A stretch of DNA of 64,000 bases from an uncultured beta proteobacterium (GTDB taxonomy: Bacteria > Pseudomonadota > Gammaproteobacteria > Burkholderiales > Burkholderiaceae_C), in NCBI GenBank assembly GCA_903909815.1, contig CAIVXG010000082.1, positions 1 to 64,000 of the forward strand. Reading direction: 5' to 3'. Under the pieces are notes generated by a model. It saw nothing but the letters and a program-made list of their open reading frames with translations. It was not told the DNA's origin and searched no databases. The position numbers and the translations under genes were made by a program. This document shows positions 1 through 64,000 of the stretch, piece after piece; positions within the stretch are counted from its first letter, which is position 1, and the number at the start of each line of letters is the position of its first letter.

Positions 1-254
1 CCCTCGCCTGTGCTGGCGCCCGCCACGAGCCCTGCAATGTCGACAAACTCGACAATCGCGGTCTGAATCTTCTCCGGTTTGACGATGGCCGCAAGCTGGT
101 CCAGGCGCTTGTCGGGCACCTCCACGATGCCCACGTTGGGCTCGATCGTGCAAAAGGGATAGTTCTCCGCCGCAATGCCCGCCTTGGTCAGCGCATTGAA
201 CAGGGTGGATTTACCGACGTTGGGCAAGCCCACGATGCCGCACTTCAAACTCAT
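1..254 (-). CDS. ychF: Redox-regulated ATPase/GTPase YchF, N-terminal part
   Basis: The minus strand reads [20 protein letters not shown] and continues with [20 protein letters not shown], the start of the YchF/OLA1 family. The P-loop GLPNVGKST and the [11 protein letters not shown] switch region are visible. YchF is a TRAFAC-class NTPase that prefers ATP, binds ribosomes and is involved in translation and oxidative stress responses. The gene runs off the left edge, so only about 84 residues are present, and the TGS and helical domains lie outside. The start ATG is the reverse complement of 252-254. The identity is clear from the near-invariant N-terminus. Confidence 0.95.
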
Positions 255-645
255 GAAAAATGTCCTTATGAATCAATGTCCCAGAGGAACGACCGAACCC
301 AACGTGGGCATCGTGGAGGTGCCCTATCCGCATGTGGGAATGGCGTCGCGAGCGGACGGCCCTTCAGCCGAAAGTGCTTTGGCTTCGCAGCTTTTTGTCC
401 TCGTTTTGTCCTGGGAGTAAGCCTTTGATTGTACTAATCAGCAAAGTCATGTTGCAAAAGGTGTCAGCTTCTGATGTGCGCATCCTGCGTGACAGTGTCT
501 TGGGTGGCTTCGGTGTGCGAGTGCAAGGAACTGACGGCGACAGCAGATTGACCTCGCTGAGGGCGTCTCGGCTGTGATGATAGCCAGATGGTCGGCGCGG
601 TGCATAGGCGCGTATTTATCAGCACTTGGCACCGCGTCCAGTCCG
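255..645. other. Gene-free stretch upstream of ychF
   Basis: This is about 390 bases between the ychF start and the end of the first lipoprotein gene. It should carry the ychF promoter and 5' leader on the minus strand. The reading frames here show no recognisable domain or good ribosome binding site. I see no convincing hairpin terminator. Confidence 0.4.
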
Positions 646-1170
646 CTAAAAACTGGTTTGTTCACCCAGTTTTTGCAAAAATAGTCTAATATTTTCCTTA
701 ATCGATCTTTCGTTCGCAATCCGAAGTCTTTCCATCCCAACAAACGCATCAGATGGCGAAGCCGAACCAGTGGCGGTAATCGGAATTTGATTTTTCTTAC
801 CGTCTGCAGTTACCGTGTACAAAACACTGGACACCACATCAAAGGTCAACCCAAATAGCGGCTGCTTCAGTTCAGTCAGGCTGGCGTCTATGGTGTACTT
901 TGCCGCACCCGGATCATTCGCTTTATAACCTGCCATCGAAATTGACTTGTCCAGAGCGCCTTTGAACCCCTGTGTATCTACTTGCGAAGTCCACAGCGGG
1001 TTGGTGTCCTTGCCGCCGGCAACATTGTTAACAATCATCTGTCTTTTGAGATTGGTATTCAATTTTGCTGGAATATCTTGCAAGGAAATCGACATTGATT
1101 GCTGCGTCGCAGGCGTCGCACAACCTGTCAGAAATGCGACAAAGGCGATAAGTAACAATCTATTAAACAT
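646..1170 (-). CDS. Small lipoprotein, unknown function
   Basis: The protein has 174 residues and starts MFNRLLLIAFVAFLTGCATP. This is a short signal peptide with the lipobox LTGC, so Cys17 is the likely lipidated residue and the mature protein sits on a periplasmic membrane face. A GGGGAA ribosome binding site lies just upstream of the ATG. The mature part is soluble, ends FLQKLGEQTSF and resembles no family I can name. It follows a second lipoprotein gene by 33 nt on the same strand, so the two are probably co-transcribed. Function unknown. Confidence 0.75.
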   Translation of the reverse strand: MFNRLLLIAFVAFLTGCATPATQQSMSISLQDIPAKLNTNLKRQMIVNNVAGGKDTNPLWTSQVDTQGFKGALDKSISMAGYKANDPGAAKYTIDASLTELKQPLFGLTFDVVSSVLYTVTADGKKNQIPITATGSASPSDAFVGMERLRIANERSIKENIRLFLQKLGEQTSF

Positions 1171-1203
1171 AGCTTCCCCATTCCAAAAAAAATAATTCGC
1201 TGA

Positions 1204-1653
1204 TTATTGCTTCGCCGGAACACCTTGAGTCGCAGGCGGGGTCGGTGTTGGTAAACCGATAGCAGTTGCAATCTTGTTAAGTACCACAGCCACTGAACTT
1301 GGATAGTCAAATCCAGCCCCGGTGTTTCTGTCCACAATATAGCCAATCCCGCCACCAATCAGAATATTTCCCCAAACGGCGCCATTGCTCTTTGAAACCA
1401 GGGTTTCGTGGCCGGAAACCTTGCCGTCCATAAGACAATCGATGGCAAGATCGCCGGTACTTTTGTGAACCGTGACTGTACCGGGGCTTGTCACAAACCA
1501 TTTTCCAGTATCATTCTGCAGCGTGCATCCAACACCGGCCACTTCTTTGGAATCTTGAATCGTTTGGACTGTTATTGGTTGCATTTTTTCGCCCGATACC
1601 GATGCGCACCCTGATACCGCGAGTAGAGTGGCAACTAGCATTAGATTTTTCAT
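1204..1653 (-). CDS. Small lipoprotein, unknown function
   Basis: The protein has 149 residues and starts MKNLMLVATLLAVSGCASVS, with lipobox VSGC and lipidated Cys16. A glycine-rich hydrophobic segment near residues 95-110 (WGNILIGGGIGYIVDRNTG) resembles the membrane-associated or glycine-zipper stretch of many small outer-membrane lipoproteins. The C-terminus is proline-rich. It is the first gene of a probable two-gene lipoprotein operon with the gene ending at 646. Function unknown; the lipoprotein call rests on the signal sequence. Confidence 0.75.
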   Translation of the reverse strand: MKNLMLVATLLAVSGCASVSGEKMQPITVQTIQDSKEVAGVGCTLQNDTGKWFVTSPGTVTVHKSTGDLAIDCLMDGKVSGHETLVSKSNGAVWGNILIGGGIGYIVDRNTGAGFDYPSSVAVVLNKIATAIGLPTPTPPATQGVPAKQ

Positions 1654-1854
1654 TTTTAGACCTTGTCTCCATCACGGTAAAATGAGGGTGGTGCCGCATC
1701 ACCGAAAAAAATGTTACCACAATAAAAATTGCGACCACCTGTCGGACTTGAGTGGCGATTTGGCCGCCCAAGTTTCGGGTTGCAAAAAATAGGCACTTGC
1801 AGGTGCGGATGGACGAATTTTGAGGTTTCCAAAGGTATTCCCCCGCCTCATGAA

Positions 1855-2040
1855 ACTTTGGACGCAGTACGGCCCTGCGTTGCACATTCCAAACAAGGCG
1901 AACCAAGTCCCATCCGCCGGTGCCTTTGCTCAGGCCACGCATCGAGAATTAACGCTGGCCCCCGCACGGACTTGATGATTCCAAGCACCGACTCGACCGT
2001 TTGCTTGCGTTGGCGTGGCGCGCAGGCAAAAGCGCCTGCT
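1855..2040 (-). pseudogene. Remnant of an IS1182-like transposase C-terminus
   Basis: Reading the minus strand from about 2036 gives RQRKQTVESVLGIIKSVRG. A frame shift and an in-frame TAA follow, then FSMRGLSKGTGGWDLVRLVW and NVQRRAVLRPK. Joined, these match the conserved C-terminal block of IS1182/IS5-type DDE transposases (VE-VFGIIKSVMGFRQFSLRGL-KV-GEW-LV-MAWNIKR). The shift, the stop and the missing rest of the enzyme make it a dead relic. No terminal inverted repeats could be assigned. The call rests on motif memory and one reconstructed frame shift. Confidence 0.6.
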
Positions 2041-2746
2041 CGCTGTGGTGCTCACGCCAGCTGGAATGGTGCTCAGCGCACGCCGATTGTGCGTTGCAGG
2101 CTTGGCGTTACGCTTGAGGCCAAATTGAACCTGGTTGTCATGAGATAGTCCATTGCGAATGACCCAAGCCATTTGCAGGCGTTAGCCCAGTCTTGTCGGT
2201 CCAATTGGTAGCGGGAACCGATCGCATCAATGTGCCGTTCATACTGTCTTATCAGATACGGCTCTTCGCCGTGCTGCAAGCGTTTCAGGACAACGAGTCA
2301 GAAACGGCACGTATCGTTGTTCAGGACGCGCTTCGGGAATGGTTTGGACCAACCCATGGGCCGCACGATCAGGTTCTGAGTCAGCGCGCGACCACGGAAC
2401 AAAATGACCTGCGAATCATCGCGAACGCCATATCTCAACCCATTGGCGCCCATAACCACAATTGGCGGGTCGCGCTGCGGGTAGTCGACAACATTACGGG
2501 GCCAATCCGCCAGCTGGCCCATGAAATGGAACGCTGAATCGCTTCACAATTGGTTCATAGATAACGCAGCTCACTACCGATAAGAATGTCCAACCCCCGG
2601 GATAACCCTTGCCTCATCCCGGTCGGCGATGGACCCATGAAGGAGCCTTCAAATTGCCAAACGCGACACAGCCAGTTACAGTGTCCTCCTGCTTCAAAAT
2701 AATCGAACGGAAAGCAGCCCAGTCGCCTTTTTTTGCCGGTCTGCCC
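2041..2746. other. Stretch without an intact gene beside the IS relic
   Basis: About 700 bases have only overlapping medium-length frames on both strands (for example 2193-2537 plus and 2298-2522 minus). None has a clear ribosome binding site or a recognisable motif. Given the transposase relic next door, this is probably decayed accessory DNA. Confidence 0.4.
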
Positions 2747-2758
2747 TAGGAGTACATC

Positions 2759-2872
2759 ATGAAGAAGTTATCGCTCATTACCGCGTTGACATTTCTCTCG
2801 TTCGCTATCATCGTTGTGGCCACGTTCGCGGCCATTGCAATTTCTGAGGCGTTTTCCAGCGTCTATTACTGA
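2759..2872 (+). CDS. 37-residue single-span membrane peptide
   Basis: The short frame encodes MKKLSLITALTFLSFAIIVV followed by ATFAAIAISEAFSSVYY and a TGA stop. A strong ribosome binding site TAGGAG at 2747-2752 sits six bases upstream of the ATG. The composition is typical of a small inner-membrane protein: two N-terminal lysines, then about 22 hydrophobic residues and a short polar tail. It could also be an uncleaved signal peptide. No family is recognised. It stands alone in a long region without other genes. Confidence 0.55.
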   Translation: MKKLSLITALTFLSFAIIVVATFAAIAISEAFSSVYY

Positions 2873-3253
2873 GTTTCGCTGGTGGCGGGTTGTCATTGGA
2901 GCCGCCACCACCCGACACGAATTGCAGCGAGACGAAACAAGGGCTGACTTCCCAAGCACTCTGCGCAACGTTGCCGACGAACTCGGCAGGGCAGTCGGCG
3001 TGCGCGGATGTTGGATCGTTTCCTGACGTGTGGGGGCTGGGACGGGTCCCGCGCAGACATAATCCTGCCACGGGCTGCAGGGGCCAGTGTGGTCAGTTGA
3101 CTCTCGGCTCCTGGCGAATTTTGGCGGGTGCTTGTACATTCCACAGGTTTACAGCCAACGTGAAGAAGTGAACTTTCATGGCACGGTGCGGTTCGCCGCC
3201 GAAACATGAAGGTTCGCCCATCGGTCCGTCCAACCTCAAAATCATCACATTAC
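2873..3253. other. Intergenic region upstream of the DUF3334 gene
   Basis: About 380 bases with only weak frames and no recognisable product. It presumably carries the promoter of the DUF3334 gene, but I cannot point to convincing -35/-10 boxes. Confidence 0.35.
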
Positions 3254-3937
3254 ATGAACCGACAAAAAAACTCCGTCGCATTTGGCACTGAAGACCTTTT
3301 GATGAGCCTGTGCAACTCGGTAACCAAGGTGCTCAACCTGGCAACCCAGAGCCATATCCACTATTCCGGCATGGTTCAGCGCATCACCAAGACCTGCCTC
3401 AAGCCCGACATCGGATGCTTCGTGCTGTTCGACGGCGGCTTTTCCGGGCTGATGGTGGTCAACTTCTCCGGCCAGGCCGCGATGGAGTTGTACGAAACTT
3501 ATATGCTGAACATGGGCATGTCCAAGTCAGACTTGGCCAGTGCCTACACATCGGATGAAGTAGCGAACGTGATGGGCGAACTGATGAACCAGGTCATGGG
3601 CGACTTCACCAGCAAAGTCAGGCGCGAGTTGCAAACGCAAATCACGCAGAACCAACCCAAGATGCTGGTCCTGAACAAGCAGGTGGCCCTGAGCGTGGAC
3701 GCGAATCTGGACAACCCCGAATGCCGTCGCGTCACGTTCTACACTGAACGCAACCATATTTTCTACCTTGAACTCGCGATCGACCGCACCGAGTTCATTC
3801 AACTGTTTGAGTTCGAGTCCAAGGAAGTGACCGATACCGACGCCTTGATGGCACAGGCCCACGAGGCGCATGTACCAGCCCCTGCTGCACCCGCGGTCAA
3901 CGACCACGATGAACTGCTCAGATCCCTGGACATGTGA
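3254..3937 (+). CDS. DUF3334 family protein (CheX-like fold)
   Basis: The 227-residue protein carries TEDLLMSLCNSVTKVL, MVQRITKTCLKPDIGCFVLF, YTSDEVANVMGELMNQVMGD and TQNQPKMLVLNKQV. These are conserved blocks of DUF3334, a family of marine and freshwater proteobacteria. The GELMNQVMGD segment resembles the E-x2-N motif of CheX/CheC phosphatases, so a role in chemotaxis-type phospho-signalling or adaptation is possible, but this is inference. I chose ATG 3254 because it leaves about ten residues before the conserved block. An in-frame ATG at 3206 would add 16 residues; neither has a clear ribosome binding site. No chemotaxis genes are adjacent. Confidence 0.8.
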   Translation: MNRQKNSVAFGTEDLLMSLCNSVTKVLNLATQSHIHYSGMVQRITKTCLKPDIGCFVLFDGGFSGLMVVNFSGQAAMELYETYMLNMGMSKSDLASAYTSDEVANVMGELMNQVMGDFTSKVRRELQTQITQNQPKMLVLNKQVALSVDANLDNPECRRVTFYTERNHIFYLELAIDRTEFIQLFEFESKEVTDTDALMAQAHEAHVPAPAAPAVNDHDELLRSLDM

Positions 3938-4273
3938 CACCGTCGCCTGGGCGAACATCACGGCATGCGGGAAACTTATTGCTGAATCCCTCGCAACTCA
4001 GGACATCAGCGTTGCCAACTGGTGCACCAAAAACTCCAGCTTGCGCACCAGTTGCACAGGACAGCGCGCCTGTCCTGCAAGCAAGAACTGTGTTCTCGCC
4101 CAGAAATGGTGTGGAATGTGAAGAGAACGCATGCGGTGGATCGATAGTTGCATTCGATACTGCAACTGCCGTGCCAACATTCGCCCGATCCAAAGTTTGA
4201 AGCCAGTCTGGCGGCTCAGTCCATGTCATCGGGACCGGCGCGACCCGCCGGTGGGCAAACAGCCCGGTAACTG
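3938..4273. other. Intergenic region with a perfect hairpin
   Basis: About 335 bases separate the DUF3334 gene from the convergent cytochrome b561 gene. Frames on both strands lack motifs. It contains the inverted repeat at 4057-4077, which lacks a T-tract on either side. Confidence 0.4.
4057..4077. repeat. 8-bp perfect inverted repeat (hairpin)
   Basis: CAGGACAG at 4057-4064 and CTGTCCTG at 4070-4077 are perfect inverted arms around a CGCGC loop. There is no run of T after it, so it does not look like a classic intrinsic terminator. It could be a REP-type element or help end the convergent transcripts. Confidence 0.45.
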
Positions 4274-4822
4274 TCAGTTGCGGGGCGGGTCAGAGCGCAG
4301 GGCAAGGCCCGGCCACATGCGCGCCAGAATGCCGTCTCGCAAACCCCAGTGGTGCCAGACCGCCGCAGCGGCATGCAGCCCTGCGACAGCCAGCAGGATG
4401 TTGGCGAGCAAGCCGTGCAGTTCGACGGTGTTGTGGGCCAGCACCTTGTTTCCCGGATCGAAGGCGGGGACAGTGAACAGGTTAAAGATGCTGTCGCCGC
4501 GAAACCATACGCTGGCCAGACCCAGCAGCACCAGCGCAATCATCAGCGCGTACAACAGATGGTGCACGCCGATTGCGAGTTTGCCCGCCGCACCGGAATC
4601 TGCCGGTGGCAACTTGACGCCAGCCGTGCGACGCCAGACGAGGCGCAGCGTCAAGGTCGCCGCCAGCAGCACCCCCACAGCGATGTGCAGGCTGCGCACC
4701 GTCACCCGTGGCGTTCCTTTGGGGAAGAAATCGATGCATTGGCCCACGATCCAAAGGCCCACCACCAGCGCCGCGCTGAGCCAATGAAGGAATACGGTGC
4801 GCGAGTCATAGGTGGGGTTCAT
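4274..4822 (-). CDS. Cytochrome b561 family protein
   Basis: The 182-residue membrane protein has four hydrophobic spans and the histidines typical of di-haem cytochrome b561/CybB. HWLSAALVVGLW is at the N-terminus, SLHIAVGVLLAATL in span 2, GVHHLLYALMIAL in span 3 and ELHGLLANILLAVAGLH in span 4. Such proteins pass electrons through the inner membrane, for example from quinol to a periplasmic acceptor or to quench superoxide. The length matches the family. Upstream on the same strand is the cation:proton antiporter, about 70 nt away, so they may be co-transcribed. No electron partner is adjacent. Confidence 0.9.
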   Translation of the reverse strand: MNPTYDSRTVFLHWLSAALVVGLWIVGQCIDFFPKGTPRVTVRSLHIAVGVLLAATLTLRLVWRRTAGVKLPPADSGAAGKLAIGVHHLLYALMIALVLLGLASVWFRGDSIFNLFTVPAFDPGNKVLAHNTVELHGLLANILLAVAGLHAAAAVWHHWGLRDGILARMWPGLALRSDPPRN

Positions 4823-4894
4823 GTAGAGGGGTTCGGCAGTTGGAGCGATCGTTCCAGTCTAACGCACGCATGAGTGGATCTGATGACACCCCGG

Positions 4895-6106
4895 TCATCT
4901 CGCTCTGAAAACGATCTCTTTCATGCGCTGCAGTTTGGGCGCGACAACCGGCACGGTCAGCATGGTGCTGGCCACGGCCATGAGCAGCAAGGCAGTGAAC
5001 GTGGCGCTGGTGATGAGGCCCTTGTCGAGCAGCACGTTGACGAAGATGATCATGATCAGCGCCTTGGTCTGCAGCAGCCAGCCGATGAGCGCGGCCTCAC
5101 CGGTTTCCCAGCGCAGGATCTTGCCCGCCGCGTGCATGCCCAACAATTTTCCGCCGACCGAGGCCACCAGCAGTACGCCGGCGGCGATAAAGACGCTGGC
5201 GCCACCGACGTTCCAGTTGGTGCGCAGCCCGGTACTCAGAAAGAACACCGGCATCACGATCAGCAACACATGGTGCCGCAGGCTGTCCATCTGCTTTTGG
5301 TCGAACCAGTGGCTGTCCATCACCGCCCCCGCCAGGAACGCTCCCACCATGAAGTGCAGCCCCGACCAGTCGGCGCCAAAACCACAAACAGCAAGCCAGA
5401 TCAGCCCCACGTACCAGCGGTCTTTTTCCGGCAGCCACAACATGAGTTTGCGCAGGAAATAGCCCATGACGGAAAAGGCCAGGAGAAACCCCAGTTGCCT
5501 TCCCATGCGATCCCAGTCCATCAAGATCACCGCCAACACGCCCCAGATCGCGATGTCGTCTAGGCTGGCGTAGCGCAGGATGCGCTGGCCAATCGGCTGG
5601 CGCAGGATGTCCAGTTTTTCCATGAGCAGTATCAGGATCGGCAGCGCGGTCACAGCGCACGCCATGCCCACACCCATGACGAATTGCCAGGTCATGGCCT
5701 TGGACCCGATCCAGCCGGGGTAGAGCAACAGGCCCGCGGCCGCCACGCACCCCAATGCCAGCGGCGTTCCTAGCGCCAGCCCGGCCGTGATGCCACTCTC
5801 TCGGCGGTGTTCCCAGGTTTGGCTCAGGTCGAGCTCAATGCCGGCGATCCAGACAAAGATCATCACGGCCCACCAAGCGATGCCGTTCAACAACTGGATC
5901 ACCTGGGGATTGAAGACAAAGTTGTAGTAATCGGGAAAAGCCATGCCCAAGACGCCGGGCCCGAGCAAGATGCCGGAGATGATCTGCACCACCACCAGCG
6001 GCGCGTAGTACTCGGTCCGGCCGACTCTCCAGATCAGATAGGGCAGCGTGAAGATCAGCGCCATCGCAATCAGGAATATCTCGGTGGTGCTCATGGTTTC
6101 GTGCAT
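4895..6106 (-). CDS. Cation:proton antiporter (CPA2, Kef/NhaS type)
   Basis: The 403-residue integral membrane protein has about a dozen hydrophobic segments. The motifs VVVQIISGILLGPGVLG and YASLDDIAIWGVLAV are typical of the Na+/H+ exchanger domain. The pair of acidic residues in SLDDIAIW corresponds to the ion-binding region of CPA2 proteins. There is no C-terminal TrkA-N/RCK domain, so gating by NAD(H) or glutathione as in KefB/KefC is not expected. The start is MHETMSTTEIF at 6106; ATG 6094 is an alternative. The divergent monooxygenase begins 84 nt away, so both promoters lie in that gap. Confidence 0.88.
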   Translation of the reverse strand: MHETMSTTEIFLIAMALIFTLPYLIWRVGRTEYYAPLVVVQIISGILLGPGVLGMAFPDYYNFVFNPQVIQLLNGIAWWAVMIFVWIAGIELDLSQTWEHRRESGITAGLALGTPLALGCVAAAGLLLYPGWIGSKAMTWQFVMGVGMACAVTALPILILLMEKLDILRQPIGQRILRYASLDDIAIWGVLAVILMDWDRMGRQLGFLLAFSVMGYFLRKLMLWLPEKDRWYVGLIWLAVCGFGADWSGLHFMVGAFLAGAVMDSHWFDQKQMDSLRHHVLLIVMPVFFLSTGLRTNWNVGGASVFIAAGVLLVASVGGKLLGMHAAGKILRWETGEAALIGWLLQTKALIMIIFVNVLLDKGLITSATFTALLLMAVASTMLTVPVVAPKLQRMKEIVFRAR

Positions 6107-6190
6107 GGCGCCGATGGTATCCGAGGCAAGGCATCGGGACACCGGTCGGTCGCCAATGCGGCTTGGCGCCACGCCTCCTACAATTGACCC

Positions 6191-7330
6191 ATGACGCGAT
6201 CTCTGGATATTTGTGTTCGCGGCGCTGGCCTGGTGGGTCAGACGCTGGCGCTGCTGCTTGCGCGTGAGCGCCTGCGAGTGGGTTTGGTGCGCGCGCCGGT
6301 GGCACCAGGAGCAGCCGTTGCGGACGTGCGGGCCTATGCGCTCAATGCCGCCTCCAAGGACCTGATCGGCTCGGTGCGCGGCTGGCCGGACGCGCAGCAC
6401 GCGACACCGGTGCGCCAGATGCGCATCAGCAGCGACAGCGGTGCTCAGTTGCAGTTCAGTGCCGAAGAGTTTGCCGTGCCGGCGCTGGCGTGGATCGTCG
6501 ATGTTCCCGCGCTGGAATCACGCCTGGCGCAGGCGGTGGGCTTTCAGTCGCTGATCGAGTCGGTCGAGTCGGCGCAAGAGGCAGCGCTCACGGTGGTATG
6601 CGAAGGCAAGTCGAGTCGATCGCGCGAAGAATTCGGCGTTCAGTTTTTGTGCACGCCCTACGGTCAAACGGCAATAGCGACGCGCCTGCAATGTGAAAAG
6701 CCACATGATCAGGTCGCTTACCAATGGTTCTCCCAGGGAGAAATTTTAGCTTTTTTGCCTTTGGACGGCGCACAGGGGAACTCTGTGGCCGTGGTGTGGT
6801 CTGTCGCTACAGCGCGGGCTTCGGAATTGCTCACACTGGAGCCAGCGGCATTTGGGCAGGCGCTTCAATCCTTCAGCCAGAATGCCTTAGGCCAGTTGGC
6901 GCTGAGCAGCGAGTGCGTCGCCTGGCCCTTGATTTCGGCGCTGACGCAGCAGTGGGTCGGACAGATGACCAGCGCGGGCAAGCAAGCCTGGGCCTTGGCC
7001 GGAGATGCAGCGCACGCGGTGCACCCACTGGCCGGTCAGGGGCTGAACCTGGGCTTGGCCGACGTGGCCGAACTCGCCAAGGTCTTGCATGAGCGTGAAT
7101 ACTGGCGCAGCGTGGGAGATCAGAAATTACTCAGGCGCTACGAGCGTTCGCGCAAAGCGGCGCTGGCGACCATGGGTGGCGCGATGGATGGCCTGCAGCA
7201 GTTGCTGACACGGCAGGAGGCACCGCTGCAATCCTTGCGCGATTGGGGTATGAAGGGCTTTGACAACAGTGGTCCGCTCAAGCGCTGGGTCGCGCAGCGG
7301 GCGATGGGATCTAACCAGGGACGACCATGA
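6191..7330 (+). CDS. UbiH/UbiF/Coq6-family FAD monooxygenase
   Basis: The 379-residue flavoprotein has the N-terminal FAD-binding GAGLVG, the DVRAYALN stretch after about residue 50, and the second FAD motif GDAAHAVHPLAGQGLNLG near residue 275. These are hallmarks of the ring hydroxylases of ubiquinone biosynthesis. It probably adds a hydroxyl to a polyprenyl-phenol at the inner membrane. Which position (C1, C5 or C6) cannot be told from sequence alone. The stop overlaps the dsbC start as ATGA, so translation is probably coupled. Confidence 0.85.
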   Translation: MTRSLDICVRGAGLVGQTLALLLARERLRVGLVRAPVAPGAAVADVRAYALNAASKDLIGSVRGWPDAQHATPVRQMRISSDSGAQLQFSAEEFAVPALAWIVDVPALESRLAQAVGFQSLIESVESAQEAALTVVCEGKSSRSREEFGVQFLCTPYGQTAIATRLQCEKPHDQVAYQWFSQGEILAFLPLDGAQGNSVAVVWSVATARASELLTLEPAAFGQALQSFSQNALGQLALSSECVAWPLISALTQQWVGQMTSAGKQAWALAGDAAHAVHPLAGQGLNLGLADVAELAKVLHEREYWRSVGDQKLLRRYERSRKAALATMGGAMDGLQQLLTRQEAPLQSLRDWGMKGFDNSGPLKRWVAQRAMGSNQGRP

Positions 7331-8040
7331 AACCGATGAAAACACTTTTTACCTTGGCCGTGATGAGCGTGGCCTGCATGGCCTGCTCGCAGGAAGCCGT
7401 GATTCGCAAGAACCTGGCCGAGCGCATTCCGCAGTTGCAAAACATTGACGAGGTGACCAAGTCGGCCATGCCTGGCCTGTGGGAGATCCGCACCAACGGC
7501 GCCGACATCCTGTACACCGACGCCGAGGGCAACTACCTGATTCAGGGCAGCCTGATCGACACCAAGCTGCGCCGCAATCTGACCGACGAGCGCGTGGACA
7601 AGCTCACCGCCATTGCCTTCGATGCCCTGCCGCTGAAAGACTCTTTCACGATCGTGCGCGGCAATGGCAAGCGACATTTGGCGGTGTTTGAAGACCCCAA
7701 CTGCGGCTATTGCAAGCGCTTCGAGCGCGACCTGCAAAAGGTGGACAACATCACCATCCACATGTTCCTGTATCCGATCCTGAGCTCGGATTCGACCGAC
7801 AAGTCCAAGGGCATCTGGTGCGCCAAGGACAAGGGGAAATCCTGGCAGGACTGGATGGTGCGCGACGTTCCCATCGGCGCCGCCAGCTGCGACACGGCCG
7901 CGCTTGAGCGCAATGTGGAATTCGGACACAAGTACAAGATCACCGGCACGCCGACGCTGATCTTCGCCAACAGCGAACGGGTTCCGGGCGCCATCGATAG
8001 CCAACAAGTCGAACAACATCTGGCGGAAGCCAAGAATTGA
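7327..8040 (+). CDS. dsbC: Periplasmic thiol:disulfide interchange protein DsbC
   Basis: The 237-residue precursor starts with a signal peptide (LFTLAVMSVACMAC) followed by the DsbC dimerisation domain and a thioredoxin fold with the active site CGYC at residues 126-129 (FEDPNCGYCK). The cis-proline motif ITGTPTLIF is present near residue 213. DsbC isomerises wrong disulfides in the periplasm and is kept reduced by DsbD, which is not in this window. A lipobox is poorly matched, so lipidation is uncertain. It overlaps the genes on both sides (ATGA upstream, TTGA downstream). Confidence 0.92.
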   Translation: MKPMKTLFTLAVMSVACMACSQEAVIRKNLAERIPQLQNIDEVTKSAMPGLWEIRTNGADILYTDAEGNYLIQGSLIDTKLRRNLTDERVDKLTAIAFDALPLKDSFTIVRGNGKRHLAVFEDPNCGYCKRFERDLQKVDNITIHMFLYPILSSDSTDKSKGIWCAKDKGKSWQDWMVRDVPIGAASCDTAALERNVEFGHKYKITGTPTLIFANSERVPGAIDSQQVEQHLAEAKN

Positions 8041-9860
8041 GTTCGCAGCCTATTCACTACCGCGTTGAGCCGGCGGACCTGAACGCGCATCTGTTCCGGG
8101 TCACACTGCGCATCGCTCGGCCCGCGCCTGAGCAAACCGTGTCCTTGCCGGTGTGGATTCCGGGCAGCTACCTGGTACGCGAATTCTCCAAGAACCTGCA
8201 ACAGCTCACGGCGCGCCAAGGCCGCAATAGCCTGCCACTGCAGCAAGTCGACAAAAACACCTGGCGGGTTCTCAGCAACCCCGCAAAAGCACTGGAGCTG
8301 AGCTACGAGGTCTATGCGCTGGACAGCTCGGTGCGCACTGCCTGGCTCGACGCCGACCGGGGTTTCTTCAATGGAACCAGCCTGTGCCTGCGCGTCCATG
8401 GCCAGGAACAACAGGCGCACGAACTGGAACTGGTGGCAACGGCTGCATCCAAACATTGGTCCATCGCCACCGGGCTGACAGCCCAGTCCTGCGGCAAAGA
8501 CGGCTGGGGCCGCTACCTGGCCGCGGACTACGACGAGCTGGTGGACTGCCCGGTGGAGATGGGCGCGTTTTGGAGTGGCTCTTTCAGCGCCTGCGGCATT
8601 GCGCACCGCTTCGTTGTGGCTGGCGCCAGCGCCGCCTTTGACGGCACGCGTTTGTTGGCCGATGTGAAGAAGATTTGCGAGACCGAGATTCGCTTCTGGC
8701 ATGGGGCCGGTCGCGGCGCGGGCGCCCGGGCGCCACAGCGCGATTTCCTGTTCATGCTGAATGCCGTGGACGACGGCTATGGTGGGCTGGAGCACCGCAA
8801 TTCGACGGCGCTGATTTGCCAGCGCCGCGACCTGCCGCGCCTGGGGAGTTCTGCGCCAAGCGAGGGCTACGGCACGCTGCTGGGACTGATCAGCCACGAG
8901 TATTTCCACACCTGGAACGTGAAACGATTGCGCCCCGCGGATTTCTCCCGCTACCGCTATGACAGCGAGCAGTACACGCAACTGCTGTGGTTCTTCGAAG
9001 GCTTCACCAGCTATTACGACGACCTGCTGCTGCGCCGCGCCAAACTGCTGGACGACGTCGGCTATCTGAAGCTGCTGGGCAGGACCATCAACCAGGTGTT
9101 GCAGACGCCTGGGCGAAAAATTCAAAGTGTGGCCCAGTCCAGCATGGATGCCTGGGTCAAGTACTACCGCCAAGACGAGAACACGCCCAACGCAACCGTG
9201 AGCTACTACACCAAGGGCGCGCTGGTGGCCCTGTGTCTAGACCTGACGCTGCGCGCCGAGGGCCGCAGCAACCTGGATGCGGTGATGCGAGCCCTGTGGC
9301 AGCGCTGCCATGGCGGACCCATGACGCAGGATGACTTCGCCCAGGTACTTTGCGAGCTCGGTGGCCGGTCTTTTCAGCCCGAGATCGACGCCTGGATTCA
9401 CAGCAAGGGCGAACTCCCGCTGCAGGATCTGCTGGAGCGCTTTGGCGTGCGCGTGCATGAAGACGCAGCGCCGCTGGCGCAGCAACTGGGCCTGCGCGTG
9501 AGCGAGACCCAAGGCATCCAGATCAAGAACGTGTTGCGCCATGGATTGGCGGAGCAGGCGGGATTCTGTTGCGGCGATGAATGGCTGGGCCTGGAACTGG
9601 CGGCGGCGCCGACGGATCCCGTCGCGCATGGCCCCCGCAAACCGGCGCCGCTGGCCTGGCGTTTGCACAAGCTGGACGATGTGGCGCTGTATGCCGGGCA
9701 AGCCCGCCAGGTGTGCGCGCTGGTGGCGCGCGATCAGCGCCTGCTGCGCTTGAACTTGACGCTGCCACAGCGTGCCAGCGCAACGGCCTGGCGTCTGACC
9801 GTGGAAGATGCGCGTGCGCTGGGCTCATGGCTGGACGCCCAAGATCTTACGGATCGCTGA
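8037..9860 (+). CDS. M61 family peptidase with PDZ domain
   Basis: The 607-residue protein begins with the M61 N-terminal beta domain (VWIPGSYLVREFSKNLQQL). It carries the zinc motif HEYFHTWNVKRLRP near residue 290 and the downstream glutamate in FFEGFTSYYDDLLL. A PDZ-like domain follows near residues 490-560. M61 enzymes are glycyl aminopeptidases; bacterial members are mostly uncharacterised. The start is TTG at 8037, forming TTGA with the dsbC stop, and fits translational coupling. No signal peptide is visible, so it is probably cytoplasmic. Confidence 0.9.
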   Translation: MSSQPIHYRVEPADLNAHLFRVTLRIARPAPEQTVSLPVWIPGSYLVREFSKNLQQLTARQGRNSLPLQQVDKNTWRVLSNPAKALELSYEVYALDSSVRTAWLDADRGFFNGTSLCLRVHGQEQQAHELELVATAASKHWSIATGLTAQSCGKDGWGRYLAADYDELVDCPVEMGAFWSGSFSACGIAHRFVVAGASAAFDGTRLLADVKKICETEIRFWHGAGRGAGARAPQRDFLFMLNAVDDGYGGLEHRNSTALICQRRDLPRLGSSAPSEGYGTLLGLISHEYFHTWNVKRLRPADFSRYRYDSEQYTQLLWFFEGFTSYYDDLLLRRAKLLDDVGYLKLLGRTINQVLQTPGRKIQSVAQSSMDAWVKYYRQDENTPNATVSYYTKGALVALCLDLTLRAEGRSNLDAVMRALWQRCHGGPMTQDDFAQVLCELGGRSFQPEIDAWIHSKGELPLQDLLERFGVRVHEDAAPLAQQLGLRVSETQGIQIKNVLRHGLAEQAGFCCGDEWLGLELAAAPTDPVAHGPRKPAPLAWRLHKLDDVALYAGQARQVCALVARDQRLLRLNLTLPQRASATAWRLTVEDARALGSWLDAQDLTDR

Positions 9861-10906
9861 TCGCCGCGCTCGCGCTGGTGGTCCTGGTTTTGCACGGGCT
9901 GGTGCTGGCCTGGCTTTCCAGCCAATGGGTCGAGCTCTCGGTGCTGCGTCCACTGGCAACGCCGCTGTTCACGCGCAGCTTGACGCCATCTACCGCGCCC
10001 CGTTCGAAACCGCCGCTGGGCACTGCTCCCAGAGCACGGCGTGGTGTTGCGCCCGTTGCCGACGCCACTGCCCAGGTGCCTGAGCAAGAGCCAGCGCCCC
10101 AGATGGTTGCGGCGGCGCAAGTGACGCCGGATGTCGAACCCGCACCAACGCTGGAGCCCCTGCCGCAGGCCGTGCCGCAAGCGGACACGCCAATGCCAGC
10201 CCAAGCCCAAACGCCAGCCACTGCTTCGGCTGACAACTGGCCTGCCAACACCCGACTCTCCTACAGCGCCAGCGGCTTTTACCGCGGTCGGCTTTGGGGC
10301 GACGCCCAGGTGCTGTGGCAGCGCGAAGGCGAGCGCTACCAGGTGCAATTGAAAATCAGTTTTGGCTGGCTCGCGCACCTGTATATGACAAGCCAGGGCC
10401 AGATCACGCCCACGCTGCTGTTGCCCGAAGTGTTTGAAGAAGAAACCACCACGGCGCGACGCCACCTGCGCTTCACGCCTGAGGAAGCGGTGCTGATGAA
10501 TGGCAGTCGCTTGCCCCGACCCCAAGGGGTGCAGGACTCGGCCAGCCAATTCGTCGATCTGTCGCACCGCTTCGCCACTGCGCCCTCCCCGCTTGCGGTG
10601 GGACAAAGCGTGCAGTTCTGGTTGGCGCGCCCAGGCGGCGCCGACCTTTGGACCTACGACGTGGTGGAGACGGAAACTTTGGAGACACCCCGCCTCGGTG
10701 CGTTGCAAACCTTCCACCTCAAACCCCGGCCGCTGGCCAATCCGCGCGGCCCGATCACCGCAGAAATGTGGTTTGCGCCCGCTTTGCAATACCTGCCGGT
10801 GCGCATCAAGGTGACGCTCAGCGACGAAGCCTGGGTGGACCTGCTGGTGGACAAGATCGAGCAGTCCGACCCCACGCCACCCGTGGCCTCAAGCCCAACC
10901 CAGTGA
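9827..10906 (+). CDS. DUF3108 domain protein, membrane-anchored
   Basis: The start ATG at 9827 lies inside the end of the M61 gene (34-nt overlap). The 359-residue product has one N-terminal span (SLIAALALVVLVLHGLVLAW), a Pro/Ala/Gln-rich linker at about residues 50-130 and then a DUF3108 domain (YSASGFYRGRLWGDAQVLWQ, YVARP-type block AMWFAP-like AEMWFAPALQYLPVRIKVTL). DUF3108 proteins are periplasmic with a beta-barrel-like or lipocalin-like fold and unknown function. A longer in-frame extension back to 9581 has no hydrophobic start and is rejected. It ends 14 nt from the convergent gltK. Confidence 0.85.
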   Translation: MAGRPRSYGSLIAALALVVLVLHGLVLAWLSSQWVELSVLRPLATPLFTRSLTPSTAPRSKPPLGTAPRARRGVAPVADATAQVPEQEPAPQMVAAAQVTPDVEPAPTLEPLPQAVPQADTPMPAQAQTPATASADNWPANTRLSYSASGFYRGRLWGDAQVLWQREGERYQVQLKISFGWLAHLYMTSQGQITPTLLLPEVFEEETTTARRHLRFTPEEAVLMNGSRLPRPQGVQDSASQFVDLSHRFATAPSPLAVGQSVQFWLARPGGADLWTYDVVETETLETPRLGALQTFHLKPRPLANPRGPITAEMWFAPALQYLPVRIKVTLSDEAWVDLLVDKIEQSDPTPPVASSPTQ

Positions 10907-10920
10907 GACTGAGTTTGAGG

Positions 10921-11589
10921 TCAGCGAATGATGGCGATCCTCTTTTGCAACTGACGCACCAGCATCGACAGGCTAAAGCAGATCGCGAAATAAACCACGG
11001 CTGCCACCAGATAAGTTTCGACCGGGCGGTTGAAGTTCTTGCCCGCCACCTCAAAGCCCTTGAGCAGGTCGTAAGCGCCGATGGCGTAGACCAGAGACGT
11101 GTCCTGGAACAGCACCACCGTCTGCGTCAGCAGCACCGGCAGCATGTTGCGAAAGGCCTGGGGCAGCACCACCAGTTGCATCACCTGGCCATAGGTCATG
11201 CCCATGGCGTAGCCCGCGTTCACCTGCCCCTTGGGCACGGACTGGATGCCGGCGCGCATGATCTCGGCGTAGTAGGCGGCCTCGAATACGGTGAAGGTGA
11301 TGATGGCTGAAACTTCTGCGCCCATGGGCCGGCCCGTCATGAGCGGTATCAACAAAAAGAACCACAGGATCACCATCACCAGCGGAATCGAGCGCAAGGT
11401 ATTCACGTAGACCGTGGACAGGCGCCCCAGCCACTTCTTTCCCGACAATCGCATCAGCGCCAGCACGGTGCCCAGCGCAATACCGCCGCTCATCGCGATC
11501 AGTGTGAGTTGCACCGAAAACGCCATGCCCTTGAGCACCAGATTGGTGATGACGCTCCAGGTGAAGAAGGAAAAATCAAGTTCCATCAT
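10921..11589 (-). CDS. gltK: Glutamate/aspartate ABC transporter permease GltK
   Basis: The 222-residue inner membrane permease has the HisM/GltK arrangement of the amino-acid 3-TM family. It carries VYVNTLRSIPLVMVILWFF and the EAA coupling loop EAAYYAEIMRAGIQSVPKGQ, which contacts the ATPase. With GltJ it forms the channel for glutamate/aspartate uptake. The start overlaps the gltJ stop by 4 nt. The ATP-binding subunit gene gltL, which normally follows, is absent; a convergent gene lies 14 nt downstream. Confidence 0.93.
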   Translation of the reverse strand: MMELDFSFFTWSVITNLVLKGMAFSVQLTLIAMSGGIALGTVLALMRLSGKKWLGRLSTVYVNTLRSIPLVMVILWFFLLIPLMTGRPMGAEVSAIITFTVFEAAYYAEIMRAGIQSVPKGQVNAGYAMGMTYGQVMQLVVLPQAFRNMLPVLLTQTVVLFQDTSLVYAIGAYDLLKGFEVAGKNFNRPVETYLVAAVVYFAICFSLSMLVRQLQKRIAIIR

Positions 11590-12290
11590 TTGCCGCCCAG
11601 CAGCAGGCCCGGCACCTGCACCCGGCTCTCAAGCATCAGCGCCGCACGGTTCACGGCAAAAGCCGAGATGAAATAAAGGCCCGTCACCGCCAGATAGATC
11701 TCGATGCCGCGTGCCGTCTCTTCCTGCGCCTGCATCGCAAACATCGTGAGTTCGGCGATGCTCACCGCAAACGCCACAGACGAGTTCTTGATGATGTTCA
11801 TGGCCTCACTCGTGAGCGGCGGGATGACGATGCGAAACGCCATCGGCAGCAGTACGTAGCGATAGGTCTGCGGCAACGTCAAGCCCAGCGCCAGGCCCGC
11901 GTGGCGCTGGGCTTTGGGTAGTGCCTGGATGCCAGCCTTGACCTGTTCTGAAATGCGCGACGACGTAAAGAACCCCAGCGCGAACACCACCAGCACAAAG
12001 CTGGGCAGCGCGCGCAGGCTGGTGCACATCGAGGGAATGACGTGGTACCAGAGGAACACCTGGACCAAGAGCGGAATATTGCGAAACAGCTCGGTCCAGG
12101 CAGTGCCAAGAAACACCAACAGCCTGCTCGGCAGGGTCCGCGCAATGCCCATGAGGGTTCCCACGAGCAGGGCCACAACCCAGGAGCACGCTGCCACCGA
12201 CAGCGTCCAGCCCCAGGCTGATATGAGCCAGCGCAGATAGGTCTGGCCGCCTCCCGTCTCCTGCAGGAAAACCTGCCATTCCCAATGCAT
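11586..12290 (-). CDS. gltJ: Glutamate/aspartate ABC transporter permease GltJ
   Basis: The 234-residue permease starts MHWEWQVFLQE and has ELFRNIPLLVQVFLWYHVIP and an EAA-type loop (SEQVKAGIQALPKAQRHAGL). Its N-terminal periplasmic segment before the first span is typical of GltJ. It pairs with GltK. It lies 13 nt downstream of gltI and overlaps gltK, so gltIJK form one operon. Confidence 0.93.
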   Translation of the reverse strand: MHWEWQVFLQETGGGQTYLRWLISAWGWTLSVAACSWVVALLVGTLMGIARTLPSRLLVFLGTAWTELFRNIPLLVQVFLWYHVIPSMCTSLRALPSFVLVVFALGFFTSSRISEQVKAGIQALPKAQRHAGLALGLTLPQTYRYVLLPMAFRIVIPPLTSEAMNIIKNSSVAFAVSIAELTMFAMQAQEETARGIEIYLAVTGLYFISAFAVNRAALMLESRVQVPGLLLGGK

Positions 12291-12303
12291 GCTCAGACCC
12301 GCG

Positions 12304-13194
12304 TTACGTCGCCGGCTTGTCCGACAGCGCCTTCATGTTGTCCAGCAGTTCCTTGCTCATGGGCGCATTCAGGTTGATGCCCTTGGGTGGAATCGGCGAC
12401 TGGAACCACTTCTTGTAGAGCTTTTCAAAGTCGCCGCTTTTCATGAGGGAAGCGAGCGTGTCGTCTACCAGCTTCTTGAAAGCGGGGTCGTCGCGGCGCA
12501 ACATGATGGCGTAGGGTTCGACCTGGATCGCCTCCCCCACCACCGCAAAATCAGCCGGGTTGGCGGAGCTGGCCTTCAGGCCGTAGAGCAGGATGTCGTC
12601 CATGCCGAAAGCCAGGGCGCGACCAGTCTGCACCAGCAGCGCCGAGTCGGTATGGTCCTTGGCACCGATGAGGTCGATGCCCAGCTTCTTTTCCTCGTTC
12701 AGGTTGCGGATGATCTTGTAGTTGGTGGTGCCAGTGGTGGAGACGACCGTCTTGCCTTTCAGGTCATCAATCGACTTCACGCCCGAACTGGCCTTCACCA
12801 GGAAGCGCGTTCCGGTGTAGAAGTAGTTGGTGGCGAATGTCACCTGTTTGGCACGTTCGGAATTATTGGTGGTGGAGCCGCATTCGATGTCGATGGTGCC
12901 GTTCATCAGCAGCGGAATGCGATTCGCCGAAGTCACGGCCTGGGTCTGGATTTTCAGGTCGCCGCGGCCCGTGGCCTTCTTCACCGCATCGACGATCCTG
13001 CCGCAAATCTCCCAGGCAAAACCGACCGGCTGCGCCTTGTCGTCCAGGTAGGAGAAGGGGATCGACGCCTCGCGGTAGGCGAGTGTGATGGCTCCGCTGG
13101 CTTTGACCTTGTCCAGCGTCATGGGCGTCTGCGCCATGGCGGCGGACGCGCCCAGAGCGATCAGGAGGGCTGTATTGAGGTGTTGAATACGCAT
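12304..13194 (-). CDS. gltI: Glutamate/aspartate-binding periplasmic protein GltI
   Basis: The 296-residue precursor has a signal peptide ending near SAAMAQ and the family 3 solute-binding fold. Diagnostic segments include TLAYREASIPFSYLDDKAQP, PLLMNGTIDIECGSTTNN and VSTTGTTNYKIIRNLNEEK. It captures glutamate or aspartate in the periplasm and delivers it to GltJK. It is first in the operon; the promoter should lie in the 120 nt before it. Confidence 0.93.
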   Translation of the reverse strand: MRIQHLNTALLIALGASAAMAQTPMTLDKVKASGAITLAYREASIPFSYLDDKAQPVGFAWEICGRIVDAVKKATGRGDLKIQTQAVTSANRIPLLMNGTIDIECGSTTNNSERAKQVTFATNYFYTGTRFLVKASSGVKSIDDLKGKTVVSTTGTTNYKIIRNLNEEKKLGIDLIGAKDHTDSALLVQTGRALAFGMDDILLYGLKASSANPADFAVVGEAIQVEPYAIMLRRDDPAFKKLVDDTLASLMKSGDFEKLYKKWFQSPIPPKGINLNAPMSKELLDNMKALSDKPAT

Positions 13195-13315
13195 AGTTCT
13201 TTCCTTTGTGAAGAGTCGGGGCGGCGCTGGCCCGTGATGGGTCCAGGTCGATTATGGTTGCAACGGGATCGCTGCCTTATCCCTGCAGACCCTGAGATGC
13301 AAGAAGCCCGCCAAG

Positions 13316-14296
13316 TCACTTCAGCAGCGTCACGGCGAGAGAGAAAGTCAAGAAAGCGGCCGCCGTCGACACCAGGATGATGCGGGCAATGCGCCCGGTG
13401 TCGGCGCCAAAGCGTTCGGCCAGCATCGACACATTGCTGGCGCTGGGAAGCGCGGCCACGAGCACCAGCACCTTGAGTGCAAAGCGCTCCAGCGGCAGGC
13501 CCAGGCGGATCGCCGTTTCGCCCACGAGCAGCATCAAGAGCGGATGCGCCAGTAGCTTGATGCAAGCGATCGGCACATAGTCGCGCATGCGTATCGGTGC
13601 CTGATGGCCGCGCGCGGCCATCAACTGCGAGCGCGCCAGCACGGCGCCAATGGTGAACAGCGCCACGGGCGAAGCCGAGTCCGCCAACAGGTCCAGGGTT
13701 TTGATCAACGGCGCTGGCAATTCCAGAGCCATGGCGGACACCGTCGCGCCCAGCAGGATGGCCCAGGGCAAGGGATTCTTCAGCACGGCCTTGATGGCGT
13801 TCCTGAGCGCGAGCCGAACCGACCGGGCGTTGTCGGACGCCGCACCCGCGTCATGCAGGCGCGACAAGGCAATGCACAACGACGAGGTGATGACCATGTC
13901 CATGCCGATCGTGAAGATGGTGGGGCCGGCCGCGCGCGCGCCCAGCAGCACCACCAGCAACGGCACGCCCATGAACCCGGTGTTCGGGAACGCGGCCACC
14001 AGCGCGCCAAAGGCGGCATCGTTCCAGCCGATACGGGCATTTCGGCTGAGGCTCACGGTCAACGCCACCACCAGCAGTGAGCACACCAGGTAGGTGACGA
14101 ACACCGCGGGGTTGAACAACTGGGCCAGGGGAGTGGTCGCTCCAAAGCGGTACAGCATGCAGGGCAGCGCAAAGAAAAGCACATAGCTGTTCAGGCCGGT
14201 CACGGCCTCCAGTGGCAGCATGGCGCGACGCGCCGCCACATAACCCGCCAGTACCAGGGCAAAGAAAGGAAAAGTGATGAGAATAATTTGCAGCAC
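13316..14296 (-). CDS. AEC family transporter (auxin efflux carrier fold)
   Basis: The protein has about ten hydrophobic spans. N-terminal VLQIILITFPFFALVLAGY, FPNTGFMGVPLLVVLLG and the C-terminal PSASNVSMLAERFG are typical of the AEC/malonate-transporter-like family. The GTG at 14296 gives 326 residues, the normal length. An upstream ATG at 14386 would add 30 charged residues and is unlikely. Family members carry malonate, malate or other carboxylates. It lies on the same strand as gltIJK, 121 nt upstream, probably with its own promoter. Confidence 0.87.
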   Translation of the reverse strand: MLQIILITFPFFALVLAGYVAARRAMLPLEAVTGLNSYVLFFALPCMLYRFGATTPLAQLFNPAVFVTYLVCSLLVVALTVSLSRNARIGWNDAAFGALVAAFPNTGFMGVPLLVVLLGARAAGPTIFTIGMDMVITSSLCIALSRLHDAGAASDNARSVRLALRNAIKAVLKNPLPWAILLGATVSAMALELPAPLIKTLDLLADSASPVALFTIGAVLARSQLMAARGHQAPIRMRDYVPIACIKLLAHPLLMLLVGETAIRLGLPLERFALKVLVLVAALPSASNVSMLAERFGADTGRIARIILVSTAAAFLTFSLAVTLLK

Positions 14297-14414
14297 CGGC
14301 CTATTTTGCTTGAATCGGCCATGACCTCCAGCCAAGTCATCGCCCTGGCGACCCCAGTGGCCCCGCGCTTGATCGCTGCTGAACACGCCTGTGCGCGGGG
14401 CGCACGAATCCTCC

Positions 14415-15755
14415 TCACGCGGCCAAGCCGTCCTTCGTCACCACCTCACCCCGCAACGACCGCTGCGGTGCATCGGTGATGCGCACGTCCACCATCGTCC
14501 CTACCAGTCGCTCGGGGCCTGAAAATACCACGGCGCGGTTGCAGTCGGTGCGACCGAACAGTGCGTTGGGGGTCTTGCGCGCCGGGCCTTCCACCAGCAC
14601 GCGCTGCACCGTGTGCAAGCGGCTGGCGCTGATGCGGGTGACGCTGTCATCCAGCGTGGACTGCAGCAGCTGCAGTCGTGCGAGCTTGACCTCATGCGGC
14701 GTCTCGTCATGCAGCGCGGCCGCCGGCGTGCCCGGGCGTGGGCTGAAGATGAAGCTGAAGGAGCTGTCGTAGCCCACGTCGTGCACCAGCTGCATCAGCT
14801 TGTCGAAGTCGGCCTGCGTCTCTCCCGGGAAGCCGACGATGAAGTCGCTGCTCAGCGCCAGGTCGGGGCGCACCGCGCGCAGCTTGCGCACCGTGCTCTT
14901 GTATTCCAGGCTGGTGTAGCCGCGCTTCATGGCGGACAGGATGCGGTCGCTGCCGTGCTGCACCGGCAGGTGCAGGTGGCTCACCAGCTTGGGTACCGTT
15001 GCATAGACCTCGATCAGCGCGGGCGTGAATTCGTCGGGGTGGCTGGTGGTGTAGCGGATGCGCTCAATGCCGGGGATTTCCGCCACGTATTCGATCAGCG
15101 TGGCCAGATCGGCGATATCGCTGGTTTCACCCATTCTGCCGCGATAGGCGTTGACGTTTTGCCCCAGCAGCGTGACTTCCTTGACGCCCTGATCGGCCAA
15201 CGACGCGACTTCCATCAGCACGTCCTCAAACGGTCGTGACACTTCCTCGCCGCGGGTATAGGGAACGACGCAGTAGCTGCAGTATTTTGAACAACCTTCC
15301 ATGATGCTCACGAAAGCCGAAGCGCCCTGCACCCGGGCGGGAGGCAGGTGATCGAACTTTTCGATTTCCGGAAAGCTGATGTCGACCTGGGGTCGGCCCT
15401 GCAACTCGCGCTGAGCCAACAGCTCGGGCAAACGGTGCAGGGTTTGCGGGCCGAACACCACGTCCACGTAGGGTGCGCGCGCGATGATGGCAGCGCCCTC
15501 CTGGCTCGCGACGCAGCCGCCCACGCCGATCTTCACGCCGCGCGCCTTGAGATGCTTGATGCGGCCCAGATCCGAGAACACTTTCTCCTGCGCCTTCTCG
15601 CGCACGGAACAGGTGTTGAACAGGATCAGGTCCGCCTGCTCCACGTCCAGCGTCAATTCGTAGCCCTGCGCGGCGTGCAGCACATCGCTCATCTTGTCCG
15701 AGTCGTACTCGTTCATCTGGCAGCCGAAGGTCTTGATGAATACTTTTTTGCTCAT
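14415..15755 (-). CDS. miaB: tRNA-2-methylthio-N6-dimethylallyladenosine synthase MiaB
   Basis: The 446-residue radical SAM methylthiotransferase starts [20 protein letters not shown]. The N-terminal UPF0004 domain supplies three cluster cysteines ([21 protein letters not shown]). The radical SAM triad is in [23 protein letters not shown]-binding domain sits at the C-terminus. It adds the methylthio group to i6A37 of tRNAs reading UNN codons. An ATG nine bases further upstream (15764) is also possible; neither has a good ribosome binding site. Confidence 0.96.
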
Positions 15756-15831
15756 GGGAGTCATTTGGAAAACGGTTGGCACGCCGTGCACGGCCGGCTT
15801 GAAATTTGGCCCTGCAGGCCAGGTAATTGCG

Positions 15832-16200
15832 CTATTGGCCAGCGCTCTTGCGCGGCAGGGCGGCTTCGGCCGGTGTCAGGATCCAGACCTCGTGCACCAT
15901 GCCCGCGGCCTCGCGGGTGTAGTTCACCACCAGCGTCTTCCCGATCAGGGTGCCGTTCATGACCAGCATGTTTTTCATGTCGCGGATACGCGCGCCAGGA
16001 GAGAGCCGATCCGGTTTGCCATCCAGAGTGATGCTCGGCGCGCCAACGACGACCAGGATGCCGCGCAGTGCGTTCTTGGGGAACTGGCGCACCGAAGTTT
16101 GCGCCATCCCGGCCACGCAAATGGCGGCAAGGCCGGCCGCAAGAAAGAGGCGCCGCATCGCAGTGGAGCGGGAATTGGGAGAGTGATGGCAGCGGTTCAT
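15832..16200 (-). CDS. Small exported protein, unknown function
   Basis: The product contains a signal peptide [20 protein letters not shown] starting at the internal ATG 16158. The longer start at 16200 ([10 protein letters not shown]) adds 14 polar residues. The mature part of about 90 residues includes [20 protein letters not shown] and [18 protein letters not shown], which look like a small beta-rich periplasmic domain. Homologues of this type are common hypothetical proteins in Burkholderiales; I cannot name a function. It lies between the folate genes and miaB on the same strand. Confidence 0.7.
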
Positions 16201-16244
16201 GGTGTTTGTCCAGAGGCTGTGGAAAAGGGCAGATTGTAGAGGGC

Positions 16245-16619
16245 TCACCAGTGGCCCGTTTCGACCCGAATCGCGACCTCGCAATCATCAAATATTTCCA
16301 ACTTGACGATCTTCACCCGCACGCCGAGCACGCCCGGCAACTGCATCAGGCGCGCGCTGAGCTTGCCGATCAGACTCTCCAGCAGGTTCATGTGCTCGGA
16401 CGTGCATTCGGTGATGATGATCTGGCGCACCTTGCGGTAGTCGAGCACGTGGTGGATCTCGTCGTCGCGCGGCAGCAGCGCCTGCGTGCCCAGGTTCAGT
16501 TCGGCGTCAACCTGAATCGGCTGCGGCGCATTGCGCTCCTGCTCCAGGATGCCCAGGCTCGCGTTGAAACGCAGGCCCGTGAGCGTGAGGATTTGCTGAC
16601 CTGATGCGAGAGAGTTCAT
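16245..16619 (-). CDS. Dihydroneopterin aldolase family protein (second copy)
   Basis: The 124-residue protein has the FolB/FolX T-fold: LTGLRFNASLGILEQERNAP, DYRKVRQIIITECTSEHMNL and LESLIGKLSARLM. The conserved glutamate and a C-terminal lysine region (VRVKIVKLEIF) are kept. FolB converts dihydroneopterin to 6-hydroxymethyl-dihydropterin; FolX epimerises the triphosphate. It overlaps the preceding FolB paralogue by 4 nt, and the two differ strongly. One may have a specialised activity such as FolX. Confidence 0.88.
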   Translation of the reverse strand: MNSLASGQQILTLTGLRFNASLGILEQERNAPQPIQVDAELNLGTQALLPRDDEIHHVLDYRKVRQIIITECTSEHMNLLESLIGKLSARLMQLPGVLGVRVKIVKLEIFDDCEVAIRVETGHW

Positions 16620-17026
16620 GCGGCGCTCCCTGGCGATATTGATGGCGCCTTGTATCGAAAAACCTCCACGCCCACAGCCTCACAGTCCTCATACACGTCG
16701 GGCTTGCGTGTCGATACGCGTGCCGCGACGACCTGGGGATGACTCAGCAGCGCGTCCAGCAACTCGTCGCACAGTGTCTCCTGCAAGGCGATGTGCCCCC
16801 GTGCCACCAGTTGCGACACCTCGCTACGCACGAAGTCGTAATCCACCACCTCCTCAAGCTGGTCGCGGCGCGGTGACGTGGCTGCCAGTGGCACGTACAG
16901 GTCGATGTCAAAAATGATGGTCTGGGGCGCAGCCCGTTCGAAATCGTGGATTCCGATGCTGACCTTGCGCGTCAGACTGCGAAGGAAGATCCGCCTGCAG
17001 TCGACCAGGGGCGTTGGGATTGTCAT
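16616..17026 (-). CDS. folB: Dihydroneopterin aldolase FolB
   Basis: The 136-residue protein shows the FolB pattern: IFLRSLTRKVSIGIHDFERA, VDYDFVRSEVSQLV, LQETLCDELLDALLSHPQVV and a C-terminal lysine in VSTRKPDVYEDCEAVGVEVF. GIHDFE matches the GI-D-E signature of true aldolases better than the downstream copy does. It overlaps its neighbours on both sides by 4 nt (SDR gene and second FolB), so the three genes are a translationally coupled pterin/folate operon. Confidence 0.9.
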   Translation of the reverse strand: MTIPTPLVDCRRIFLRSLTRKVSIGIHDFERAAPQTIIFDIDLYVPLAATSPRRDQLEEVVDYDFVRSEVSQLVARGHIALQETLCDELLDALLSHPQVVAARVSTRKPDVYEDCEAVGVEVFRYKAPSISPGSAA

Positions 17027-17826
17027 ATCTGTGACCTTGTCAGTTGCTCGACCACGAACATCACGTCGCGCTCCAGCGGCACCAGGTGCTGACCCTTGTC
17101 AACACACAGCGTCGTGCCCGTGATGGAGGCGTTCTCCGCCAGAAAGACGGCGCTGCGCGCCACGTCGCCGACGTCGATCGGGCTGCGCATGAGGTTCAGG
17201 GATTGGGCCCGCTCGAAATTGTCGACGCTCTGGGGCCCGCTCACAAAGACCAGGCCGGGTGCAATCGCTGTCACGCGTACATGCGGCGCCAAGGCCTGCG
17301 CCTGCAAGGCGACCGAGCGCTCCAGCGCGAGCTTGGACACGGTGTAGGAAAAATAATCGGGGTTGAGGTTGTAAACCTTCTGATCCAGGACGTGAATCAG
17401 CGCCGGCGCCGGCTCGCCACTCCGACTCTTGGCATACTGCGCCAGCAGGCTTCCCAGATGCAGCGGCGCCACCAGGTTGACCTGAAGTTGCAGCTGCAAC
17501 AACTCGGAGGAAAAAGCGATGCCGCTGTCAGGCTCGAACACGGAGGCGTTGTTGACGACGGCATCCAGGCCCTGGTCAGCGGCCTGGATGGCAGATTGAA
17601 GCAGGGATTCCCGCTCAGTCGCGACGCTCAGATCGGCACCCAGGGAGACGGCATGGCCTCCTTGCTGGTGAATTTCACCGCAGATTTGATCGGCCTCCTG
17701 TGCCGAAGACTGATAGTGACAAATCACGTTCCATCCGGCCTGAGCGAACGCCAGGCAAAACGCCCGTCCGAGACGTTTGGCGCCGCCGGTGACAAGCACG
17801 GTTCGGGTTCTCACAGATTTGGACAT
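17023..17826 (-). CDS. SDR oxidoreductase, FolM/pteridine reductase-like
   Basis: The 267-residue short-chain dehydrogenase has the cofactor motif TGGAKRLGRA near residue 14 and NNAS near residue 95. The catalytic tyrosine and lysine are in YFSYTVSKLALE. The TGGAKRLG signature and the operon with two FolB proteins point to the FolM/PTR1 group, which reduces dihydromonapterin or dihydrofolate with NADPH. The start MSKSVRTRTV at 17826 is preferred over 17874, which would overlap the divergent gene. Confidence 0.85.
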   Translation of the reverse strand: MSKSVRTRTVLVTGGAKRLGRAFCLAFAQAGWNVICHYQSSAQEADQICGEIHQQGGHAVSLGADLSVATERESLLQSAIQAADQGLDAVVNNASVFEPDSGIAFSSELLQLQLQVNLVAPLHLGSLLAQYAKSRSGEPAPALIHVLDQKVYNLNPDYFSYTVSKLALERSVALQAQALAPHVRVTAIAPGLVFVSGPQSVDNFERAQSLNLMRSPIDVGDVARSAVFLAENASITGTTLCVDKGQHLVPLERDVMFVVEQLTRSQI

Positions 17827-17843
17827 TCGGGGACAATCGGCGG

Positions 17844-19004
17844 GTGAATACAACAAGCCACAGTTTAACGACACCCTCCACGCCCATGGCGACGCACATC
17901 CACCAGCTCATCGCAGCGGAGGGCGGCTGGATCGCCTTTGACCGCTTCATGGAACTGGCGCTGTACACGCCGGGCCTGGGCTATTACGCCAATGATTCAC
18001 GCAAATTCGGCCACATGCCCTCCAGCGGCAGCGACTTCGTGACCGCGCCCGAGATGACCCCGCTGTTCGGACGCGCCGTGGCGGTGCAGCTGGCGCAGGC
18101 CCTGCAGGTGACCCAGACGGACGAGGTGTGGGAGTTCGGCGCGGGCTCGGGCGCGCTGGCGCAGCAGCTGCTTGACGCACTTGGCGACTCGGTGCAGCGC
18201 TACACCATCGTCGAACTCTCGGCCACACTGCGCGCACGCCAGCAACAGCGCCTGCTGCCCTGGGCGCACAAAGTGCGCTGGGTCAATGCCCTGCCCGACA
18301 CCATGCAGGGCGTGGTGCTGGGCAACGAGCTGCTGGACGCCATGCCGGTGAAGCTGCTCGCGCGCGCGCAGGGCCGCTGGCACGAGCGCGGCGTCGTCAG
18401 CGGCGCCGACGGCGGCTTCGTCTGGCAGGATCGACTCACCGAGCTTCGCCCCCCCGACGACATTGGCGGAACGAACGACTACCTCACCGAAATCCATCCC
18501 CAGGCCGAAGCCTTCATGCGCACCCTGGTGGATCGTCTCATGGCCAGCGACAAGGGCGGCGCAGCGTTCTTTATCGACTATGGTTTCCCTCAGGCCGAGT
18601 ACTACCACCCGCAGCGCCACATGGGCACGGTGATGTGCCACCGCGCACACCAATCCGATGACGATCCGCTGGCCGAGGTTGGACTCAAGGACATCACCGC
18701 GCATGTGAACTTCACCGCCATGGCAATGACGGCGCAACAGGCGGGGGACGATTTTCTGGCGACCGCCACCGCCCCCAACGCCAAGTCGGTGGGCACCCTG
18801 GGCTACTGCACGCAGGCGCGCTTTTTGATGAATTGCGGCCTGCTCACGGCCCTGGCATGCGCCAGCCTGCCCGAGCGCGCCATGGGCCTGAAGCTGGTGG
18901 CCGAGCACGAGATGGGCGAGCTGTTCAAAGTGCTGGGGGTGTACGTGGGCGCGCCCTGGGATGCGCTGGGTTTTGCGCAGGGAGACCGCACGCACACGCT
19001 GTGA
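17844..19004 (+). CDS. MidA/NDUFAF7-type SAM-dependent methyltransferase
   Basis: The protein of about 386 residues belongs to COG1565. It has FMELALYTPGLGYYANDSRK, DFVTAPEMTPLFGRAVA, the SAM motif WEFGAGSGALA, LGNELLDAMPVKLL and FFIDYGFPQAEYYHP. The mitochondrial relative NDUFAF7 methylates an arginine of complex I subunit NDUFS2; bacterial targets are less clear. The GTG at 17844 is taken as the start, with ATG 17886 as alternative. The start is only 17 nt from the divergent SDR gene. Confidence 0.88.
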   Translation: MNTTSHSLTTPSTPMATHIHQLIAAEGGWIAFDRFMELALYTPGLGYYANDSRKFGHMPSSGSDFVTAPEMTPLFGRAVAVQLAQALQVTQTDEVWEFGAGSGALAQQLLDALGDSVQRYTIVELSATLRARQQQRLLPWAHKVRWVNALPDTMQGVVLGNELLDAMPVKLLARAQGRWHERGVVSGADGGFVWQDRLTELRPPDDIGGTNDYLTEIHPQAEAFMRTLVDRLMASDKGGAAFFIDYGFPQAEYYHPQRHMGTVMCHRAHQSDDDPLAEVGLKDITAHVNFTAMAMTAQQAGDDFLATATAPNAKSVGTLGYCTQARFLMNCGLLTALACASLPERAMGLKLVAEHEMGELFKVLGVYVGAPWDALGFAQGDRTHTL

Positions 19005-19098
19005 GTTGGCGCCGCGGCGCCCTGCTGCCGGGCTTGAAGGCCGTGCATTTATCCCCCATCTTGAGGCTTCATGGGCGCGTTGCGCCGGAGGATTTTTC

Positions 19099-19542
19099 AT
19101 GGACACAAACCCCCAGCTGCACATCGTTTGCCCTCATTGCCACACCACCAATCGGGTGCAGAGCGCCGACCTGGCGCACCAACCCGACTGCGGCCAGTGC
19201 CATCAAGCGCTCTTCCATGCACATTCGGTGGCGCTGGATGAGGCCGCGTTCGACAAGCATGTGGCCCGCAACCAGATCCCGGTGCTGGTGGACTTCTGGG
19301 CGCCCTGGTGTGGTCCCTGTCGACAGATGGCGCCGGCCTACGAGCAGGCCGCAGCCCAGCTCGAACCCCGAGTGCGCCTGGTCAAGGTTGACACCGAGCA
19401 GGAGCAAAACCTGGGTGCACGCTTCAACATCCGCAGCATTCCCACGCTGGCTTTGTTCCAGGGCGGTCGTGAAGTCGCGCGCCAAGCCGGCGCCATGGGC
19501 GCAGCCGACATCGTGCGCTGGGTGCAGTCGAAACTGGTTTGA
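19099..19542 (+). CDS. trxC: Thioredoxin 2 (TrxC)
   Basis: The 147-residue protein has the TrxC layout: an N-terminal zinc finger with Cys11, Cys14, Cys31 and Cys34 (CPHC, CGQC) and a thioredoxin domain with WCGPC at Cys71-Cys74 and cis-proline SIPTLALF. TrxC reduces cytoplasmic disulfides and is stress-responsive in E. coli. A GGAGGA ribosome binding site precedes the ATG at 19099. Confidence 0.95.
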   Translation: MDTNPQLHIVCPHCHTTNRVQSADLAHQPDCGQCHQALFHAHSVALDEAAFDKHVARNQIPVLVDFWAPWCGPCRQMAPAYEQAAAQLEPRVRLVKVDTEQEQNLGARFNIRSIPTLALFQGGREVARQAGAMGAADIVRWVQSKLV

Positions 19543-19581
19543 GCCCTCAGCCCAGGCCTTCGTGGCCAGCGGGCGCGGGCG

Positions 19582-20844
19582 TCATGCCCCTATCTTCTGT
19601 AGCGCGCTGACCCTTGCCGCGTGGATCAGGGCGCCGATCTCCGGCCCGACCACACCGCGCGACTGGGCGTCCCGGGCAATTTGTTCCGTCACAACCGACA
19701 ACGCGGCGTCAAGACAGGCCTGGAGCCGGGCGCGTGGCGGGTAAGGTTCCTGCTCCTTTCCCCGTCGTCCGCGCGCATCGCACTCACAGGCCAGCAGCAC
19801 CAGCGCAAAGCGTTGGGGTTGGCGCACAGCGTCGCAACGCTCCAGCAGGCGCAGCACCGCCGCGGCATTGAGATCGGTGCTGCGATGGATGTTGCTGTGT
19901 TCGCGCGCCACCACCTCCGCCAACTCGCGGCAATCCGTGGGCACGCGCAGGCGTTCGCACAAGGCTTTGAGCAGTTGCGCGCTGCGTTGCTCGTGCCCGA
20001 TGTGTCTGGGTAGCATCTCGGCAGGCGTCGATCCCTTACCCAGATCATGCGTCAGGCAGGCCAGGCGCACCGCGAGCGGAGCCCGCATTGCGGCCGCGAC
20101 GTCCAGCACCATCATCAGGTGTAGGCCGGTGTCAATTTCCGGGTGGAAGTCGGCGCGCTGAGGCACACCCCAGAGCCGGTCCACCTCGGGCAGCAGGCGC
20201 GCAAGCGCACCGCACTCGCCCAGTACTGCGAACATGCGCGAAGGCCTTTGTTCCATCAGGCCGCGCGCCAGTTCCTGCCAGACACGCTCAGCCACCAGAT
20301 GGTCCACCTCGCCGTGCTGCACCATGTCGCGCATCAGCTGCAGGGTCTCAGGTGCCACCTGAAAATCGGTGAAGCGCGCGCTGAACCGGGCCACGCGCAG
20401 GATGCGCACCGGGTCTTCGCGAAAGGCATCGGTGACATGACGCAAAACCCGGTGCGTCAGATCGCGCTGGCCCTGATAGGGGTCCACGAGGTCGTCCAAG
20501 GCGAGTTCGAACACACCGTCGTGCTCAACCCGATGCGCGCTGATGGCGATGGCGTTGATGGTGAGATCGCGTCGCGCCAGGTCCTGCTCCAGTGTCACAC
20601 TGGGCGCTGCATGCACGTCAAAACCGCGGTAGCCGCGCGCGGTCTTGCGCTCGGTGCGAGCCAGCGCGTATTCCTCCTTGGTTTGCGGATGCAGGAACAC
20701 CGGAAAGTCTCGGCCGACGGGAATAAAGCCCTGCTCCACCATCTGCTCGGGGCTGGCGCCCACCACCACCCAGTCGCGGTCTTTCACGGGTAACCCCAGC
20801 AAGCGGTCCCGCACCGCGCCACCGACCATATAGATTTCCATCAA
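19582..20844 (-). CDS. cca: Multifunctional CCA tRNA nucleotidyltransferase
   Basis: The 420-residue protein starts MMEIYMVGGAVRDRLLGLPV with the class II nucleotidyltransferase signature and the metal-binding DxD in VKDRDWVVVG. The ERKTARGYRGF and RRDLTINAIA segments follow. A C-terminal HD domain (CLTHDLGKGSTP) supplies the phosphohydrolase activity. It adds or repairs the 3' CCA of tRNAs. It is the last gene of the minus-strand run that starts with the MoxR gene. Confidence 0.95.
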   Translation of the reverse strand: MMEIYMVGGAVRDRLLGLPVKDRDWVVVGASPEQMVEQGFIPVGRDFPVFLHPQTKEEYALARTERKTARGYRGFDVHAAPSVTLEQDLARRDLTINAIAISAHRVEHDGVFELALDDLVDPYQGQRDLTHRVLRHVTDAFREDPVRILRVARFSARFTDFQVAPETLQLMRDMVQHGEVDHLVAERVWQELARGLMEQRPSRMFAVLGECGALARLLPEVDRLWGVPQRADFHPEIDTGLHLMMVLDVAAAMRAPLAVRLACLTHDLGKGSTPAEMLPRHIGHEQRSAQLLKALCERLRVPTDCRELAEVVAREHSNIHRSTDLNAAAVLRLLERCDAVRQPQRFALVLLACECDARGRRGKEQEPYPPRARLQACLDAALSVVTEQIARDAQSRGVVGPEIGALIHAARVSALQKIGA

Positions 20845-20862
20845 GCCAGTTTAGCGGGACGC

Positions 20863-22056
20863 CTACTTGGTCAGCATGCGCATGGCGTCTTCCAGACCCT
20901 TGAGCGTGAGCGGATACATACGCTGGCTCACGAGTTGCTGGATCACTGCAATGCTTTGGCGGTACTGCCACACACCTTGCGGCTCGGGGTTGATCCAGGC
21001 GAACTTGGGGAAGGCGTGCGTGAGGCGCTGCAGCCATTCGGCGCCTGCCTCCTCGTTGTTGTATTCGACGCTGCCGCCGGGCTGCAGGATTTCGTAGGGG
21101 CTCATGGTGGCGTCGCCGACGAAGATAAGTTTGTAGTCCTTGTTGTACTTGCGGATGATGTCCCAGGTGTCGAACTTCTCGGCAAAGCGACGCCGGTTGT
21201 TCTTCCACATGAAGTCGTACACGCAGTTGTGGAAGTAGTAGAACTCCAGGTGCTTGAACTCGGTCTTGGTGGCCGAGAACAGCTCTTCCACGCGTGCGAT
21301 GTGCTCGTCCATGGTGCCGCCCACATCCATCAGCAGCAGCACCTTGACGTTGTTGTGGCGCTCGGGAATCATCTTGATGTCCAGATAACCCGCATTCGCC
21401 GCCGTGCTGCGGATGGTGTCGTCCAGGTCCAGTTCGAGTTCGTGGCCTTCGCGCGCAAACTTGCGCAAGCGCCGCAGCGCCACCTTGATGTTGCGCGTGC
21501 CCAACTCCTGCGAGTCGTCATAGTCCTTGTAGCCGCGCTGCTCCCAGACCTTGACCGCGCTCTTGTTTTTGCCCGGCCCGCCAATGCGCACGCCCTGCGG
21601 GTTGTAGCCGCCGTGTCCAAAGGGCGAGGTGCCACCCGTGCCTATCCATTTGGAGCCGCCTTCGTGCCGTTCCTTCTGCTCCTCCAGGCGCTTCTTCAAG
21701 GTCTCCATGAGCTCGTCCCAGCCCATCTTTTCGATCGCTGCCTTCTGCTCGGATGTGAGCTCGCGCTCCAGCATCTGGCGCAGCCAATCAAGCGGGATTT
21801 CCTTGGTGAAGTCAGCCACCATGTCCACGCCCTTGAAATAGGCGGCAAAGGCGCGGTCAAACTTGTCAAAGTGCTTCTCGTCCTTCACCAGCGTGGTGCG
21901 GCTGAGGTAGTAGAAATCGTCCAGGCTGTAGGCGGCGCTGTCGTCGTCGGCGGGTCCGACCACGCCCGCCTTCAAGGCTTCGAGCAGGGTCAGGTATTCC
22001 TTCACCGAGACCGGCAGCTTGGCGGAGCGAAGCGTGTAGAAGAAAGGGATCAGCAT
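20863..22056 (-). CDS. VWA domain protein, CoxE-like
   Basis: The 397-residue protein starts MLIPFFYTLRSAKLPVSVKE and belongs to the COG3552-like CoxE group that partners MoxR ATPases. The middle is charged and glycine-rich (GTGGTSPFGHGGYNPQGVRI). The MIDAS motif is LLMDVGGTMDEHI, a DxGxT version of the usual DxSxS, so metal binding may be altered. Such pairs act as metal-insertion or complex-maturation chaperones. The start at 22056 overlaps the preceding GNAT stop by 7 nt. The target complex is not encoded here. Confidence 0.87.
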   Translation of the reverse strand: MLIPFFYTLRSAKLPVSVKEYLTLLEALKAGVVGPADDDSAAYSLDDFYYLSRTTLVKDEKHFDKFDRAFAAYFKGVDMVADFTKEIPLDWLRQMLERELTSEQKAAIEKMGWDELMETLKKRLEEQKERHEGGSKWIGTGGTSPFGHGGYNPQGVRIGGPGKNKSAVKVWEQRGYKDYDDSQELGTRNIKVALRRLRKFAREGHELELDLDDTIRSTAANAGYLDIKMIPERHNNVKVLLLMDVGGTMDEHIARVEELFSATKTEFKHLEFYYFHNCVYDFMWKNNRRRFAEKFDTWDIIRKYNKDYKLIFVGDATMSPYEILQPGGSVEYNNEEAGAEWLQRLTHAFPKFAWINPEPQGVWQYRQSIAVIQQLVSQRMYPLTLKGLEDAMRMLTK

Positions 22057-22511
22057 GGTCCGGCATCTCGCATGTAATAAATATCCCATTCCGATTCGTC
22101 CACCAGCACAAAGCCGTGGCGCTGGTAGAAACGGTTGGAGTCGCTGCCGCGCAGGGCGCCCACGCGTACAGGCAAGGCGGCATCATCTGCCCGGGCGAAG
22201 ACCTGCTGCAGCACGGCCGCACCAAAACCACGACCTTGAAAATCCGGATGGATGTAGAGGTGATCGAGCAGCAATCCTTCGTTACAAACCTTGACCACAA
22301 CGAAGCCGACACGTTCGCCCCCGAACTCGATATGACGGGTTTCTTCCGGCGTGAAGCCAGCTACGAAGCGCTCGCGTGAACGCACGGGATCGAAGCGGCC
22401 GATGCGCTCCAGGCTGGCGCGCATCGCTGCGATGCGCAGCGCCACGAGTGCCTCCAGATCCTGCAACCTGGCGGGAGTCAGGACGATGTGGCAAACCTTG
22501 GCTGTCGTCAT
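22050..22511 (-). CDS. GNAT family N-acetyltransferase
   Basis: The 153-residue protein has the GNAT acetyl-CoA motif A LYIHPDFQGRGFGAAVLQQV and motif B SNRFYQRHGFVLVDESEWDI. The substrate is unknown. It sits between another GNAT and the VWA gene, overlapping the latter, in the MoxR gene run. Confidence 0.87.
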   Translation of the reverse strand: MTTAKVCHIVLTPARLQDLEALVALRIAAMRASLERIGRFDPVRSRERFVAGFTPEETRHIEFGGERVGFVVVKVCNEGLLLDHLYIHPDFQGRGFGAAVLQQVFARADDAALPVRVGALRGSDSNRFYQRHGFVLVDESEWDIYYMRDAGPC

Positions 22512-22524
22512 ATTCAGGGCGAAA

Positions 22525-23121
22525 CTATCGATGCTTGTCCAGCAGGTAAAGCAATTGCGCCCGCGCCTCTGGCCATTCGCCGGCGCGCATGCTGTACATC
22601 ACGGTGTCACGAATCGTGCCGTCGCGGCGCAGCGCATGGCCACGGATCACGCCATCCTTCTTGGCACCGAGCCGCTCGATCGCCTGCTGCGAAGCGAAGT
22701 TGAAATTGTCGGTGCGCCAGCCCACCACCTGGCAGCCCAGAATGTCGAACGCGTGGCTCAGCATCAGTAGCTTGGACACGGTGTTGACGTGGGTGCGCTG
22801 GCAGCGCTTTGCGTACCAGGTCCAGCCGATTTCGACCCGCTTCACCGCCGGCAGGATGTCGTGGTAACTGGTGCTGCCCAACACCGTGCTAGTGGCTGCA
22901 TCGGTCACGGCAAAGGCAAAGCGCTGACCCGCTTCGCGCTGGGCCAGAGCGTTCGCAATGTAGTCGCGGGTTTGTTCGGGCTCGGGCACGGAGGTGACGC
23001 GCAACTTCCAGAGTTCGCCGTCGGCGGCGGCGGCGCGCAAACCTTGTTCGTGCTCCAGCGCCAGCGGCAGCAGGCGCACGCCTCGTTCTTCCAGAATGAC
23101 GGGTTCGACAAAGAACATCAT
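22525..23121 (-). CDS. GNAT family N-acetyltransferase, RimJ/RimL-like
   Basis: The protein of about 198 residues shows the RimJ/RimL layout: RLLPLALEHEQGLRAAA, VKRVEIGWTWYAKRCQRT, KLLMLSHAFDILGCQVV, NFASQQAIERLGAKKDG and a C-terminal RDTVMYSM. Such enzymes acetylate N-terminal residues of proteins or small molecules. The acceptor here is unknown. The ATG at 23121 overlaps the stop of the upstream small membrane protein by one base. Confidence 0.86.
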   Translation of the reverse strand: MMFFVEPVILEERGVRLLPLALEHEQGLRAAAADGELWKLRVTSVPEPEQTRDYIANALAQREAGQRFAFAVTDAATSTVLGSTSYHDILPAVKRVEIGWTWYAKRCQRTHVNTVSKLLMLSHAFDILGCQVVGWRTDNFNFASQQAIERLGAKKDGVIRGHALRRDGTIRDTVMYSMRAGEWPEARAQLLYLLDKHR

Positions 23122-23345
23122 CACCCCTTGTTTTGGTTGCTTTTCGCCGCACGCCAGCGCCGCGCTGCCTGCAAGCCCAAGCCGCCGCCCACGCCCAACA
23201 GGATCAGTCCAAAGATGCTGGCGTTGTCGTAACCTGGGGCAAAGATATCGAGCCCAAATGCGCGCCCAAGCCAAAAACCGGCCATAGCGCCGCCGACAAA
23301 ACCGACCGCGTCGGACAATCCTTCTACCAGCAAGGGTGATGTCAT
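23121..23345 (-). CDS. Small membrane protein, unknown function
   Basis: The 74-residue protein is glycine-rich with two hydrophobic stretches (AVGFVGGAMAGFWLGRAFGL and ASIFGLILLGVGGGLGLQAA) and a basic tail ending KSNQNKG. It probably spans the inner membrane twice. It lies 12 nt after the MoxR gene and one base into the GNAT gene. No family is recognised. Confidence 0.7.
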   Translation of the reverse strand: MTSPLLVEGLSDAVGFVGGAMAGFWLGRAFGLDIFAPGYDNASIFGLILLGVGGGLGLQAARRWRAAKSNQNKG

Positions 23346-23357
23346 GGAGGCTCCTGC

Positions 23358-24212
23358 TTAACGGTTGCGGCTTTGCATGAACACGAGCTTTTCAAACAGA
23401 CTCACATCCTGCTCGTTCTTCAAGAGTGCTCCCACCAGCGGCGGCACGGCGACCTTGTCGTCTTTCGTTTGCAGCGCCTCCGCGGAAATGTCTTCCGCCA
23501 GCAGGAGCTTGAGCCAGTCCAGCAGTTCGCTGGTGGAAGGCTTCTTCTTCAGGCCCGGCAGGCCGCGCACATCGAAGAAGGTCTTCATGGCGGCGGCCAG
23601 CAACTCGCGCTTGAGGCCGGGGAAATGCACGTCCACGATTTGCTGCATGGTGGTGGCATCGGGGAACTTGATGTAATGGAAAAAGCAGCGCCGCAAAAAG
23701 GCGTCGGGCAGTTCCTTTTCGTTGTTGGAGGTGATGAACACCAGGGGGCGGTTCTTGGCCCGAACCCACTCCCGCGTCTCGTAGCAGTAAAACTCCATGC
23801 GATCGATCTCGCGCAGCAAGTCGTTGGGAAACTCGATATCGGCCTTGTCGATTTCGTCGATCAGCAGCGCCACCGGTTCGTCCGCCGTGAAGGCCTGCCA
23901 CAGCACGCCCTTCATGATGTAGTTGTGGATGTCCTTGACGCGCTCGCCGCCGTCCACATCGGCCAGTTGTGAGTCGCGCAGCCGGCTCACCGCGTCGTAT
24001 TCGTACAGCCCTTGCTGCGCCTTGGTGGTCGACTTGATGTGCCACTGCAGCAGCGGCATGTTCAGCGCCTGCGCCACCTCCTCGGCCAGCATGGTCTTGC
24101 CGGTGCCGGGTTCGCCCTTGACCAGCAACGGGCGCTTGAGCGTGATGGCAGCGTTCACCGCCAGCATCAGGTCCTGGGTGGCGATGTAAGAGGAAGTACC
24201 TTGAAATTTCAT
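23358..24212 (-). CDS. MoxR family AAA+ ATPase
   Basis: The 284-residue AAA+ protein starts MKFQGTSSYIATQDLMLAVN. It has Walker A GEPGTGKT, Walker B ALLIDEIDKADIEFPNDLL, sensor 1 FITSNNEKELPDAFLRR and the MoxR-type lid. It acts as a chaperone ATPase with VWA proteins. Its VWA partner is encoded at 20863-22056, separated by three small genes. The longer frame back to 24353 overlaps a divergent promoter region and is rejected. Confidence 0.92.
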   Translation of the reverse strand: MKFQGTSSYIATQDLMLAVNAAITLKRPLLVKGEPGTGKTMLAEEVAQALNMPLLQWHIKSTTKAQQGLYEYDAVSRLRDSQLADVDGGERVKDIHNYIMKGVLWQAFTADEPVALLIDEIDKADIEFPNDLLREIDRMEFYCYETREWVRAKNRPLVFITSNNEKELPDAFLRRCFFHYIKFPDATTMQQIVDVHFPGLKRELLAAAMKTFFDVRGLPGLKKKPSTSELLDWLKLLLAEDISAEALQTKDDKVAVPPLVGALLKNEQDVSLFEKLVFMQSRNR

Positions 24213-24376
24213 AGCAACACAGACAATCGTTAAAAGGTGAAACCGAGCGGCGATGCCCGTTCCAAAAAAGGCTTGCGCTACGAGCGTGAGGTTCCAATCG
24301 TTGCCGCAACGGTCAAATGGCGCCGATATAATCGGCCCTTGTTTTTTCTTCAATCAACGACGATTGTGCGCGCAAA

Positions 24377-25042
24377 ATGAAGCTTTTCCTGACTACCCTG
24401 GCGGCGATCATTGTCGCTTCCGTGACCACCCTGGCGACTGCACAAGAGATCAAAGGCAACGTCATCACAGGCGAGAAAAAGGTCGCCTTGTGCCTTGGCT
24501 GCCACGGCATCCTGGGTTTTCACACCGGATTCCCTGAAGTCTATCGGGTGCCCAAGATTTCCGGACAGGGTGCCAAGTACATCGTGTCAGCACTCACGGC
24601 CTACAAGAAGGGCGAGCGCAAGAACCCGTCCATGCGTGCCGTGGCCGAAACTCTGAGCGATCAAGACATCGCCGATGTGGCAGCTTATTTCAGCGCGCAA
24701 GGCGTGGTTGACGGCGCCACCATCCCGGCTACGCCCACCAAAGAGCCCAAGGCTGCAGTTGCTGCCTTGCTGACCAAGGCCGGCTGCGTCTCCTGTCATG
24801 GCAGCAACTTTTCCAAGCCCATTGATCCAACCTATCCGAAGATTGCAGGTCAATATTCCGACTACCTCTATTTCGCTCTGATGTCCTACAAGACCGAGGG
24901 CAAGCCGATGATCGGACGCTCCAACCCCATCATGGGCGCCATGGCCAAGCAATTCTCCGACGAAGAGCTGCATTTGCTGGCCGACTACGTGAGTTCGCTG
25001 GACAGCGAGCTGAAATCGATCCAGCAGCCGCGCTTGCGTTAA
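24377..25042 (+). CDS. Di-haem cytochrome c4
   Basis: The 221-residue precursor starts with a signal peptide (MKLFLTTLAAIIVASVTTLA). It has two class I cytochrome c domains with haem motifs CLGCH near residue 39 and CVSCH near residue 137, each with a downstream methionine ligand region (NPSMRAVAETLSDQDIADVA and NPIMGAMAKQFSDEELHLLA). Cytochrome c4 passes electrons in the periplasm to terminal oxidases. It is a single gene, divergent from MoxR, and is followed by dispersed repeats. Confidence 0.93.
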   Translation: MKLFLTTLAAIIVASVTTLATAQEIKGNVITGEKKVALCLGCHGILGFHTGFPEVYRVPKISGQGAKYIVSALTAYKKGERKNPSMRAVAETLSDQDIADVAAYFSAQGVVDGATIPATPTKEPKAAVAALLTKAGCVSCHGSNFSKPIDPTYPKIAGQYSDYLYFALMSYKTEGKPMIGRSNPIMGAMAKQFSDEELHLLADYVSSLDSELKSIQQPRLR

Positions 25043-25056
25043 GGCAGCAAGAAGCC

Positions 25057-25201
25057 GTCATTGCGAGCTACCTGTTTCGGGTGGCCGAAACTGCATATGG
25101 CGCATGAACCCCGGATTCGTCATTGCGAGCCAAGCGCGGCAATCCAGGTATTTTCGTGGTGCGCCGAGATGGATCGCCACGGCCTGCGGCCTCGCAATCA
25201 C
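25057..25201. repeat. Dispersed palindromic repeat, one full and one half copy
   Basis: A full unit spans 25119-25201, from GTCATTGCGAG to CTCGCAATCAC, with the inner arms GCGGCAATCCA and TGGATCGCCACG. A half unit GTCATTGCGAG is at 25057-25067. The same design recurs at 35392-35473. The outer and inner arms are inverted repeats that would fold into a long hairpin. It fills the gap between the cytochrome c4 gene and the convergent methyltransferase. Confidence 0.75.
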
Positions 25202-25241
25202 GGGGAACGAGGTATTCCTGTAATGCCGTGTGGCTCTTTGG

Positions 25242-26117
25242 TCAGGCCGCTTCAGGTAGTTTGAAGCGGGTTTGTAGCAGGTCCTCCAACCCGAATTGCT
25301 GCAGCACCGCCAGCAACCGCGGCGCTGCGCTGGCCTTGGGTCGACCGGTGTGGCGGGCGATGATGAGTTCGTTTTTCATGCTGTGCTCCCAGCCCACAAG
25401 CTCGGTCACCGTGACCTGGTAGCCCCAGGCTTCCAGGTAAAGGCAGCGCAGCACATTGGTGATCTGGCTGCCCAGTTCGCGCGTGTGCAGTGGATGGCGC
25501 CACAGTTCGGCCAGCGGCGTACGCGTCAGCTGCAGCGCCTTGTGCTGGCTTAAATGCCGCGCCACCTCGGCCTGGCAGCAGGGCACCAGCACCATGAAAC
25601 GCGCCTGTTTTTGCAGTCCGAACGCGATCGCGTCGTCGGTCGCGGTATCGCAGGCGTGCAAGGCGGTGACGATGTCGATTCTTTCCGGCAGTTGATCCGA
25701 CAGCGCCGACAGCGCCACGCTCAGATTCAGGAACTGCATGCGCGCAAAGCCCAGACGTGCCGCCAGTTCACGCGACTTTTCCACCAGTTCGCTGCGGGTC
25801 TCGACGCCGAAAATTTGACCCTTGCTTAAGCGTTTGAAATACAGGTCGTAGAGGATGAACCCCAGATAGGACTTGCCCGCACCGTGGTCGGCCAGCGTGA
25901 TGCCAGCCTCCGAGTCCGGAATTTCAAGCAGCAGCTTTTCGATGAACTGATATAAGTGGTAAACCTGCTTGAGCTTGCGCCGCGAGTCCTGATTGAGCTT
26001 GCCATCGCGCGTCAGGATATGCAGTTCCTTGAGCAGTTCCACCGACTGTTCGGGTCGGATTTCCGGAGCGATTGCGCTCGCCGTGGTCGCGACTTGGGCG
26101 TGAGATTTCTTCTTCAT
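25242..26117 (-). CDS. Class I SAM-dependent methyltransferase (GSTCD-like)
   Basis: The 291-residue protein has the SAM motif ITLADHGAGKSYLGFILYDL near residue 75 and IFGVETRSELVEKS. It also carries ERIDIVTALHACDTATDDAI and VPCCQAEVARHL. These blocks match the Methyltransf_32 group related to the C-terminal domain of eukaryotic GSTCD, thought to act on RNA. The substrate is unknown. Its start overlaps the stop of the DUF1415 gene by one base. Confidence 0.82.
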   Translation of the reverse strand: MKKKSHAQVATTASAIAPEIRPEQSVELLKELHILTRDGKLNQDSRRKLKQVYHLYQFIEKLLLEIPDSEAGITLADHGAGKSYLGFILYDLYFKRLSKGQIFGVETRSELVEKSRELAARLGFARMQFLNLSVALSALSDQLPERIDIVTALHACDTATDDAIAFGLQKQARFMVLVPCCQAEVARHLSQHKALQLTRTPLAELWRHPLHTRELGSQITNVLRCLYLEAWGYQVTVTELVGWEHSMKNELIIARHTGRPKASAAPRLLAVLQQFGLEDLLQTRFKLPEAA

Positions 26118-26695
26118 TAACTGCCTTCGGGTTTCGGTGTCGCATCAGTTGCGCCCACGTTCAGCTCGGTCCAGCCGGCTACACCCAACCGTTCCATGGT
26201 CGCCATGTTGACTTCGAAGATCGATTCGGCATTCGGGAACGCCATCACGGCACGGTCGATGCTCTCTTCGCGCAGCAGATGCAGCGTCGGATAGGGCGAG
26301 CGATTCGTGAAATTGGTGACGTCGTCGACCTCGGTTCCGGCAAACTGGTAACGCGGATGCAGACTGGCGATCTGCAGCACGCCGTCCAGACCCAAGCGCG
26401 CCAGGGCCTTGTCGGCCTGACCCAGGAAATCGTTGAAGTCCAAAAAATCTTCCAGGCAAAAGGGTGCGATCAGCAACGTGGTGTCGCGCGTCGCCCCATC
26501 ACTCGCCGCCAGCGCCTTCAATTCCGTGAGCAAGTCGGTCAGCAACTCATCGGCGTAGCGCGCATCGCTCACCGCGTAGTGCACCTGAGCTTTGACGTGC
26601 ACCGACTTGGCAAAGGGGCACAGGTTCAATCCGATCACGGCGCGCTCCAGCCATTGCCGGGTATCGGCGCAAACGGTGTCGTGGGAAGGTTCCAT
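26117..26695 (-). CDS. DUF1415 family protein
   Basis: The 192-residue protein has TRQWLERAVIGLNLCPFAKS, CLEDFLDFNDFLGQADKAL, IASLHPRYQFAGTEVDDVTN, RSPYPTLHLLREESIDRAV and a short acidic tail, all typical of DUF1415. The function is unknown. It is soluble and lacks a signal peptide. It is coupled to the downstream methyltransferase gene. Confidence 0.9.
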   Translation of the reverse strand: MEPSHDTVCADTRQWLERAVIGLNLCPFAKSVHVKAQVHYAVSDARYADELLTDLLTELKALAASDGATRDTTLLIAPFCLEDFLDFNDFLGQADKALARLGLDGVLQIASLHPRYQFAGTEVDDVTNFTNRSPYPTLHLLREESIDRAVMAFPNAESIFEVNMATMERLGVAGWTELNVGATDATPKPEGS

Positions 26696-26699
26696 ATCG

Positions 26700-27899
26700 C
26701 TAGACCTGCGCCACTGACGTGGATGTTCCGATCAGGCGCTCGTGTTCATGCGTGGCATAGCGATCCGTCATGCCCGCGATGTAATCGGACACGACCCGCG
26801 CTCGGCCGATCGTATCCGTGGCCTGAAGCGCCTGAACCCGCGCCGCGAAACCGGCCTGCAGGGTCTGCGGATCATGCAGGAACAAGGCAAAGAGATCGCG
26901 TACCCGCTGCTTGGCCTGGCCCGTGGTCTGCACCACCTGCGGATGCCGGTAAAGATTCTGGTGCAAGAAGCGTTTCAGTAGGCTGGACTGACGCCGCATG
27001 TCGGCGCCAAAGCACAGCAGCGGGCCGGCTTGGCGTGCTTGCGTTGCGTTGCTGGGCGCAGCCTGCGCCAACGCGTCCTGGGTCGCGGCGATGACGTCGT
27101 ACACCTGCGCGCTGAGCATGCGCCGGATGGTGTCGTAAAGCAGGCGTCGGCTCTGCGCGGCGTCTCCAAGCTTGGAGTGTTGCGCCAGCGCCTGTCGGCG
27201 AAACGTTTCAAACAACTCCACCTCGCACAACTGCTCCAGCGTGATCAGCCCCGATCGCACGCCGTCGTCGATGTCGTGCGCGTTGTAGGCGATCTCGTCG
27301 GCCAGGTTGCACAACTGCGCTTCCAGACTCGGCTGCAGGCGCACGGCATCCGGCGTCGCCGAAGGCAAAAAACGCCGCGCCACGCCGCCGGGCTCGTTCG
27401 CCTCCAGGACCAGCGCGTTAGCCACGGAACAATGTTTGAGAATACCCTCGCGCGTCTCGAACGTGAGGTTCAACCCGTTGAAATCGGGGTAGCGCTCCTC
27501 CAGTTCGTCCACCACACGCAGGCTTTGCAGGTTGTGCTCGAAACCGCCATATTCGGCCATGCAGTCGTTGAGCGCGTCCTGCCCGGCGTGCCCAAAGGGC
27601 GTGTGCCCCAAATCGTGGGCCAGGGCAATCGCCTCCACCAGATCTTCGTTCAATCCCAGCGTGCGTGCCACCGAGCGCCCGAGTTGCGCCACCTCCAGCG
27701 AGTGCGTCAAGCGGGTGCGAAACAGATCGCCTTCGTGGTTCAGGAACACCTGGGTCTTGTACACCAGGCGCCGAAAGGCGCTGGAGTGCACGATGCGGTC
27801 ACGGTCGCGCTGGTAGTCGGTGCGCGTGGGCGCGGCAACTTCTGCAAAGCGCCGACCGCGCGACAGTGCCGGGTCGCAAGCGTAGCGCGCCAGTGTCAT
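26700..27899 (-). CDS. dgt: Deoxyguanosinetriphosphate triphosphohydrolase-like HD protein
   Basis: The 399-residue protein has FRRLVYKTQVFLNHEGDLFR, TRLTHSLEVAQ and the HD pair in AIALAHDLGHTPFGHAGQDAL. It also has GFEHNLQSLRV and DEIAYNAHDIDDG. It matches the dGTPase family, which hydrolyses dNTPs to nucleosides and triphosphate. The length fits the non-Enterobacteria subtype. It lies just behind aroB, as in many Burkholderiales. Confidence 0.94.
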   Translation of the reverse strand: MTLARYACDPALSRGRRFAEVAAPTRTDYQRDRDRIVHSSAFRRLVYKTQVFLNHEGDLFRTRLTHSLEVAQLGRSVARTLGLNEDLVEAIALAHDLGHTPFGHAGQDALNDCMAEYGGFEHNLQSLRVVDELEERYPDFNGLNLTFETREGILKHCSVANALVLEANEPGGVARRFLPSATPDAVRLQPSLEAQLCNLADEIAYNAHDIDDGVRSGLITLEQLCEVELFETFRRQALAQHSKLGDAAQSRRLLYDTIRRMLSAQVYDVIAATQDALAQAAPSNATQARQAGPLLCFGADMRRQSSLLKRFLHQNLYRHPQVVQTTGQAKQRVRDLFALFLHDPQTLQAGFAARVQALQATDTIGRARVVSDYIAGMTDRYATHEHERLIGTSTSVAQV

Positions 27900-27909
27900 G
27901 GCGCAAGCC

Positions 27910-29019
27910 TTAGGCGCAACACGCGTCGATCACTTCGCGCACCAGTGCATCGGGCGCGGCGCGCACCAGCGCGCGTCCGGGGCCGTCGAGCAGCACGAAG
28001 CGGATCTCTCCGCCCTCTGACTTCTTGTCGATGCGCATCAGCTCCAGATAGCGAGCGGCGTTGTCCGTGGCATCGAGCATCGGTGCTCGCACCGGCAGGC
28101 CGGCGGCAGCGATGAGCGCGGTGAGACGCTGCACGAAAGCCCCATCCACACCGCCCAGACGCTGCGATAAATGAACCGCCATCACCATGCCGCAGCCCAC
28201 GGCCTCGCCGTGCAGCCACGCGCCGTAGCCCAGACCGGCCTCGATCGCGTGGCCGAAGGTGTGGCCAAAATTGAGAATGGCGCGCAGCCCGGTTTCGCGT
28301 TCGTCCTGACCCACAACCCAGGCCTTGATTTCGCAACTGCGCTTGACCGCATGCGCCAGCGCCTGTGGCTCGCGTGCCTGCAGTTCGCTCAGGTTGGACT
28401 CAATCCAGTCCAGAAACGCCATGTCGGCGATGGGCCCGTATTTGATGACTTCGCCCAGACCTGCGCTGAGCTCGCGCGCGGGCAGGGTCTTCAAGGTGTC
28501 CAGGTCGCAGACCACGCGCTCGGGCTGGTAGAACGCACCTATCATGTTCTTTCCCAGCGGATGGTTGATGGCGGTCTTGCCACCCACCGAAGAATCCACC
28601 TGCGCCAACAACGTGGTGGGCACCTGCACAAAGGGCACGCCGCGCATATAACTGGCGGCGGCAAAGCCCGTCATGTCGCCCACGACGCCGCCGCCGAGCG
28701 CAAACAACACCGTCTTGCGGTCGCAGCCGTGGCCCAGCAGGGCATCAAAGATCAGATTCAGCGTTTGCCAGTTCTTGTAGCCTTCGCCATCGGGCAGGAC
28801 CACGGTGTGGACGCAGGCGTACTGGCTTGCCAGCGCCTCCTGCAGCCGCTTGGCATACAGCGGCGCCACCGTGCTGTTGGTGACGATCAGCGCCGCATGG
28901 GCTCGTGGCAAGCTGGACCAAGCGTCGGCATGGTCCAGCAGCCCGGCGCCAATGGTAATGTCGTAGCTGCGCTCGGCCAGTTCAATGTGCACGGATTCAG
29001 AAACAGTCGGGGCGGTCAT
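27910..29019 (-). CDS. aroB: 3-dehydroquinate synthase
   Basis: The 369-residue protein has the NAD-binding and catalytic segments [54 protein letters not shown] and the zinc ligands in [13 protein letters not shown] and [11 protein letters not shown]. AroB turns DAHP into 3-dehydroquinate in the shikimate pathway. The partner aroK that often precedes it is not in this window. Confidence 0.96.
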
Positions 29020-29051
29020 TGGAAGGATTTTTGGACAGTGGCGCGCAGATT

Positions 29052-29072
29052 TGGCACGCTTTCATTGTGCCA
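29052..29072. promoter_or_regulatory. Possible operator upstream of aroB
   Basis: TGGCAC at 29052-29057 and GTGCCA at 29067-29072 form a perfect 6-bp inverted repeat with a 9-bp spacer, about 35-55 bases upstream of the aroB start. It could bind a dimeric regulator or be chance. It does not fit the sigma-54 spacing. Confidence 0.25.
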
Positions 29073-29219
29073 GAACCGTTCGCTGAGGCGCCACTCGGAA
29101 CCCGCGCCCGAGAACACCGGAAGAAACCCCCACTCCAGCGTGTGATTTCATTGCGCCATGTCAAATTTTGCTCGTGATGCAGCGATACATTTGCTTTTCG
29201 TTATGTCGCTAGAGGCCCC

Positions 29220-29669
29220 GTGAACCCGTCAGCCCCTACCTATCAACTCATCGACGGGGGCCCAGCCATGACCAGCGAAAATTTTGACGTCGCGACTGCC
29301 TTGCGTTTTGCGGACGGGAACATTGCGGGTGTGCTCTCTTTTCGCGCCATGCTGAACCGCTCTTCGACGCACGGCGCAGACCCGGCGGCCGAGATCCTGA
29401 AAGTCATCAGCGAAGCTGTGCTCACGGTTCATGACTCTTCAGCCGACACCGCGCGCCGAAGCGCTGCCGTGAAACTGCTGGAACTGGTGGCCAAATCGCT
29501 GGAACTGCAGGCCATGAGTGGCAGCCACATGGCGTGGCTTGACGCCCTGCAACGCGAGGCGGAGAGATGCCGACAGGTCGTGCTTCGACTGGAGCACCGA
29601 AGAATGCAACATCAGGCCAAAGAGGCTGCCCGGTTTCAATCCTTCCTGGCGGTTGTCTCGGGTTTTTGA
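29220..29669 (+). CDS. Hypothetical protein
   Basis: The 149-residue frame starts GTG at 29220, with ATG 29268 (MTSENFDVATALRFAD) as the more likely start. The product is soluble and probably largely helical (KLLELVAKSLELQAM, QREAERCRQVVLRLEHRRMQ). It contains no motif I recognise. It has no close operon partner: aroB is divergent and the AraC gene convergent. Confidence 0.5.
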   Translation: MNPSAPTYQLIDGGPAMTSENFDVATALRFADGNIAGVLSFRAMLNRSSTHGADPAAEILKVISEAVLTVHDSSADTARRSAAVKLLELVAKSLELQAMSGSHMAWLDALQREAERCRQVVLRLEHRRMQHQAKEAARFQSFLAVVSGF

Positions 29670-29702
29670 AGCAAGCATCACCATCCGTGATCCAGCGGCC
29701 GG

Positions 29703-30623
29703 TCAACCCGGATCCTGGGCGCCACCGCGCTGACGCCGGAAAGTGGCCGGGGCGACGCCGGTGCGCTTCTTGAAAAATCGACAGAAGTAGGCCGGGTCAG
29801 CAAAGCCCAGTTCATAGGCCAGTTGGGAGACGGGTGCAGCGATGTAGAACAACTTGCGCCGGGCCTCCAGCAGCAGGCGGTCCTGCACCAGATCGAACGC
29901 CGACTTGCCTGTCAGCGCCTGGCACAGGCGGTTGAGCCGGTTTTCCGTCAGGTTCAATGCTTGCGCATAGCGCGGCACCGGCCAGTGCTGGGTGAAGTGC
30001 GCCTCCACCAGGACCCGAAAGCGCGCCAGCATGTCTGAGCGCCCACGCGCCGGGCCGCTCAATGGCACCACGGCGACACTACGCGCGACCAGCAGCAGCA
30101 CACAGCGCACGAGCCAGTCGAACATCTGGCTGCGCCCCAAGCCGGTGCCGCGAAACTCGCCGAGGATCTGCTCCAGCAACGACGCCAGGCGACGAGCCAC
30201 GTCGGCACTCGGGCGTAGGTCCAAGGGCTGTGTTTGGGAGAACAGCGGTTCGAACAGCGCACTCTGGACCGCGTCTCCCGATGTCAGCAGCGACTCCGCC
30301 ACGGTCAGCACATAACCCTGGGTTCCAGGTGAGAACTGAAACGAATGAACGACCCCCGGCGGAATCACCAGCGCTGCCGTAGCCTCCAGGTCGAAGCAGG
30401 CATCGTCCAGTCGCACCTGGGCGCCCCCGCCGAACACGCACAGCAGTTGGAGCAGGTCGCGGTGCGCGTGCGAGGCGATCTCCCAGCCATAGCGCTGGCT
30501 GCGCGTGGCGATAAGTTCAATGTGCACGAACTCCAGTTGGCTGTTGGCACCGGGCGCGGTATCGTGCTCGCCATAAAGCGAAAAAATGGGCACATCGGAC
30601 GCGCGTTTGACGGAGTTAGGCAT
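29703..30623 (-). CDS. AraC family regulator, PobR-type
   Basis: The 306-residue protein has an N-terminal cupin-like sensing domain beginning VPIFSLYGEHDTA, with RYGWEIASHAHRDLLQLLCV and ALVIPPGVVHSFQFSPGTQG. The C-terminal double helix-turn-helix includes YAQALNLTENRLNRLCQALT and LAYELGFADPAYFCRFFKKR. The N-terminus closely resembles PobR, the 4-hydroxybenzoate-responsive activator. It is divergent from the P450 operon with a 167-nt spacer, so it very probably controls that operon. The inducer is inferred to be a small aromatic acid. Confidence 0.88.
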   Translation of the reverse strand: MPNSVKRASDVPIFSLYGEHDTAPGANSQLEFVHIELIATRSQRYGWEIASHAHRDLLQLLCVFGGGAQVRLDDACFDLEATAALVIPPGVVHSFQFSPGTQGYVLTVAESLLTSGDAVQSALFEPLFSQTQPLDLRPSADVARRLASLLEQILGEFRGTGLGRSQMFDWLVRCVLLLVARSVAVVPLSGPARGRSDMLARFRVLVEAHFTQHWPVPRYAQALNLTENRLNRLCQALTGKSAFDLVQDRLLLEARRKLFYIAAPVSQLAYELGFADPAYFCRFFKKRTGVAPATFRRQRGGAQDPG

Positions 30624-30649
30624 GTGAATTGTGGTGGCAATCTAAGTAG

Positions 30650-30670
30650 ATTCCCTTGATAAATGGGAAT
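30650..30670. promoter_or_regulatory. Inverted repeat in the AraC-P450 intergenic region
   Basis: ATTCCC at 30650-30655 and GGGAAT at 30665-30670 are perfect arms around nine bases. It sits just upstream of the regulator start and could be part of its own operator. Confidence 0.4.
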
Positions 30671-30697
30671 TTTCCATCATAAAAGTGCAAGTTTTTC

Positions 30698-30723
30698 ATT
30701 TCATTGTCCATATCGAATGAAAT
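30698..30723. promoter_or_regulatory. Inverted repeat, candidate regulator site for the P450 operon
   Basis: ATTTCATT at 30698-30705 and AATGAAAT at 30716-30723 are perfect 8-bp arms with a 10-bp loop. The site lies 68-93 bases upstream of the P450 start, a suitable place for an AraC-type activator. Confidence 0.4.
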
Positions 30724-30790
30724 CGCCAGCGGCTAAGCTTCGCGCTTGCCGCAGCGCTGCCATGGGCGCGCACCACCACCGGAGATTGCC

Positions 30791-31972
30791 ATGTTTCAAT
30801 TTGACCCTTACGCGCCCTCAGTCGACGCCGATCCGTTCCCGTTTTACAAAACGCTGCGCGACCAGCACCCCTGCTTTTGGAGCTCACAGGCCGACATGTG
30901 GATCCTGTCGCGCTATGCCGACATCGTCACGGCCGGGCAGAACGCGCTCACCTATTCCTCCGCCAGTGGCAACCTCATGACCGAATTGCCAGGGCGCGCG
31001 GGCGCCACCCTGGGCACCACCGATGCGCCGCGTCACGATCGTCTGCGCGGCCTCATCCAGCACGCCTTCATGAAGCGCAACCTGGAGTCCCTGAGCGAGC
31101 CCATCCGCGACATCGCACGCGATTTGGCGCTGTCGCTGCGCGAGCGCGACCAGTTCGATTTCGTGTCCGAGTTCTCGTCCAAGTTCACGGTGCGCGTGCT
31201 CATCGCCGCCCTGGGTCTGCCCAGCGGAGCTGAAGCCACGGTGGATGAAACCACCGTGCGCAACAACGCCGTGATGATGGTGCAGTCAGACCCGCTCACA
31301 CGTACCAAGGGACCCGAGCATCTGGCTGCCTATGCCTGGATGCAGGACTACGCTGCGGGCGTGATCGCGCAGCGCCGCGCCCAGCCACGCAACGATTTGA
31401 TTTCGCACTTCAGCACGGCCGAAATCGATGGCGACAAGCTCGACGAGCGCGAAGTGCTACTCACCACCACCACGCTGATCATGGCCGGCATCGAGTCGCT
31501 GGGTGGTTTCATGGCGATGTTTGCGCTGAACATGGCGGACCAGGTCGACGCGCGCCGTGCCTGCGTGGCCAATCCTGCGCTGCTGCCCGACGCGGTGGAG
31601 GAATCTCTGCGCTTCAACACCTCGGCCCAGCGCTTTCGCCGTCGTTTGATGCACGACGTGGAACTGCACGGCCAGACCATGAAGACGGGCGACTTCGTCT
31701 GCCTTGCCTACGGCAGCGGCAATCGCGACGAGCGCCAGTACCCCAACCCGGATGTCTACGACCTTGCGCGCAAGCCGCGCGGCCACCTGGGCTTTGGCGG
31801 CGGTGTGCACGCCTGCCTGGGCACGGCCATCGCCCGTCTGTCGGTGAAGATCGCCTTCGACGAATTCCACAAGGCCATCCCCGAATACCAACGGGTGCAT
31901 CAGCAGCTGTCTTGGATGCCGTCCTCCACCTTTCGCAGCCCGCTGCGCCTGGACCTGGCGCGTGGCCGATAA
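30791..31972 (+). CDS. Cytochrome P450
   Basis: The 393-residue bacterial P450 has the haem loop LGFGGGVHACLG with axial Cys342. The ExxR motif is E271-R274 (EESLR). The I-helix motif is MAGIESLGG, with E235-S236 in place of the usual D/E-T acid-alcohol pair. There is no membrane anchor, so it is cytoplasmic. A GGAG ribosome binding site precedes ATG 30791. The ferredoxin and reductase that feed it electrons follow directly, forming a class I system like P450cam. The PobR-type regulator suggests an aromatic acid or ether substrate; this is inference. Confidence 0.93.
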   Translation: MFQFDPYAPSVDADPFPFYKTLRDQHPCFWSSQADMWILSRYADIVTAGQNALTYSSASGNLMTELPGRAGATLGTTDAPRHDRLRGLIQHAFMKRNLESLSEPIRDIARDLALSLRERDQFDFVSEFSSKFTVRVLIAALGLPSGAEATVDETTVRNNAVMMVQSDPLTRTKGPEHLAAYAWMQDYAAGVIAQRRAQPRNDLISHFSTAEIDGDKLDEREVLLTTTTLIMAGIESLGGFMAMFALNMADQVDARRACVANPALLPDAVEESLRFNTSAQRFRRRLMHDVELHGQTMKTGDFVCLAYGSGNRDERQYPNPDVYDLARKPRGHLGFGGGVHACLGTAIARLSVKIAFDEFHKAIPEYQRVHQQLSWMPSSTFRSPLRLDLARGR

Positions 31973-32011
31973 TTTGCGGCCCTGACCTCCACTGAATTAG
32001 GAATACTGACC

Positions 32012-32335
32012 ATGCCCAACATCACTTTCATCGAACCCAGCGGCGACGAGCGCGTCGTGGATGTTCCCCTGGGCTGGAGCCTGATGCAGGCGGCCACAAG
32101 CAAGGGCGTTGAAGGCATCGACGCCGAATGCGGCGGCTCCTGCGCCTGCGCCACCTGCCACTGCTACCTCGAAGGCGAACTGGCAGCGTTGGTGCCGGCC
32201 CCGGCACAGGGCGAAATCTCCATGCTCGACAGCGTCTCTGCCGAACGCCGCCCCAACAGCCGTCTGTCGTGTCAGATCAAGATGACACCGGGGCTCGCAG
32301 GCTTGGTGGTGCGCCTGCCCGAAACACAAACGTGA
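32012..32335 (+). CDS. [2Fe-2S] ferredoxin, putidaredoxin type
   Basis: The 107-residue protein has the cluster ligands Cys40, Cys46, Cys49 and Cys87 (ECGGSCACATC and RLSCQI), the spacing of putidaredoxin and adrenodoxin. It carries electrons from the reductase to the P450. The start ATG at 32012 lies 39 nt after the P450 stop. Its stop overlaps the GTG start frame of the reductase (GTGA). Confidence 0.94.
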   Translation: MPNITFIEPSGDERVVDVPLGWSLMQAATSKGVEGIDAECGGSCACATCHCYLEGELAALVPAPAQGEISMLDSVSAERRPNSRLSCQIKMTPGLAGLVVRLPETQT

Positions 32336-33648
32336 GCAAGAGCGCCGACGGGCCGCCCCTGGGCGCGAAGGACCCATCGGGGGGCAGCGACACACACGCA
32401 GTGGCGAGCGTGGGGCCTAACAGCGGCACGAACAGCGGCATGGTGATCGTCGGCGCCGGACTGGCGGGATTGAGCGTGGCCGAAGCGCTGCGCGCTGACG
32501 GCTATGAAGGCGTCGTGACGCTGCTGGGCGACGAGACCTGCGGGCCCTATCATCGCCCGCCCCTGTCCAAAGCTTTCCTGTTGGGCGAAATGCAGGAGCA
32601 GCAGTTGCACATGCGCGCCCCCGAGTTGCTGGCGCGGAAGGCCATCACACTGCGGGTGAGCGCCACGGTCGCCGCGATCGAGCGCGATGCGAAAAGTGTC
32701 ACGCTCGCCGATGGTTCCATCCTCCATTACGACGGTCTGGCACTGTGCACGGGATCGCGCCTGCGCGCCCTGCCACTGCCCGGCGCTGACGCGCAAGGCG
32801 TGGTCGGGCTGCGCACACTGGATCACGCCAAGACCATCGCGGCGGCGCTGGAAACGGCGCAGCATGTGGTGGTGATCGGTGGCGGCTTTATCGGCCTTGA
32901 AGTTGCCGCAGCCGCGCGCAAAAAAGGAAAAATCGTGACCGTGCTGGAGGCTGCGGATCGGCTCATGGCGCGGGTCGTGGCGCCGGCGGTGTCCAGCTTC
33001 TATTTTGACCTGCACACGAGCCACGGCGTGAACGTGGTGCTGAGTGCGATGGTGAGCGACCTGGTGGTGCACGCAGGCCACATCGCCGCCGTCAGGACAC
33101 GCGATGGCCGGGAGTTCCCCGCAGATCTCGTGGTGGTGGGCATCGGCATCGTTCCCAACACTGAAATCGCGCTCGCTGCAGGTCTGGAATGCCATGGCGG
33201 CATCGTGGTTGACGCCTGCTCGCGCACCAGCGACCGGTCTGTCGTGGCCGCGGGAGACTGCACGGCACGACGCTTGGATGACGGCTCCTGGCGCCGCCTG
33301 GAATCGGTGCAGAACGCCGTGGAGCAGGCCAAGTCGGCTGCGGCAGCGCTGATGGGACGGGAACGCGCGTTTACCGCCGCACCTTGGTTCTGGTCCGATC
33401 AATACGACGTCAAGCTGCAGATGGCAGGACTTACGGCCGGCTTCGACCAAGTCGTCACGCGTGGCGAAGCGGCAAACAAAAAGTTCTCTGCCTTTTACTA
33501 CCGCGGCGGCCAATTGATCGCGGTCGACTCGCTGAACCAGCCCGCCGAGCACATGCTGGCGCGCAAGCTGTTGGCGCAGGCCATCTCGCCCACAGCAGCG
33601 CAAGTGAGCGACGCGGGGTTCGCGCTGAACTCCTTGCTGCTCGCTTAG
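32332..33648 (+). CDS. FAD-dependent ferredoxin reductase
   Basis: The protein has the FAD motif VIVGAGLAGLSVAEALR, GPYHRPPLSKAFLLGE, the NAD(P)H motif HVVVIGGGFIGLEVAAAAR and AAGDCTARRLDDGSWRRLES. It is of the putidaredoxin-reductase type. The GTG at 32332 gives 438 residues and fits coupling to the ferredoxin stop. The first 36 residues are encoded by a repeat-like stretch, and an internal ATG at 32440 (MVIVGAG) gives the family's usual 402 residues. I cannot decide which start is used. It oxidises NAD(P)H and reduces the ferredoxin. Confidence 0.92.
   Translation: MSKSADGPPLGAKDPSGGSDTHAVASVGPNSGTNSGMVIVGAGLAGLSVAEALRADGYEGVVTLLGDETCGPYHRPPLSKAFLLGEMQEQQLHMRAPELLARKAITLRVSATVAAIERDAKSVTLADGSILHYDGLALCTGSRLRALPLPGADAQGVVGLRTLDHAKTIAAALETAQHVVVIGGGFIGLEVAAAARKKGKIVTVLEAADRLMARVVAPAVSSFYFDLHTSHGVNVVLSAMVSDLVVHAGHIAAVRTRDGREFPADLVVVGIGIVPNTEIALAAGLECHGGIVVDACSRTSDRSVVAAGDCTARRLDDGSWRRLESVQNAVEQAKSAAAALMGRERAFTAAPWFWSDQYDVKLQMAGLTAGFDQVVTRGEAANKKFSAFYYRGGQLIAVDSLNQPAEHMLARKLLAQAISPTAAQVSDAGFALNSLLLA
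32350..32416. repeat. Comamonadaceae-type GC-rich intergenic repeat inside the reductase 5' end
   Basis: The segment begins GGGCCGCCCCTGGGCGCGAA, includes ATCGGGGGGCAGCGACA and ends AGTGGCGAGCGTGGGGC. It resembles a repeat common between genes of Acidovorax, Variovorax and relatives. Here it lies between the ferredoxin stop and the conserved start of the reductase. No second copy is seen in this window, so the assignment is from memory of the family. Confidence 0.45.
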
Positions 33649-33750
33649 GCGCGATTCCGCGGCATTCTTCTGGCGCACGATGCGCCCGCCGCGGGGAGGC
33701 GGGGATAATCGCAGCTTTTCTGCCATCTTCCACGTTCATCACCTCTGCCT

Positions 33751-35382
33751 GTGACCTATTCCTTTGAAACGCGGCGCCGCCGCACCTTTGCCATCATTTC
33801 CCACCCGGACGCGGGCAAGACCACGCTCACCGAAAAACTGCTGCTGTTCTCGGGCGCGATCCAGATCGCCGGCTCGGTGAAGGCGCGCAAGGCGACGCGC
33901 CACGCCACCAGCGACTGGATGGAGATCGAGAAGCAGCGCGGCATTTCGGTCGCGAGCTCGGTCATGCAGATGGTGTATCGCGACCATGTCATCAATCTGC
34001 TGGACACGCCCGGTCACAAGGACTTCTCGGAAGACACTTACCGCGTGCTCACCGCCGTCGATTCCGCGCTGATGGTGATTGATGCGGCCAACGGCGTGGA
34101 GGCACAAACGCGCCGTCTGATCGAGGTCTGCCGCCAGCGGGACACGCCCATCATCACCTTCGTCAACAAGATGGACCGAGAGGTGCGCGATCCGCTGGAC
34201 ATCCTGGACGAGGTCGAGCGCGAGCTTGGCATGCCCTGCGTTCCCATGACCTGGCCCGTGGGCCAGGGCAAGACCTTCGGCGGCATCATCAACCTGCGCA
34301 CCCAGACGATGACGGTGTTCGAGTCGGGCTCGGACCGGCGCTCGCAGGATTTCGAAACCATTGCGCTTGACGACCGCGCCACGCTGGAGAAGCGTTTCGG
34401 CCACGATTTCCAGACCGCCATGGACGCGATCGAACTGGCCTGTGGCGCCTCCCCCGAATTCGACGAAAAAGCCTTCCTCGAGGGAAAGCAGACGCCGGTT
34501 TTCTTCGGCTCGGGCGTGAACAATTTTGGCGTGATGGAAGTGCTGGACGCGCTCGTCGATCTGGCACCGCCGCCGCAGAACCGCACCAGTTCGCTGGCAG
34601 TGAACAAGGCGCCGGTGATCCGCACCGTGCACCCGAAAGACCCGTTCTTTTCGGGCGTGGTGTTCAAGGTGCAGGCCAACATGGACCCCTCGCACCGGGA
34701 CCGTATCGCCTTTGTGCGCATGTGCTCGGGCAAGTACACGCCGGGCCTCAAGCTCAAGGTGATGCGCACCGCCAAGGAGTTGCGTCCCACCAGCGTCGTG
34801 ACCTTCATGAGCCAGCGCCGCGAAGCCGTGGAAGAGGCCTATGCCGGCGACATCGTGGGCTTCACCACGCACGGCGGCGTGCAGTTGGGCGACACCATCA
34901 CCGACGGCTCCGTGAACCTGCAGTTCACCGGTCTGCCCTTCTTCGCGCCCGAGCTGTTCCAGACCGTGGTGCTGAGGAACCCGCTGCGCACCAAGCAGCT
35001 GCAGCAGGGACTGGCGCAGCTGGGCGAGGAAGGCGCGATCCAGGTATTCCGACCCGAGGTTGGCGGCAACATGCTGCTGGGCGCCGTGGGTCAACTGCAG
35101 TTCGAAGTGGTGCAGCACCGGCTCAAGGGCGAGTACGACGCCGACATCAAGCTCGAAGGCAGCCAGTACACCGGCGCGCGCTGGATCACGGCTGACACCC
35201 CGGCGGAGCTGCGCGCGTTTTGCGAGGCCTACCCGATGCGCATGGCACGCGACGCCGCCAATACCCTGGCCTATTTGTGCACCAGTCCGTATGACGTACG
35301 GCTGGCGCAGGAGAGGTTCCCGAAAATCCATTTCCATCCGCTGCGCGAGCACGCAGGGCTGGCGCTGCACAACGCAGGATGA
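33751..35382 (+). CDS. prfC: Peptide chain release factor 3
   Basis: The 543-residue translational GTPase has G1 HPDAGKTT, G3 DTPGHKD, G4 NKMDRE and the RF3-specific N-terminal TRRRRTFAIISHPDAGKTTL. It removes RF1 and RF2 from the ribosome after termination. The start is GTG at 33751. The length fits the family. It stands alone, followed by a dispersed repeat. Confidence 0.97.
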   Translation: MTYSFETRRRRTFAIISHPDAGKTTLTEKLLLFSGAIQIAGSVKARKATRHATSDWMEIEKQRGISVASSVMQMVYRDHVINLLDTPGHKDFSEDTYRVLTAVDSALMVIDAANGVEAQTRRLIEVCRQRDTPIITFVNKMDREVRDPLDILDEVERELGMPCVPMTWPVGQGKTFGGIINLRTQTMTVFESGSDRRSQDFETIALDDRATLEKRFGHDFQTAMDAIELACGASPEFDEKAFLEGKQTPVFFGSGVNNFGVMEVLDALVDLAPPPQNRTSSLAVNKAPVIRTVHPKDPFFSGVVFKVQANMDPSHRDRIAFVRMCSGKYTPGLKLKVMRTAKELRPTSVVTFMSQRREAVEEAYAGDIVGFTTHGGVQLGDTITDGSVNLQFTGLPFFAPELFQTVVLRNPLRTKQLQQGLAQLGEEGAIQVFRPEVGGNMLLGAVGQLQFEVVQHRLKGEYDADIKLEGSQYTGARWITADTPAELRAFCEAYPMRMARDAANTLAYLCTSPYDVRLAQERFPKIHFHPLREHAGLALHNAG

Positions 35383-35391
35383 TTTTTTCCC

Positions 35392-35473
35392 GTCATTGCG
35401 AGGCCGTAGGCCGCGGCAATCCACGGTGGCGCACCAGCAAGGGCATGGATTGCCACGCTTCGCTCGCAATGAC
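35392..35473. repeat. Dispersed palindromic repeat, full copy
   Basis: The unit runs from GTCATTGCGAG to CTCGCAATGAC with inner arms GCGGCAATCCA and TGGATTGCCACG. It is the same family as at 25119-25201 and folds into a long imperfect hairpin. It lies between prfC and the HAD gene, ending 5 nt before the proposed HAD start. Confidence 0.8.
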
Positions 35474-35478
35474 AGACA

Positions 35479-36324
35479 ATGAGTGCGCCAGATTTTGAAA
35501 ATTCAATGACCACCATGAGCCTGCGCCCACTCTTCGAACTCCCGCGCGCCGTGGCGGCGCAGCTGCATACGGTGTTCAGCGACATCGACGACACCCTCAC
35601 CACCGACGGTCGGCTCCCGCCACAGGCCTACGCGGCGATGGACCAACTGCGCCATGCAGGATTGCGCCTGATCCTGATCACCGGTCGCCCCGCGGGCTGG
35701 TGCGACCACATCGCGCGCATGTGGCCGGTGGATGGCGTGATCGGCGAAAACGGTGCCTTCTACTACTGGCACGACAATGAGGCGCGCAAGCTCAAATGCC
35801 GCCACCTGCTGGACGCGACCGAGCGCGAAGCCCATGCGGCAAAGCTTGCCGCCGTGCGCGACACCATCCTGCGCGAAGTGCCAGGATGCGCGGTCGCGTC
35901 AGACCAGTTCTGCCGCCTGTACGACCTGGCAATTGACTTTTGCGAAGACGTGGCACCGCTGCCCAACGCAGCGATCGATCGTATCGTGGCGCTGATGGAG
36001 CAGGCTGGAATGACGGCCAAGGTCAGCTCCATCCACGTCAACGGCTGGTTCGGCAGCTACGACAAACTGAGCATGGCGCACCTGATGCTGCGCGAGCGCT
36101 ACGGCCTGGAACTGGCGCAGGAACGCGAGCGCTGCCTGTTCGTGGGCGACTCGCCCAACGACGCTCCGATGTTCGCCTACCTGCCCCACGCCGTGGGTGT
36201 TGCCAACGTGCACGACATGGCGGCTCGCATGAGCGCCCTGCCAGCCTATGTCACGCCGTCACGCGGCGGCGCCGGATTTGCTGAAGTTGCCAGCGCGCTG
36301 GTGGCGGCGCGGGAAGCAAGCTGA
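35479..36324 (+). CDS. HAD family hydrolase (Cof/MPGP-like)
   Basis: The protein of about 281 residues has HAD motif 1 FSDIDDTLTTDG, motif 2 LILITGRPAG and the late motif LFVGDSPNDAPMF. This places it in the HAD-IIB group with a C2 cap (residues about 95-200), like sugar phosphatases and mannosyl-3-phosphoglycerate phosphatase. The substrate is unknown. The start at 35479 is close to the repeat; internal ATGs at 35506 (MTTMSLRPLF) and 35515 are plausible. The DUF2164 gene follows after 10 nt. Confidence 0.87.
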   Translation: MSAPDFENSMTTMSLRPLFELPRAVAAQLHTVFSDIDDTLTTDGRLPPQAYAAMDQLRHAGLRLILITGRPAGWCDHIARMWPVDGVIGENGAFYYWHDNEARKLKCRHLLDATEREAHAAKLAAVRDTILREVPGCAVASDQFCRLYDLAIDFCEDVAPLPNAAIDRIVALMEQAGMTAKVSSIHVNGWFGSYDKLSMAHLMLRERYGLELAQERERCLFVGDSPNDAPMFAYLPHAVGVANVHDMAARMSALPAYVTPSRGGAGFAEVASALVAAREAS

Positions 36325-36334
36325 GGCTGCTGGC

Positions 36335-36607
36335 ATGGCGATTGAGATCCCCAAAGAGCTGCGTCAACAGGCCATCGCGTCCATCGAGCGCTATTTCCGC
36401 CAGAACACGGACGAGGAAATCGGCAACATGGCCGCGGGCGCGTTGCTGAATTTCTTCCTCGAAGAGCTGGGACCCGTGGTCTACAACAAGGCCGTCGCCG
36501 ACGTGCAGGAACGATTGCAGATGCGGGTCTCGGAACTGGACATCGAAATCCACGAAGACGAGTTCCCGTACTGGCGCAGGTTGGAGCGTCTGCGGAAGGC
36601 CAAATAG
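36335..36607 (+). CDS. DUF2164 family protein
   Basis: The 90-residue protein MAIEIPKELRQQAIASIERY followed by FRQNTDEEIGNMAAGALLNF and YNKAVADVQERLQMRVSELD matches DUF2164, a small soluble family of unknown function. It follows the HAD gene by 10 nt and is probably co-transcribed. Confidence 0.88.
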   Translation: MAIEIPKELRQQAIASIERYFRQNTDEEIGNMAAGALLNFFLEELGPVVYNKAVADVQERLQMRVSELDIEIHEDEFPYWRRLERLRKAK

Positions 36608-36712
36608 GCGCTGATGTAGACGGCCGTGACTTGAGTTCCCATATCATTTTGATTACGATGTTGACATGCCTATCTCACGCATCATTTTCCACTTGCAACT
36701 GCTGACCGGCCG

Positions 36713-36856
36713 CAGCTTGAGGCGGTGGTGGTAGGGCACATTCCCGGCAAGGGCAAGTACGCCGGCATGCTGGATGCACTGAACGTCAAGGCGCAGAGCG
36801 GACAGAACTTCAGACTGGACCCTCGCGTCGCCAGGGCACGTTACCTGCGCATCTGA
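36713..36856 (+). pseudogene. C-terminal relic of an ATP-dependent DNA ligase
   Basis: The plus strand reads QLEAVVVGHIPGKGKYAGML, then DALNVKAQSGQNFRLDPRVA and RARYLRI with a TGA at 36854. The E-AVV-H-PGKGKYAGMLGAL block is the OB-fold start of LigB/LigE-type ATP-dependent DNA ligases. The part between FRLD and the final RYLRI is missing (normally GTGFSDAQR and more), and no upstream nucleotidyltransferase domain exists. It is a deleted gene remnant. Its end overlaps the convergent CBS gene by 16 nt. Confidence 0.6.
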
Positions 36857-37302
36857 CGTTCGCGCTGACCCTCGCTGTGGATCGCGGAGACCAGCAAGCC
36901 GAGTTCCTGCACCAGCACGTCGAGCACGTCGTCCAGCGTCACCAGGCCCAGCAATTCGCCACTAAAACCCACGACAGGAACCCGACGCACACCCTTGCGG
37001 CGCATGCTGCGAACCAGGTCGATGAGCGAGTCGTCCTCGCGCGCCAGCAGGAGGTCGGTGCTCATCACGTCCTCAGCGCACAGCACGCTGGCATCAAGGT
37101 CGGTCGCGACCACGGCCGTCACGATGTCGCGATCGGTCAACATGCCCACGACCACGCGCTCGGCGCCATGCTCTTCGACCACGACCAGGCAACCCACATG
37201 GTTCTCGCGCATGAGGCGCGCCGCGCCAGCCATGGTGGTGGTGCGAAACGCGATGGTGAGCACGCGCGCACAGATTTCACCCGTAGTCAAACGTTCTCCC
37301 AT
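36841..37302 (-). CDS. CBS domain protein
   Basis: The 153-residue protein consists of two CBS motifs (AFRTTTMAGAARLMRENHVG with GMLTDRDIVTAVV, and VMSTDLLLAREDDSLIDLVR with GLVTLDDVLDVLV). CBS pairs bind adenine nucleotides. ATG 37302 has a strong AAGGAG ribosome binding site six bases upstream, so it is preferred over 37344. The HPF-like gene lies 45 nt upstream on the same strand. Confidence 0.88.
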   Translation of the reverse strand: MGERLTTGEICARVLTIAFRTTTMAGAARLMRENHVGCLVVVEEHGAERVVVGMLTDRDIVTAVVATDLDASVLCAEDVMSTDLLLAREDDSLIDLVRSMRRKGVRRVPVVGFSGELLGLVTLDDVLDVLVQELGLLVSAIHSEGQRERQMRR

Positions 37303-37347
37303 GAGCTGCTCCTTGGTGCGTTTCGATGCTGGCTCCAGCGCCACAGT

Positions 37348-37731
37348 TCAGACCGTCCGTGCGCCGTTGTCACCCGCTTCTTCCAACTCGCTGGGCGACA
37401 TTGGCCGGTGCTGCTTTACCTGTCCCCGGCGCTGGCGCGTGACGTCTACCACCTGACGCCTCATGTTGTCGAAGGCGTCGCGCAAGGCGATGTAGACGTC
37501 TTCGCTGTGCGCCCGGTTCGCCACCAGTTCGTGTCCAGGAAGGATGAGGTCAATGCGCACGCCAAAGGCTCGCCCCTGGCGCTGATGCTTTGGTGGCTCA
37601 TCGATGGCGACGCGACAAGCCATGATGTCGGGCGCAAACAGCTCCAACTTGTGCGCGTGGTCACGCACGCTGGCCTCCAAGGCATCGGATGCTTCCATGC
37701 CATGAAACAGGATTTGTACCGGGACTTTCAT
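37348..37731 (-). CDS. HPF/RaiA-family ribosome-associated protein
   Basis: The 127-residue protein starts MKVPVQILFHGMEASDALEA and has HAHKLELFAPDIMACRVAID, GVRIDLILPGHELVANR and YIALRDAFDNMRRQVVDVTR, the alpha-beta S30AE/RaiA pattern. It lacks the long C-terminal domain of long HPF. It may bind ribosomes in stress or stationary phase, but it is divergent, so the role is inferred. The ATG at 37731 is chosen by the fit to the family. Confidence 0.8.
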   Translation of the reverse strand: MKVPVQILFHGMEASDALEASVRDHAHKLELFAPDIMACRVAIDEPPKHQRQGRAFGVRIDLILPGHELVANRAHSEDVYIALRDAFDNMRRQVVDVTRQRRGQVKQHRPMSPSELEEAGDNGARTV

Positions 37732-37898
37732 AGGAGACCTTTTGCGCCTGACGGCGGCGCACCCGTTCATCTTCGTCTGACTGGGCACTGGAGCGATTGA
37801 GATTTCTCAACCGCCCGAATGCAAGCACCCAAGCAACGACTAAACTCGGGCCACTGCGAGCCTGCATCCTCCATTGACCCAGCCCGACTTCCTTGACC

Positions 37899-40124
37899 AT
37901 GACCCGCTCTTTCAACCGTTGGCGCCATTGGCTGGTGCTGGTCAGCTGCCTGCTGGCGCTGGGAGTGGCCTTGGTATGGAACGCCCAGCGCGAACACGCC
38001 CGCATTGAAGCGTTAGAACAGGAGCGCCTGGCAACGCAATCGAAGGTGATCGCGGACAACCTGACGCGCAAACTCACAGCCATCAATCTGAGCCTGGAAT
38101 CCATCATGACCGAGCTGCCTGCCTGGCATAGGCGTGCAGATGGTCAGGCCGAGGCGGTGCGCAATCTCAAAACCCTGAATGCGGCCATGCCGTCGGTCCG
38201 CAGCTTCCTGGTGCTGGACGCGCAGGGAACCGCCACGCTATCGGACATCGCGGAGTTGGTGGGGCGCGATTTTTCTCAACGAGAATATTTTCTGACCCCC
38301 CAGAGTGCATTGAATGGGAAAACGCTTTACGTCAGTCCGCCGTTCAAAACGGTGCTGGGAAATTTCGTCATCACCTTGAGCCGCGTGGTCTTCGATGCCA
38401 ACGGAAGATTTGCCGGCGTTGTGGCAGCCACCGCCGATCCGGTGGATTTGCATTTTTTGCTGAGTTCGGTGCGCTACGCCGACGACATGCGCTCGCGTCT
38501 GGTGCATGGCGACGGCAAGGTCTTTGTGGTGGAGCCCGAAGTGGCCGATGTTGCGGGCCGCGACCTGTCTGCATCCCATTCGTTTTTCAGCAGACACATC
38601 CAGAGCGGCGCAGCGCTGAGCTATTTCACCGACACCTCGGTTTCCACCCGCGACGAGCGCATGGCGGTGCTGCGCACGATTCAGCCGCCCGAACTGGCGA
38701 TGGACAAGCCGCTGGTGATTGCCATCTCGCGCAATACCGATACCCTGTTTTCGCAATGGCATCACGACGTTCGAGACCAGTTGCTGGTTTATTGTTTACT
38801 GGTGTTGCTGGGTACTCTCAGCCTCACCCTGTGGCGGCGTCAAGGCACGCAGCAGCGTTTGAGCAATCAGCGCCTCCATCTCGCCACTACCGCGGCAGGT
38901 GTTGGGATATGGGAATTTACCCTGACCACCCGGACCTACCACTGGGACAGTGCCATGTTCGCTCTTTTTGGCCTGGATCCGAAGGCTGCCAATGCGCGCA
39001 ACGACGACTGGCACCGGTTGATGTTGCCGGGGGAACTCGATCGCATCAAGAGTGCCACGCGCGCCGTACTCAAGAATGGGAATCCCTTCGATCTGACCTT
39101 TCAGATTCGACGCCCTGACGGGGAATTGCGCTTCATGCGCAATCGGGCAGCACTGCACGACGAGGGTACGGGCCGGTACACGCGCCTGATCGGCACCACG
39201 GTGGACGTGACGGAGCGCAAACGGCGCGAAGCAGACATGCGCATTGCCGCAACCGCTTTTGAATGCCAGGAGTCGATCCTGGTGACCGATGCGAAGCACG
39301 TCATTCTGCGGGTCAACCGGGCATTTTCGGAGCTGCACGGCTATAGCGCAGACGAAGTTTTGGGGCGCACGCCGCGCCTGCTGCAGTCGGGTCGGCACGA
39401 CGCTGGCTTTTACCAGGCGATGGCGGCCGAACTGGGGCGCGTGGGCACCTGGCAGGGCGAGGTCTGGAACCGACGCAAAAGCGGGGAGGTCTTCCCGGAG
39501 TGGCTCAGCATCACCGCCGTGCACAATGAAGAGGGGGTCGTGACCCACTACGTTGCCACCCAGTCCGACATCACGCAGCGCTTGGCGGCGGAGGACGAGA
39601 TCAAGCACATGGCCTTTTATGACCCGCTGACGCACCTGCCCAATCGTCGCCTGCTGCACGACCGGCTGCACCAGGCGGTGATCCATGCCAAGCGTCACCA
39701 ACAGCAACTGGCGCTGCTGTTCGTCGACCTGGACCGGTTCAAACCCGTCAATGACGAGTTCGGGCACAAGGCCGGTGACGATTTGCTGCAGGCGGTCGCC
39801 CTGCGTTTGCAGGCCTGCGTGCGCGAGTCCGACACGGTGGCGCGCATTGGCGGCGACGAGTTTGTGCTGCTGGTGCCAGGAATTTCCTCGGCTCAGGACG
39901 CCGTCTACGTGGCAGAAAAAATCCACGGTTCACTGAAAAAGGCGTTCACGCTCTCCGGTGGCCGGCAAGTTCAAATCTCGTCGAGCACCGGCATTGCCAT
40001 TTACCCCGCGCACGGCCAGGACGAGGCCGAACTCACGGCCCATGCGGACGCCGCGATGTACCAGGCGAAGACCGCCGGGCGCGACCGCTTCGTGCTGTAT
40101 CAGGCGCCAGCCATCGTGCCCTGA
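37899..40124 (+). CDS. Membrane diguanylate cyclase with Cache and PAS domains
   Basis: The 741-residue protein has an N-terminal span (HWLVLVSCLLALGVALVW) and a periplasmic Cache-type sensor at about residues 35-285. A second span (LLVYCLLVLLGTLSLTLW) follows near 300. Two PAS domains lie at about 325-560, and the GGDEF domain is at the end. The active site GGDEF is at residues 651-655 and the inhibitory I-site RESD lies five residues before it. It makes cyclic di-GMP in response to a periplasmic signal. No EAL domain is present. The TTG at 37893 is an alternative start two codons earlier. Confidence 0.93.
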   Translation: MTRSFNRWRHWLVLVSCLLALGVALVWNAQREHARIEALEQERLATQSKVIADNLTRKLTAINLSLESIMTELPAWHRRADGQAEAVRNLKTLNAAMPSVRSFLVLDAQGTATLSDIAELVGRDFSQREYFLTPQSALNGKTLYVSPPFKTVLGNFVITLSRVVFDANGRFAGVVAATADPVDLHFLLSSVRYADDMRSRLVHGDGKVFVVEPEVADVAGRDLSASHSFFSRHIQSGAALSYFTDTSVSTRDERMAVLRTIQPPELAMDKPLVIAISRNTDTLFSQWHHDVRDQLLVYCLLVLLGTLSLTLWRRQGTQQRLSNQRLHLATTAAGVGIWEFTLTTRTYHWDSAMFALFGLDPKAANARNDDWHRLMLPGELDRIKSATRAVLKNGNPFDLTFQIRRPDGELRFMRNRAALHDEGTGRYTRLIGTTVDVTERKRREADMRIAATAFECQESILVTDAKHVILRVNRAFSELHGYSADEVLGRTPRLLQSGRHDAGFYQAMAAELGRVGTWQGEVWNRRKSGEVFPEWLSITAVHNEEGVVTHYVATQSDITQRLAAEDEIKHMAFYDPLTHLPNRRLLHDRLHQAVIHAKRHQQQLALLFVDLDRFKPVNDEFGHKAGDDLLQAVALRLQACVRESDTVARIGGDEFVLLVPGISSAQDAVYVAEKIHGSLKKAFTLSGGRQVQISSSTGIAIYPAHGQDEAELTAHADAAMYQAKTAGRDRFVLYQAPAIVP

Positions 40125-40154
40125 CTTGCCGCGTCGAGCCGCAAGCCAGTCATT

Positions 40155-43100
40155 TCACCGCGCCAGCACCGGCGCCAGCGCGAGGCCTGTGGGCGTAGCG
40201 CGGCGTACCACTTGCTCAGGGGTGCCGCAAGCCACCACCCGACCGCCGCCCTTGCCACCGTCGGGCCCCAGATCCAGCACCCAGTCGGCTTCGGCGATGA
40301 CGTCCAGGTCGTGCTCGATCACGATCACCGAGTGGCCGCTGCTCACCAATCGGTGCAGCACCTGGATCAGCTTTTCCACGTCCGCCATGTGCAGGCCCAC
40401 CGTGGGTTCGTCCAGCACGTACAGGGTGTGCGGCGCCTTCTGTCCGCGGCGCGTGATGTCGTCGCGCACCTTACTCAGCTCGGTCACGAGCTTGATGCGC
40501 TGCGCCTCGCCGCCGGACAGCGTGGGCGAGGGCTGGCCCAGCGTGAGGTAGCCCAGGCCCACGTCCTTGAGCAGTTGCAGCGGGTGCGCGATGTGCGGCA
40601 TGGCGGCAAAGAAATCCACCGCTTCGTCCACCTCCATTTGCAGCACCTCGCCGATGTTGCGCCCGCGCCAGGTGACGGCCTGGGTCTCGGGGTTGAAGCG
40701 TGCGCCGTGGCAGACCTCGCACGGCACTTTCACGTCCGGCAAGAAGCTCATGGCGATGGTGCGCAGGCCCTGGCCTTCGCAACCCGGGCAACGGCCGTCG
40801 CCAGTGTTGAAGCTGAAGCGACTCGCACTGTAGCCACGGGCCCGCGCCTCCAGCGTTTCGGCAAAGAGTTTGCGAATCGTGTCCCAAAAGCCGATGTAGG
40901 TCGCGGGGCAGGAGCGCGGCGTCTTGCCGATCGGCGTCTGGTCCACTTCCAGCACCCGGTCAATCGACTCGAAGCCGCTGACCGAGCTGCAGCCGCTCCA
41001 GGTGATCGCAGCACCCGCTTCGAGGGCATCGCGTCCGGCCTTGGTGGAGCGCTGCGCCACCGCCGTCTGCACGCTCGCCAGCAACACGTCGCGCGCCAGC
41101 GTGGACTTGCCGGAGCCGGAGACGCCGGTGACGGCAACCAGACGACCCAGGGGAAATGTCGCGCTGACGTTTTGCAGGTTGTGCATGGTCGCGTTGTGGA
41201 CCATGACACCGTCCAGCGCATCGGCTTGCGTCATCCGTCGCGGCTGCAACGGATGCTTCATGGCGTGCAGCAGGTAGCGCCCGGTCTGCGAGTCCTGCGC
41301 CCGTTCCAGGTCGGCCACCCGCCCTTGAGCCACCAGACGCCCGCCGCGCTTACCGGCGCCGGGACCGATATCGATGATGTGGTCGGCGGCGCGAATGGTG
41401 TCCTCGTCGTGCTCCACCACCACCAGCGTGTTGCCCTTGTCGCTCAGGGTTTGCAGCGCCTTCAGCAGAATGCGGTTGTCGCGCGCGTGCAGTCCGATGG
41501 TGGGCTCGTCCAGCACGTAGCACACGCCCTGCAGGTTGCTCCCCAACTGCGCCGCCAGGCGAATGCGCTGGGCCTCGCCGCCACTTAAGCTGGGCGCGCC
41601 GCGATCGAGCGTGAGGTAGTCCAGCCCCACTTCCTCCAAGAACTCCAGTCGTCCCCTGATTTCGGGAATGAGGTCGCGCGCAATGCCGGCCTCACGCGCG
41701 CTCATCTGGCCCAGCAGCTGCAGCGACTGCACCCACTGGCGCACCTCGCTCACACTCAAAGAGGCAATGTCGGTGATGGCCCAGGCGCTGGTGCCTGTCG
41801 TCGAATTCGCACCAAACTTCACAGCGCGCGCGGTGGGGTTCAAACGCGTACCCTGGCAACTGGGGCAGGCGTGATCGGTCAGGTCGTCCACGTCGGGTTC
41901 GGCAAACGTCTGCTCGCGCCCCTGGCGGTCGTCGTCGCGCACCGAGTCGTCGAACACCTTGCGCTGCTCCTTGCTCAGCTTGACACCGGTGCCGACGCAG
42001 TCCGGGCACCAGCCATGCTTGCTGTTGTAGCTGAACAGGCGCGGATCGAGCTCGGCGTAGGAGGTGGAGCAGACCGGGCAGGCGCGCTTGCTGGAGAAGG
42101 CGCTGAGCGTGCCAATGCTGGCCGTCGGCGTGCCGTCAAGCATGGCCTGACGCAGGCCGCCAAGCTTGCTCAGCACGTGCACCACGCCCTTGCCCAATTC
42201 CAGCGCACGCGCCAGGGTCTGGCGCAGCAGGGCTTCGTTTTCGGGCGTGATGTCCAGACTGGCGACCGGCAACTCGATCGTGTGTTCCTTGAAGCGATCC
42301 AGGCGTGGAAAGTTCGTTGTCGGCAGAAAGTTGCCATCCACCCGCAAATGCGTGTGGCCGCGGGGGCGCGCCCAGTCCGCCAGTTCGGTGTAGACGCCCT
42401 TGCGGTTCAGCACCAGGGGCGCGAGCAGGCCGATGTGCTCGCCGCGGAAGTTTTTCAGCAACTGCGCCGCGATGCTGTTGGGCGTTTGCGGCTGCACCGC
42501 CGCACCGTCGTGAATGCAGTGCTGCGTTCCCAGCTTCACGTACAGCAAGCGCAAAAAATGCCAGACCTCGGTCGTGGTTCCAACGGTGGACTTGCGCCCG
42601 CCGCGACTCAGACGCTGCTCGATCGCCACCGTCGGTGGGATGCCATAGACCGCGTCCACCTCGGGCCGGCCCGCTGGCTGCACGATGCTGCGTGCATAGG
42701 CATTGAGGCTTTCCAGGTAGCGGCGCTGTCCCTCGTTGAACAGGATGTCAAATGCCAGCGTCGATTTTCCGGAGCCGCTCACGCCCGTGACCACGTTGAA
42801 CTTGCCGCGCGGGATGTTGACGCTTAGAGACTGAAGGTTGTGCTCCTTGGCGTTGACGATCTGAATCGACAAATTGGGGTCAGATTCCAATTCTTTTTTT
42901 CTGACTATTTTTGTTGCCAAATTAATTGGAATCTGACCCCAATTATCTTTTTCCTGGACCATGACTCCGTCGTAGTCGCGCAGCGCGCGACCGGTGTGCG
43001 AACTCGGGTGCTGGCGCAGGTCGTCGGGGGTGCCGACGGCAACGACCTCGCCGCCGGCGTCGCCGCCTTCAGGGCCCAGGTCGATGAGCCAGTCGCTGGC

Positions 43101-46019
43101 GCGGATCACGTCCAGGTTGTGCTCGATCACAAGCAAAGAATGGCCCGCGTCGAGCAGCTTGCGCAGGGCGCGCAGCAGCTTGGCGATGTCGTCGAAGTGC
43201 AAGCCCGTGGTGGGCTCGTCGAACATGAACAGCGTGCCGCGCTTGGCCATGGGTTGGCGACTGCTGGAGGCGCTGCGCGCGGCCTCGGCCAGGAATCCCG
43301 CGAGCTTGAGCCGCTGCGCTTCTCCGCCCGAAAGCGTAGGCACGGGCTGGCCCAGCTTGACGTATTCCAGACCCACGTCCACGATCGGTTGCAGCGCGCG
43401 CACCACCTCGCGGTCGGCGCCGAAGAGCTGCACGGCCTGACTGACGGTGAGGTCAAGCACGTCGGCCACGTTGACGAAGGAATGACCCCGTTCCACCGTG
43501 ACTTCCAGAATCTCGGGGCGGTAGCGCTTGCCGTCGCAATCGGGGCAACGCAGATAGACATCGCTCAGGAACTGCATCTCCACATGCTCGAAGCCGGAGC
43601 CGGTGCAGGTGGGGCAGCGACCGTCGCCGCTGTTGAAGCTGAACTTCGCTGCTGTGTAGCTGCGCTGGCGCGAGAGTGCGGCCGTGGCGAAGATTTCGCG
43701 GATCGCGTCCCAGGCGCCGACGTAACTCGCCGGGTTGGAACGGGCGGTCTTGCCGATGGGAGATTGATCCACGAACACCACTTCACTCAGAAGGTCCGCA
43801 CCCATCAAGCGTTGGTGCGCACCTGGCGTCTCGGTGGCTTTTCCGAAGTGGCGCAGCAGCGCCGGCGCCAGCACGTCCTGCACCAGCGTCGACTTGCCGG
43901 ACCCGCTCACGCCCGTGATGCACACCAGGCGCTGCAGCGGAATCTCCACGCTCACATCCTTCAGATTGTGCTCGGTCACGCCTTCCAGGATCAGGCGCGG
44001 CGTGTTCTCGCTAACCAGCCGCTGGAATCCCATGCCCACCTGCTTGCGCCCGCCCAGATAGGCGCCTGTGAGCGTATCGGCGCGGCGCAGTTCCTCGGTG
44101 CTGCCGTCAAAGACGATCTGACCACCGCGCTCGCCGGGGCCGGGGCCCATGTCGATCATACGGTCTGCGGCAAACATCACCGCCGGGTCGTGTTCCACCA
44201 CCACCAGCGTATTGCCGGCGTCGCGCAGGCGCCGCATGGCGTCGATGATGCGGCCCATGTCGCGCGGGTGCAGCCCGATGCTGGGCTCGTCCAGCACGAA
44301 CAGCGTGTTCACGAGCGAGGTGCCCAAAGCGGTTGTGAGGTTGATGCGCTGCACCTCGCCGCCGCTGAGCGTGCGGCTTTGCCGGTCCAGCGTGAGGTAG
44401 CCGATGCCGACATTGCACAAGTACTTCAAACGGGTGCCGATTTCCTCGTGCAGCAGTTTGAGCGCCTGCTGCTCACCTGCGCGTGCGGGCCCCGCCACCA
44501 CGGCGCAGCGGTCGATCGCTTGCCCCGACAACGCCACACGGTCGAAAAATTGCCGCAGCCGGTCGATCGGCAACAGCATCAGGTCGTGCAGGCACAGTCC
44601 TGGCAGCGCCTCCAGTTGCTCGCGGCGCCACTGCACGCCCTGCGGCATAAAGCGGCAGGCGGGTTCCAGCACCGCGTCGGCGTCGGCCTTGGCGCCGATG
44701 CGCCAGAGCAGGCTCTCGGTCTTGAGGCGCGCGCCAGCGCAGGATGGACAGGGGGTGTAGCTGCGGTACTTGGACAGCAGCACCCGGATGTGCATCTTGT
44801 AGGCCTTGGTCTCCAGATACTCGAAGAAGCGCTTCACACCGAACCAGTGCTGGTTCCACTTGCCGTTCCAATTCGGAGAACCGTTGATGACCCAATGCCG
44901 TTGCTGCTCCGTGAGCTTGGTCCATGGCGTGTCGCGCGGAATCCCCGCTGCCTCTGCGTGGCGCATCAGATCATCCTGGCACTCTGCCCAAGCCGGGGTC
45001 TGCATCGGTTTGATCGCGCCGGAACGCAGCGTGAGCTTGTGGTTCGGAATCACCAAACCCAGGTCCACGCCGATGACGCGGCCAAAGCCCTTGCAGGTGG
45101 TGCAGGCACCGACGGCGGAGTTGAATGAAAACGCCGACGGCACCGGATCGGTGTAGCGCAGATTGCTTTCAGGACAATGCAGTCCGGTGGAGAACTTCCA
45201 GATTTCCGGCTCCGCAGCGGGGTCCAGCTCGGCGCCCGGAATCACATAAACGTTGAGTCTGCCGCCGCCGCGTTTGAGCGCCGTCTCGATCGCCTCCAGC
45301 GCCCGCACCTTCTCGGCACCCGCGATCCGAAACCGGTCTGCCACCACGTCCAGCAGCTTGCGCGTGGCAGGCACGGCGTTGGCTACTTTGGCCGAGGCCC
45401 TGCCCGCCCTGAGCGGCTTCGACGCCTTGGCACCAACCGGCGCCGCGCCCACCGCCTCCTCGCGCTCGGCCTGCACCTTGGTGAAGCCGCTGGCCAGCAG
45501 CCACTGCTGCACCTCTTCCGCGCTGGTGTTGCCGGGCAACTCCACCGGAAAGGTCAGCACCAGGCGCGGATCATTTTGCAGACCGGCACGGCGCTGCATC
45601 TCAGCGTAAATCGTCTCGGGCGTGTCGTGCCGCACCGGCAGGGCGGTGACGGAGTCGAACACCTGACCCGCGCGCGCCAGCAGCAGTTTCAGATGGTCGT
45701 TCAGCTCGGTCATGGTGCCCACGGTGGAGCGCGAGGAGCGCACCGGGTTGGTCTGGTCGATCGCGATCGCCGGCGGCACACCGTCGACCCGGTCCACAGC
45801 CGGCTTGTCCATGCGATCCAGGAACTGGCGCGCATAGGCCGAAAACGTCTCGACGTAGCGGCGCTGCCCTTCGGCAAACAGCGTGTCAAACACCAGGCTC
45901 GATTTGCCGGAACCGCTGGGACCGGTGACGACCGTCAACTCGCCGGTGCGGATGTCCAGGTCGAGGTTCTTCAGATTGTGCTGGCGCGCGCCGCGGATAC
46001 GGATCAGTCCTTGGGTCAT
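40155..46019 (-). CDS. uvrA: Double-length (tandem) UvrA excinuclease subunit
   Basis: The 1954-residue protein contains two complete UvrA modules (about 1-1020 and 1050-1954). Hence it has four Walker A motifs (GPSGSGKS and three GVSGSGKS), four LSGGE signatures and four Walker B motifs ([40 protein letters not shown]). The zinc site of the first N-terminal half is degenerate (CPES instead of CxxC), while the others keep CxxC pairs. UvrA normally works as a dimer of 940-residue chains; here the dimer may be covalently fused. The linker at about 1026-1050 is encoded by a palindromic insertion. Whether a standard UvrA exists elsewhere is unknown. Confidence 0.93.
42872..42944. repeat. Perfect 21-bp inverted repeat inserted in frame in uvrA
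   Basis: The left arm (42872-42892, beginning AATTGGGGTCAGATTCC) and the right arm (42924-42944) are perfect inverted copies of 21 bp separated by 31 AT-rich bases. The composition is far more AT-rich than the surroundings. The GGGGTCAGATTCC core is common near REP-associated (TnpA-REP/RAYT) transposases, so this looks like a MITE or REP-type element. It encodes uvrA residues NWGQIPIN to LESDPNLS without a stop. Confidence 0.85.
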
Positions 46020-46161
46020 GAGAGGCTTTTATGAAGGCAGGGCAGACATTCTAGGCAGTCCGGTGCCGGCGCCGCTGGTGGGGGGTTAACCGAGGCGCCA
46101 GGCGTTGCGCCGGCCCCGACGACACCGACGATAATGGATGACACATTTTCGGGGAGCCATC

Positions 46162-47271
46162 ATGTATTCATACCGTCATTGGTGCGCACTGGTACTGGCC
46201 TGGATTTGCGCCGGCGCGCAGGGGCAAATCCTGATCGGCCAAACCGTGGGATTGACCGGTGCCGTTGCGGCCACGGTGAAGGAGGCGCGCGCAGGCGCCA
46301 TGCTTTACATCGATAGCGTCAACGCCAAGGGGGGTGTACGCGGCGAAAAAATCGAACTCGTGACCCTGGACGACAAGTTTGACCCGCAGCGGGCGGTGGA
46401 GAATGCGCGCATCCTGATCGAAGAGAAAAATGTGCTCGCCCTGTTTCTCAATCGGGGGACGCCACACACAGAAGCCATCATGCCGCTGCTGGCCAAATAC
46501 GATGTGGCGTTGATCGCGCCGTCCACCGGTGCCATGCTGCTGCACAAGCCCGTCAGTCGGCAGATATTCAATGTGCGCTCCAGCTACCAGCGCGAAGCGC
46601 GCAAGGCCATTGCGCACCTGAGCACGGTGGGCGTGACACGCATTGCAGTGGTTCACGCTGACGACTCTTTTGGCCAGGATGGGCTCACGGGTACGCTCGA
46701 TGGTCTGAGCGTGGCCCAACTGAAACCGGTGGCCGTGCTGAAGATCAACCGCGACAAACCTGACTATGCCAGTGTGGTGCCCACCCTGATCAAGTCCGAA
46801 GCCCAGACGGTGGTATGGATTGGCTCCGGCACGGCTGTGACCGACGGTATCAAGGCACTTCGCGCAGCGGGTTCCTCAGCCCAGGTGGTGACCTTTTCCA
46901 ACAACGCCTCGGCGGGCTTCGTCAAACTCCTGGGAGACAACAGTCGCGGCGTCATCATCACGCAGGTGCTGCCATCGGAACACGCCTACTCCTACGCCTT
47001 TATCAAGGAAGCGAACGAACTGGCCCGTAGCCACGACAATCTTGAACTGTCGCCGGCGGTGCTCGAAGGCTTTGTTTCGGCAAAGGTTCTGGTGGAGGCG
47101 CTGCGCCGGGCATCACCCAAACCGACACGCGAAAAAATCATTGCAGCCCTGAACGGCATGCACCGGTTCGATCTGGGCGGGCTGGAAGTGAGCTACAGCC
47201 CCAACAATCACACCGGACTGGACTTTGCCGACCTGTCCATCGTCGGGGCCGACGGCAAGTTCAAACGCTGA
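46162..47271 (+). CDS. Liv-type ABC transporter substrate-binding protein
   Basis: The 369-residue precursor starts MYSYRHWCALVLAWICAGAQ (signal peptide) and has the type I periplasmic binding fold of the branched-chain amino acid family. Recognisable segments are ILIGQTVGLTGAVAATVKEA, KIELVTLDDKFDPQRAVENA and DFADLSIVGADGKFKR. A GGGGAG ribosome binding site precedes ATG 46162. No permease or ATPase genes are adjacent, so it is an orphan binding protein. The ligand is unknown. Confidence 0.87.
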   Translation: MYSYRHWCALVLAWICAGAQGQILIGQTVGLTGAVAATVKEARAGAMLYIDSVNAKGGVRGEKIELVTLDDKFDPQRAVENARILIEEKNVLALFLNRGTPHTEAIMPLLAKYDVALIAPSTGAMLLHKPVSRQIFNVRSSYQREARKAIAHLSTVGVTRIAVVHADDSFGQDGLTGTLDGLSVAQLKPVAVLKINRDKPDYASVVPTLIKSEAQTVVWIGSGTAVTDGIKALRAAGSSAQVVTFSNNASAGFVKLLGDNSRGVIITQVLPSEHAYSYAFIKEANELARSHDNLELSPAVLEGFVSAKVLVEALRRASPKPTREKIIAALNGMHRFDLGGLEVSYSPNNHTGLDFADLSIVGADGKFKR

Positions 47272-47339
47272 CTTTATCGGTAGCGAAGGCGCGCTGATAC
47301 AAGGTACGGGTCCAGGGATGGGGCTGGCTGGTGGGATTT

Positions 47340-47582
47340 TCAGTCGCGCTGTTCGGCGCGTCGATCTTGGTGCCGGGTCTTCAGTTCGGTCAGCTCCAAG
47401 CGAAGTTCATCTCGATCCTTGGCCAGGCGAATGCACTCGGCGTTCATCAACTCGGACGCGCGCGTGAGTGACTCCAACTGATCAGCCAGCGAGCGCAGCG
47501 TGCCAGCAGCATTTTGCGCAGTGGCGTCCGACATGGTGTCGAGCCTCTTGGCAATGTGTCTGGCCAATCTCGGTGTGGTCAT
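47340..47582 (-). CDS. Small coiled-coil protein, hypothetical
   Basis: The 80-residue protein starts MTTPRLARHIAKRLDTMSDA and is highly helical and charged (SLADQLESLTRASELMNAEC, RDELRLELTELKTRHQDRRA), so it should form a coiled coil. No family is recognised. The longer frame back to 47777 runs through the 52-bp repeats and is not the start. Confidence 0.5.
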   Translation of the reverse strand: MTTPRLARHIAKRLDTMSDATAQNAAGTLRSLADQLESLTRASELMNAECIRLAKDRDELRLELTELKTRHQDRRAEQRD

Positions 47583-47619
47583 GATCAAGTTCCGAGGGCT
47601 ATTGTGCCTCGTCTGCACA

Positions 47620-47746
47620 GTTGAGGACAGAGCAAAACTCGCTGCGCGTAGTTCTTGGTCTGTCCCGCAAGGAACATCCAACATCCCGGTATTGGTTGAG
47701 GACAGAGCAAAACTCGCTGCGCGTAGTTCTTGGTCTGTCCCGCAAG
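47620..47746. repeat. Two identical 52-bp direct repeats
   Basis: The units at 47620-47671 and 47695-47746 are identical and separated by 23 bases. Each contains imperfect inverted arms GGACAGAGCAAAACT and AGTTCTTGGTCTGTCC, so each unit can fold as a hairpin. Two copies only, so this is not a CRISPR array. It is probably a dispersed REP-like element, tandemly duplicated, just downstream of the kinase gene. Confidence 0.85.
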
Positions 47747-47749
47747 TTC

Positions 47750-49213
47750 TCAGAAAGGTGCATCGCGATCCACCCACTCCTGTGCCTTGCGGTCCATCAA
47801 GGCTTCAAACGGCAGCGATTGTTTCACCAAAATGACCGTGCAGGGCGCATCCATCGCCACCTTGATCGGCACCGTGGCCACAAAACGCTGCATCTGCACG
47901 CCATGCGTGGCTGCACCCATCACGATCATGCTGACGTCGTTGCCCTCAGCGTAGCGCACCAAGGCCTGCGCCACGTCGCCCGACTCCAGCACGTGAAAGG
48001 AAGTCTGGTGATTGGCCAAATTCAGGGGCTGCGCCCACTCATGCAGCATCGTCAGGTAGCGCCGGTGTACCCGAGTTTCACTGTTCTCGTTGCTGGAGGC
48101 GCTGGTCTGCCCCGGCGAAATCACGGTCACGCAAGCCAGGCGCGCGCCGGGGCGCAGGCCCAGGGAACGGGCCACGGCCTGACGCAGCGAATAAAGTGTG
48201 GCGTCGGTCACATCCTTGTGCGGCACGGCCACCATCACGATCGGCACGTCGTCGGCCTGCTGCGATGGAATTGGGCTGGGCTGATATTGCCTGCCCGCCG
48301 CCCTCAGCCAGCGCTTGAAGTGGGTCCAAAATCCGGTGCCTTGCAGCCTGCGGCCACGCTCGGTCACCTTGACCTGTTCGGGATACGTCAGGTCGAACGC
48401 GAGGTGCGCGGCCGACGGGTAGCGGTCTTTGGCCTCGGGTTCCAGACAGCGCAGCAACACCTCCTGCAGCCACTCCGGCAGATCGGGTCGCAACACGCGC
48501 GGCGGCTGCGGGTCCATCCACAGCCGCTGGCGCAGTCCGCCGTCGGTTTGCGGCGTGCCAAAAGGCGTCTTGCCCGTGGCCAGCTCATACAGCATCACGC
48601 CCAGGGCGAACACGTCGCTGCGCGGATCGCCGCGAACCCCTACCACCTGCTCGGGCGAAATCCAGGTCGGCGAACCGACGGCCTTGCGCAGTTGTTCCGC
48701 CAGCAAGTCGGGGTAATGGGCGTGGCATGACAGGCCGAAGTCCAGCAGCACTGCGCTGCCGTCGGGCCGAAACAGAACGTTCGCCGGCTTCAAGTCCAGA
48801 TGCACCGCGTTCTGCTTGTGCAAGCTGTGCACGGCATGCGCCATGGCGGCACCGAGCTGCGCTATCGTCTCGACCGAATGCGGCTCGCCTTGCTCAAGCC
48901 AGTGGTCCAGCGTGTGCCCCGGCACATATTCCATCACCAGATAGGGCACATTTGACAGGTCGCCGGCGGCCACAAATCGGGGCACATGCACTCCCGTCAG
49001 GACCTGCATGATCTGGTGCTCCACCTCGAAGCTAACGATGTTCTCCGCGCCGTCGCCCGGGGTCATGCGCGGCACCTTCATGACCATGGGAAAGCCCGGG
49101 TCGCGCCTACCGTCGGCGTAATGCACGCGATAGATGTGCGCCATGCCGCCCGAGTGCAGGCACTCCTCGATCACAAATCCGTCCAGTACTTCTTCGGGCT
49201 GCAGCAGCTTCAA
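47750..49213 (-). CDS. Serine/threonine kinase fused to a UspA-like domain
   Basis: The 487-residue protein has an N-terminal Hanks-type kinase domain: Lys46 in MVMKVP, HLDLKPANV with catalytic Asp140, DFG with Asp158, and the APE-like SPEQVVG. After a linker near residues 300-325 comes a universal stress protein-like domain (about 325-475) with VIVMVAVPHK-type strands and IVMGAATHGVQMQRF. The final GS of the USP ATP motif is replaced by AT in VATVPIKV, so nucleotide binding may be lost. No membrane span is seen. It overlaps the phosphoesterase stop (ATGA), so a kinase-phosphatase pair is likely. Confidence 0.88.
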   Translation of the reverse strand: MKLLQPEEVLDGFVIEECLHSGGMAHIYRVHYADGRRDPGFPMVMKVPRMTPGDGAENIVSFEVEHQIMQVLTGVHVPRFVAAGDLSNVPYLVMEYVPGHTLDHWLEQGEPHSVETIAQLGAAMAHAVHSLHKQNAVHLDLKPANVLFRPDGSAVLLDFGLSCHAHYPDLLAEQLRKAVGSPTWISPEQVVGVRGDPRSDVFALGVMLYELATGKTPFGTPQTDGGLRQRLWMDPQPPRVLRPDLPEWLQEVLLRCLEPEAKDRYPSAAHLAFDLTYPEQVKVTERGRRLQGTGFWTHFKRWLRAAGRQYQPSPIPSQQADDVPIVMVAVPHKDVTDATLYSLRQAVARSLGLRPGARLACVTVISPGQTSASSNENSETRVHRRYLTMLHEWAQPLNLANHQTSFHVLESGDVAQALVRYAEGNDVSMIVMGAATHGVQMQRFVATVPIKVAMDAPCTVILVKQSLPFEALMDRKAQEWVDRDAPF

Positions 49214-49962
49214 CGTCCATCCTCCAGTCGTTTGGCAAAAAACTCCGGCAAACCGGCGGCCCGGATGGCCGCGGCCGCGCCTTGGTGGTCATAGGCGATG
49301 CGGTGAAAAGTCAGCTGCGCGGCGGTGGTGTCGAACAGCGCATACATGGCCCTGGGATTGCCATCGCGAGGCTGGCCCACCGAGCCCACGGTCGCAATCC
49401 AGTGGCGATGGCGCGGCGTTGGCACCGCCACACCCGGCGTGGGCTTGAAGGCCATCAAACCACGCCCGACGCTGCGGTAGTAAAGCGTTTGCCTGTGCAC
49501 GTGGCCGCCGAAAACGAAACGCACGCCCGGCAGCGCCACCGCGGCGTCGAGACTGGCGCCAGCGCTGCGCTCATCTTCCACGTAGCGCCACTTCTCGGGA
49601 TCGTCTGCGCTGGCGTGCACCAACAGCAGGTCTTCGAGCCGCGCCGTCAGCGGCAGCCCCACCAGAAATCGCTTTTGCTCCAGACTCAACTGGGCGTGGG
49701 TCCACAGGGCGGTCATCTCCCCCATGGCCTTGCTTTCATTGGGAGGGAACGCCGCCAGCGCGTCGTGATTCCCCTGCAGCACGATGGCGCCATCCTGCGC
49801 CAGTTCCATGACCTTGCTCAGCACCTGCGCGGGCTCCGCGCCATAGCCGACCAGATCGCCCAACAAGGCAAAGCCCTGGGCACCCTGATCGCGCGCATGC
49901 TCCAGGCACGCATCGAGCGCACCCAGATTGGCGTGGACGTCGGACAGCAAAGCCAGTTTCAT
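49210..49962 (-). CDS. Metallophosphoesterase, PPP-like
   Basis: The 250-residue protein has the calcineurin-like motifs SDVHANLGAL, GDLVGYG, GNHDAL and FGGHVHRQ in order. It resembles bacterial ApaH/PrpE-like phosphatases and may reverse the phosphorylation made by the adjacent kinase, with which it overlaps by 4 nt. The substrate is inferred only from context. Confidence 0.88.
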   Translation of the reverse strand: MKLALLSDVHANLGALDACLEHARDQGAQGFALLGDLVGYGAEPAQVLSKVMELAQDGAIVLQGNHDALAAFPPNESKAMGEMTALWTHAQLSLEQKRFLVGLPLTARLEDLLLVHASADDPEKWRYVEDERSAGASLDAAVALPGVRFVFGGHVHRQTLYYRSVGRGLMAFKPTPGVAVPTPRHRHWIATVGSVGQPRDGNPRAMYALFDTTAAQLTFHRIAYDHQGAAAAIRAAGLPEFFAKRLEDGR

Positions 49963-50014
49963 GGGGTGCTCAGGTGATAGGCCAACGGCAACACTGCAGT
50001 GGCATGAGGCGCAG

Positions 50015-50482
50015 CTACTCGCGCAGCGCCTGCTCCAGCGGCAGGGCCTTGTCCGCGCCCACCGCCTCCCGTATCTTGGGCAACAAATCGCGCAGTTGCT
50101 CGTATCCGGTGGCCGCCTCTACTGCAAGATTCAAGCGAAAGCCTCTGAGCCCCAGACCCGCGGTTATCTTCGTTGCGATCGGCCAGGCGCGCGCATAACG
50201 TTGCTGGGCGGAGGACAGCGACAGCGGCTCAGCAGCCACCGCATTGGGACTTTCCTCCAAAGCGGTAACGGCCTGCGCCCGGGCCACCCCCTCCAGCAAG
50301 CCTGCAGCGACTAGGTGCTGGATGTCGGCCTCGATCACGCCCAGACCGGTGGTCATGGCCAACACCTCACCCACGGTCTTCTTGCCATCGAACAGAATGA
50401 AGGCGGAGCGAAGACGTGGCGTCAACGCCGCCGATCGGGCTTTGAAGGCCTGCTGCCCCGCCTCAGTTTTTGCATATTTCAT
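50015..50482 (-). CDS. Hypothetical protein, possibly winged-helix-like
   Basis: The 155-residue protein MKYAKTEAGQQAFKARSAAL has an N-terminal segment LRSAFILFDGKKTVGEVLAM and HLVAAGLLEGV, which reminds of small winged-helix repeats that read a phospho-signal or form part of a GAF-like adaptor. The rest is alpha-helical. It lies about 50 nt upstream of the phosphoesterase, on the same strand, so it may belong to the kinase-phosphatase operon. Function unknown. Confidence 0.65.
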   Translation of the reverse strand: MKYAKTEAGQQAFKARSAALTPRLRSAFILFDGKKTVGEVLAMTTGLGVIEADIQHLVAAGLLEGVARAQAVTALEESPNAVAAEPLSLSSAQQRYARAWPIATKITAGLGLRGFRLNLAVEAATGYEQLRDLLPKIREAVGADKALPLEQALRE

Positions 50483-50560
50483 GCGCGCATTACCCGATTA
50501 GTCAAGCGACCAAGTCTAACGGCTATGCGCCGCTTGCAACACCCGGCTAAACCCCATCAA

Positions 50561-50590
50561 AAGAAGAAGGGCCCTCACGCGAAGGGCCCT
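50561..50590 (-). terminator. Intrinsic terminator after the MHS transporter gene
   Basis: AGGGCCCT at 50583-50590 and 50568-50575 pair around a 7-base loop. On the minus strand the hairpin is followed by TTCTTCTTTT. It lies about 50 nt behind the MHS transporter stop. Confidence 0.8.
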
Positions 50591-50638
50591 GGAGCGGGAG
50601 TCATGCCGTCTGGCATCACCCCGGATTCGACCCGCTGG

Positions 50639-52297
50639 TCAGTCGCGTGCGTAAATGTCCACGTCCTTGGTCTCCTTGACGAACAACATGCCGATGACAA
50701 AGGTCATGCCAGCAATGATGACGGGGTACCACAGGCCGTTGTACATATTGCCGGTCTGCGCCACGATGGCAAAGGCCGTGGTCGGCAACAGCCCGCCGAA
50801 CCAGCCGTTACCGATGTGATACGGCAGCGACATCGAGGTGTAGCGGATGCGCGTCGGGAACAACTCCACCAGCATGGCTGCAATCGGCCCGTAGACCATG
50901 GTGACCAGCACCACCAGGTAGGTCAGGATCGCGATCACCACCACCGTATTCACCCTGGCCGGATCCGCCTTGGTCGGATAGCCCGCCGTCTTCAGATCGT
51001 CCGCCACAGCCTTCTTGAACTCGGCGTCCTTCTTCTTGGCCTCGTCTGCGGGCAGGCCCTTGGAAGAATAGCTGGGAATTTCGGCCGCGCCGATCTTGAT
51101 GGATGCCACCGTACCGGCCGCTGCTGTGACGTTTTCATAGCTCACGGACGCACCCGCCAACACCTGCTTGGCGATGTCGCAGGAACTGGTGAACTTTGCC
51201 GTGCCCGTTGGGTTGAACTGGAACGAGCATTCTTTCGGATCCGCCGTCACGGTCACCCGGTTCTTGGCCTGAGCTTCCGCCAATGCGGGGTTGGCCGCCT
51301 GGGTCAGCGCGGAGAACGCGGGAAAGTAGGTCAGCACCGCCAGCAGGCAACCCGCCATGATGATCGGCTTACGGCCAATCTTGTCCGACCATGCACCAAA
51401 CACGATGAAGAAAGGCGTACCGATCAGCAGCGAGATGGCCACATAGATATTGGCCGTTGCCAGGTCCACCTTGAGTGCTTGCGTCATGAAGAACAGCGCA
51501 TAGAACTGGCCGCCGTACCAGACCACGGCTTGACCTGCGGTCAGACCGAACAAGGCCAGAATCACGACCTTCAGGTTCTTCCATTGCCCAAACGACTCGG
51601 ACAGCGGCGCTTTGGAGGTCTTGCCCTCGGCCTTCATCTTGGCAAAAGCAGGGGACTCGTTCATCGACAGGCGAATCCACACGCTCACTGCCAGCAGCGC
51701 GATCGACACAATGAACGGAACACGCCAGCCCCAGTCGGCAAATACGACCGGACCGAGCAGGGTTTGGGTTCCCAGAATCACCATCAGGCTCAGCATCAGG
51801 CCGAGCGTGGCCGTGGTCTGGATCCAGGAGGTGTAGGCGCCGCGCTTGCCCTGGGGCGAGTGCTCGGCCACGTAGGTGGCTGCGCCGCCGTACTCACCGC
51901 CCAGCGCCAGGCCCTGCAACATGCGCAAGGCGATCAGGATCACGGGAGCCGCCACACCGATGCTGGAATAACTCGGCAACACGCCCACGATGAAAGTGGA
52001 CAAGCCCATGATCAAGATGGTCACGAGGAAGGTGTACTTGCGGCCAATCATGTCGCCCAGGCGGCCAAAGAAGATGGCGCCAAAGGGGCGCACAATAAAC
52101 CCGGCTGCAAACGCCAGCAAAGCAAAAATGAACGCTGATCCAGGGTCCAGCGCGCTGAAGAATTGCTTGGCTATGATGCCGGCGAGCGAGCCATAAAGGT
52201 AGAAGTCGTACCACTCGAAGACGGTGCCGAGGGAAGATGCAAAGATCACCTTCTTCTCAGCGGACGTCATCGGACGTGAAGCTGCAACTGTTGCCAT
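50639..52297 (-). CDS. MHS family MFS transporter
   Basis: The 552-residue membrane protein belongs to the metabolite:H+ symporter group (ProP, KgtP, ShiA). It starts MATVAASRPMTSAEKKVIFA and has SSLGTVFEWYDFYLYGSLAG and the MFS loop GRLGDMIGRKYTF. A large polar insert of about 120 residues (roughly 370-480) with two cysteines (ECSFQFNP and SSCDIAKQ) lies between spans 9 and 10 and is unusually long, as in some Burkholderiales members. A TTAGGAG ribosome binding site precedes ATG 52297. The substrate is a small organic acid or osmolyte, unknown. Confidence 0.9.
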   Translation of the reverse strand: MATVAASRPMTSAEKKVIFASSLGTVFEWYDFYLYGSLAGIIAKQFFSALDPGSAFIFALLAFAAGFIVRPFGAIFFGRLGDMIGRKYTFLVTILIMGLSTFIVGVLPSYSSIGVAAPVILIALRMLQGLALGGEYGGAATYVAEHSPQGKRGAYTSWIQTTATLGLMLSLMVILGTQTLLGPVVFADWGWRVPFIVSIALLAVSVWIRLSMNESPAFAKMKAEGKTSKAPLSESFGQWKNLKVVILALFGLTAGQAVVWYGGQFYALFFMTQALKVDLATANIYVAISLLIGTPFFIVFGAWSDKIGRKPIIMAGCLLAVLTYFPAFSALTQAANPALAEAQAKNRVTVTADPKECSFQFNPTGTAKFTSSCDIAKQVLAGASVSYENVTAAAGTVASIKIGAAEIPSYSSKGLPADEAKKKDAEFKKAVADDLKTAGYPTKADPARVNTVVVIAILTYLVVLVTMVYGPIAAMLVELFPTRIRYTSMSLPYHIGNGWFGGLLPTTAFAIVAQTGNMYNGLWYPVIIAGMTFVIGMLFVKETKDVDIYARD

Positions 52298-52691
52298 GAT
52301 TTTGTCTCCTAACAAAGTTAGTTTCAGGGGTCCGAAGCGGCCACTGTGGGCGCAATGTCCGCCGCGAGGCTGACTCGACTCTGACAGATCAATGGCTGCC
52401 ATTGCACCGAAACTTTCGCTGCACTTACAGCCCTAGAACTAACCCTTGCCTTTCATTTTTCGATATGAAATTTGGAACTGTTTACACGTCTTCAAGAACC
52501 CTTTGGCATACGCGTTTCTACCAAGTCAATAGTTTGGGGTTCTGCGAACGATGCGCTTAGTTCGGCACGAAATAGGTCAAAGACGCTTGGACTCGTAAGC
52601 ACTTGGTCAGTAGGCGTCCAGAGAATGCGCCCGTTCATTGAGGCATTCTCCTCGTGCACACTTTCCATCCAACAACATTGAGGAGACAGAC
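52298..52691. other. Divergent promoter region of MHS transporter and acetate genes
   Basis: About 390 bases hold the upstream sequences of two divergent operons. The DUF485 ribosome binding site GAGGAGACAG sits before 52692. I could not assign a clear -35/-10 or sigma-54 site. Confidence 0.4.
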
Positions 52692-53000
52692 ATGAGTGAT
52701 CCTGTGATCGCAAAGATCCAGAGCCACCCGAAATACCTGGAGTTGCAGCGCACGCGCAACCGTTTCGGTGTGATTTTGACGGTGCTGATGCTGGTCGTTT
52801 ACTACGGCTACATCGCACTGATCGCCTTCGACAAACCATTTCTTGCGCAACCCATCGGTGCGGGCGTGACCACGCTGGGCATTCCCATCGGCATGGGCGT
52901 GATCGTGTTCACGATCGTGATCACCGGCATCTACGTGCGCCGGGCCAACAGCCGCTACGACGACCTGACCCGCGACATCCTGAAGGACGTGAACAAATGA
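52692..53000 (+). CDS. DUF485 membrane protein (acetate symporter partner)
   Basis: The 102-residue protein starts [20 protein letters not shown] and has two spans ([20 protein letters not shown] and [20 protein letters not shown]). It ends with a polar tail [23 protein letters not shown]485 (YjcH) proteins are nearly always encoded before ActP. A strong ribosome binding site precedes the ATG. The stop overlaps the actP start as ATGA. Confidence 0.94.
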
Positions 53001-54727
53001 ACCACATTCAACGTACCACCCTCGCCATGCTGCTGGCCCTGCTGGCCACTGGCGGCGCCTACGCTGCCGGCGCCGACCTGGGCCAGGCTGCCAAGCAGGC
53101 AACCAACTGGACCGCCATCTCGATGTTCGGCGGCTTTGTCGTGCTCACGCTGTGGATCACGAAATGGGCTGCGGCCAAGACCAAGAGCGCGGCCGATTTC
53201 TATACGGCTGGCGGCGGCATCACGGGCTTCCAGAACGGCCTGGCGATCGCCGGCGACTACATGTCAGCGGCGTCCTTTTTGGGGATTTCCGCTGCCGTCA
53301 TGGCCACCGGCTACGACGGCCTGATCTACTCAATCGGCTTTCTCGTGGGCTGGCCCGTCATCACCTTCCTCATGGCAGAGCGCCTGCGCAACCTGGGCAA
53401 GTTCACCTTTGCCGACGTCGCCGGCTACCGCTTTTCGCAAACGCCCATTCGCGCCTTCGCTGCCTCCGGCACGCTGGTGGTGGTGGCGTTCTACCTGATC
53501 GCCCAGATGGTGGGCGCAGGTCAGCTGATCAAGCTGCTGTTCGGCCTGGAATACTGGATGGCGGTTGTGATCGTGGGCGCGCTCATGATGGTGTACGTGC
53601 TTTTTGGCGGCATGACCGCCACCACCTGGGTGCAGATCATCAAGGCCTGCATGCTGCTCGCGGGCGTGACCTTCATGGCCTTCATGGTGCTGGCGCAATT
53701 CCACTTCAGCCCGGAAGCGCTGTTTGCCGCAGGTGTGAAAGTGCGCACGGATATCGCCAGCAATTCGGGCAAGACAGCGCAGGAGGCCGCCACGCTCGGT
53801 TTGTCCATCATGGGGCCAGGAGGTTTTGTGAAGGACCCGATCTCGGCGATCTCGTTCGGGATGGCGCTGATGTTCGGCACGGCCGGCCTGCCGCACATCC
53901 TGATGCGCTTTTTCACCGTTCCCAACGCCAAGGAAGCGCGCAAGTCGGTGTTCTGGGCGACCACCTGGATCGGCTACTTTTACGTGCTGATCTTCATCAT
54001 CGGCTTTGGCGCCATCACCCTGGTGCTGACCAATCCCGAGATGTCGGACGTGGCCAAGGGCATCATCAAGGGCGGTGCGGGAACGGCCAACATGGCTGCG
54101 GTGCTGGTCGCAAAGACCGTGGGCGGCGACGTCTTCTACGGCTTCATCTCGGCCGTGGCCTTCGCCACGATTCTGGCTGTGGTTGCGGGCCTGACCCTCT
54201 CTGGCGCCTCGGCCGTGTCGCACGACTTGTACGCCACGGTGTTCAAGAAGGGCAATGCCGACAGCGCCTCCGAGTTGAAGGTCTCGCGCTACACCACCGT
54301 GGCTCTGGGCATCGTAGCCGTGGCGCTGGGCATTGTGTTCGAAAAGCAGAACATCGCCTTCATGGTGTCGCTGGCGTTCGCGATCGCGGCCTCGGCCAAC
54401 TTCCCGGTGCTGTTCATGTCGGTACTGTGGAAAGACTGCACCACCAAGGGCGCTGTCATTGGCGGCTTCCTGGGGCTGATCTCTTCCGTGGGCCTGACCA
54501 TCGTCTCGCCCTCGGTCTGGGAAGCCACGCTCGGCTACCCCAAGGGATCGGCATGGTTCCCTTACACCTCGCCTGCGCTGTTCTCGATGACCATCGGCTT
54601 CGTCGGCATCTGGTTGTTCTCGGTGCTGGACCGCAGTCCGGCTGCTGCCAAGGAACGTGAAGCCTTTGCCGCGCAAAAGGTGCGCTCGGAAACTGGCTAT
54701 GGCGCCACCGGCGCATCCGGCCACTGA
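52997..54727 (+). CDS. actP: Cation/acetate symporter
   Basis: The 576-residue protein belongs to the sodium:solute symporter family: [40 protein letters not shown] and a 13-span pattern. The DUF485 gene directly before it supports acetate uptake. It begins with a signal-like N-terminus ([20 protein letters not shown]). A strong terminator follows at 54757. Confidence 0.94.
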
Positions 54728-54756
54728 GCATCCCATCGGGCGCTTGCGCCTGTGTG

Positions 54757-54784
54757 AAAACCGGGCTTTGGCCTGGTTTTTTTT
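54757..54784 (+). terminator. Intrinsic terminator after actP
   Basis: AAAACCGGGC and GCCTGGTTTT pair, with one G-U step, around TTTG, and the stem runs into TTTTTTTT. It lies 30 nt behind the actP stop. Confidence 0.88.
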
Positions 54785-54988
54785 CGGCTGTTGCCGGTGG
54801 CAATCGTGGCGTCGTTGCCTTGACTGCAGCACCCGATACCGGGTCCGCCGCCAAGGTCTCCCAGCGCCAAAGCGCGCCTGTCATGTAAGCAAGGTCATAC
54901 TCAGCACGACCCATGCGGGAGGTCGACGTCAAAGATCATGCGCTCCTGCGGATCTGGTCGGACATACTCCATACAGGAAGACGCGAAA

Positions 54989-56365
54989 ATGGCTGAATTC
55001 AAGTATCAATTTTTTGTCGTCGGCGGCGGCTCCGGCGGTGTGCGTGCCGCCCGCATCGCGGCCGGTCACGGGGCCCGCGTAGCGATTGCAGAGGGCTATC
55101 GCTATGGCGGCACCTGCGTGATTCGCGGCTGCGTGCCGAAGAAGCTGTTGGTTTACGCCGCGCACTTTTCCGAAGACTTTGCCGATGCTCAAGGCTTTGG
55201 CTGGAGCGTGCCGCCGGCAAGCTTTTCCTGGCCGCACTTGATCGCCGCCAAGAACCAGGAGATTGCGCGGCTGAGCGAACTCTACGAAAGCAATCTGCGC
55301 CGCTCCGGCGTCGAGGTGCTGCACGGCGCTGCGCGCATCGTGGACGCGCATACGGTCGAGGTGAACGGCCAGCGCTTCAGCGCCGAGCACATCCTGATCG
55401 CCACCGGCGGCAGGCCCTTTTTACCTTCGATTCCTGGCATCGAGCACGCGCTCACGTCGAATGAAATGTTCGACCTGCCACAGTTGCCCCAGCGTGTGCT
55501 GATCGTTGGCGGCGGCTACATCGCAGTCGAGTTTGCCGGCATCCTGAAGGGCCTGGGTGCACAGCTCACGCTGTGCTATCGCGGCGAGAAATTGCTGCGC
55601 GGCTTCGACGACGATGTGCGCCAGCATCTGCACGAGGAAATGACGAAGAAGGACATTCGCATCCTGCTCCAGAGCGATATCGTGCGCATCGACCGCCTGG
55701 GCTCGGGTGAACTGCAGGTCGAAATCTCCGGCAAGGCTCCGGGGTCGAAGTTGTTCGACACGGTGCTGTATGCCACCGGCCGCACCCCCAACACCGAGGG
55801 CCTGGGGTTGACGCACGCCGGCGTCGCAGTGGACACCGCGGGCGGGGTACAGGTCGACGCGTATGGTCGCACCAATGTTCCCAGCATTCACGCCGTAGGC
55901 GATGTCACGAACCGCATTGCGCTCACGCCGGTGGCGATCCGCGAGGGCGCAGCCGTGGCCGACACGCTGTTCGGACCCGGCCCGACCGTGGCCGATCTGA
56001 GCGTGGTTCCGTCCGCGGTCTTCAGCCAGCCGCCGATTGGCACGGTGGGTTTTAGCGAAGCCGAGGCGCTGAAGCGTTATGAAGCTATCGACATCTATCG
56101 CGCCAACTTTCGCTCGCTACGCCAGGCCCTGTCGGGGCGCGACGAGCGCACCCTCATCAAACTGATCGTGGACCACGCCAGCCAGCGCGTCTTGGGCGCA
56201 CACATGGTGGGCGCGGATGCACCCGAGATCATTCAGGGTCTGGCCATCGCCATCCGCATGGGCGCCACCAAGGCGGATTTCGACGCCACCGTAGCCCTTC
56301 ACCCCACCAGCGCGGAAGAATTTGTGACCCTGCGCGAAAAGACCACGCGCACAAGACATGACTGA
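54989..56365 (+). CDS. gor: Glutathione-disulfide reductase
   Basis: The 458-residue flavoprotein has the FAD motif VVGGGSGGVRAARIAA and the redox pair Cys43-Cys48 in GGTCVIRGCVPKK. The NADPH motif VGGGYIAVEFAGIL is followed by basic residues (YRGEKLLRGFD), and the C-terminal LHPTSAEEFVT carries the catalytic histidine. It regenerates reduced glutathione. An AGGAAG ribosome binding site precedes ATG 54989. Its end overlaps egtD by 8 nt, tying glutathione and ergothioneine genes together. Confidence 0.95.
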   Translation: MAEFKYQFFVVGGGSGGVRAARIAAGHGARVAIAEGYRYGGTCVIRGCVPKKLLVYAAHFSEDFADAQGFGWSVPPASFSWPHLIAAKNQEIARLSELYESNLRRSGVEVLHGAARIVDAHTVEVNGQRFSAEHILIATGGRPFLPSIPGIEHALTSNEMFDLPQLPQRVLIVGGGYIAVEFAGILKGLGAQLTLCYRGEKLLRGFDDDVRQHLHEEMTKKDIRILLQSDIVRIDRLGSGELQVEISGKAPGSKLFDTVLYATGRTPNTEGLGLTHAGVAVDTAGGVQVDAYGRTNVPSIHAVGDVTNRIALTPVAIREGAAVADTLFGPGPTVADLSVVPSAVFSQPPIGTVGFSEAEALKRYEAIDIYRANFRSLRQALSGRDERTLIKLIVDHASQRVLGAHMVGADAPEIIQGLAIAIRMGATKADFDATVALHPTSAEEFVTLREKTTRTRHD

Positions 56366-57284
56366 ATCCCCTTTGAGCCCCGTGCAGGAAATTGTGCAAG
56401 GCCTGCTCCAGGCTACGGCCCGCATTGCACCCAAGTATTTCTACGACGCCGCGGGTTCTGCGCTGTTCGAGGACATCACGCGTCTGCCCGAGTACTACCC
56501 GACGCGCACCGAACGCCAGATCATGGCGGCGCACGGCGCCGACATCGCGCGACGCCTGGGGCCCGGCGCGAGCGTGATTGAGCTGGGTGCGGGCAGTTGC
56601 GAGAAGGCGCGTGAACTTTGCCAGTTGATTGCACCTTCGCACTTTGTTGCGGTCGATATTTCCTCCGAGTTCCTGCACGATGCCGTGGCGCAGCTGCGCG
56701 TGGCGCTCCCGGGTGTGGAGGTGCGCGCCCTCGCCGCCGATCTCACAACCGACTTCACGCTGCCGCAGGACCTGCCGCGACAGCGTCGGCTGGTGTTCTA
56801 CCCGGGCTCCTCCATAGGCAACTTCGACCCGGCGCAGGCGCTGCAACTGCTCGCGCGCATGCGTGGCCTGATCGAAGATGACGGTGCGCTGCTGATTGGT
56901 GTCGATCTGACAAAGGAAGTGGCCGTGCTCGAAGCCGCTTACGACGACGCAGCCGGCGTGACGGCGGCGTTCAATTTGAACGTTCTGCGCCACATCAATC
57001 GCCTCATCGACAGCGATTTCGACCTGAGCCAGTGGCGCCATTGCGCCTTCTTCAATGCCACCGACTCGCGCATCGAAATGCATCTGCAAGCCTGCGTCGA
57101 AACGGTCGTGCGCTGGCCTGGTGGTGAACGTGGCTTTGCCAAAGGCGAACGCATTCACACCGAAAACAGCTACAAATACCGGATGGAAGATTTCGTCCAA
57201 CTATTGAACCAGGCCGGTTTTGCACAAACCGAGGTCTGGAGCGACGATCGCTCGTGGTTCGCGCTGTTTCTGGCACGACCCTGA
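56358..57284 (+). CDS. egtD: L-histidine N-alpha-methyltransferase EgtD
   Basis: The 308-residue protein has the EgtD blocks PKYFYDAAGSALFEDITRLP, EYYPTRTERQIMAAHGADIA, VIELGAGSCEKA and FYPGSSIGNFDP. The C-terminal part is AFFNATDSRIEMHLQACVET and IHTENSYKYRMEDFVQLLNQ. It trimethylates histidine to hercynine with SAM. It is followed after 19 nt by egtB. Confidence 0.96.
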   Translation: MTESPLSPVQEIVQGLLQATARIAPKYFYDAAGSALFEDITRLPEYYPTRTERQIMAAHGADIARRLGPGASVIELGAGSCEKARELCQLIAPSHFVAVDISSEFLHDAVAQLRVALPGVEVRALAADLTTDFTLPQDLPRQRRLVFYPGSSIGNFDPAQALQLLARMRGLIEDDGALLIGVDLTKEVAVLEAAYDDAAGVTAAFNLNVLRHINRLIDSDFDLSQWRHCAFFNATDSRIEMHLQACVETVVRWPGGERGFAKGERIHTENSYKYRMEDFVQLLNQAGFAQTEVWSDDRSWFALFLARP

Positions 57285-57303
57285 ACACACCCGGAGCACC
57301 CTC

Positions 57304-58476
57304 ATGAGCCCATCCGAACTCAGCCAGCGCTTCCGATCCGTGCGTGCCTACACGACAACGCTGGCCGCCCCCCTGTCGACCGAGGATTGCTGCGTGCAGT
57401 CCATGCCGGATGCGAGTCCGACCAAGTGGCATCTGGCGCACACAACGTGGTTCTTCGAGACCTTCGTGCTGGAGCGCTGGGAGCACGGTTTCTTGCCCTT
57501 CGATCCCGCGTTTCGCGTGCTCTTCAACTCCTACTACAACGCCGTCGGCGAGAAGCACCCGCGGGCACAAAGAGGCTTGCTCACGCGCCCCGGACTGGAC
57601 CAGGTTCGGGCCTACCGCGCCGACGTCGATGCGCGCATGCAAGCCCTGTTTGAGTCCTCATCGGAACCGGAACTGCTGGCGCTGGTGGAGCTGGGTTTGC
57701 AGCACGAGCAACAACACCAGGAGCTGCTGCTCACCGACCTCCTGCATCTGTTTTCGCGCAACCCGCTGCTGCCCGCGTACCAGGCGCAAACGCCAGTGGC
57801 GCGACCCGCGCCGAGCTTGCGCTGGCACCGATTCGCCGGCGACCTGACCGAGATCGGCCACAGTGGCGAAGGCTTTGGCTTCGACAACGAACTGCCCCGG
57901 CACAGCGTCTATCTGCAACCCTTCGAAATCGCGTCACGGCTTGTTACCAACGGCGAATATGCGTCCTTCATCGCCGCCGGCGGCTACGCGGATCCGGTGC
58001 ATTGGCTGGCCGAGGGCTGGGACTGGTGCATGGCACAGGGGCGCGCGCAGCCGCTGTATTGGCGCGGAGAAGGGCTCGCCTGGCAGGAGTTCACGCTCGG
58101 CGGCCTGTTGGCGCTGAACCCGGACGCACCCCTGACCCATGTGTCCTACTACGAGGCCGACGCCTTTGCGCGCTGGGCCAAGGCGCGACTGCCCACCGAA
58201 TCAGAATGGGAGCGCGCAGCAACCGCGGGCGCGCTGGACCAGTTGTTCAGCGACGCCTGGCAGTGGACCGCGTCGAGCTACGCCGCGTATCCGGGCTTTC
58301 GCGTCGGACCGGGTGCTGTGGGCGAGTACAACGGCAAGTTCATGGTAAACCAGTACGTGCTGCGCGGCGGCTCCAGCGCTACGTCGCCAGGCCACTCGCG
58401 CGCCAGCTATCGAAACTTCTTTCCCGCCGGCGCCTGCTGGCAGTTATCGGGCATCCGGCTGGCGCGGGACGCTTAA
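57304..58476 (+). CDS. egtB: Ergothioneine biosynthesis sulfoxide synthase EgtB
   Basis: The 390-residue protein has an N-terminal DinB-like domain with the iron ligand histidines His46 (HLAHTTWFF), His134 and His138 (HEQQHQE). A C-terminal FGE-sulfatase-type domain (WQWTASSYAAYPGFR, VNQYVLRGGSSATSPGHSRA) follows. It joins hercynine to a sulfur donor with oxygen. EgtA and EgtC genes are absent here, so cysteine or an external gamma-glutamylcysteine may be the donor; EgtE is also not seen. A GGAG ribosome binding site precedes ATG 57304. Confidence 0.94.
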   Translation: MSPSELSQRFRSVRAYTTTLAAPLSTEDCCVQSMPDASPTKWHLAHTTWFFETFVLERWEHGFLPFDPAFRVLFNSYYNAVGEKHPRAQRGLLTRPGLDQVRAYRADVDARMQALFESSSEPELLALVELGLQHEQQHQELLLTDLLHLFSRNPLLPAYQAQTPVARPAPSLRWHRFAGDLTEIGHSGEGFGFDNELPRHSVYLQPFEIASRLVTNGEYASFIAAGGYADPVHWLAEGWDWCMAQGRAQPLYWRGEGLAWQEFTLGGLLALNPDAPLTHVSYYEADAFARWAKARLPTESEWERAATAGALDQLFSDAWQWTASSYAAYPGFRVGPGAVGEYNGKFMVNQYVLRGGSSATSPGHSRASYRNFFPAGACWQLSGIRLARDA

Positions 58477-58769
58477 GAACCGGCTTCGTCAATGACCCGC
58501 ACGCCCTTCCAAAACGCTACGAAACCTGCGATGTTGGTGGCAGCCGGCTTCGTACTAGGGTAGTACCAGGCGGCGTCCTTGTTGGTCTTGCCTTCGACCA
58601 CCACGTCATAGTAGTTGGCTGTGCCCTTCCAGGGGCAAACGCTGTGCGTCGCGCTTGCCCGGAAGTAGCGCATGTCCAGCGCCTGCGGCGGAAAGTACTT
58701 GTTCCCCTCCACCGTCTCGTAACGCTCGGTTTGAGCGATGACGGTGTTGTTCCAGATGGCCTTGATCAT
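58473..58769 (-). CDS. DUF427 domain protein
   Basis: The 98-residue protein MIKAIWNNTVIAQTERYETV with GNKYFPPQALDMRYFRASAT, SVCPWKGTANYYDVVVEGK and AWYYPSTKPAATNIAGFVAF matches DUF427, a small tent-like beta fold of unknown function. It is convergent to egtB with a 4-nt overlap and lies in the same strand run as msrA. Confidence 0.92.
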   Translation of the reverse strand: MIKAIWNNTVIAQTERYETVEGNKYFPPQALDMRYFRASATHSVCPWKGTANYYDVVVEGKTNKDAAWYYPSTKPAATNIAGFVAFWKGVRVIDEAGS

Positions 58770-58832
58770 GACGATGTCCTCTCAAAATGGGTATGCCGCC
58801 TCAACGCAATGGTGGCCACGGGCCGACCGTTT

Positions 58833-59483
58833 TCAGTGACCTGCCTGTGCACCCCACAACTGCTGGAGGCGAGCGTCGCGCCCGCAACTTGCGCGGTAGT
58901 ACTTGTAGCGGATCGGGTTCTTCACGTGATAGTCTTGGTGATACGCTTCCGCCGGGTAGAAGGGGCCGGCCATCACGATCTCGGTGACGATGGAGTCCTT
59001 GAAGGGTTTGGACTTTTCCAGCGCCAGACGCGAGGCCTGGGCCGTCTTGAACTGCTCCGCGTCGTGCGCAAAGATGACGGTGCGGTAAGGCGATCCATGA
59101 TCGCAGAATTGCTGGTCCTTGACGGTCGGGTCGATGCTGCGCCAGAAGTACTCGACCAGCCGCTGGTAACTCACTTTGGAAGGATCGTAAACCACCTGCA
59201 CCGCCTCTGCATGGCCCGTGGTATGGGATGACACTTGTTCATAGCTCGGGTTGACCGTACGGCCGCCGGTGTAGCCGGCGGTGGTGGAGATCACGCCCGG
59301 CAGCTTCTCGAAATCGGACTGCACGCACCAGAAGCAGCCACCCGCGAAGGCGGCCTTGGCAGATGCTGCGCCTGTGGCGATGTTGGCGGCGCCGGTCTGG
59401 GCATTCGACAGCGCCGACAAACCGAGCAGAATGCAGGCGAATGCGCTGCGTAGAAAACCCTGAAACCCATTTATCCTGTTCAT
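58833..59483 (-). CDS. msrA: Peptide-methionine (S)-S-oxide reductase MsrA, exported
   Basis: The 216-residue precursor has a signal peptide (FLRSAFACILLGLSALSNAQ) and the MsrA active site FAGGCFWC at Cys50. The family core GYTGGRTVNPSYEQVSSHTTG and PFYPAEAYHQDYHVKN follows. It repairs methionine sulfoxide in the periplasm. The start MNRINGF at 59483 is preferred over 59567. A 39-residue frame lies 7 nt upstream. Confidence 0.94.
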   Translation of the reverse strand: MNRINGFQGFLRSAFACILLGLSALSNAQTGAANIATGAASAKAAFAGGCFWCVQSDFEKLPGVISTTAGYTGGRTVNPSYEQVSSHTTGHAEAVQVVYDPSKVSYQRLVEYFWRSIDPTVKDQQFCDHGSPYRTVIFAHDAEQFKTAQASRLALEKSKPFKDSIVTEIVMAGPFYPAEAYHQDYHVKNPIRYKYYRASCGRDARLQQLWGAQAGH

Positions 59484-59490
59484 GCTGCAC

Positions 59491-59610
59491 CTACGAATTT
59501 GAGCGCAACAGCAGTGCTGCAATGACTGACGGATCAGCAATGGTGGCGGCGTTTGTCTGGCGGACAAAGCCCACTGCGGCGAGCAGCGAAAAGAACAGGC
59601 GGCGTGTCAT
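59491..59610 (-). CDS. 39-residue signal-peptide-like ORF upstream of msrA
   Basis: The frame reads MTRRLFFSLLAAVGFVRQTN followed by AATIADPSVIAALLLRSNS and TAG. It has a ribosome binding site AAAGGGG eight bases before the ATG and ends 7 nt before the msrA start. The N-terminus looks like a secretion signal with an AxA-like site near NAA, but almost no mature protein follows. It may be a truncated exported Msr-type gene, a leader peptide or chance. Confidence 0.4.
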   Translation of the reverse strand: MTRRLFFSLLAAVGFVRQTNAATIADPSVIAALLLRSNS

Positions 59611-59792
59611 GGTGGAACCCCTTTGTGTTGACTGGTGCCTACTTGGTCGTCGCATGGGGTGAAACCTTTCACTTCTGCCGCCGTCCTGATCGTGTTTCCG
59701 AGCCCATCCGGCAACGACGAAAAATTCTTCAGCCGCACTGTAAGGTTTCAGCGGTTGGCCCGTCTAATGGGCGACAACACCTACTCGAACCC

Positions 59793-60791
59793 ATGCACGC
59801 CACACTTCCCTTCCTGACCCAGACCGACTTTCCCGTGCTGCGCCGCGGCATCGTCGACACCCTTCAGATCAACCTGGGTTACCGCTGCAACCAGAGCTGC
59901 ACCCACTGCCACGTGAACGCGGGACCGAACCGGACCGAGGAGATGTCCAGTGACACCATCGCCGCCGTGATCGCGTTTCTGGCGGCCAGCGCGGATGTGA
60001 GAACGCTGGACCTGACCGGTGGCGCACCCGAACTCAATCCGCATTTCCGCACCCTTGTCGTCGCCGCCCGCTCCCGCGGTGTGCGCGTCATCGACCGCTG
60101 CAACCTCACCATTCTGGAAGAGCCGGGACACGAAGATCTGGCCGAGTTCCTGGCGGCACACGGCGTTGAGGTCGTCGCGTCCCTGCCCTGTTACCAGGAA
60201 GACAACGTGGATCGCCAGCGCGGCAAGGGCACGTTTGACGCCAGCATCCGCGGTCTGCAGCGCCTGAACGCGCTCGGCTATGCCCGCCCCGGTTCGGGCC
60301 TTGTCCTGAACCTTGTCTACAACCCTCAGGGGCCCAGCCTGCCGCCACCCCAGCAGGCGCTGGAGCGCGACTACAAGCAGCATCTGGCCCAGCATTTCGG
60401 AGTCGCCTTCGATCAGCTGTTCACGCTGGCCAACATGCCGATTCAGCGCTTTGGCTCGATGCTGGTGTCCAAGGGTCAGTTTCACTGCTACATGGAACTT
60501 CTTCGCAGCGCGCACCAGCCGAGCAATCTGGGCCAGGTGATGTGCCGCAGCACGCTGAGCGTCGATTGGCAGGGTTATCTGTTCGATTGCGATTTCAACC
60601 AGCAATTGGGTTTGCCGTTGAGCTTGGGTCGGCGCACCCGCAGCCACATCAGCGAGATCGTTGCCGACTCGCTGGAAGACCTGCCGATTCGCGTCGCCGA
60701 TCACTGTTTCGGCTGCACCGCGGGCCAGGGTTCGAGCTGCGGCGGTGCACTGGGTTCCGCCACGGCACCTGCACCGAGTTGCAGCAATTGA
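59793..60791 (+). CDS. arsS: Radical SAM protein ArsS (arsenosugar biosynthesis type)
   Basis: The 332-residue protein has the radical SAM motif CNQSCTHCH (Cys32, Cys36, Cys39), DLTGGAPELNPHFRTLV and VIDRCNLTILEEPGHEDLAEF. The C-terminal cysteine block is HCFGCTAGQGSSCGG. It belongs to the ArsS/rSAM-SeCys group; ArsS adds a 5'-deoxyadenosyl group to dimethylarsinite in arsenosugar synthesis. Some relatives carry selenocysteine near the C-terminus; here the sites are cysteines. No ArsM is nearby. The start ATG lacks a good ribosome binding site. Confidence 0.9.
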   Translation: MHATLPFLTQTDFPVLRRGIVDTLQINLGYRCNQSCTHCHVNAGPNRTEEMSSDTIAAVIAFLAASADVRTLDLTGGAPELNPHFRTLVVAARSRGVRVIDRCNLTILEEPGHEDLAEFLAAHGVEVVASLPCYQEDNVDRQRGKGTFDASIRGLQRLNALGYARPGSGLVLNLVYNPQGPSLPPPQQALERDYKQHLAQHFGVAFDQLFTLANMPIQRFGSMLVSKGQFHCYMELLRSAHQPSNLGQVMCRSTLSVDWQGYLFDCDFNQQLGLPLSLGRRTRSHISEIVADSLEDLPIRVADHCFGCTAGQGSSCGGALGSATAPAPSCSN

Positions 60792-60824
60792 CGCTGCGCC
60801 GTCCATTTCAACGGAGACCTGTGC

Positions 60825-62222
60825 ATGGGTGAATTTCAAGGACTGTTTTTCTGGGGCTTTCTGATCGTCTTCGGTGTCGTGATGTACCTTGTCGCGCCCC
60901 GTTCCATGGACGAAGCCGGCTTCTTTCGCGGTCACGATGAGCGCGGTCGTCCGGCTTCTGAATGGGCCCTGATGATGAGCATCTTCATCAGCTGGATCTT
61001 CGCCAAATCCGTGACCAATGCCGCAAATTTGGGGGCCAGCTACGGCGTCGTCGGCGGCCTGGCCTACGCCAGTTACTGGCTGTCGATCCCGGTGGCGGGC
61101 TTCGTCATCTATCGGCTGCGAACGCGCCAGGGTGCGACCGGCATGGTGCCGTTTCTGATACAAAAATATGGGCGTGGCGCGGCCATGGCGTTTTCGGTGG
61201 CGATTCTGATTCGCTTGTTCAACGAAGTCTGGAGCAACACTGCCGTGGTCGGCGGCTACTACGGCGCCAGTGGCTCCGCTGGCTTCATTGGTGGCGCGCT
61301 GCTGTTCACGGCGGCCGTGCTGTTCTACAGCCTCAAGGGTGGCCTGCGCAGCTCCATCTTCAGCGACGTGATCCAGGCCGTGGTGTTCATCCTTTTCCTC
61401 GGTCTGGTGTTGGCCTATGTGCTGCCCTCTGACACACCCCAGGCGCTGCTAGCGCAGGGAGCGTTCGCACTCGATTCGGGAGCCGACCTGCTGTTGGTGG
61501 CTTTGCTGCAGTCACTGTCCTACCCGTTCCACGACCCGGTGCTCACGGACCGCGGCTTCATCACGCCGGAGAAGACGATGCTGCGCGCCTTCATCGTCGC
61601 CGGTGTGCTCGGCTTCGTCGCGATCTTCGCCTTCAGCCTGGTCGGCGTGCACGCCAAGCTGCACGGCATCGTGGCCAACGGCAACGTGCCGGCCGCCGTG
61701 GCGCGGGGCCTGGGCTTCGCGGGCTTCTTCGCCATGATCGTGGTGATGGTGACCTCGGCCGGCTCCACGCTGGACTCGACCTTCACCTCGCTCTCCAAAT
61801 TGGTGGCGCGCGAGCTGCCGCTGCTCGCCGGTCGCCTGCCTTCGCCCAAGGCGATGACGGTGGGATCGCTCACGATGGTGAGCTTCGCGCTGCTGGGAAA
61901 TCTACCCATGGTGGCGGGCACCGACATGCTCAAGGCCACCACCATCAGCGGCACGATGGTGATTGGCCTGGCGCCGATCTTCTTGTTCTCTGGGCGCGTG
62001 CGCTATTCGCCGGCATCGTTCCACCTGGCCTTCTGGACCGGCGTGGCGCTGGGCCTGATGGAAGCGCTGGGCGGGGTGCCGCACAGCTGGACTGTCGGAA
62101 CCGGCAAGTACGGCGCGCTGCTGGGCGTCAATTGCTACGGCCTGATGCTGTGCAGCGCCGGTTTCTTCTTGCCGCTACTGCTGCAACGCGAGCGCAGCGC
62201 CGGTGCGGCCGTGACAGCGTGA
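60825..62222 (+). CDS. Sodium:solute symporter family protein
   Basis: The 465-residue membrane protein starts MGEFQGLFFWGFLIVFGVVM and has about 12 spans. SSS-type segments such as SYPFHDPVLTDRGFITPEKT and VMVTSAGSTLDSTFTSLSKL are clear. A GGAG ribosome binding site precedes the ATG. It follows arsS by 33 nt and its stop overlaps the next gene (GTGA), so the run is one operon. The substrate is unknown; context suggests a product or precursor of the ArsS step, which is inference. Confidence 0.86.
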   Translation: MGEFQGLFFWGFLIVFGVVMYLVAPRSMDEAGFFRGHDERGRPASEWALMMSIFISWIFAKSVTNAANLGASYGVVGGLAYASYWLSIPVAGFVIYRLRTRQGATGMVPFLIQKYGRGAAMAFSVAILIRLFNEVWSNTAVVGGYYGASGSAGFIGGALLFTAAVLFYSLKGGLRSSIFSDVIQAVVFILFLGLVLAYVLPSDTPQALLAQGAFALDSGADLLLVALLQSLSYPFHDPVLTDRGFITPEKTMLRAFIVAGVLGFVAIFAFSLVGVHAKLHGIVANGNVPAAVARGLGFAGFFAMIVVMVTSAGSTLDSTFTSLSKLVARELPLLAGRLPSPKAMTVGSLTMVSFALLGNLPMVAGTDMLKATTISGTMVIGLAPIFLFSGRVRYSPASFHLAFWTGVALGLMEALGGVPHSWTVGTGKYGALLGVNCYGLMLCSAGFFLPLLLQRERSAGAAVTA

Positions 62223-63184
62223 AGGCCGCTCCCGGCGCGGGCCGCGTCTGTCCGCTGCACTACCGCTACTGCGCAGCCGCTATCGCAACGACGCCCGAAC
62301 GCGAAACGCCCACGCTGTATGTGATCGGCGGGCTGTACGGAAACCTGCAGGCGCTGGACACGATTGAAGCGATGGCCGCGGCTGAGCGCGTGGCGCCGCG
62401 CCTTTGTTTCAACGGCGACTTCAACTGGTTCAACGTGGCCGATGCCAACTTCGAGCAGGTGAATCAAAGGGTGCTGGCGCACGACGCAATTCTTGGGAAC
62501 GTCGAGGCCGAGTTCGGCTCCGCGGCTGATGACGCGGGCTGCGGCTGCGCCTATCCCGACGCCGTGGATTCGGGCACGGTGGACCGCTCCAATGAGATCC
62601 ATCGGCAGCTCAAGGCCACGGCACTGCGTCATCCCGAGATTCTGAAAAAAGCCTCGGGCCTGTCCATGATCAAGCGCTACCGCGTGGGCCGCTGCCGCGT
62701 CGGTGTGGTGCACGGCGACGCCGAGTCGCTGGCCGGTTGGCGCTTTGACGTGAACGCGCTCGACGACACCGCGGCGCTGCCCTGGCTCAGGTCCGCGTTT
62801 GCCGACGCCGAGGTGGATCTTTTCGCCAGCACCCACACTTGCCTTCCCGCCGTGCGCCGCTTTGCGTTGGCGTCGGCGACAGACGGCGGGACCGGATGCG
62901 TGGTGAACAACGGCGCCGCCGGCATGCCCAACTTCAGCGGCGACCTGTCGGGCCTGATCACACGCGTGGCGACGACCCCGTCGCCACACGAGACGGTGTG
63001 CGAAGCTCAGCTTGGCGACGCTTATGTGGCCTTGCTGCCGGTGCGCTTCAATGTCGAGCGCTGGCAGGCTGAATTTTTGGCGCAATGGCCACGGCAGTCT
63101 TCTGCCTGGATTTCTTATTACCCGCGAATTTCGCAAGGGCCAAGCTACAGCCCGGCGCGCGCTGCCATGAAGGAGGACGTGTGA
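62219..63184 (+). CDS. Metallophosphoesterase-like protein
   Basis: The 321-residue protein has LYVIGGLYGNLQAL at the position of the DxH motif, FNGDFNWFNV like GDxxD, ILGNVEAEF like GNHE, GVVHGDAES near residue 160, and FASTHTCLPAV near residue 205. The first aspartate and the GNH histidine are replaced, so it is either a divergent or an altered calcineurin-like enzyme. The start is GTG 62219. The run with the symporter and the oxidoreductase is tight, with 4-nt and 1-nt overlaps. Confidence 0.7.
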   Translation: MKAAPGAGRVCPLHYRYCAAAIATTPERETPTLYVIGGLYGNLQALDTIEAMAAAERVAPRLCFNGDFNWFNVADANFEQVNQRVLAHDAILGNVEAEFGSAADDAGCGCAYPDAVDSGTVDRSNEIHRQLKATALRHPEILKKASGLSMIKRYRVGRCRVGVVHGDAESLAGWRFDVNALDDTAALPWLRSAFADAEVDLFASTHTCLPAVRRFALASATDGGTGCVVNNGAAGMPNFSGDLSGLITRVATTPSPHETVCEAQLGDAYVALLPVRFNVERWQAEFLAQWPRQSSAWISYYPRISQGPSYSPARAAMKEDV

Positions 63185-64000
63185 TGCGAGTCGATAAACG
63201 GGGGTGGGTGCTGGTGGTACTGTTCGCTCTGGTTGTGCTGTTCTACATCTTCAACCTGGGACAGTACCTGAACCTGGCAACGATCAAGACGCGTCAGCAA
63301 GAACTGGAGGCGTGGCGGGCGGTGCAGCCGCTTCTGGCCGGCACGTTGTTCTTTCTGGCCTACGTCACGGTATCCGCGCTTTCGCTGCCGGGGGCGACGG
63401 TCATGACGCTGGCAGCGGGCGCTTTTTTCGGTCTGGGCTGGGGCACGCTGATCGTCTCGTTTGCGTCCAGCATCGGGGCCACGCTGGCCTTCCTGAGTGC
63501 GCGCTGGCTGCTGGGCGACTGGGTCAACGCCCGCTTCGGCGAGCGCATGACCGTGCTCAACGCCGGCATGGCCAAGGATGGCGGCTTCTATCTCTTCACA
63601 CTGCGGCTGGTGCCGGTGCTGCCTTTCTTCGCGATCAACCTCGCCCTGGGTCTGACCGCCATTCGCACCTGGACGTTCTACTGGGTGAGCCAGATCGGCA
63701 TGCTTGCCGCCACGCTGGTCTACGTGAACGCGGGCACGCAGCTGGCGCACATCGATTCTCTCTCCGGCATCGTCTCGCCCGGGCTCTTGGCTTCGCTCGT
63801 GCTGCTGGGTTGCTTTCCGCTGGTCGCGCGCAAACTGGTCGAAGGCATACAGGCGCGCAAGGTCTACGCGCCCTGGGAACGTCCACGGACCTTCGATCGC
63901 AATCTCGTCGTCATCGGTGGCGGCTCGGCCGGCCTCGTCACAGCCTATATCGCGGCTGCGGTCAAGGCCAAAGTCACCTTGGTCGAAAAACACCAGTTGG
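63184..64000 (+). CDS. VTT (TVP38/TMEM64) membrane domain fused to an FAD oxidoreductase, partial
   Basis: The frame starts MRVDKRGWVLVVLFALVVLF with one span. A VTT/DedA-like domain (SLPGATVMTLAAGAFFGLGW, FASSIGATLAFLSARWLLGD, LRLVPVLPFFAINLALGLTA) runs to about residue 225. Then begins a pyridine nucleotide-disulfide oxidoreductase domain with the FAD motif NLVVIGGGSAGLVTAYIAAA. The gene is cut at the window edge. Such VTT-oxidoreductase (mercuric reductase-like) fusions are seen with arsS-type genes in several bacteria. The start overlaps the previous stop by one base. Confidence 0.85.
   Translation, partial: MRVDKRGWVLVVLFALVVLFYIFNLGQYLNLATIKTRQQELEAWRAVQPLLAGTLFFLAYVTVSALSLPGATVMTLAAGAFFGLGWGTLIVSFASSIGATLAFLSARWLLGDWVNARFGERMTVLNAGMAKDGGFYLFTLRLVPVLPFFAINLALGLTAIRTWTFYWVSQIGMLAATLVYVNAGTQLAHIDSLSGIVSPGLLASLVLLGCFPLVARKLVEGIQARKVYAPWERPRTFDRNLVVIGGGSAGLVTAYIAAAVKAKVTLVEKHQL

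Follow-up and report, generated by a model that had tools for sequence, protein, structure and literature searches.

An arsS operon without recognizable ArsM that carries a symporter gene and a cysteine-rich phosphoesterase-like gene

ArsS joins arsenic to adenosine en route to arsenic sugars. The arsS gene considered here, from an uncultured beta proteobacterium, has no arsM beside it, which raises the question of what compound the enzyme acts on and how the cell obtains it. Arsenosugar biosynthesis by ArsM and ArsS is attributed to SsArsM and SsArsS of Synechocystis (Xue et al. 2019, as cited in PMC8552651), while the enzymology of ArsS is credited to Cheng et al. (2021, as cited in PMC12159101). 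Our best explanation, to which we assign a probability of roughly 45%, is that the locus is an arsenosugar-type ArsS operon without ArsM and that ArsS receives a small oxyanion brought in from outside the cell, most likely a methylated arsenical.

Operon structure and arsenic genes of the genome

Within the window (the whole 64,000-nt stretch of DNA analysed, on contig C82), the positions and spacing of four genes reported in the initial annotation were confirmed, including the 33-nt gap between arsS and the symporter gene, the GTGA overlap at the GTG start of the phosphoesterase-like gene, and the TGATG overlap at the start of the VTT-FAD gene. All four have intact reading frames, and close homologues of each adjoin arsS in other genomes, with the symporter having the fewest; for these reasons, the set is not a chance assembly. 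The four genes are real, but they form only half of the operon, which consists of eight tightly packed genes and extends past the window end at 64000 (Table 1). In the downstream half, every gene overlaps its predecessor, and the first two encode the arsenosugar-cluster partners TIGR04283 and TIGR04282, both above cut-off and just outside the window. An Rfam scan of positions 54000-64000 matched nothing.

Table 1. Genes of the arsS operon, with the evidence for each assignment
Gene	Position	Strand	Evidence
arsS, radical SAM enzyme with C-terminal DUF3641 domain, 332 aa	59793..60791	+	TIGR04167, PF04055, PF12345
Divergent sodium:solute symporter, 465 aa	60825..62222	+	TIGR00813, E 5e-6; subfamily A2
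Cys-rich calcineurin-like phosphoesterase homologue, 321 aa, GTG start	62219..63184	+	Alignment, Metallophos_2, AlphaFold2 model
VTT-FAD gene (VTT membrane domain fused to FAD disulfide oxidoreductase), 716 aa	63184..65334 (window holds 63184..64000)	+	PF09335, PF07992, PF02852
TIGR04283 (NCBI-named arsenosugar glycosyltransferase)	65324-66046, contig C82, beyond window		263 bits, cut-off 182
TIGR04282 (NCBI-named arsenosugar glycosyltransferase)	66021-66689, contig C82, beyond window		205.9 bits, cut-off 134
DUF3047	66682-67422, contig C82, beyond window		PF11249, 225.7 bits
TIGR03169 oxidoreductase	67419-68534, contig C82, beyond window		353.5 bits, cut-off 310

ArsS itself scores 455.5 bits against TIGR04167, above the curated equivalog cut-off of 300, and both its CX3CX2C radical SAM motif (C32, C36, C39) and a set of cysteines near the C-terminus (C305, C308, C316) fall in columns that are more than 90% Cys among 154 sequences. 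The VTT-FAD protein carries a CLNTGC motif. The cluster type is thus one that is already known: the locus shares TIGR04167, TIGR04283, and TIGR04282 with the Synechocystis system, and NCBIfam already names all three families as arsenosugar biosynthesis. The description of the set as not well described holds for its front end, the symporter and the phosphoesterase-like protein, which is the new part. Unlike the SsArsM/SsArsS system, the operon lacks ArsM and has these two genes between arsS and the VTT-FAD gene. The open literature that we covered (titles and the starts of abstracts, with most subscription papers outside this coverage) contained no ArsM-less ArsS cluster with such partners.

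The absence of ArsM near arsS, claimed from the window, is borne out for the rest of the operon, where none of the eight genes is arsM, including those beyond 64000. In the genome as a whole (98.9% complete), the ArsM model NF008823 gives five matches of 19.7-49 bits against a cut-off of 263, none of them on contig C82, and the second ArsM model, NF038099, gives nothing at E <= 1e-20 and none above cut-off. The operon continuation and these profile searches together rule out an arsM just beyond the window. The genome does contain an arsenic-resistance locus on contig C46, where Acr3 (396.5 bits, above cut-off) is adjoined by an ArsA-like ATPase and two ArsC-like reductases identified by eye. 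The presence of Acr3 counts in favour of our best explanation.

Distribution of the partner genes in the order

We examined 250 genomes of the order, 80 with arsS and 170 without, in a search that scored the best first-look candidates (for example, 9 per genome), such that absences are not absolute. Neighbourhoods were compared at 83 arsS loci, several of which are cut by contig ends, while loci L196-L199 fell below the arsS score limit and were examined separately. A second locus set (L039-L118), whose contigs are partly shared with the main sample, was used for neighbourhood counts, profiles, and the tree and was excluded from the Fisher tests.

The phosphoesterase-like family is found in 40/80 arsS-bearing genomes and in 1/170 of the others (Fisher p 1e-22). 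The symporter subfamily (A2, E <= 1e-40) is far rarer, occurring in 7/250 genomes, all with arsS (7/80 vs. 0/170), and in each of the seven it sits between arsS and the phosphoesterase-like gene. Other relatives encode an ABC importer whose binding protein resembles HtxB (at least 250 bits; 19/80 vs. 1/170), while our genome has no such match at E <= 1e-40. The count leaves out six matches of the PhnD-type profile A3 at 143-157 bits, two of them in the arsS-bearing genomes G016 and G153, and the third ABC gene was assigned from its position and its similarity. Seen from the transporters, arsS is present in 7/7 genomes with the symporter and in 19/20 with the HtxB-like protein.

Among the 41 genomes with the phosphoesterase-like gene, 7 have the symporter, 18 the ABC importer, and 16 neither, and the symporter and the HtxB-like protein never occur together (0/41, p 0.012). 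In one genome without either family (G114), importer genes run off the contig, and inspection by eye of the gap genes in seven phosphoesterase-like loci revealed no third common transporter. Where the phosphoesterase-like gene and arsS are not neighbours, or lie on different contigs, ABC importer genes adjoin the former in 8/12 loci. The neighbours are therefore conserved around arsS homologues, and the recurring pairing of ArsS, a transporter, and the phosphoesterase-like protein suggests that these relatives import the starting compound.

ArsM was counted generously (NF008823 E <= 1e-28, at least 108 bits; the curated cut-off is passed by only 9/250 genomes) and is present in 22/80 genomes with arsS and 10/170 without. 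Thus, 58/80 arsS-bearing genomes have no recognizable ArsM, which, with the near-confinement of the phosphoesterase-like family to arsS-bearing genomes, upholds the proposal of an ArsM-less system with its own import genes. We observe that the ArsM families are diverse. At the level of loci, ArsM (11) and the phosphoesterase-like gene (29) share none of the 83 (p 0.007). Two near-identical loci of the second set (L048 and L049) do combine a PhnD-type protein, ArsM, and the phosphoesterase-like gene, and this counts against the import reading. Genome-wide, the anticorrelation is weak, with ArsM in 6/40 arsS-bearing genomes that have the phosphoesterase-like gene and in 16/40 that do not (p 0.023, not corrected for ancestry). 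Since 24/80 arsS-bearing genomes have neither gene, ArsS seems to manage without either. A PiT phosphate-type transporter is found at 7/11 ArsM-bearing arsS loci and 0/72 other loci, as would suit uptake of an arsenate-like anion at the former.

The phosphoesterase-like protein and the transporters

The phosphoesterase-like profile (A1) was built from 51/52 references, with L045 left out for its broken frame. Four cysteines (C11, C108, C110, C208) and D67, N94, H165, and H206 are invariant in the 51 aligned sequences. Pfam coverage of the family is limited to a superfamily domain in part of its members, Metallophos_2 matching 30/51 at E <= 1 (best 1.4e-6), and neither the PDB sequence search with A1 (E <= 1) nor an NCBIfam scan of two members gave a match. 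The AlphaFold2 model (pLDDT 94.2) nonetheless has a predicted calcineurin-like fold, aligning 238 residues with PDB 3qfn (Z 21.1, rmsd 3.2); SapH, an asymmetric Ap4A hydrolase, and related phosphoesterases (3qfn, 3rqz, 1nnw) share it at Z 20.6-21.1.

Calcineurin-like metallophosphoesterases bind two metals through DxH, GD, GNH, H, and GHxH motifs. The pairing of our protein with these motifs is collinear but weak, and the complete dinuclear ligand set is not present, although D67, N94, H165, and H206 are retained. Loop 37-42 after the first strand, in the place of the first motif, reads GGLYGN and lacks both Asp and His; the last motif, THTC, has one His instead of the usual two. Compared with the SapH-type enzymes, the protein therefore has GxY in place of DxH, a single His in the last motif, and four invariant cysteines. 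Because of the changes in the first and last motifs, the simple dephosphorylation step assigned to this gene in the initial annotation is doubtful.

The symporter has only weak NCBIfam matches, the best being TIGR00813 at 25.8 bits against a cut-off of 184, and no Pfam match. It is classed as a divergent sodium:solute symporter (SSS) member by homology to L231, which passes PF00474 (37.9 bits, cut-off 22.8). The PDB sequence search with A2 returned a choline transporter only (E 0.0011), with no pointer to an oxyanion, and this counts against the import reading.

AioX reportedly binds arsenite and has a conserved cysteine; a corresponding role for the PhnD-type protein of the relatives is ruled out, as A3 has no invariant Cys. 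This HtxB-like protein is closest among solved structures to HtxB (269 bits; PtxB 122 bits) and retains HtxB W52, R178, and D206. It differs at HtxB N128 and F158, which are replaced by Ser and His. HtxB and PtxB belong to reduced-phosphorus ABC importers, and Ser and His also occupy the third-oxygen site of PtxB, as described in PMC5700983. Judged by these residues, the pocket may accommodate XO3 anions no less well than dimethylarsinate, which counts against the import reading.

Candidate substrates of ArsS

Supply genes differ between arsS loci, whereas ArsS itself does not divide with them. The median identity is 66% between ArsM-bearing and phosphoesterase-bearing loci and 65% and 68% within the groups, and no alignment position differs between the groups at 80%. 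On the ArsS tree, a minimum of 7 changes is required for the ArsM label and of 11 for the phosphoesterase-like label, numbers inflated by the scoring of contig-end-cut loci as "other" in a tree made by a quick method with long-branch warnings. A separate clade for the ArsS of ArsM-less loci is ruled out, as the tree does not separate the groups. From these scattered labels and equal identities, the supply genes are probably exchanged around an ArsS whose substrate stays the same.

Under the import reading, the cell would not methylate arsenic itself and would take up a compound such as dimethylarsinate, through the symporter here and through the HtxB-like ABC importer in relatives. The Cys-rich phosphoesterase-fold protein would bind or process the imported compound, its cysteines possibly holding the trivalent form. 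The VTT-FAD protein may then carry out a reduction at the membrane, after which ArsS would add the 5'-deoxyadenosyl group and the TIGR04283 and TIGR04282 enzymes would assemble the sugar derivative, with DUF3047 and TIGR03169 possibly acting in further steps of the pathway.

The best-surviving alternative is an ordinary arsenosugar cluster, which methylated arsenic reaches without a dedicated importer, with the symporter and the phosphoesterase-like protein co-inherited for a separate uptake task. It draws on the 24 arsS-bearing genomes with neither ArsM nor the phosphoesterase-like gene and on a sample of the phylum, in which 112/114 arsS-bearing genomes lack the latter, a figure that also counts against the import reading. 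We consider it unlikely, as within the order the phosphoesterase-like family hardly occurs outside arsS-bearing genomes, even where it is encoded away from arsS, and the transporter next to it is of one or the other of two unrelated types.

It is more doubtful that phosphite, hypophosphite, or methylphosphonate is imported and that these ArsS homologues form a carbon-phosphorus bond. The similarity of the binding protein to HtxB, its retained residues, the Ser and His of the PtxB site, and the phosphoesterase fold of the partner all point this way, but the ArsS proteins of the two locus types are inseparable by sequence, and TIGR04283 and TIGR04282 accompany both. Less probable again is a divergent arsenic methyltransferase, beyond the models used and encoded elsewhere in the genome, that supplies ArsS. 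The five weak NF008823 matches and the diversity of ArsM families would allow for one, but those matches lie below a gap between 87.6 and 108 bits in the scores of the 80 arsS-bearing genomes, and NF038099 has none above cut-off. Handling of a selenium oxyanion or selenosugar is highly improbable: the hints come from family names only, TIGR03169 being the domain that precedes SelD on its N-terminal side and TIGR04167 including members with selenocysteine (cf. PMC13188914), but arsS here reads as an ordinary ORF whose product has cysteines in the last motif, and the NCBIfam scan of the operon yielded no other selenium-named gene.

If the import of methylated arsenic is correct, many bacteria of the order take it up from others and build larger molecules from it, so that arsenic methylation and arsenosugar synthesis would be split between organisms, with concrete importer and carrier genes named. 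It would also offer a function for a barely annotated family with four invariant cysteines, and it raises directly whether ArsS enzymes without ArsM act on arsenic or phosphorus. A broader version, tentative and itself rather unlikely, is that methylated arsenic or a different small group-15 oxyanion has an acquisition system of its own, in which interchangeable importers and a phosphoesterase-fold protein, with one metal site turned into a cysteine site for trivalent arsenicals, would feed ArsS in non-methylating bacteria, the symporter form also serving a second radical SAM protein in another genus. In the phylum sample, the phosphoesterase-like gene occurs without TIGR04167 in three genomes, all from one genus outside the order, which counts against the import reading. 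The family nearest to their radical SAM protein is Rv1681 (NF049973), for which we know of no function, although the score of 98.7 bits is far below the cut-off of 380. In that genus, this different protein takes the place of arsS and keeps the same module partners, lying beside the VTT-FAD, symporter, and phosphoesterase-like genes.

The arsS operon and ArsM

The initial annotation had placed four genes at the end of the window, encoding ArsS, a divergent sodium:solute symporter, a phosphoesterase-like protein and a VTT-FAD disulfide oxidoreductase, and all four are there (table below). It had also described the operon as lacking ArsM, which holds past position 64000: the VTT-FAD gene is followed on the contig by TIGR04283, TIGR04282, DUF3047 and TIGR03169 genes in successive overlaps up to the operon's end at 68534, with no arsM among its genes. 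A methylthioadenosine phosphorylase gene faces this end; a gene of this family is found near arsS at 5 of 83 loci, our own included, and the enzyme could remove adenine from an ArsS product. Upstream of the operon lie a glutathione reductase gene (TIGR01424), then egtD-like and egtB-like genes (ergothioneine synthesis; named by eye), and downstream of these, as is the arsS operon, are DUF427-like and msrA-like genes.

Features of the arsS region and other loci of the same genome
Feature	Position	Strand	Basis or remark
Ordinary phosphoesterase	window 49210-49962	minus	profile-alignment partner
Glutathione reductase, egtD-like and egtB-like genes	window 54938-58476		TIGR01424; by eye
arsS	59793-60791	+	family-model matches
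Divergent sodium:solute symporter	60825-62222	+	weak family-model matches
Phosphoesterase-like gene	62219-63184	+	calcineurin-like homologue
VTT-FAD disulfide oxidoreductase	63184-65334	+	Pfam; end lies past window
Methylthioadenosine phosphorylase	contig C82 68581-69498 (locus L002:12582-13499)	minus	family-model match; faces operon end
Arsenic-resistance locus	contig C46, about 15700-18650		ArsA-like ATPase, two ArsC-like reductases, Acr3

Across the whole genome, the best score against the ArsM model NF008823 is 49 bits (cut-off 263), and the arsenosugar-type model NF038099 has no match at E ≤ 1e-20. The separate arsenic-resistance locus lies on another contig. Within the order, arsS occurs in 80 of 250 genomes and ArsM, counted generously, in 32; ArsM is enriched alongside arsS (22/80 genomes with arsS versus 10/170 without). 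Because 58 of the 80 arsS genomes have no recognisable ArsM, our genome is typical of the order in this respect. Four ArsM matches (G182, G243, G083:C34 and G010:C20) carry one in-frame TGA and are possibly selenoprotein genes.

The cluster is thus of a known kind, ArsS with arsenosugar-named partners, in an ArsM-less variant. To that extent the earlier view of the set as not well described does not stand, whereas for the import genes and the Cys-rich phosphoesterase-like protein we found no description within an ArsM-less ArsS cluster in the literature searched.

Alternative genes behind arsS

Neighbourhoods were compared in two draws, the first of 80 arsS loci plus our own and the second of 83 loci from 80 genomes, which overlaps the first in some loci and agrees with it. 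The gene-neighbourhood search proposed initially bears out recurrent partners: in the first draw, the VTT-FAD and TIGR04283 genes each lie near arsS in 45 of 81 loci. The counts for TIGR04282 and the phosphoesterase-like gene are 40 and 34, and DUF547 (named by eye), DUF3047 and TIGR03169 are further recurrent neighbours. The slot behind arsS holds the symporter and phosphoesterase-like genes, as in our operon, a PhnD/HtxB-type ABC importer with the phosphoesterase-like gene, the latter with no other filler, or ArsM close by. A PiT phosphate-type transporter accompanies 7 of 11 ArsM loci versus none of the remaining 72.

In the second draw of 83 loci, the phosphoesterase-like gene is present at 29 and ArsM at 11, with no locus shared (p 0.007, uncorrected for ancestry). 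The exclusion is weaker genome-wide, with ArsM in 6/40 arsS genomes that have the phosphoesterase-like family versus 16/40 that do not (p 0.023, likewise uncorrected), and two near-identical loci of the first draw (L048 and L049, the latter from Roseateles puraquae) contain both. In a quick-method ArsS tree (n=154), these labels change at least 11 times for the phosphoesterase and at least 7 times for ArsM over well supported branches. Median ArsS identity is 66% between the two groups and 65% and 68% within them, and no position distinguishing them at 80% was found. From the label changes and the similar identities, we infer that ArsS is probably a single enzyme with a single substrate, whose supply genes have been swapped repeatedly.

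A HAD type II hydrolase gene adjoins arsS in five mostly Accumulibacter-type loci (L052, L055, L059, L060 and L071), and in L153 and L178 arsS and the phosphoesterase-like gene have a similar gene between them (by eye). Pseudogulbenkiania subflava DSM 22618 has identical-looking arsS surroundings on three contigs (L108, L109 and L112), either real copies or assembly duplication.

Import genes and their possible substrate

Of the order's 250 genomes, 41 carry the phosphoesterase-like family, 40 of them with arsS (p 1e-22, uncorrected for ancestry). The sole exception, G242, may have lost arsS to assembly, since the 6-kb contig that bears its phosphoesterase-like gene opens with a VTT-FAD fragment. 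All 7 genomes with the symporter subfamily have arsS, as do 19 of the 20 with an HtxB-like binding protein (≥ 250 bits); 18 of those 20 have the phosphoesterase. None of the 41 genomes with the phosphoesterase-like family combines the two transporter types (p 0.012, ancestry uncorrected), and neither is seen in 16. Where the phosphoesterase-like gene lies apart from arsS or on another contig (12 loci), ABC importer genes adjoin it in 8.

A search of our own genome gave no match to the HtxB-like importer. In relatives, the binding-protein family (17 sequences) scores 269 bits against HtxB and 122 against PtxB. W52, R178 and D206 of HtxB are invariant in it, whereas N128 and F158 are replaced by Ser and His, matching PtxB; in HtxB, according to PMC5700983, N128 and F158 close the third-oxygen site. 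By size, the expected ligand is a small oxyanion comparable to phosphite, hypophosphite or methylphosphonate; in shape, methylarsonate and dimethylarsinate are the arsenic counterparts. Import of a methylated arsenical is our best reading of the ArsM-less cluster, at a probability of about 0.45. The binding-protein sequence does not discriminate between phosphorus and arsenic ions, and a phosphorus substrate instead of arsenic would be a less likely alternative. Another less likely one is an uptake function merely co-inherited with the cluster; the association of the import genes with arsS is near-complete in the order, at p values uncorrected for ancestry.

Outside the order, the symporter and phosphoesterase-like pair is rare: among 289 genomes of the phylum, 114 have arsS and five have the phosphoesterase-like family, namely our own, G496 and three genomes of one genus. 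In G496 it occurs with arsS, symporter and VTT-FAD genes at one locus. The three congeners (L229, L230 and L231) have no TIGR04167 (ArsS) match at E ≤ 1e-40. L231 reads VTT-FAD, radical SAM, symporter, phosphoesterase-like, ectA, ectB and aspartate kinase, and the other two have the same first four genes. The L231 radical SAM protein has its best match in the Rv1681 family (98.7 bits against a cut-off of 380; TIGR04167, 37.9 bits), and profile comparison links that of the genus to ArsS across 231 columns (E 4e-8). Because this genus has the pair with another, ArsS-linked protein, the pair accompanies radical SAM enzymes of ArsS-like build rather than strictly ArsS.

The phosphoesterase-like protein

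The window's phosphoesterase-like protein matches no Pfam or NCBIfam model at E ≤ 0.001, while Metallophos_2 matches 30 of 51 family members at E ≤ 1 (best 1.4e-6). The closest structural match to its AlphaFold2 model (pLDDT 94.2) is the asymmetric Ap4A hydrolase SapH (PDB 3qfn), at Z 21.1 and rmsd 3.2 with 238 aligned and 15% identity. The loop after the first strand reads GGLYGN, which we take to be the position of the superfamily's DxH motif. A profile alignment with the window's ordinary phosphoesterase sets GGLYGN opposite SDVHAN and stops one residue before C208, which would then oppose the last His of GHVH; the alignment is weak, though collinear (probability 0.6%, E 0.1). Presumably one metal site retains its ligands and the other has lost them, partly with cysteine instead. 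C11, C108, C110, C208, D67, N94, H165 and H206 are invariant in all 51 aligned members, and four members outside the order keep the same eight residues (by eye).
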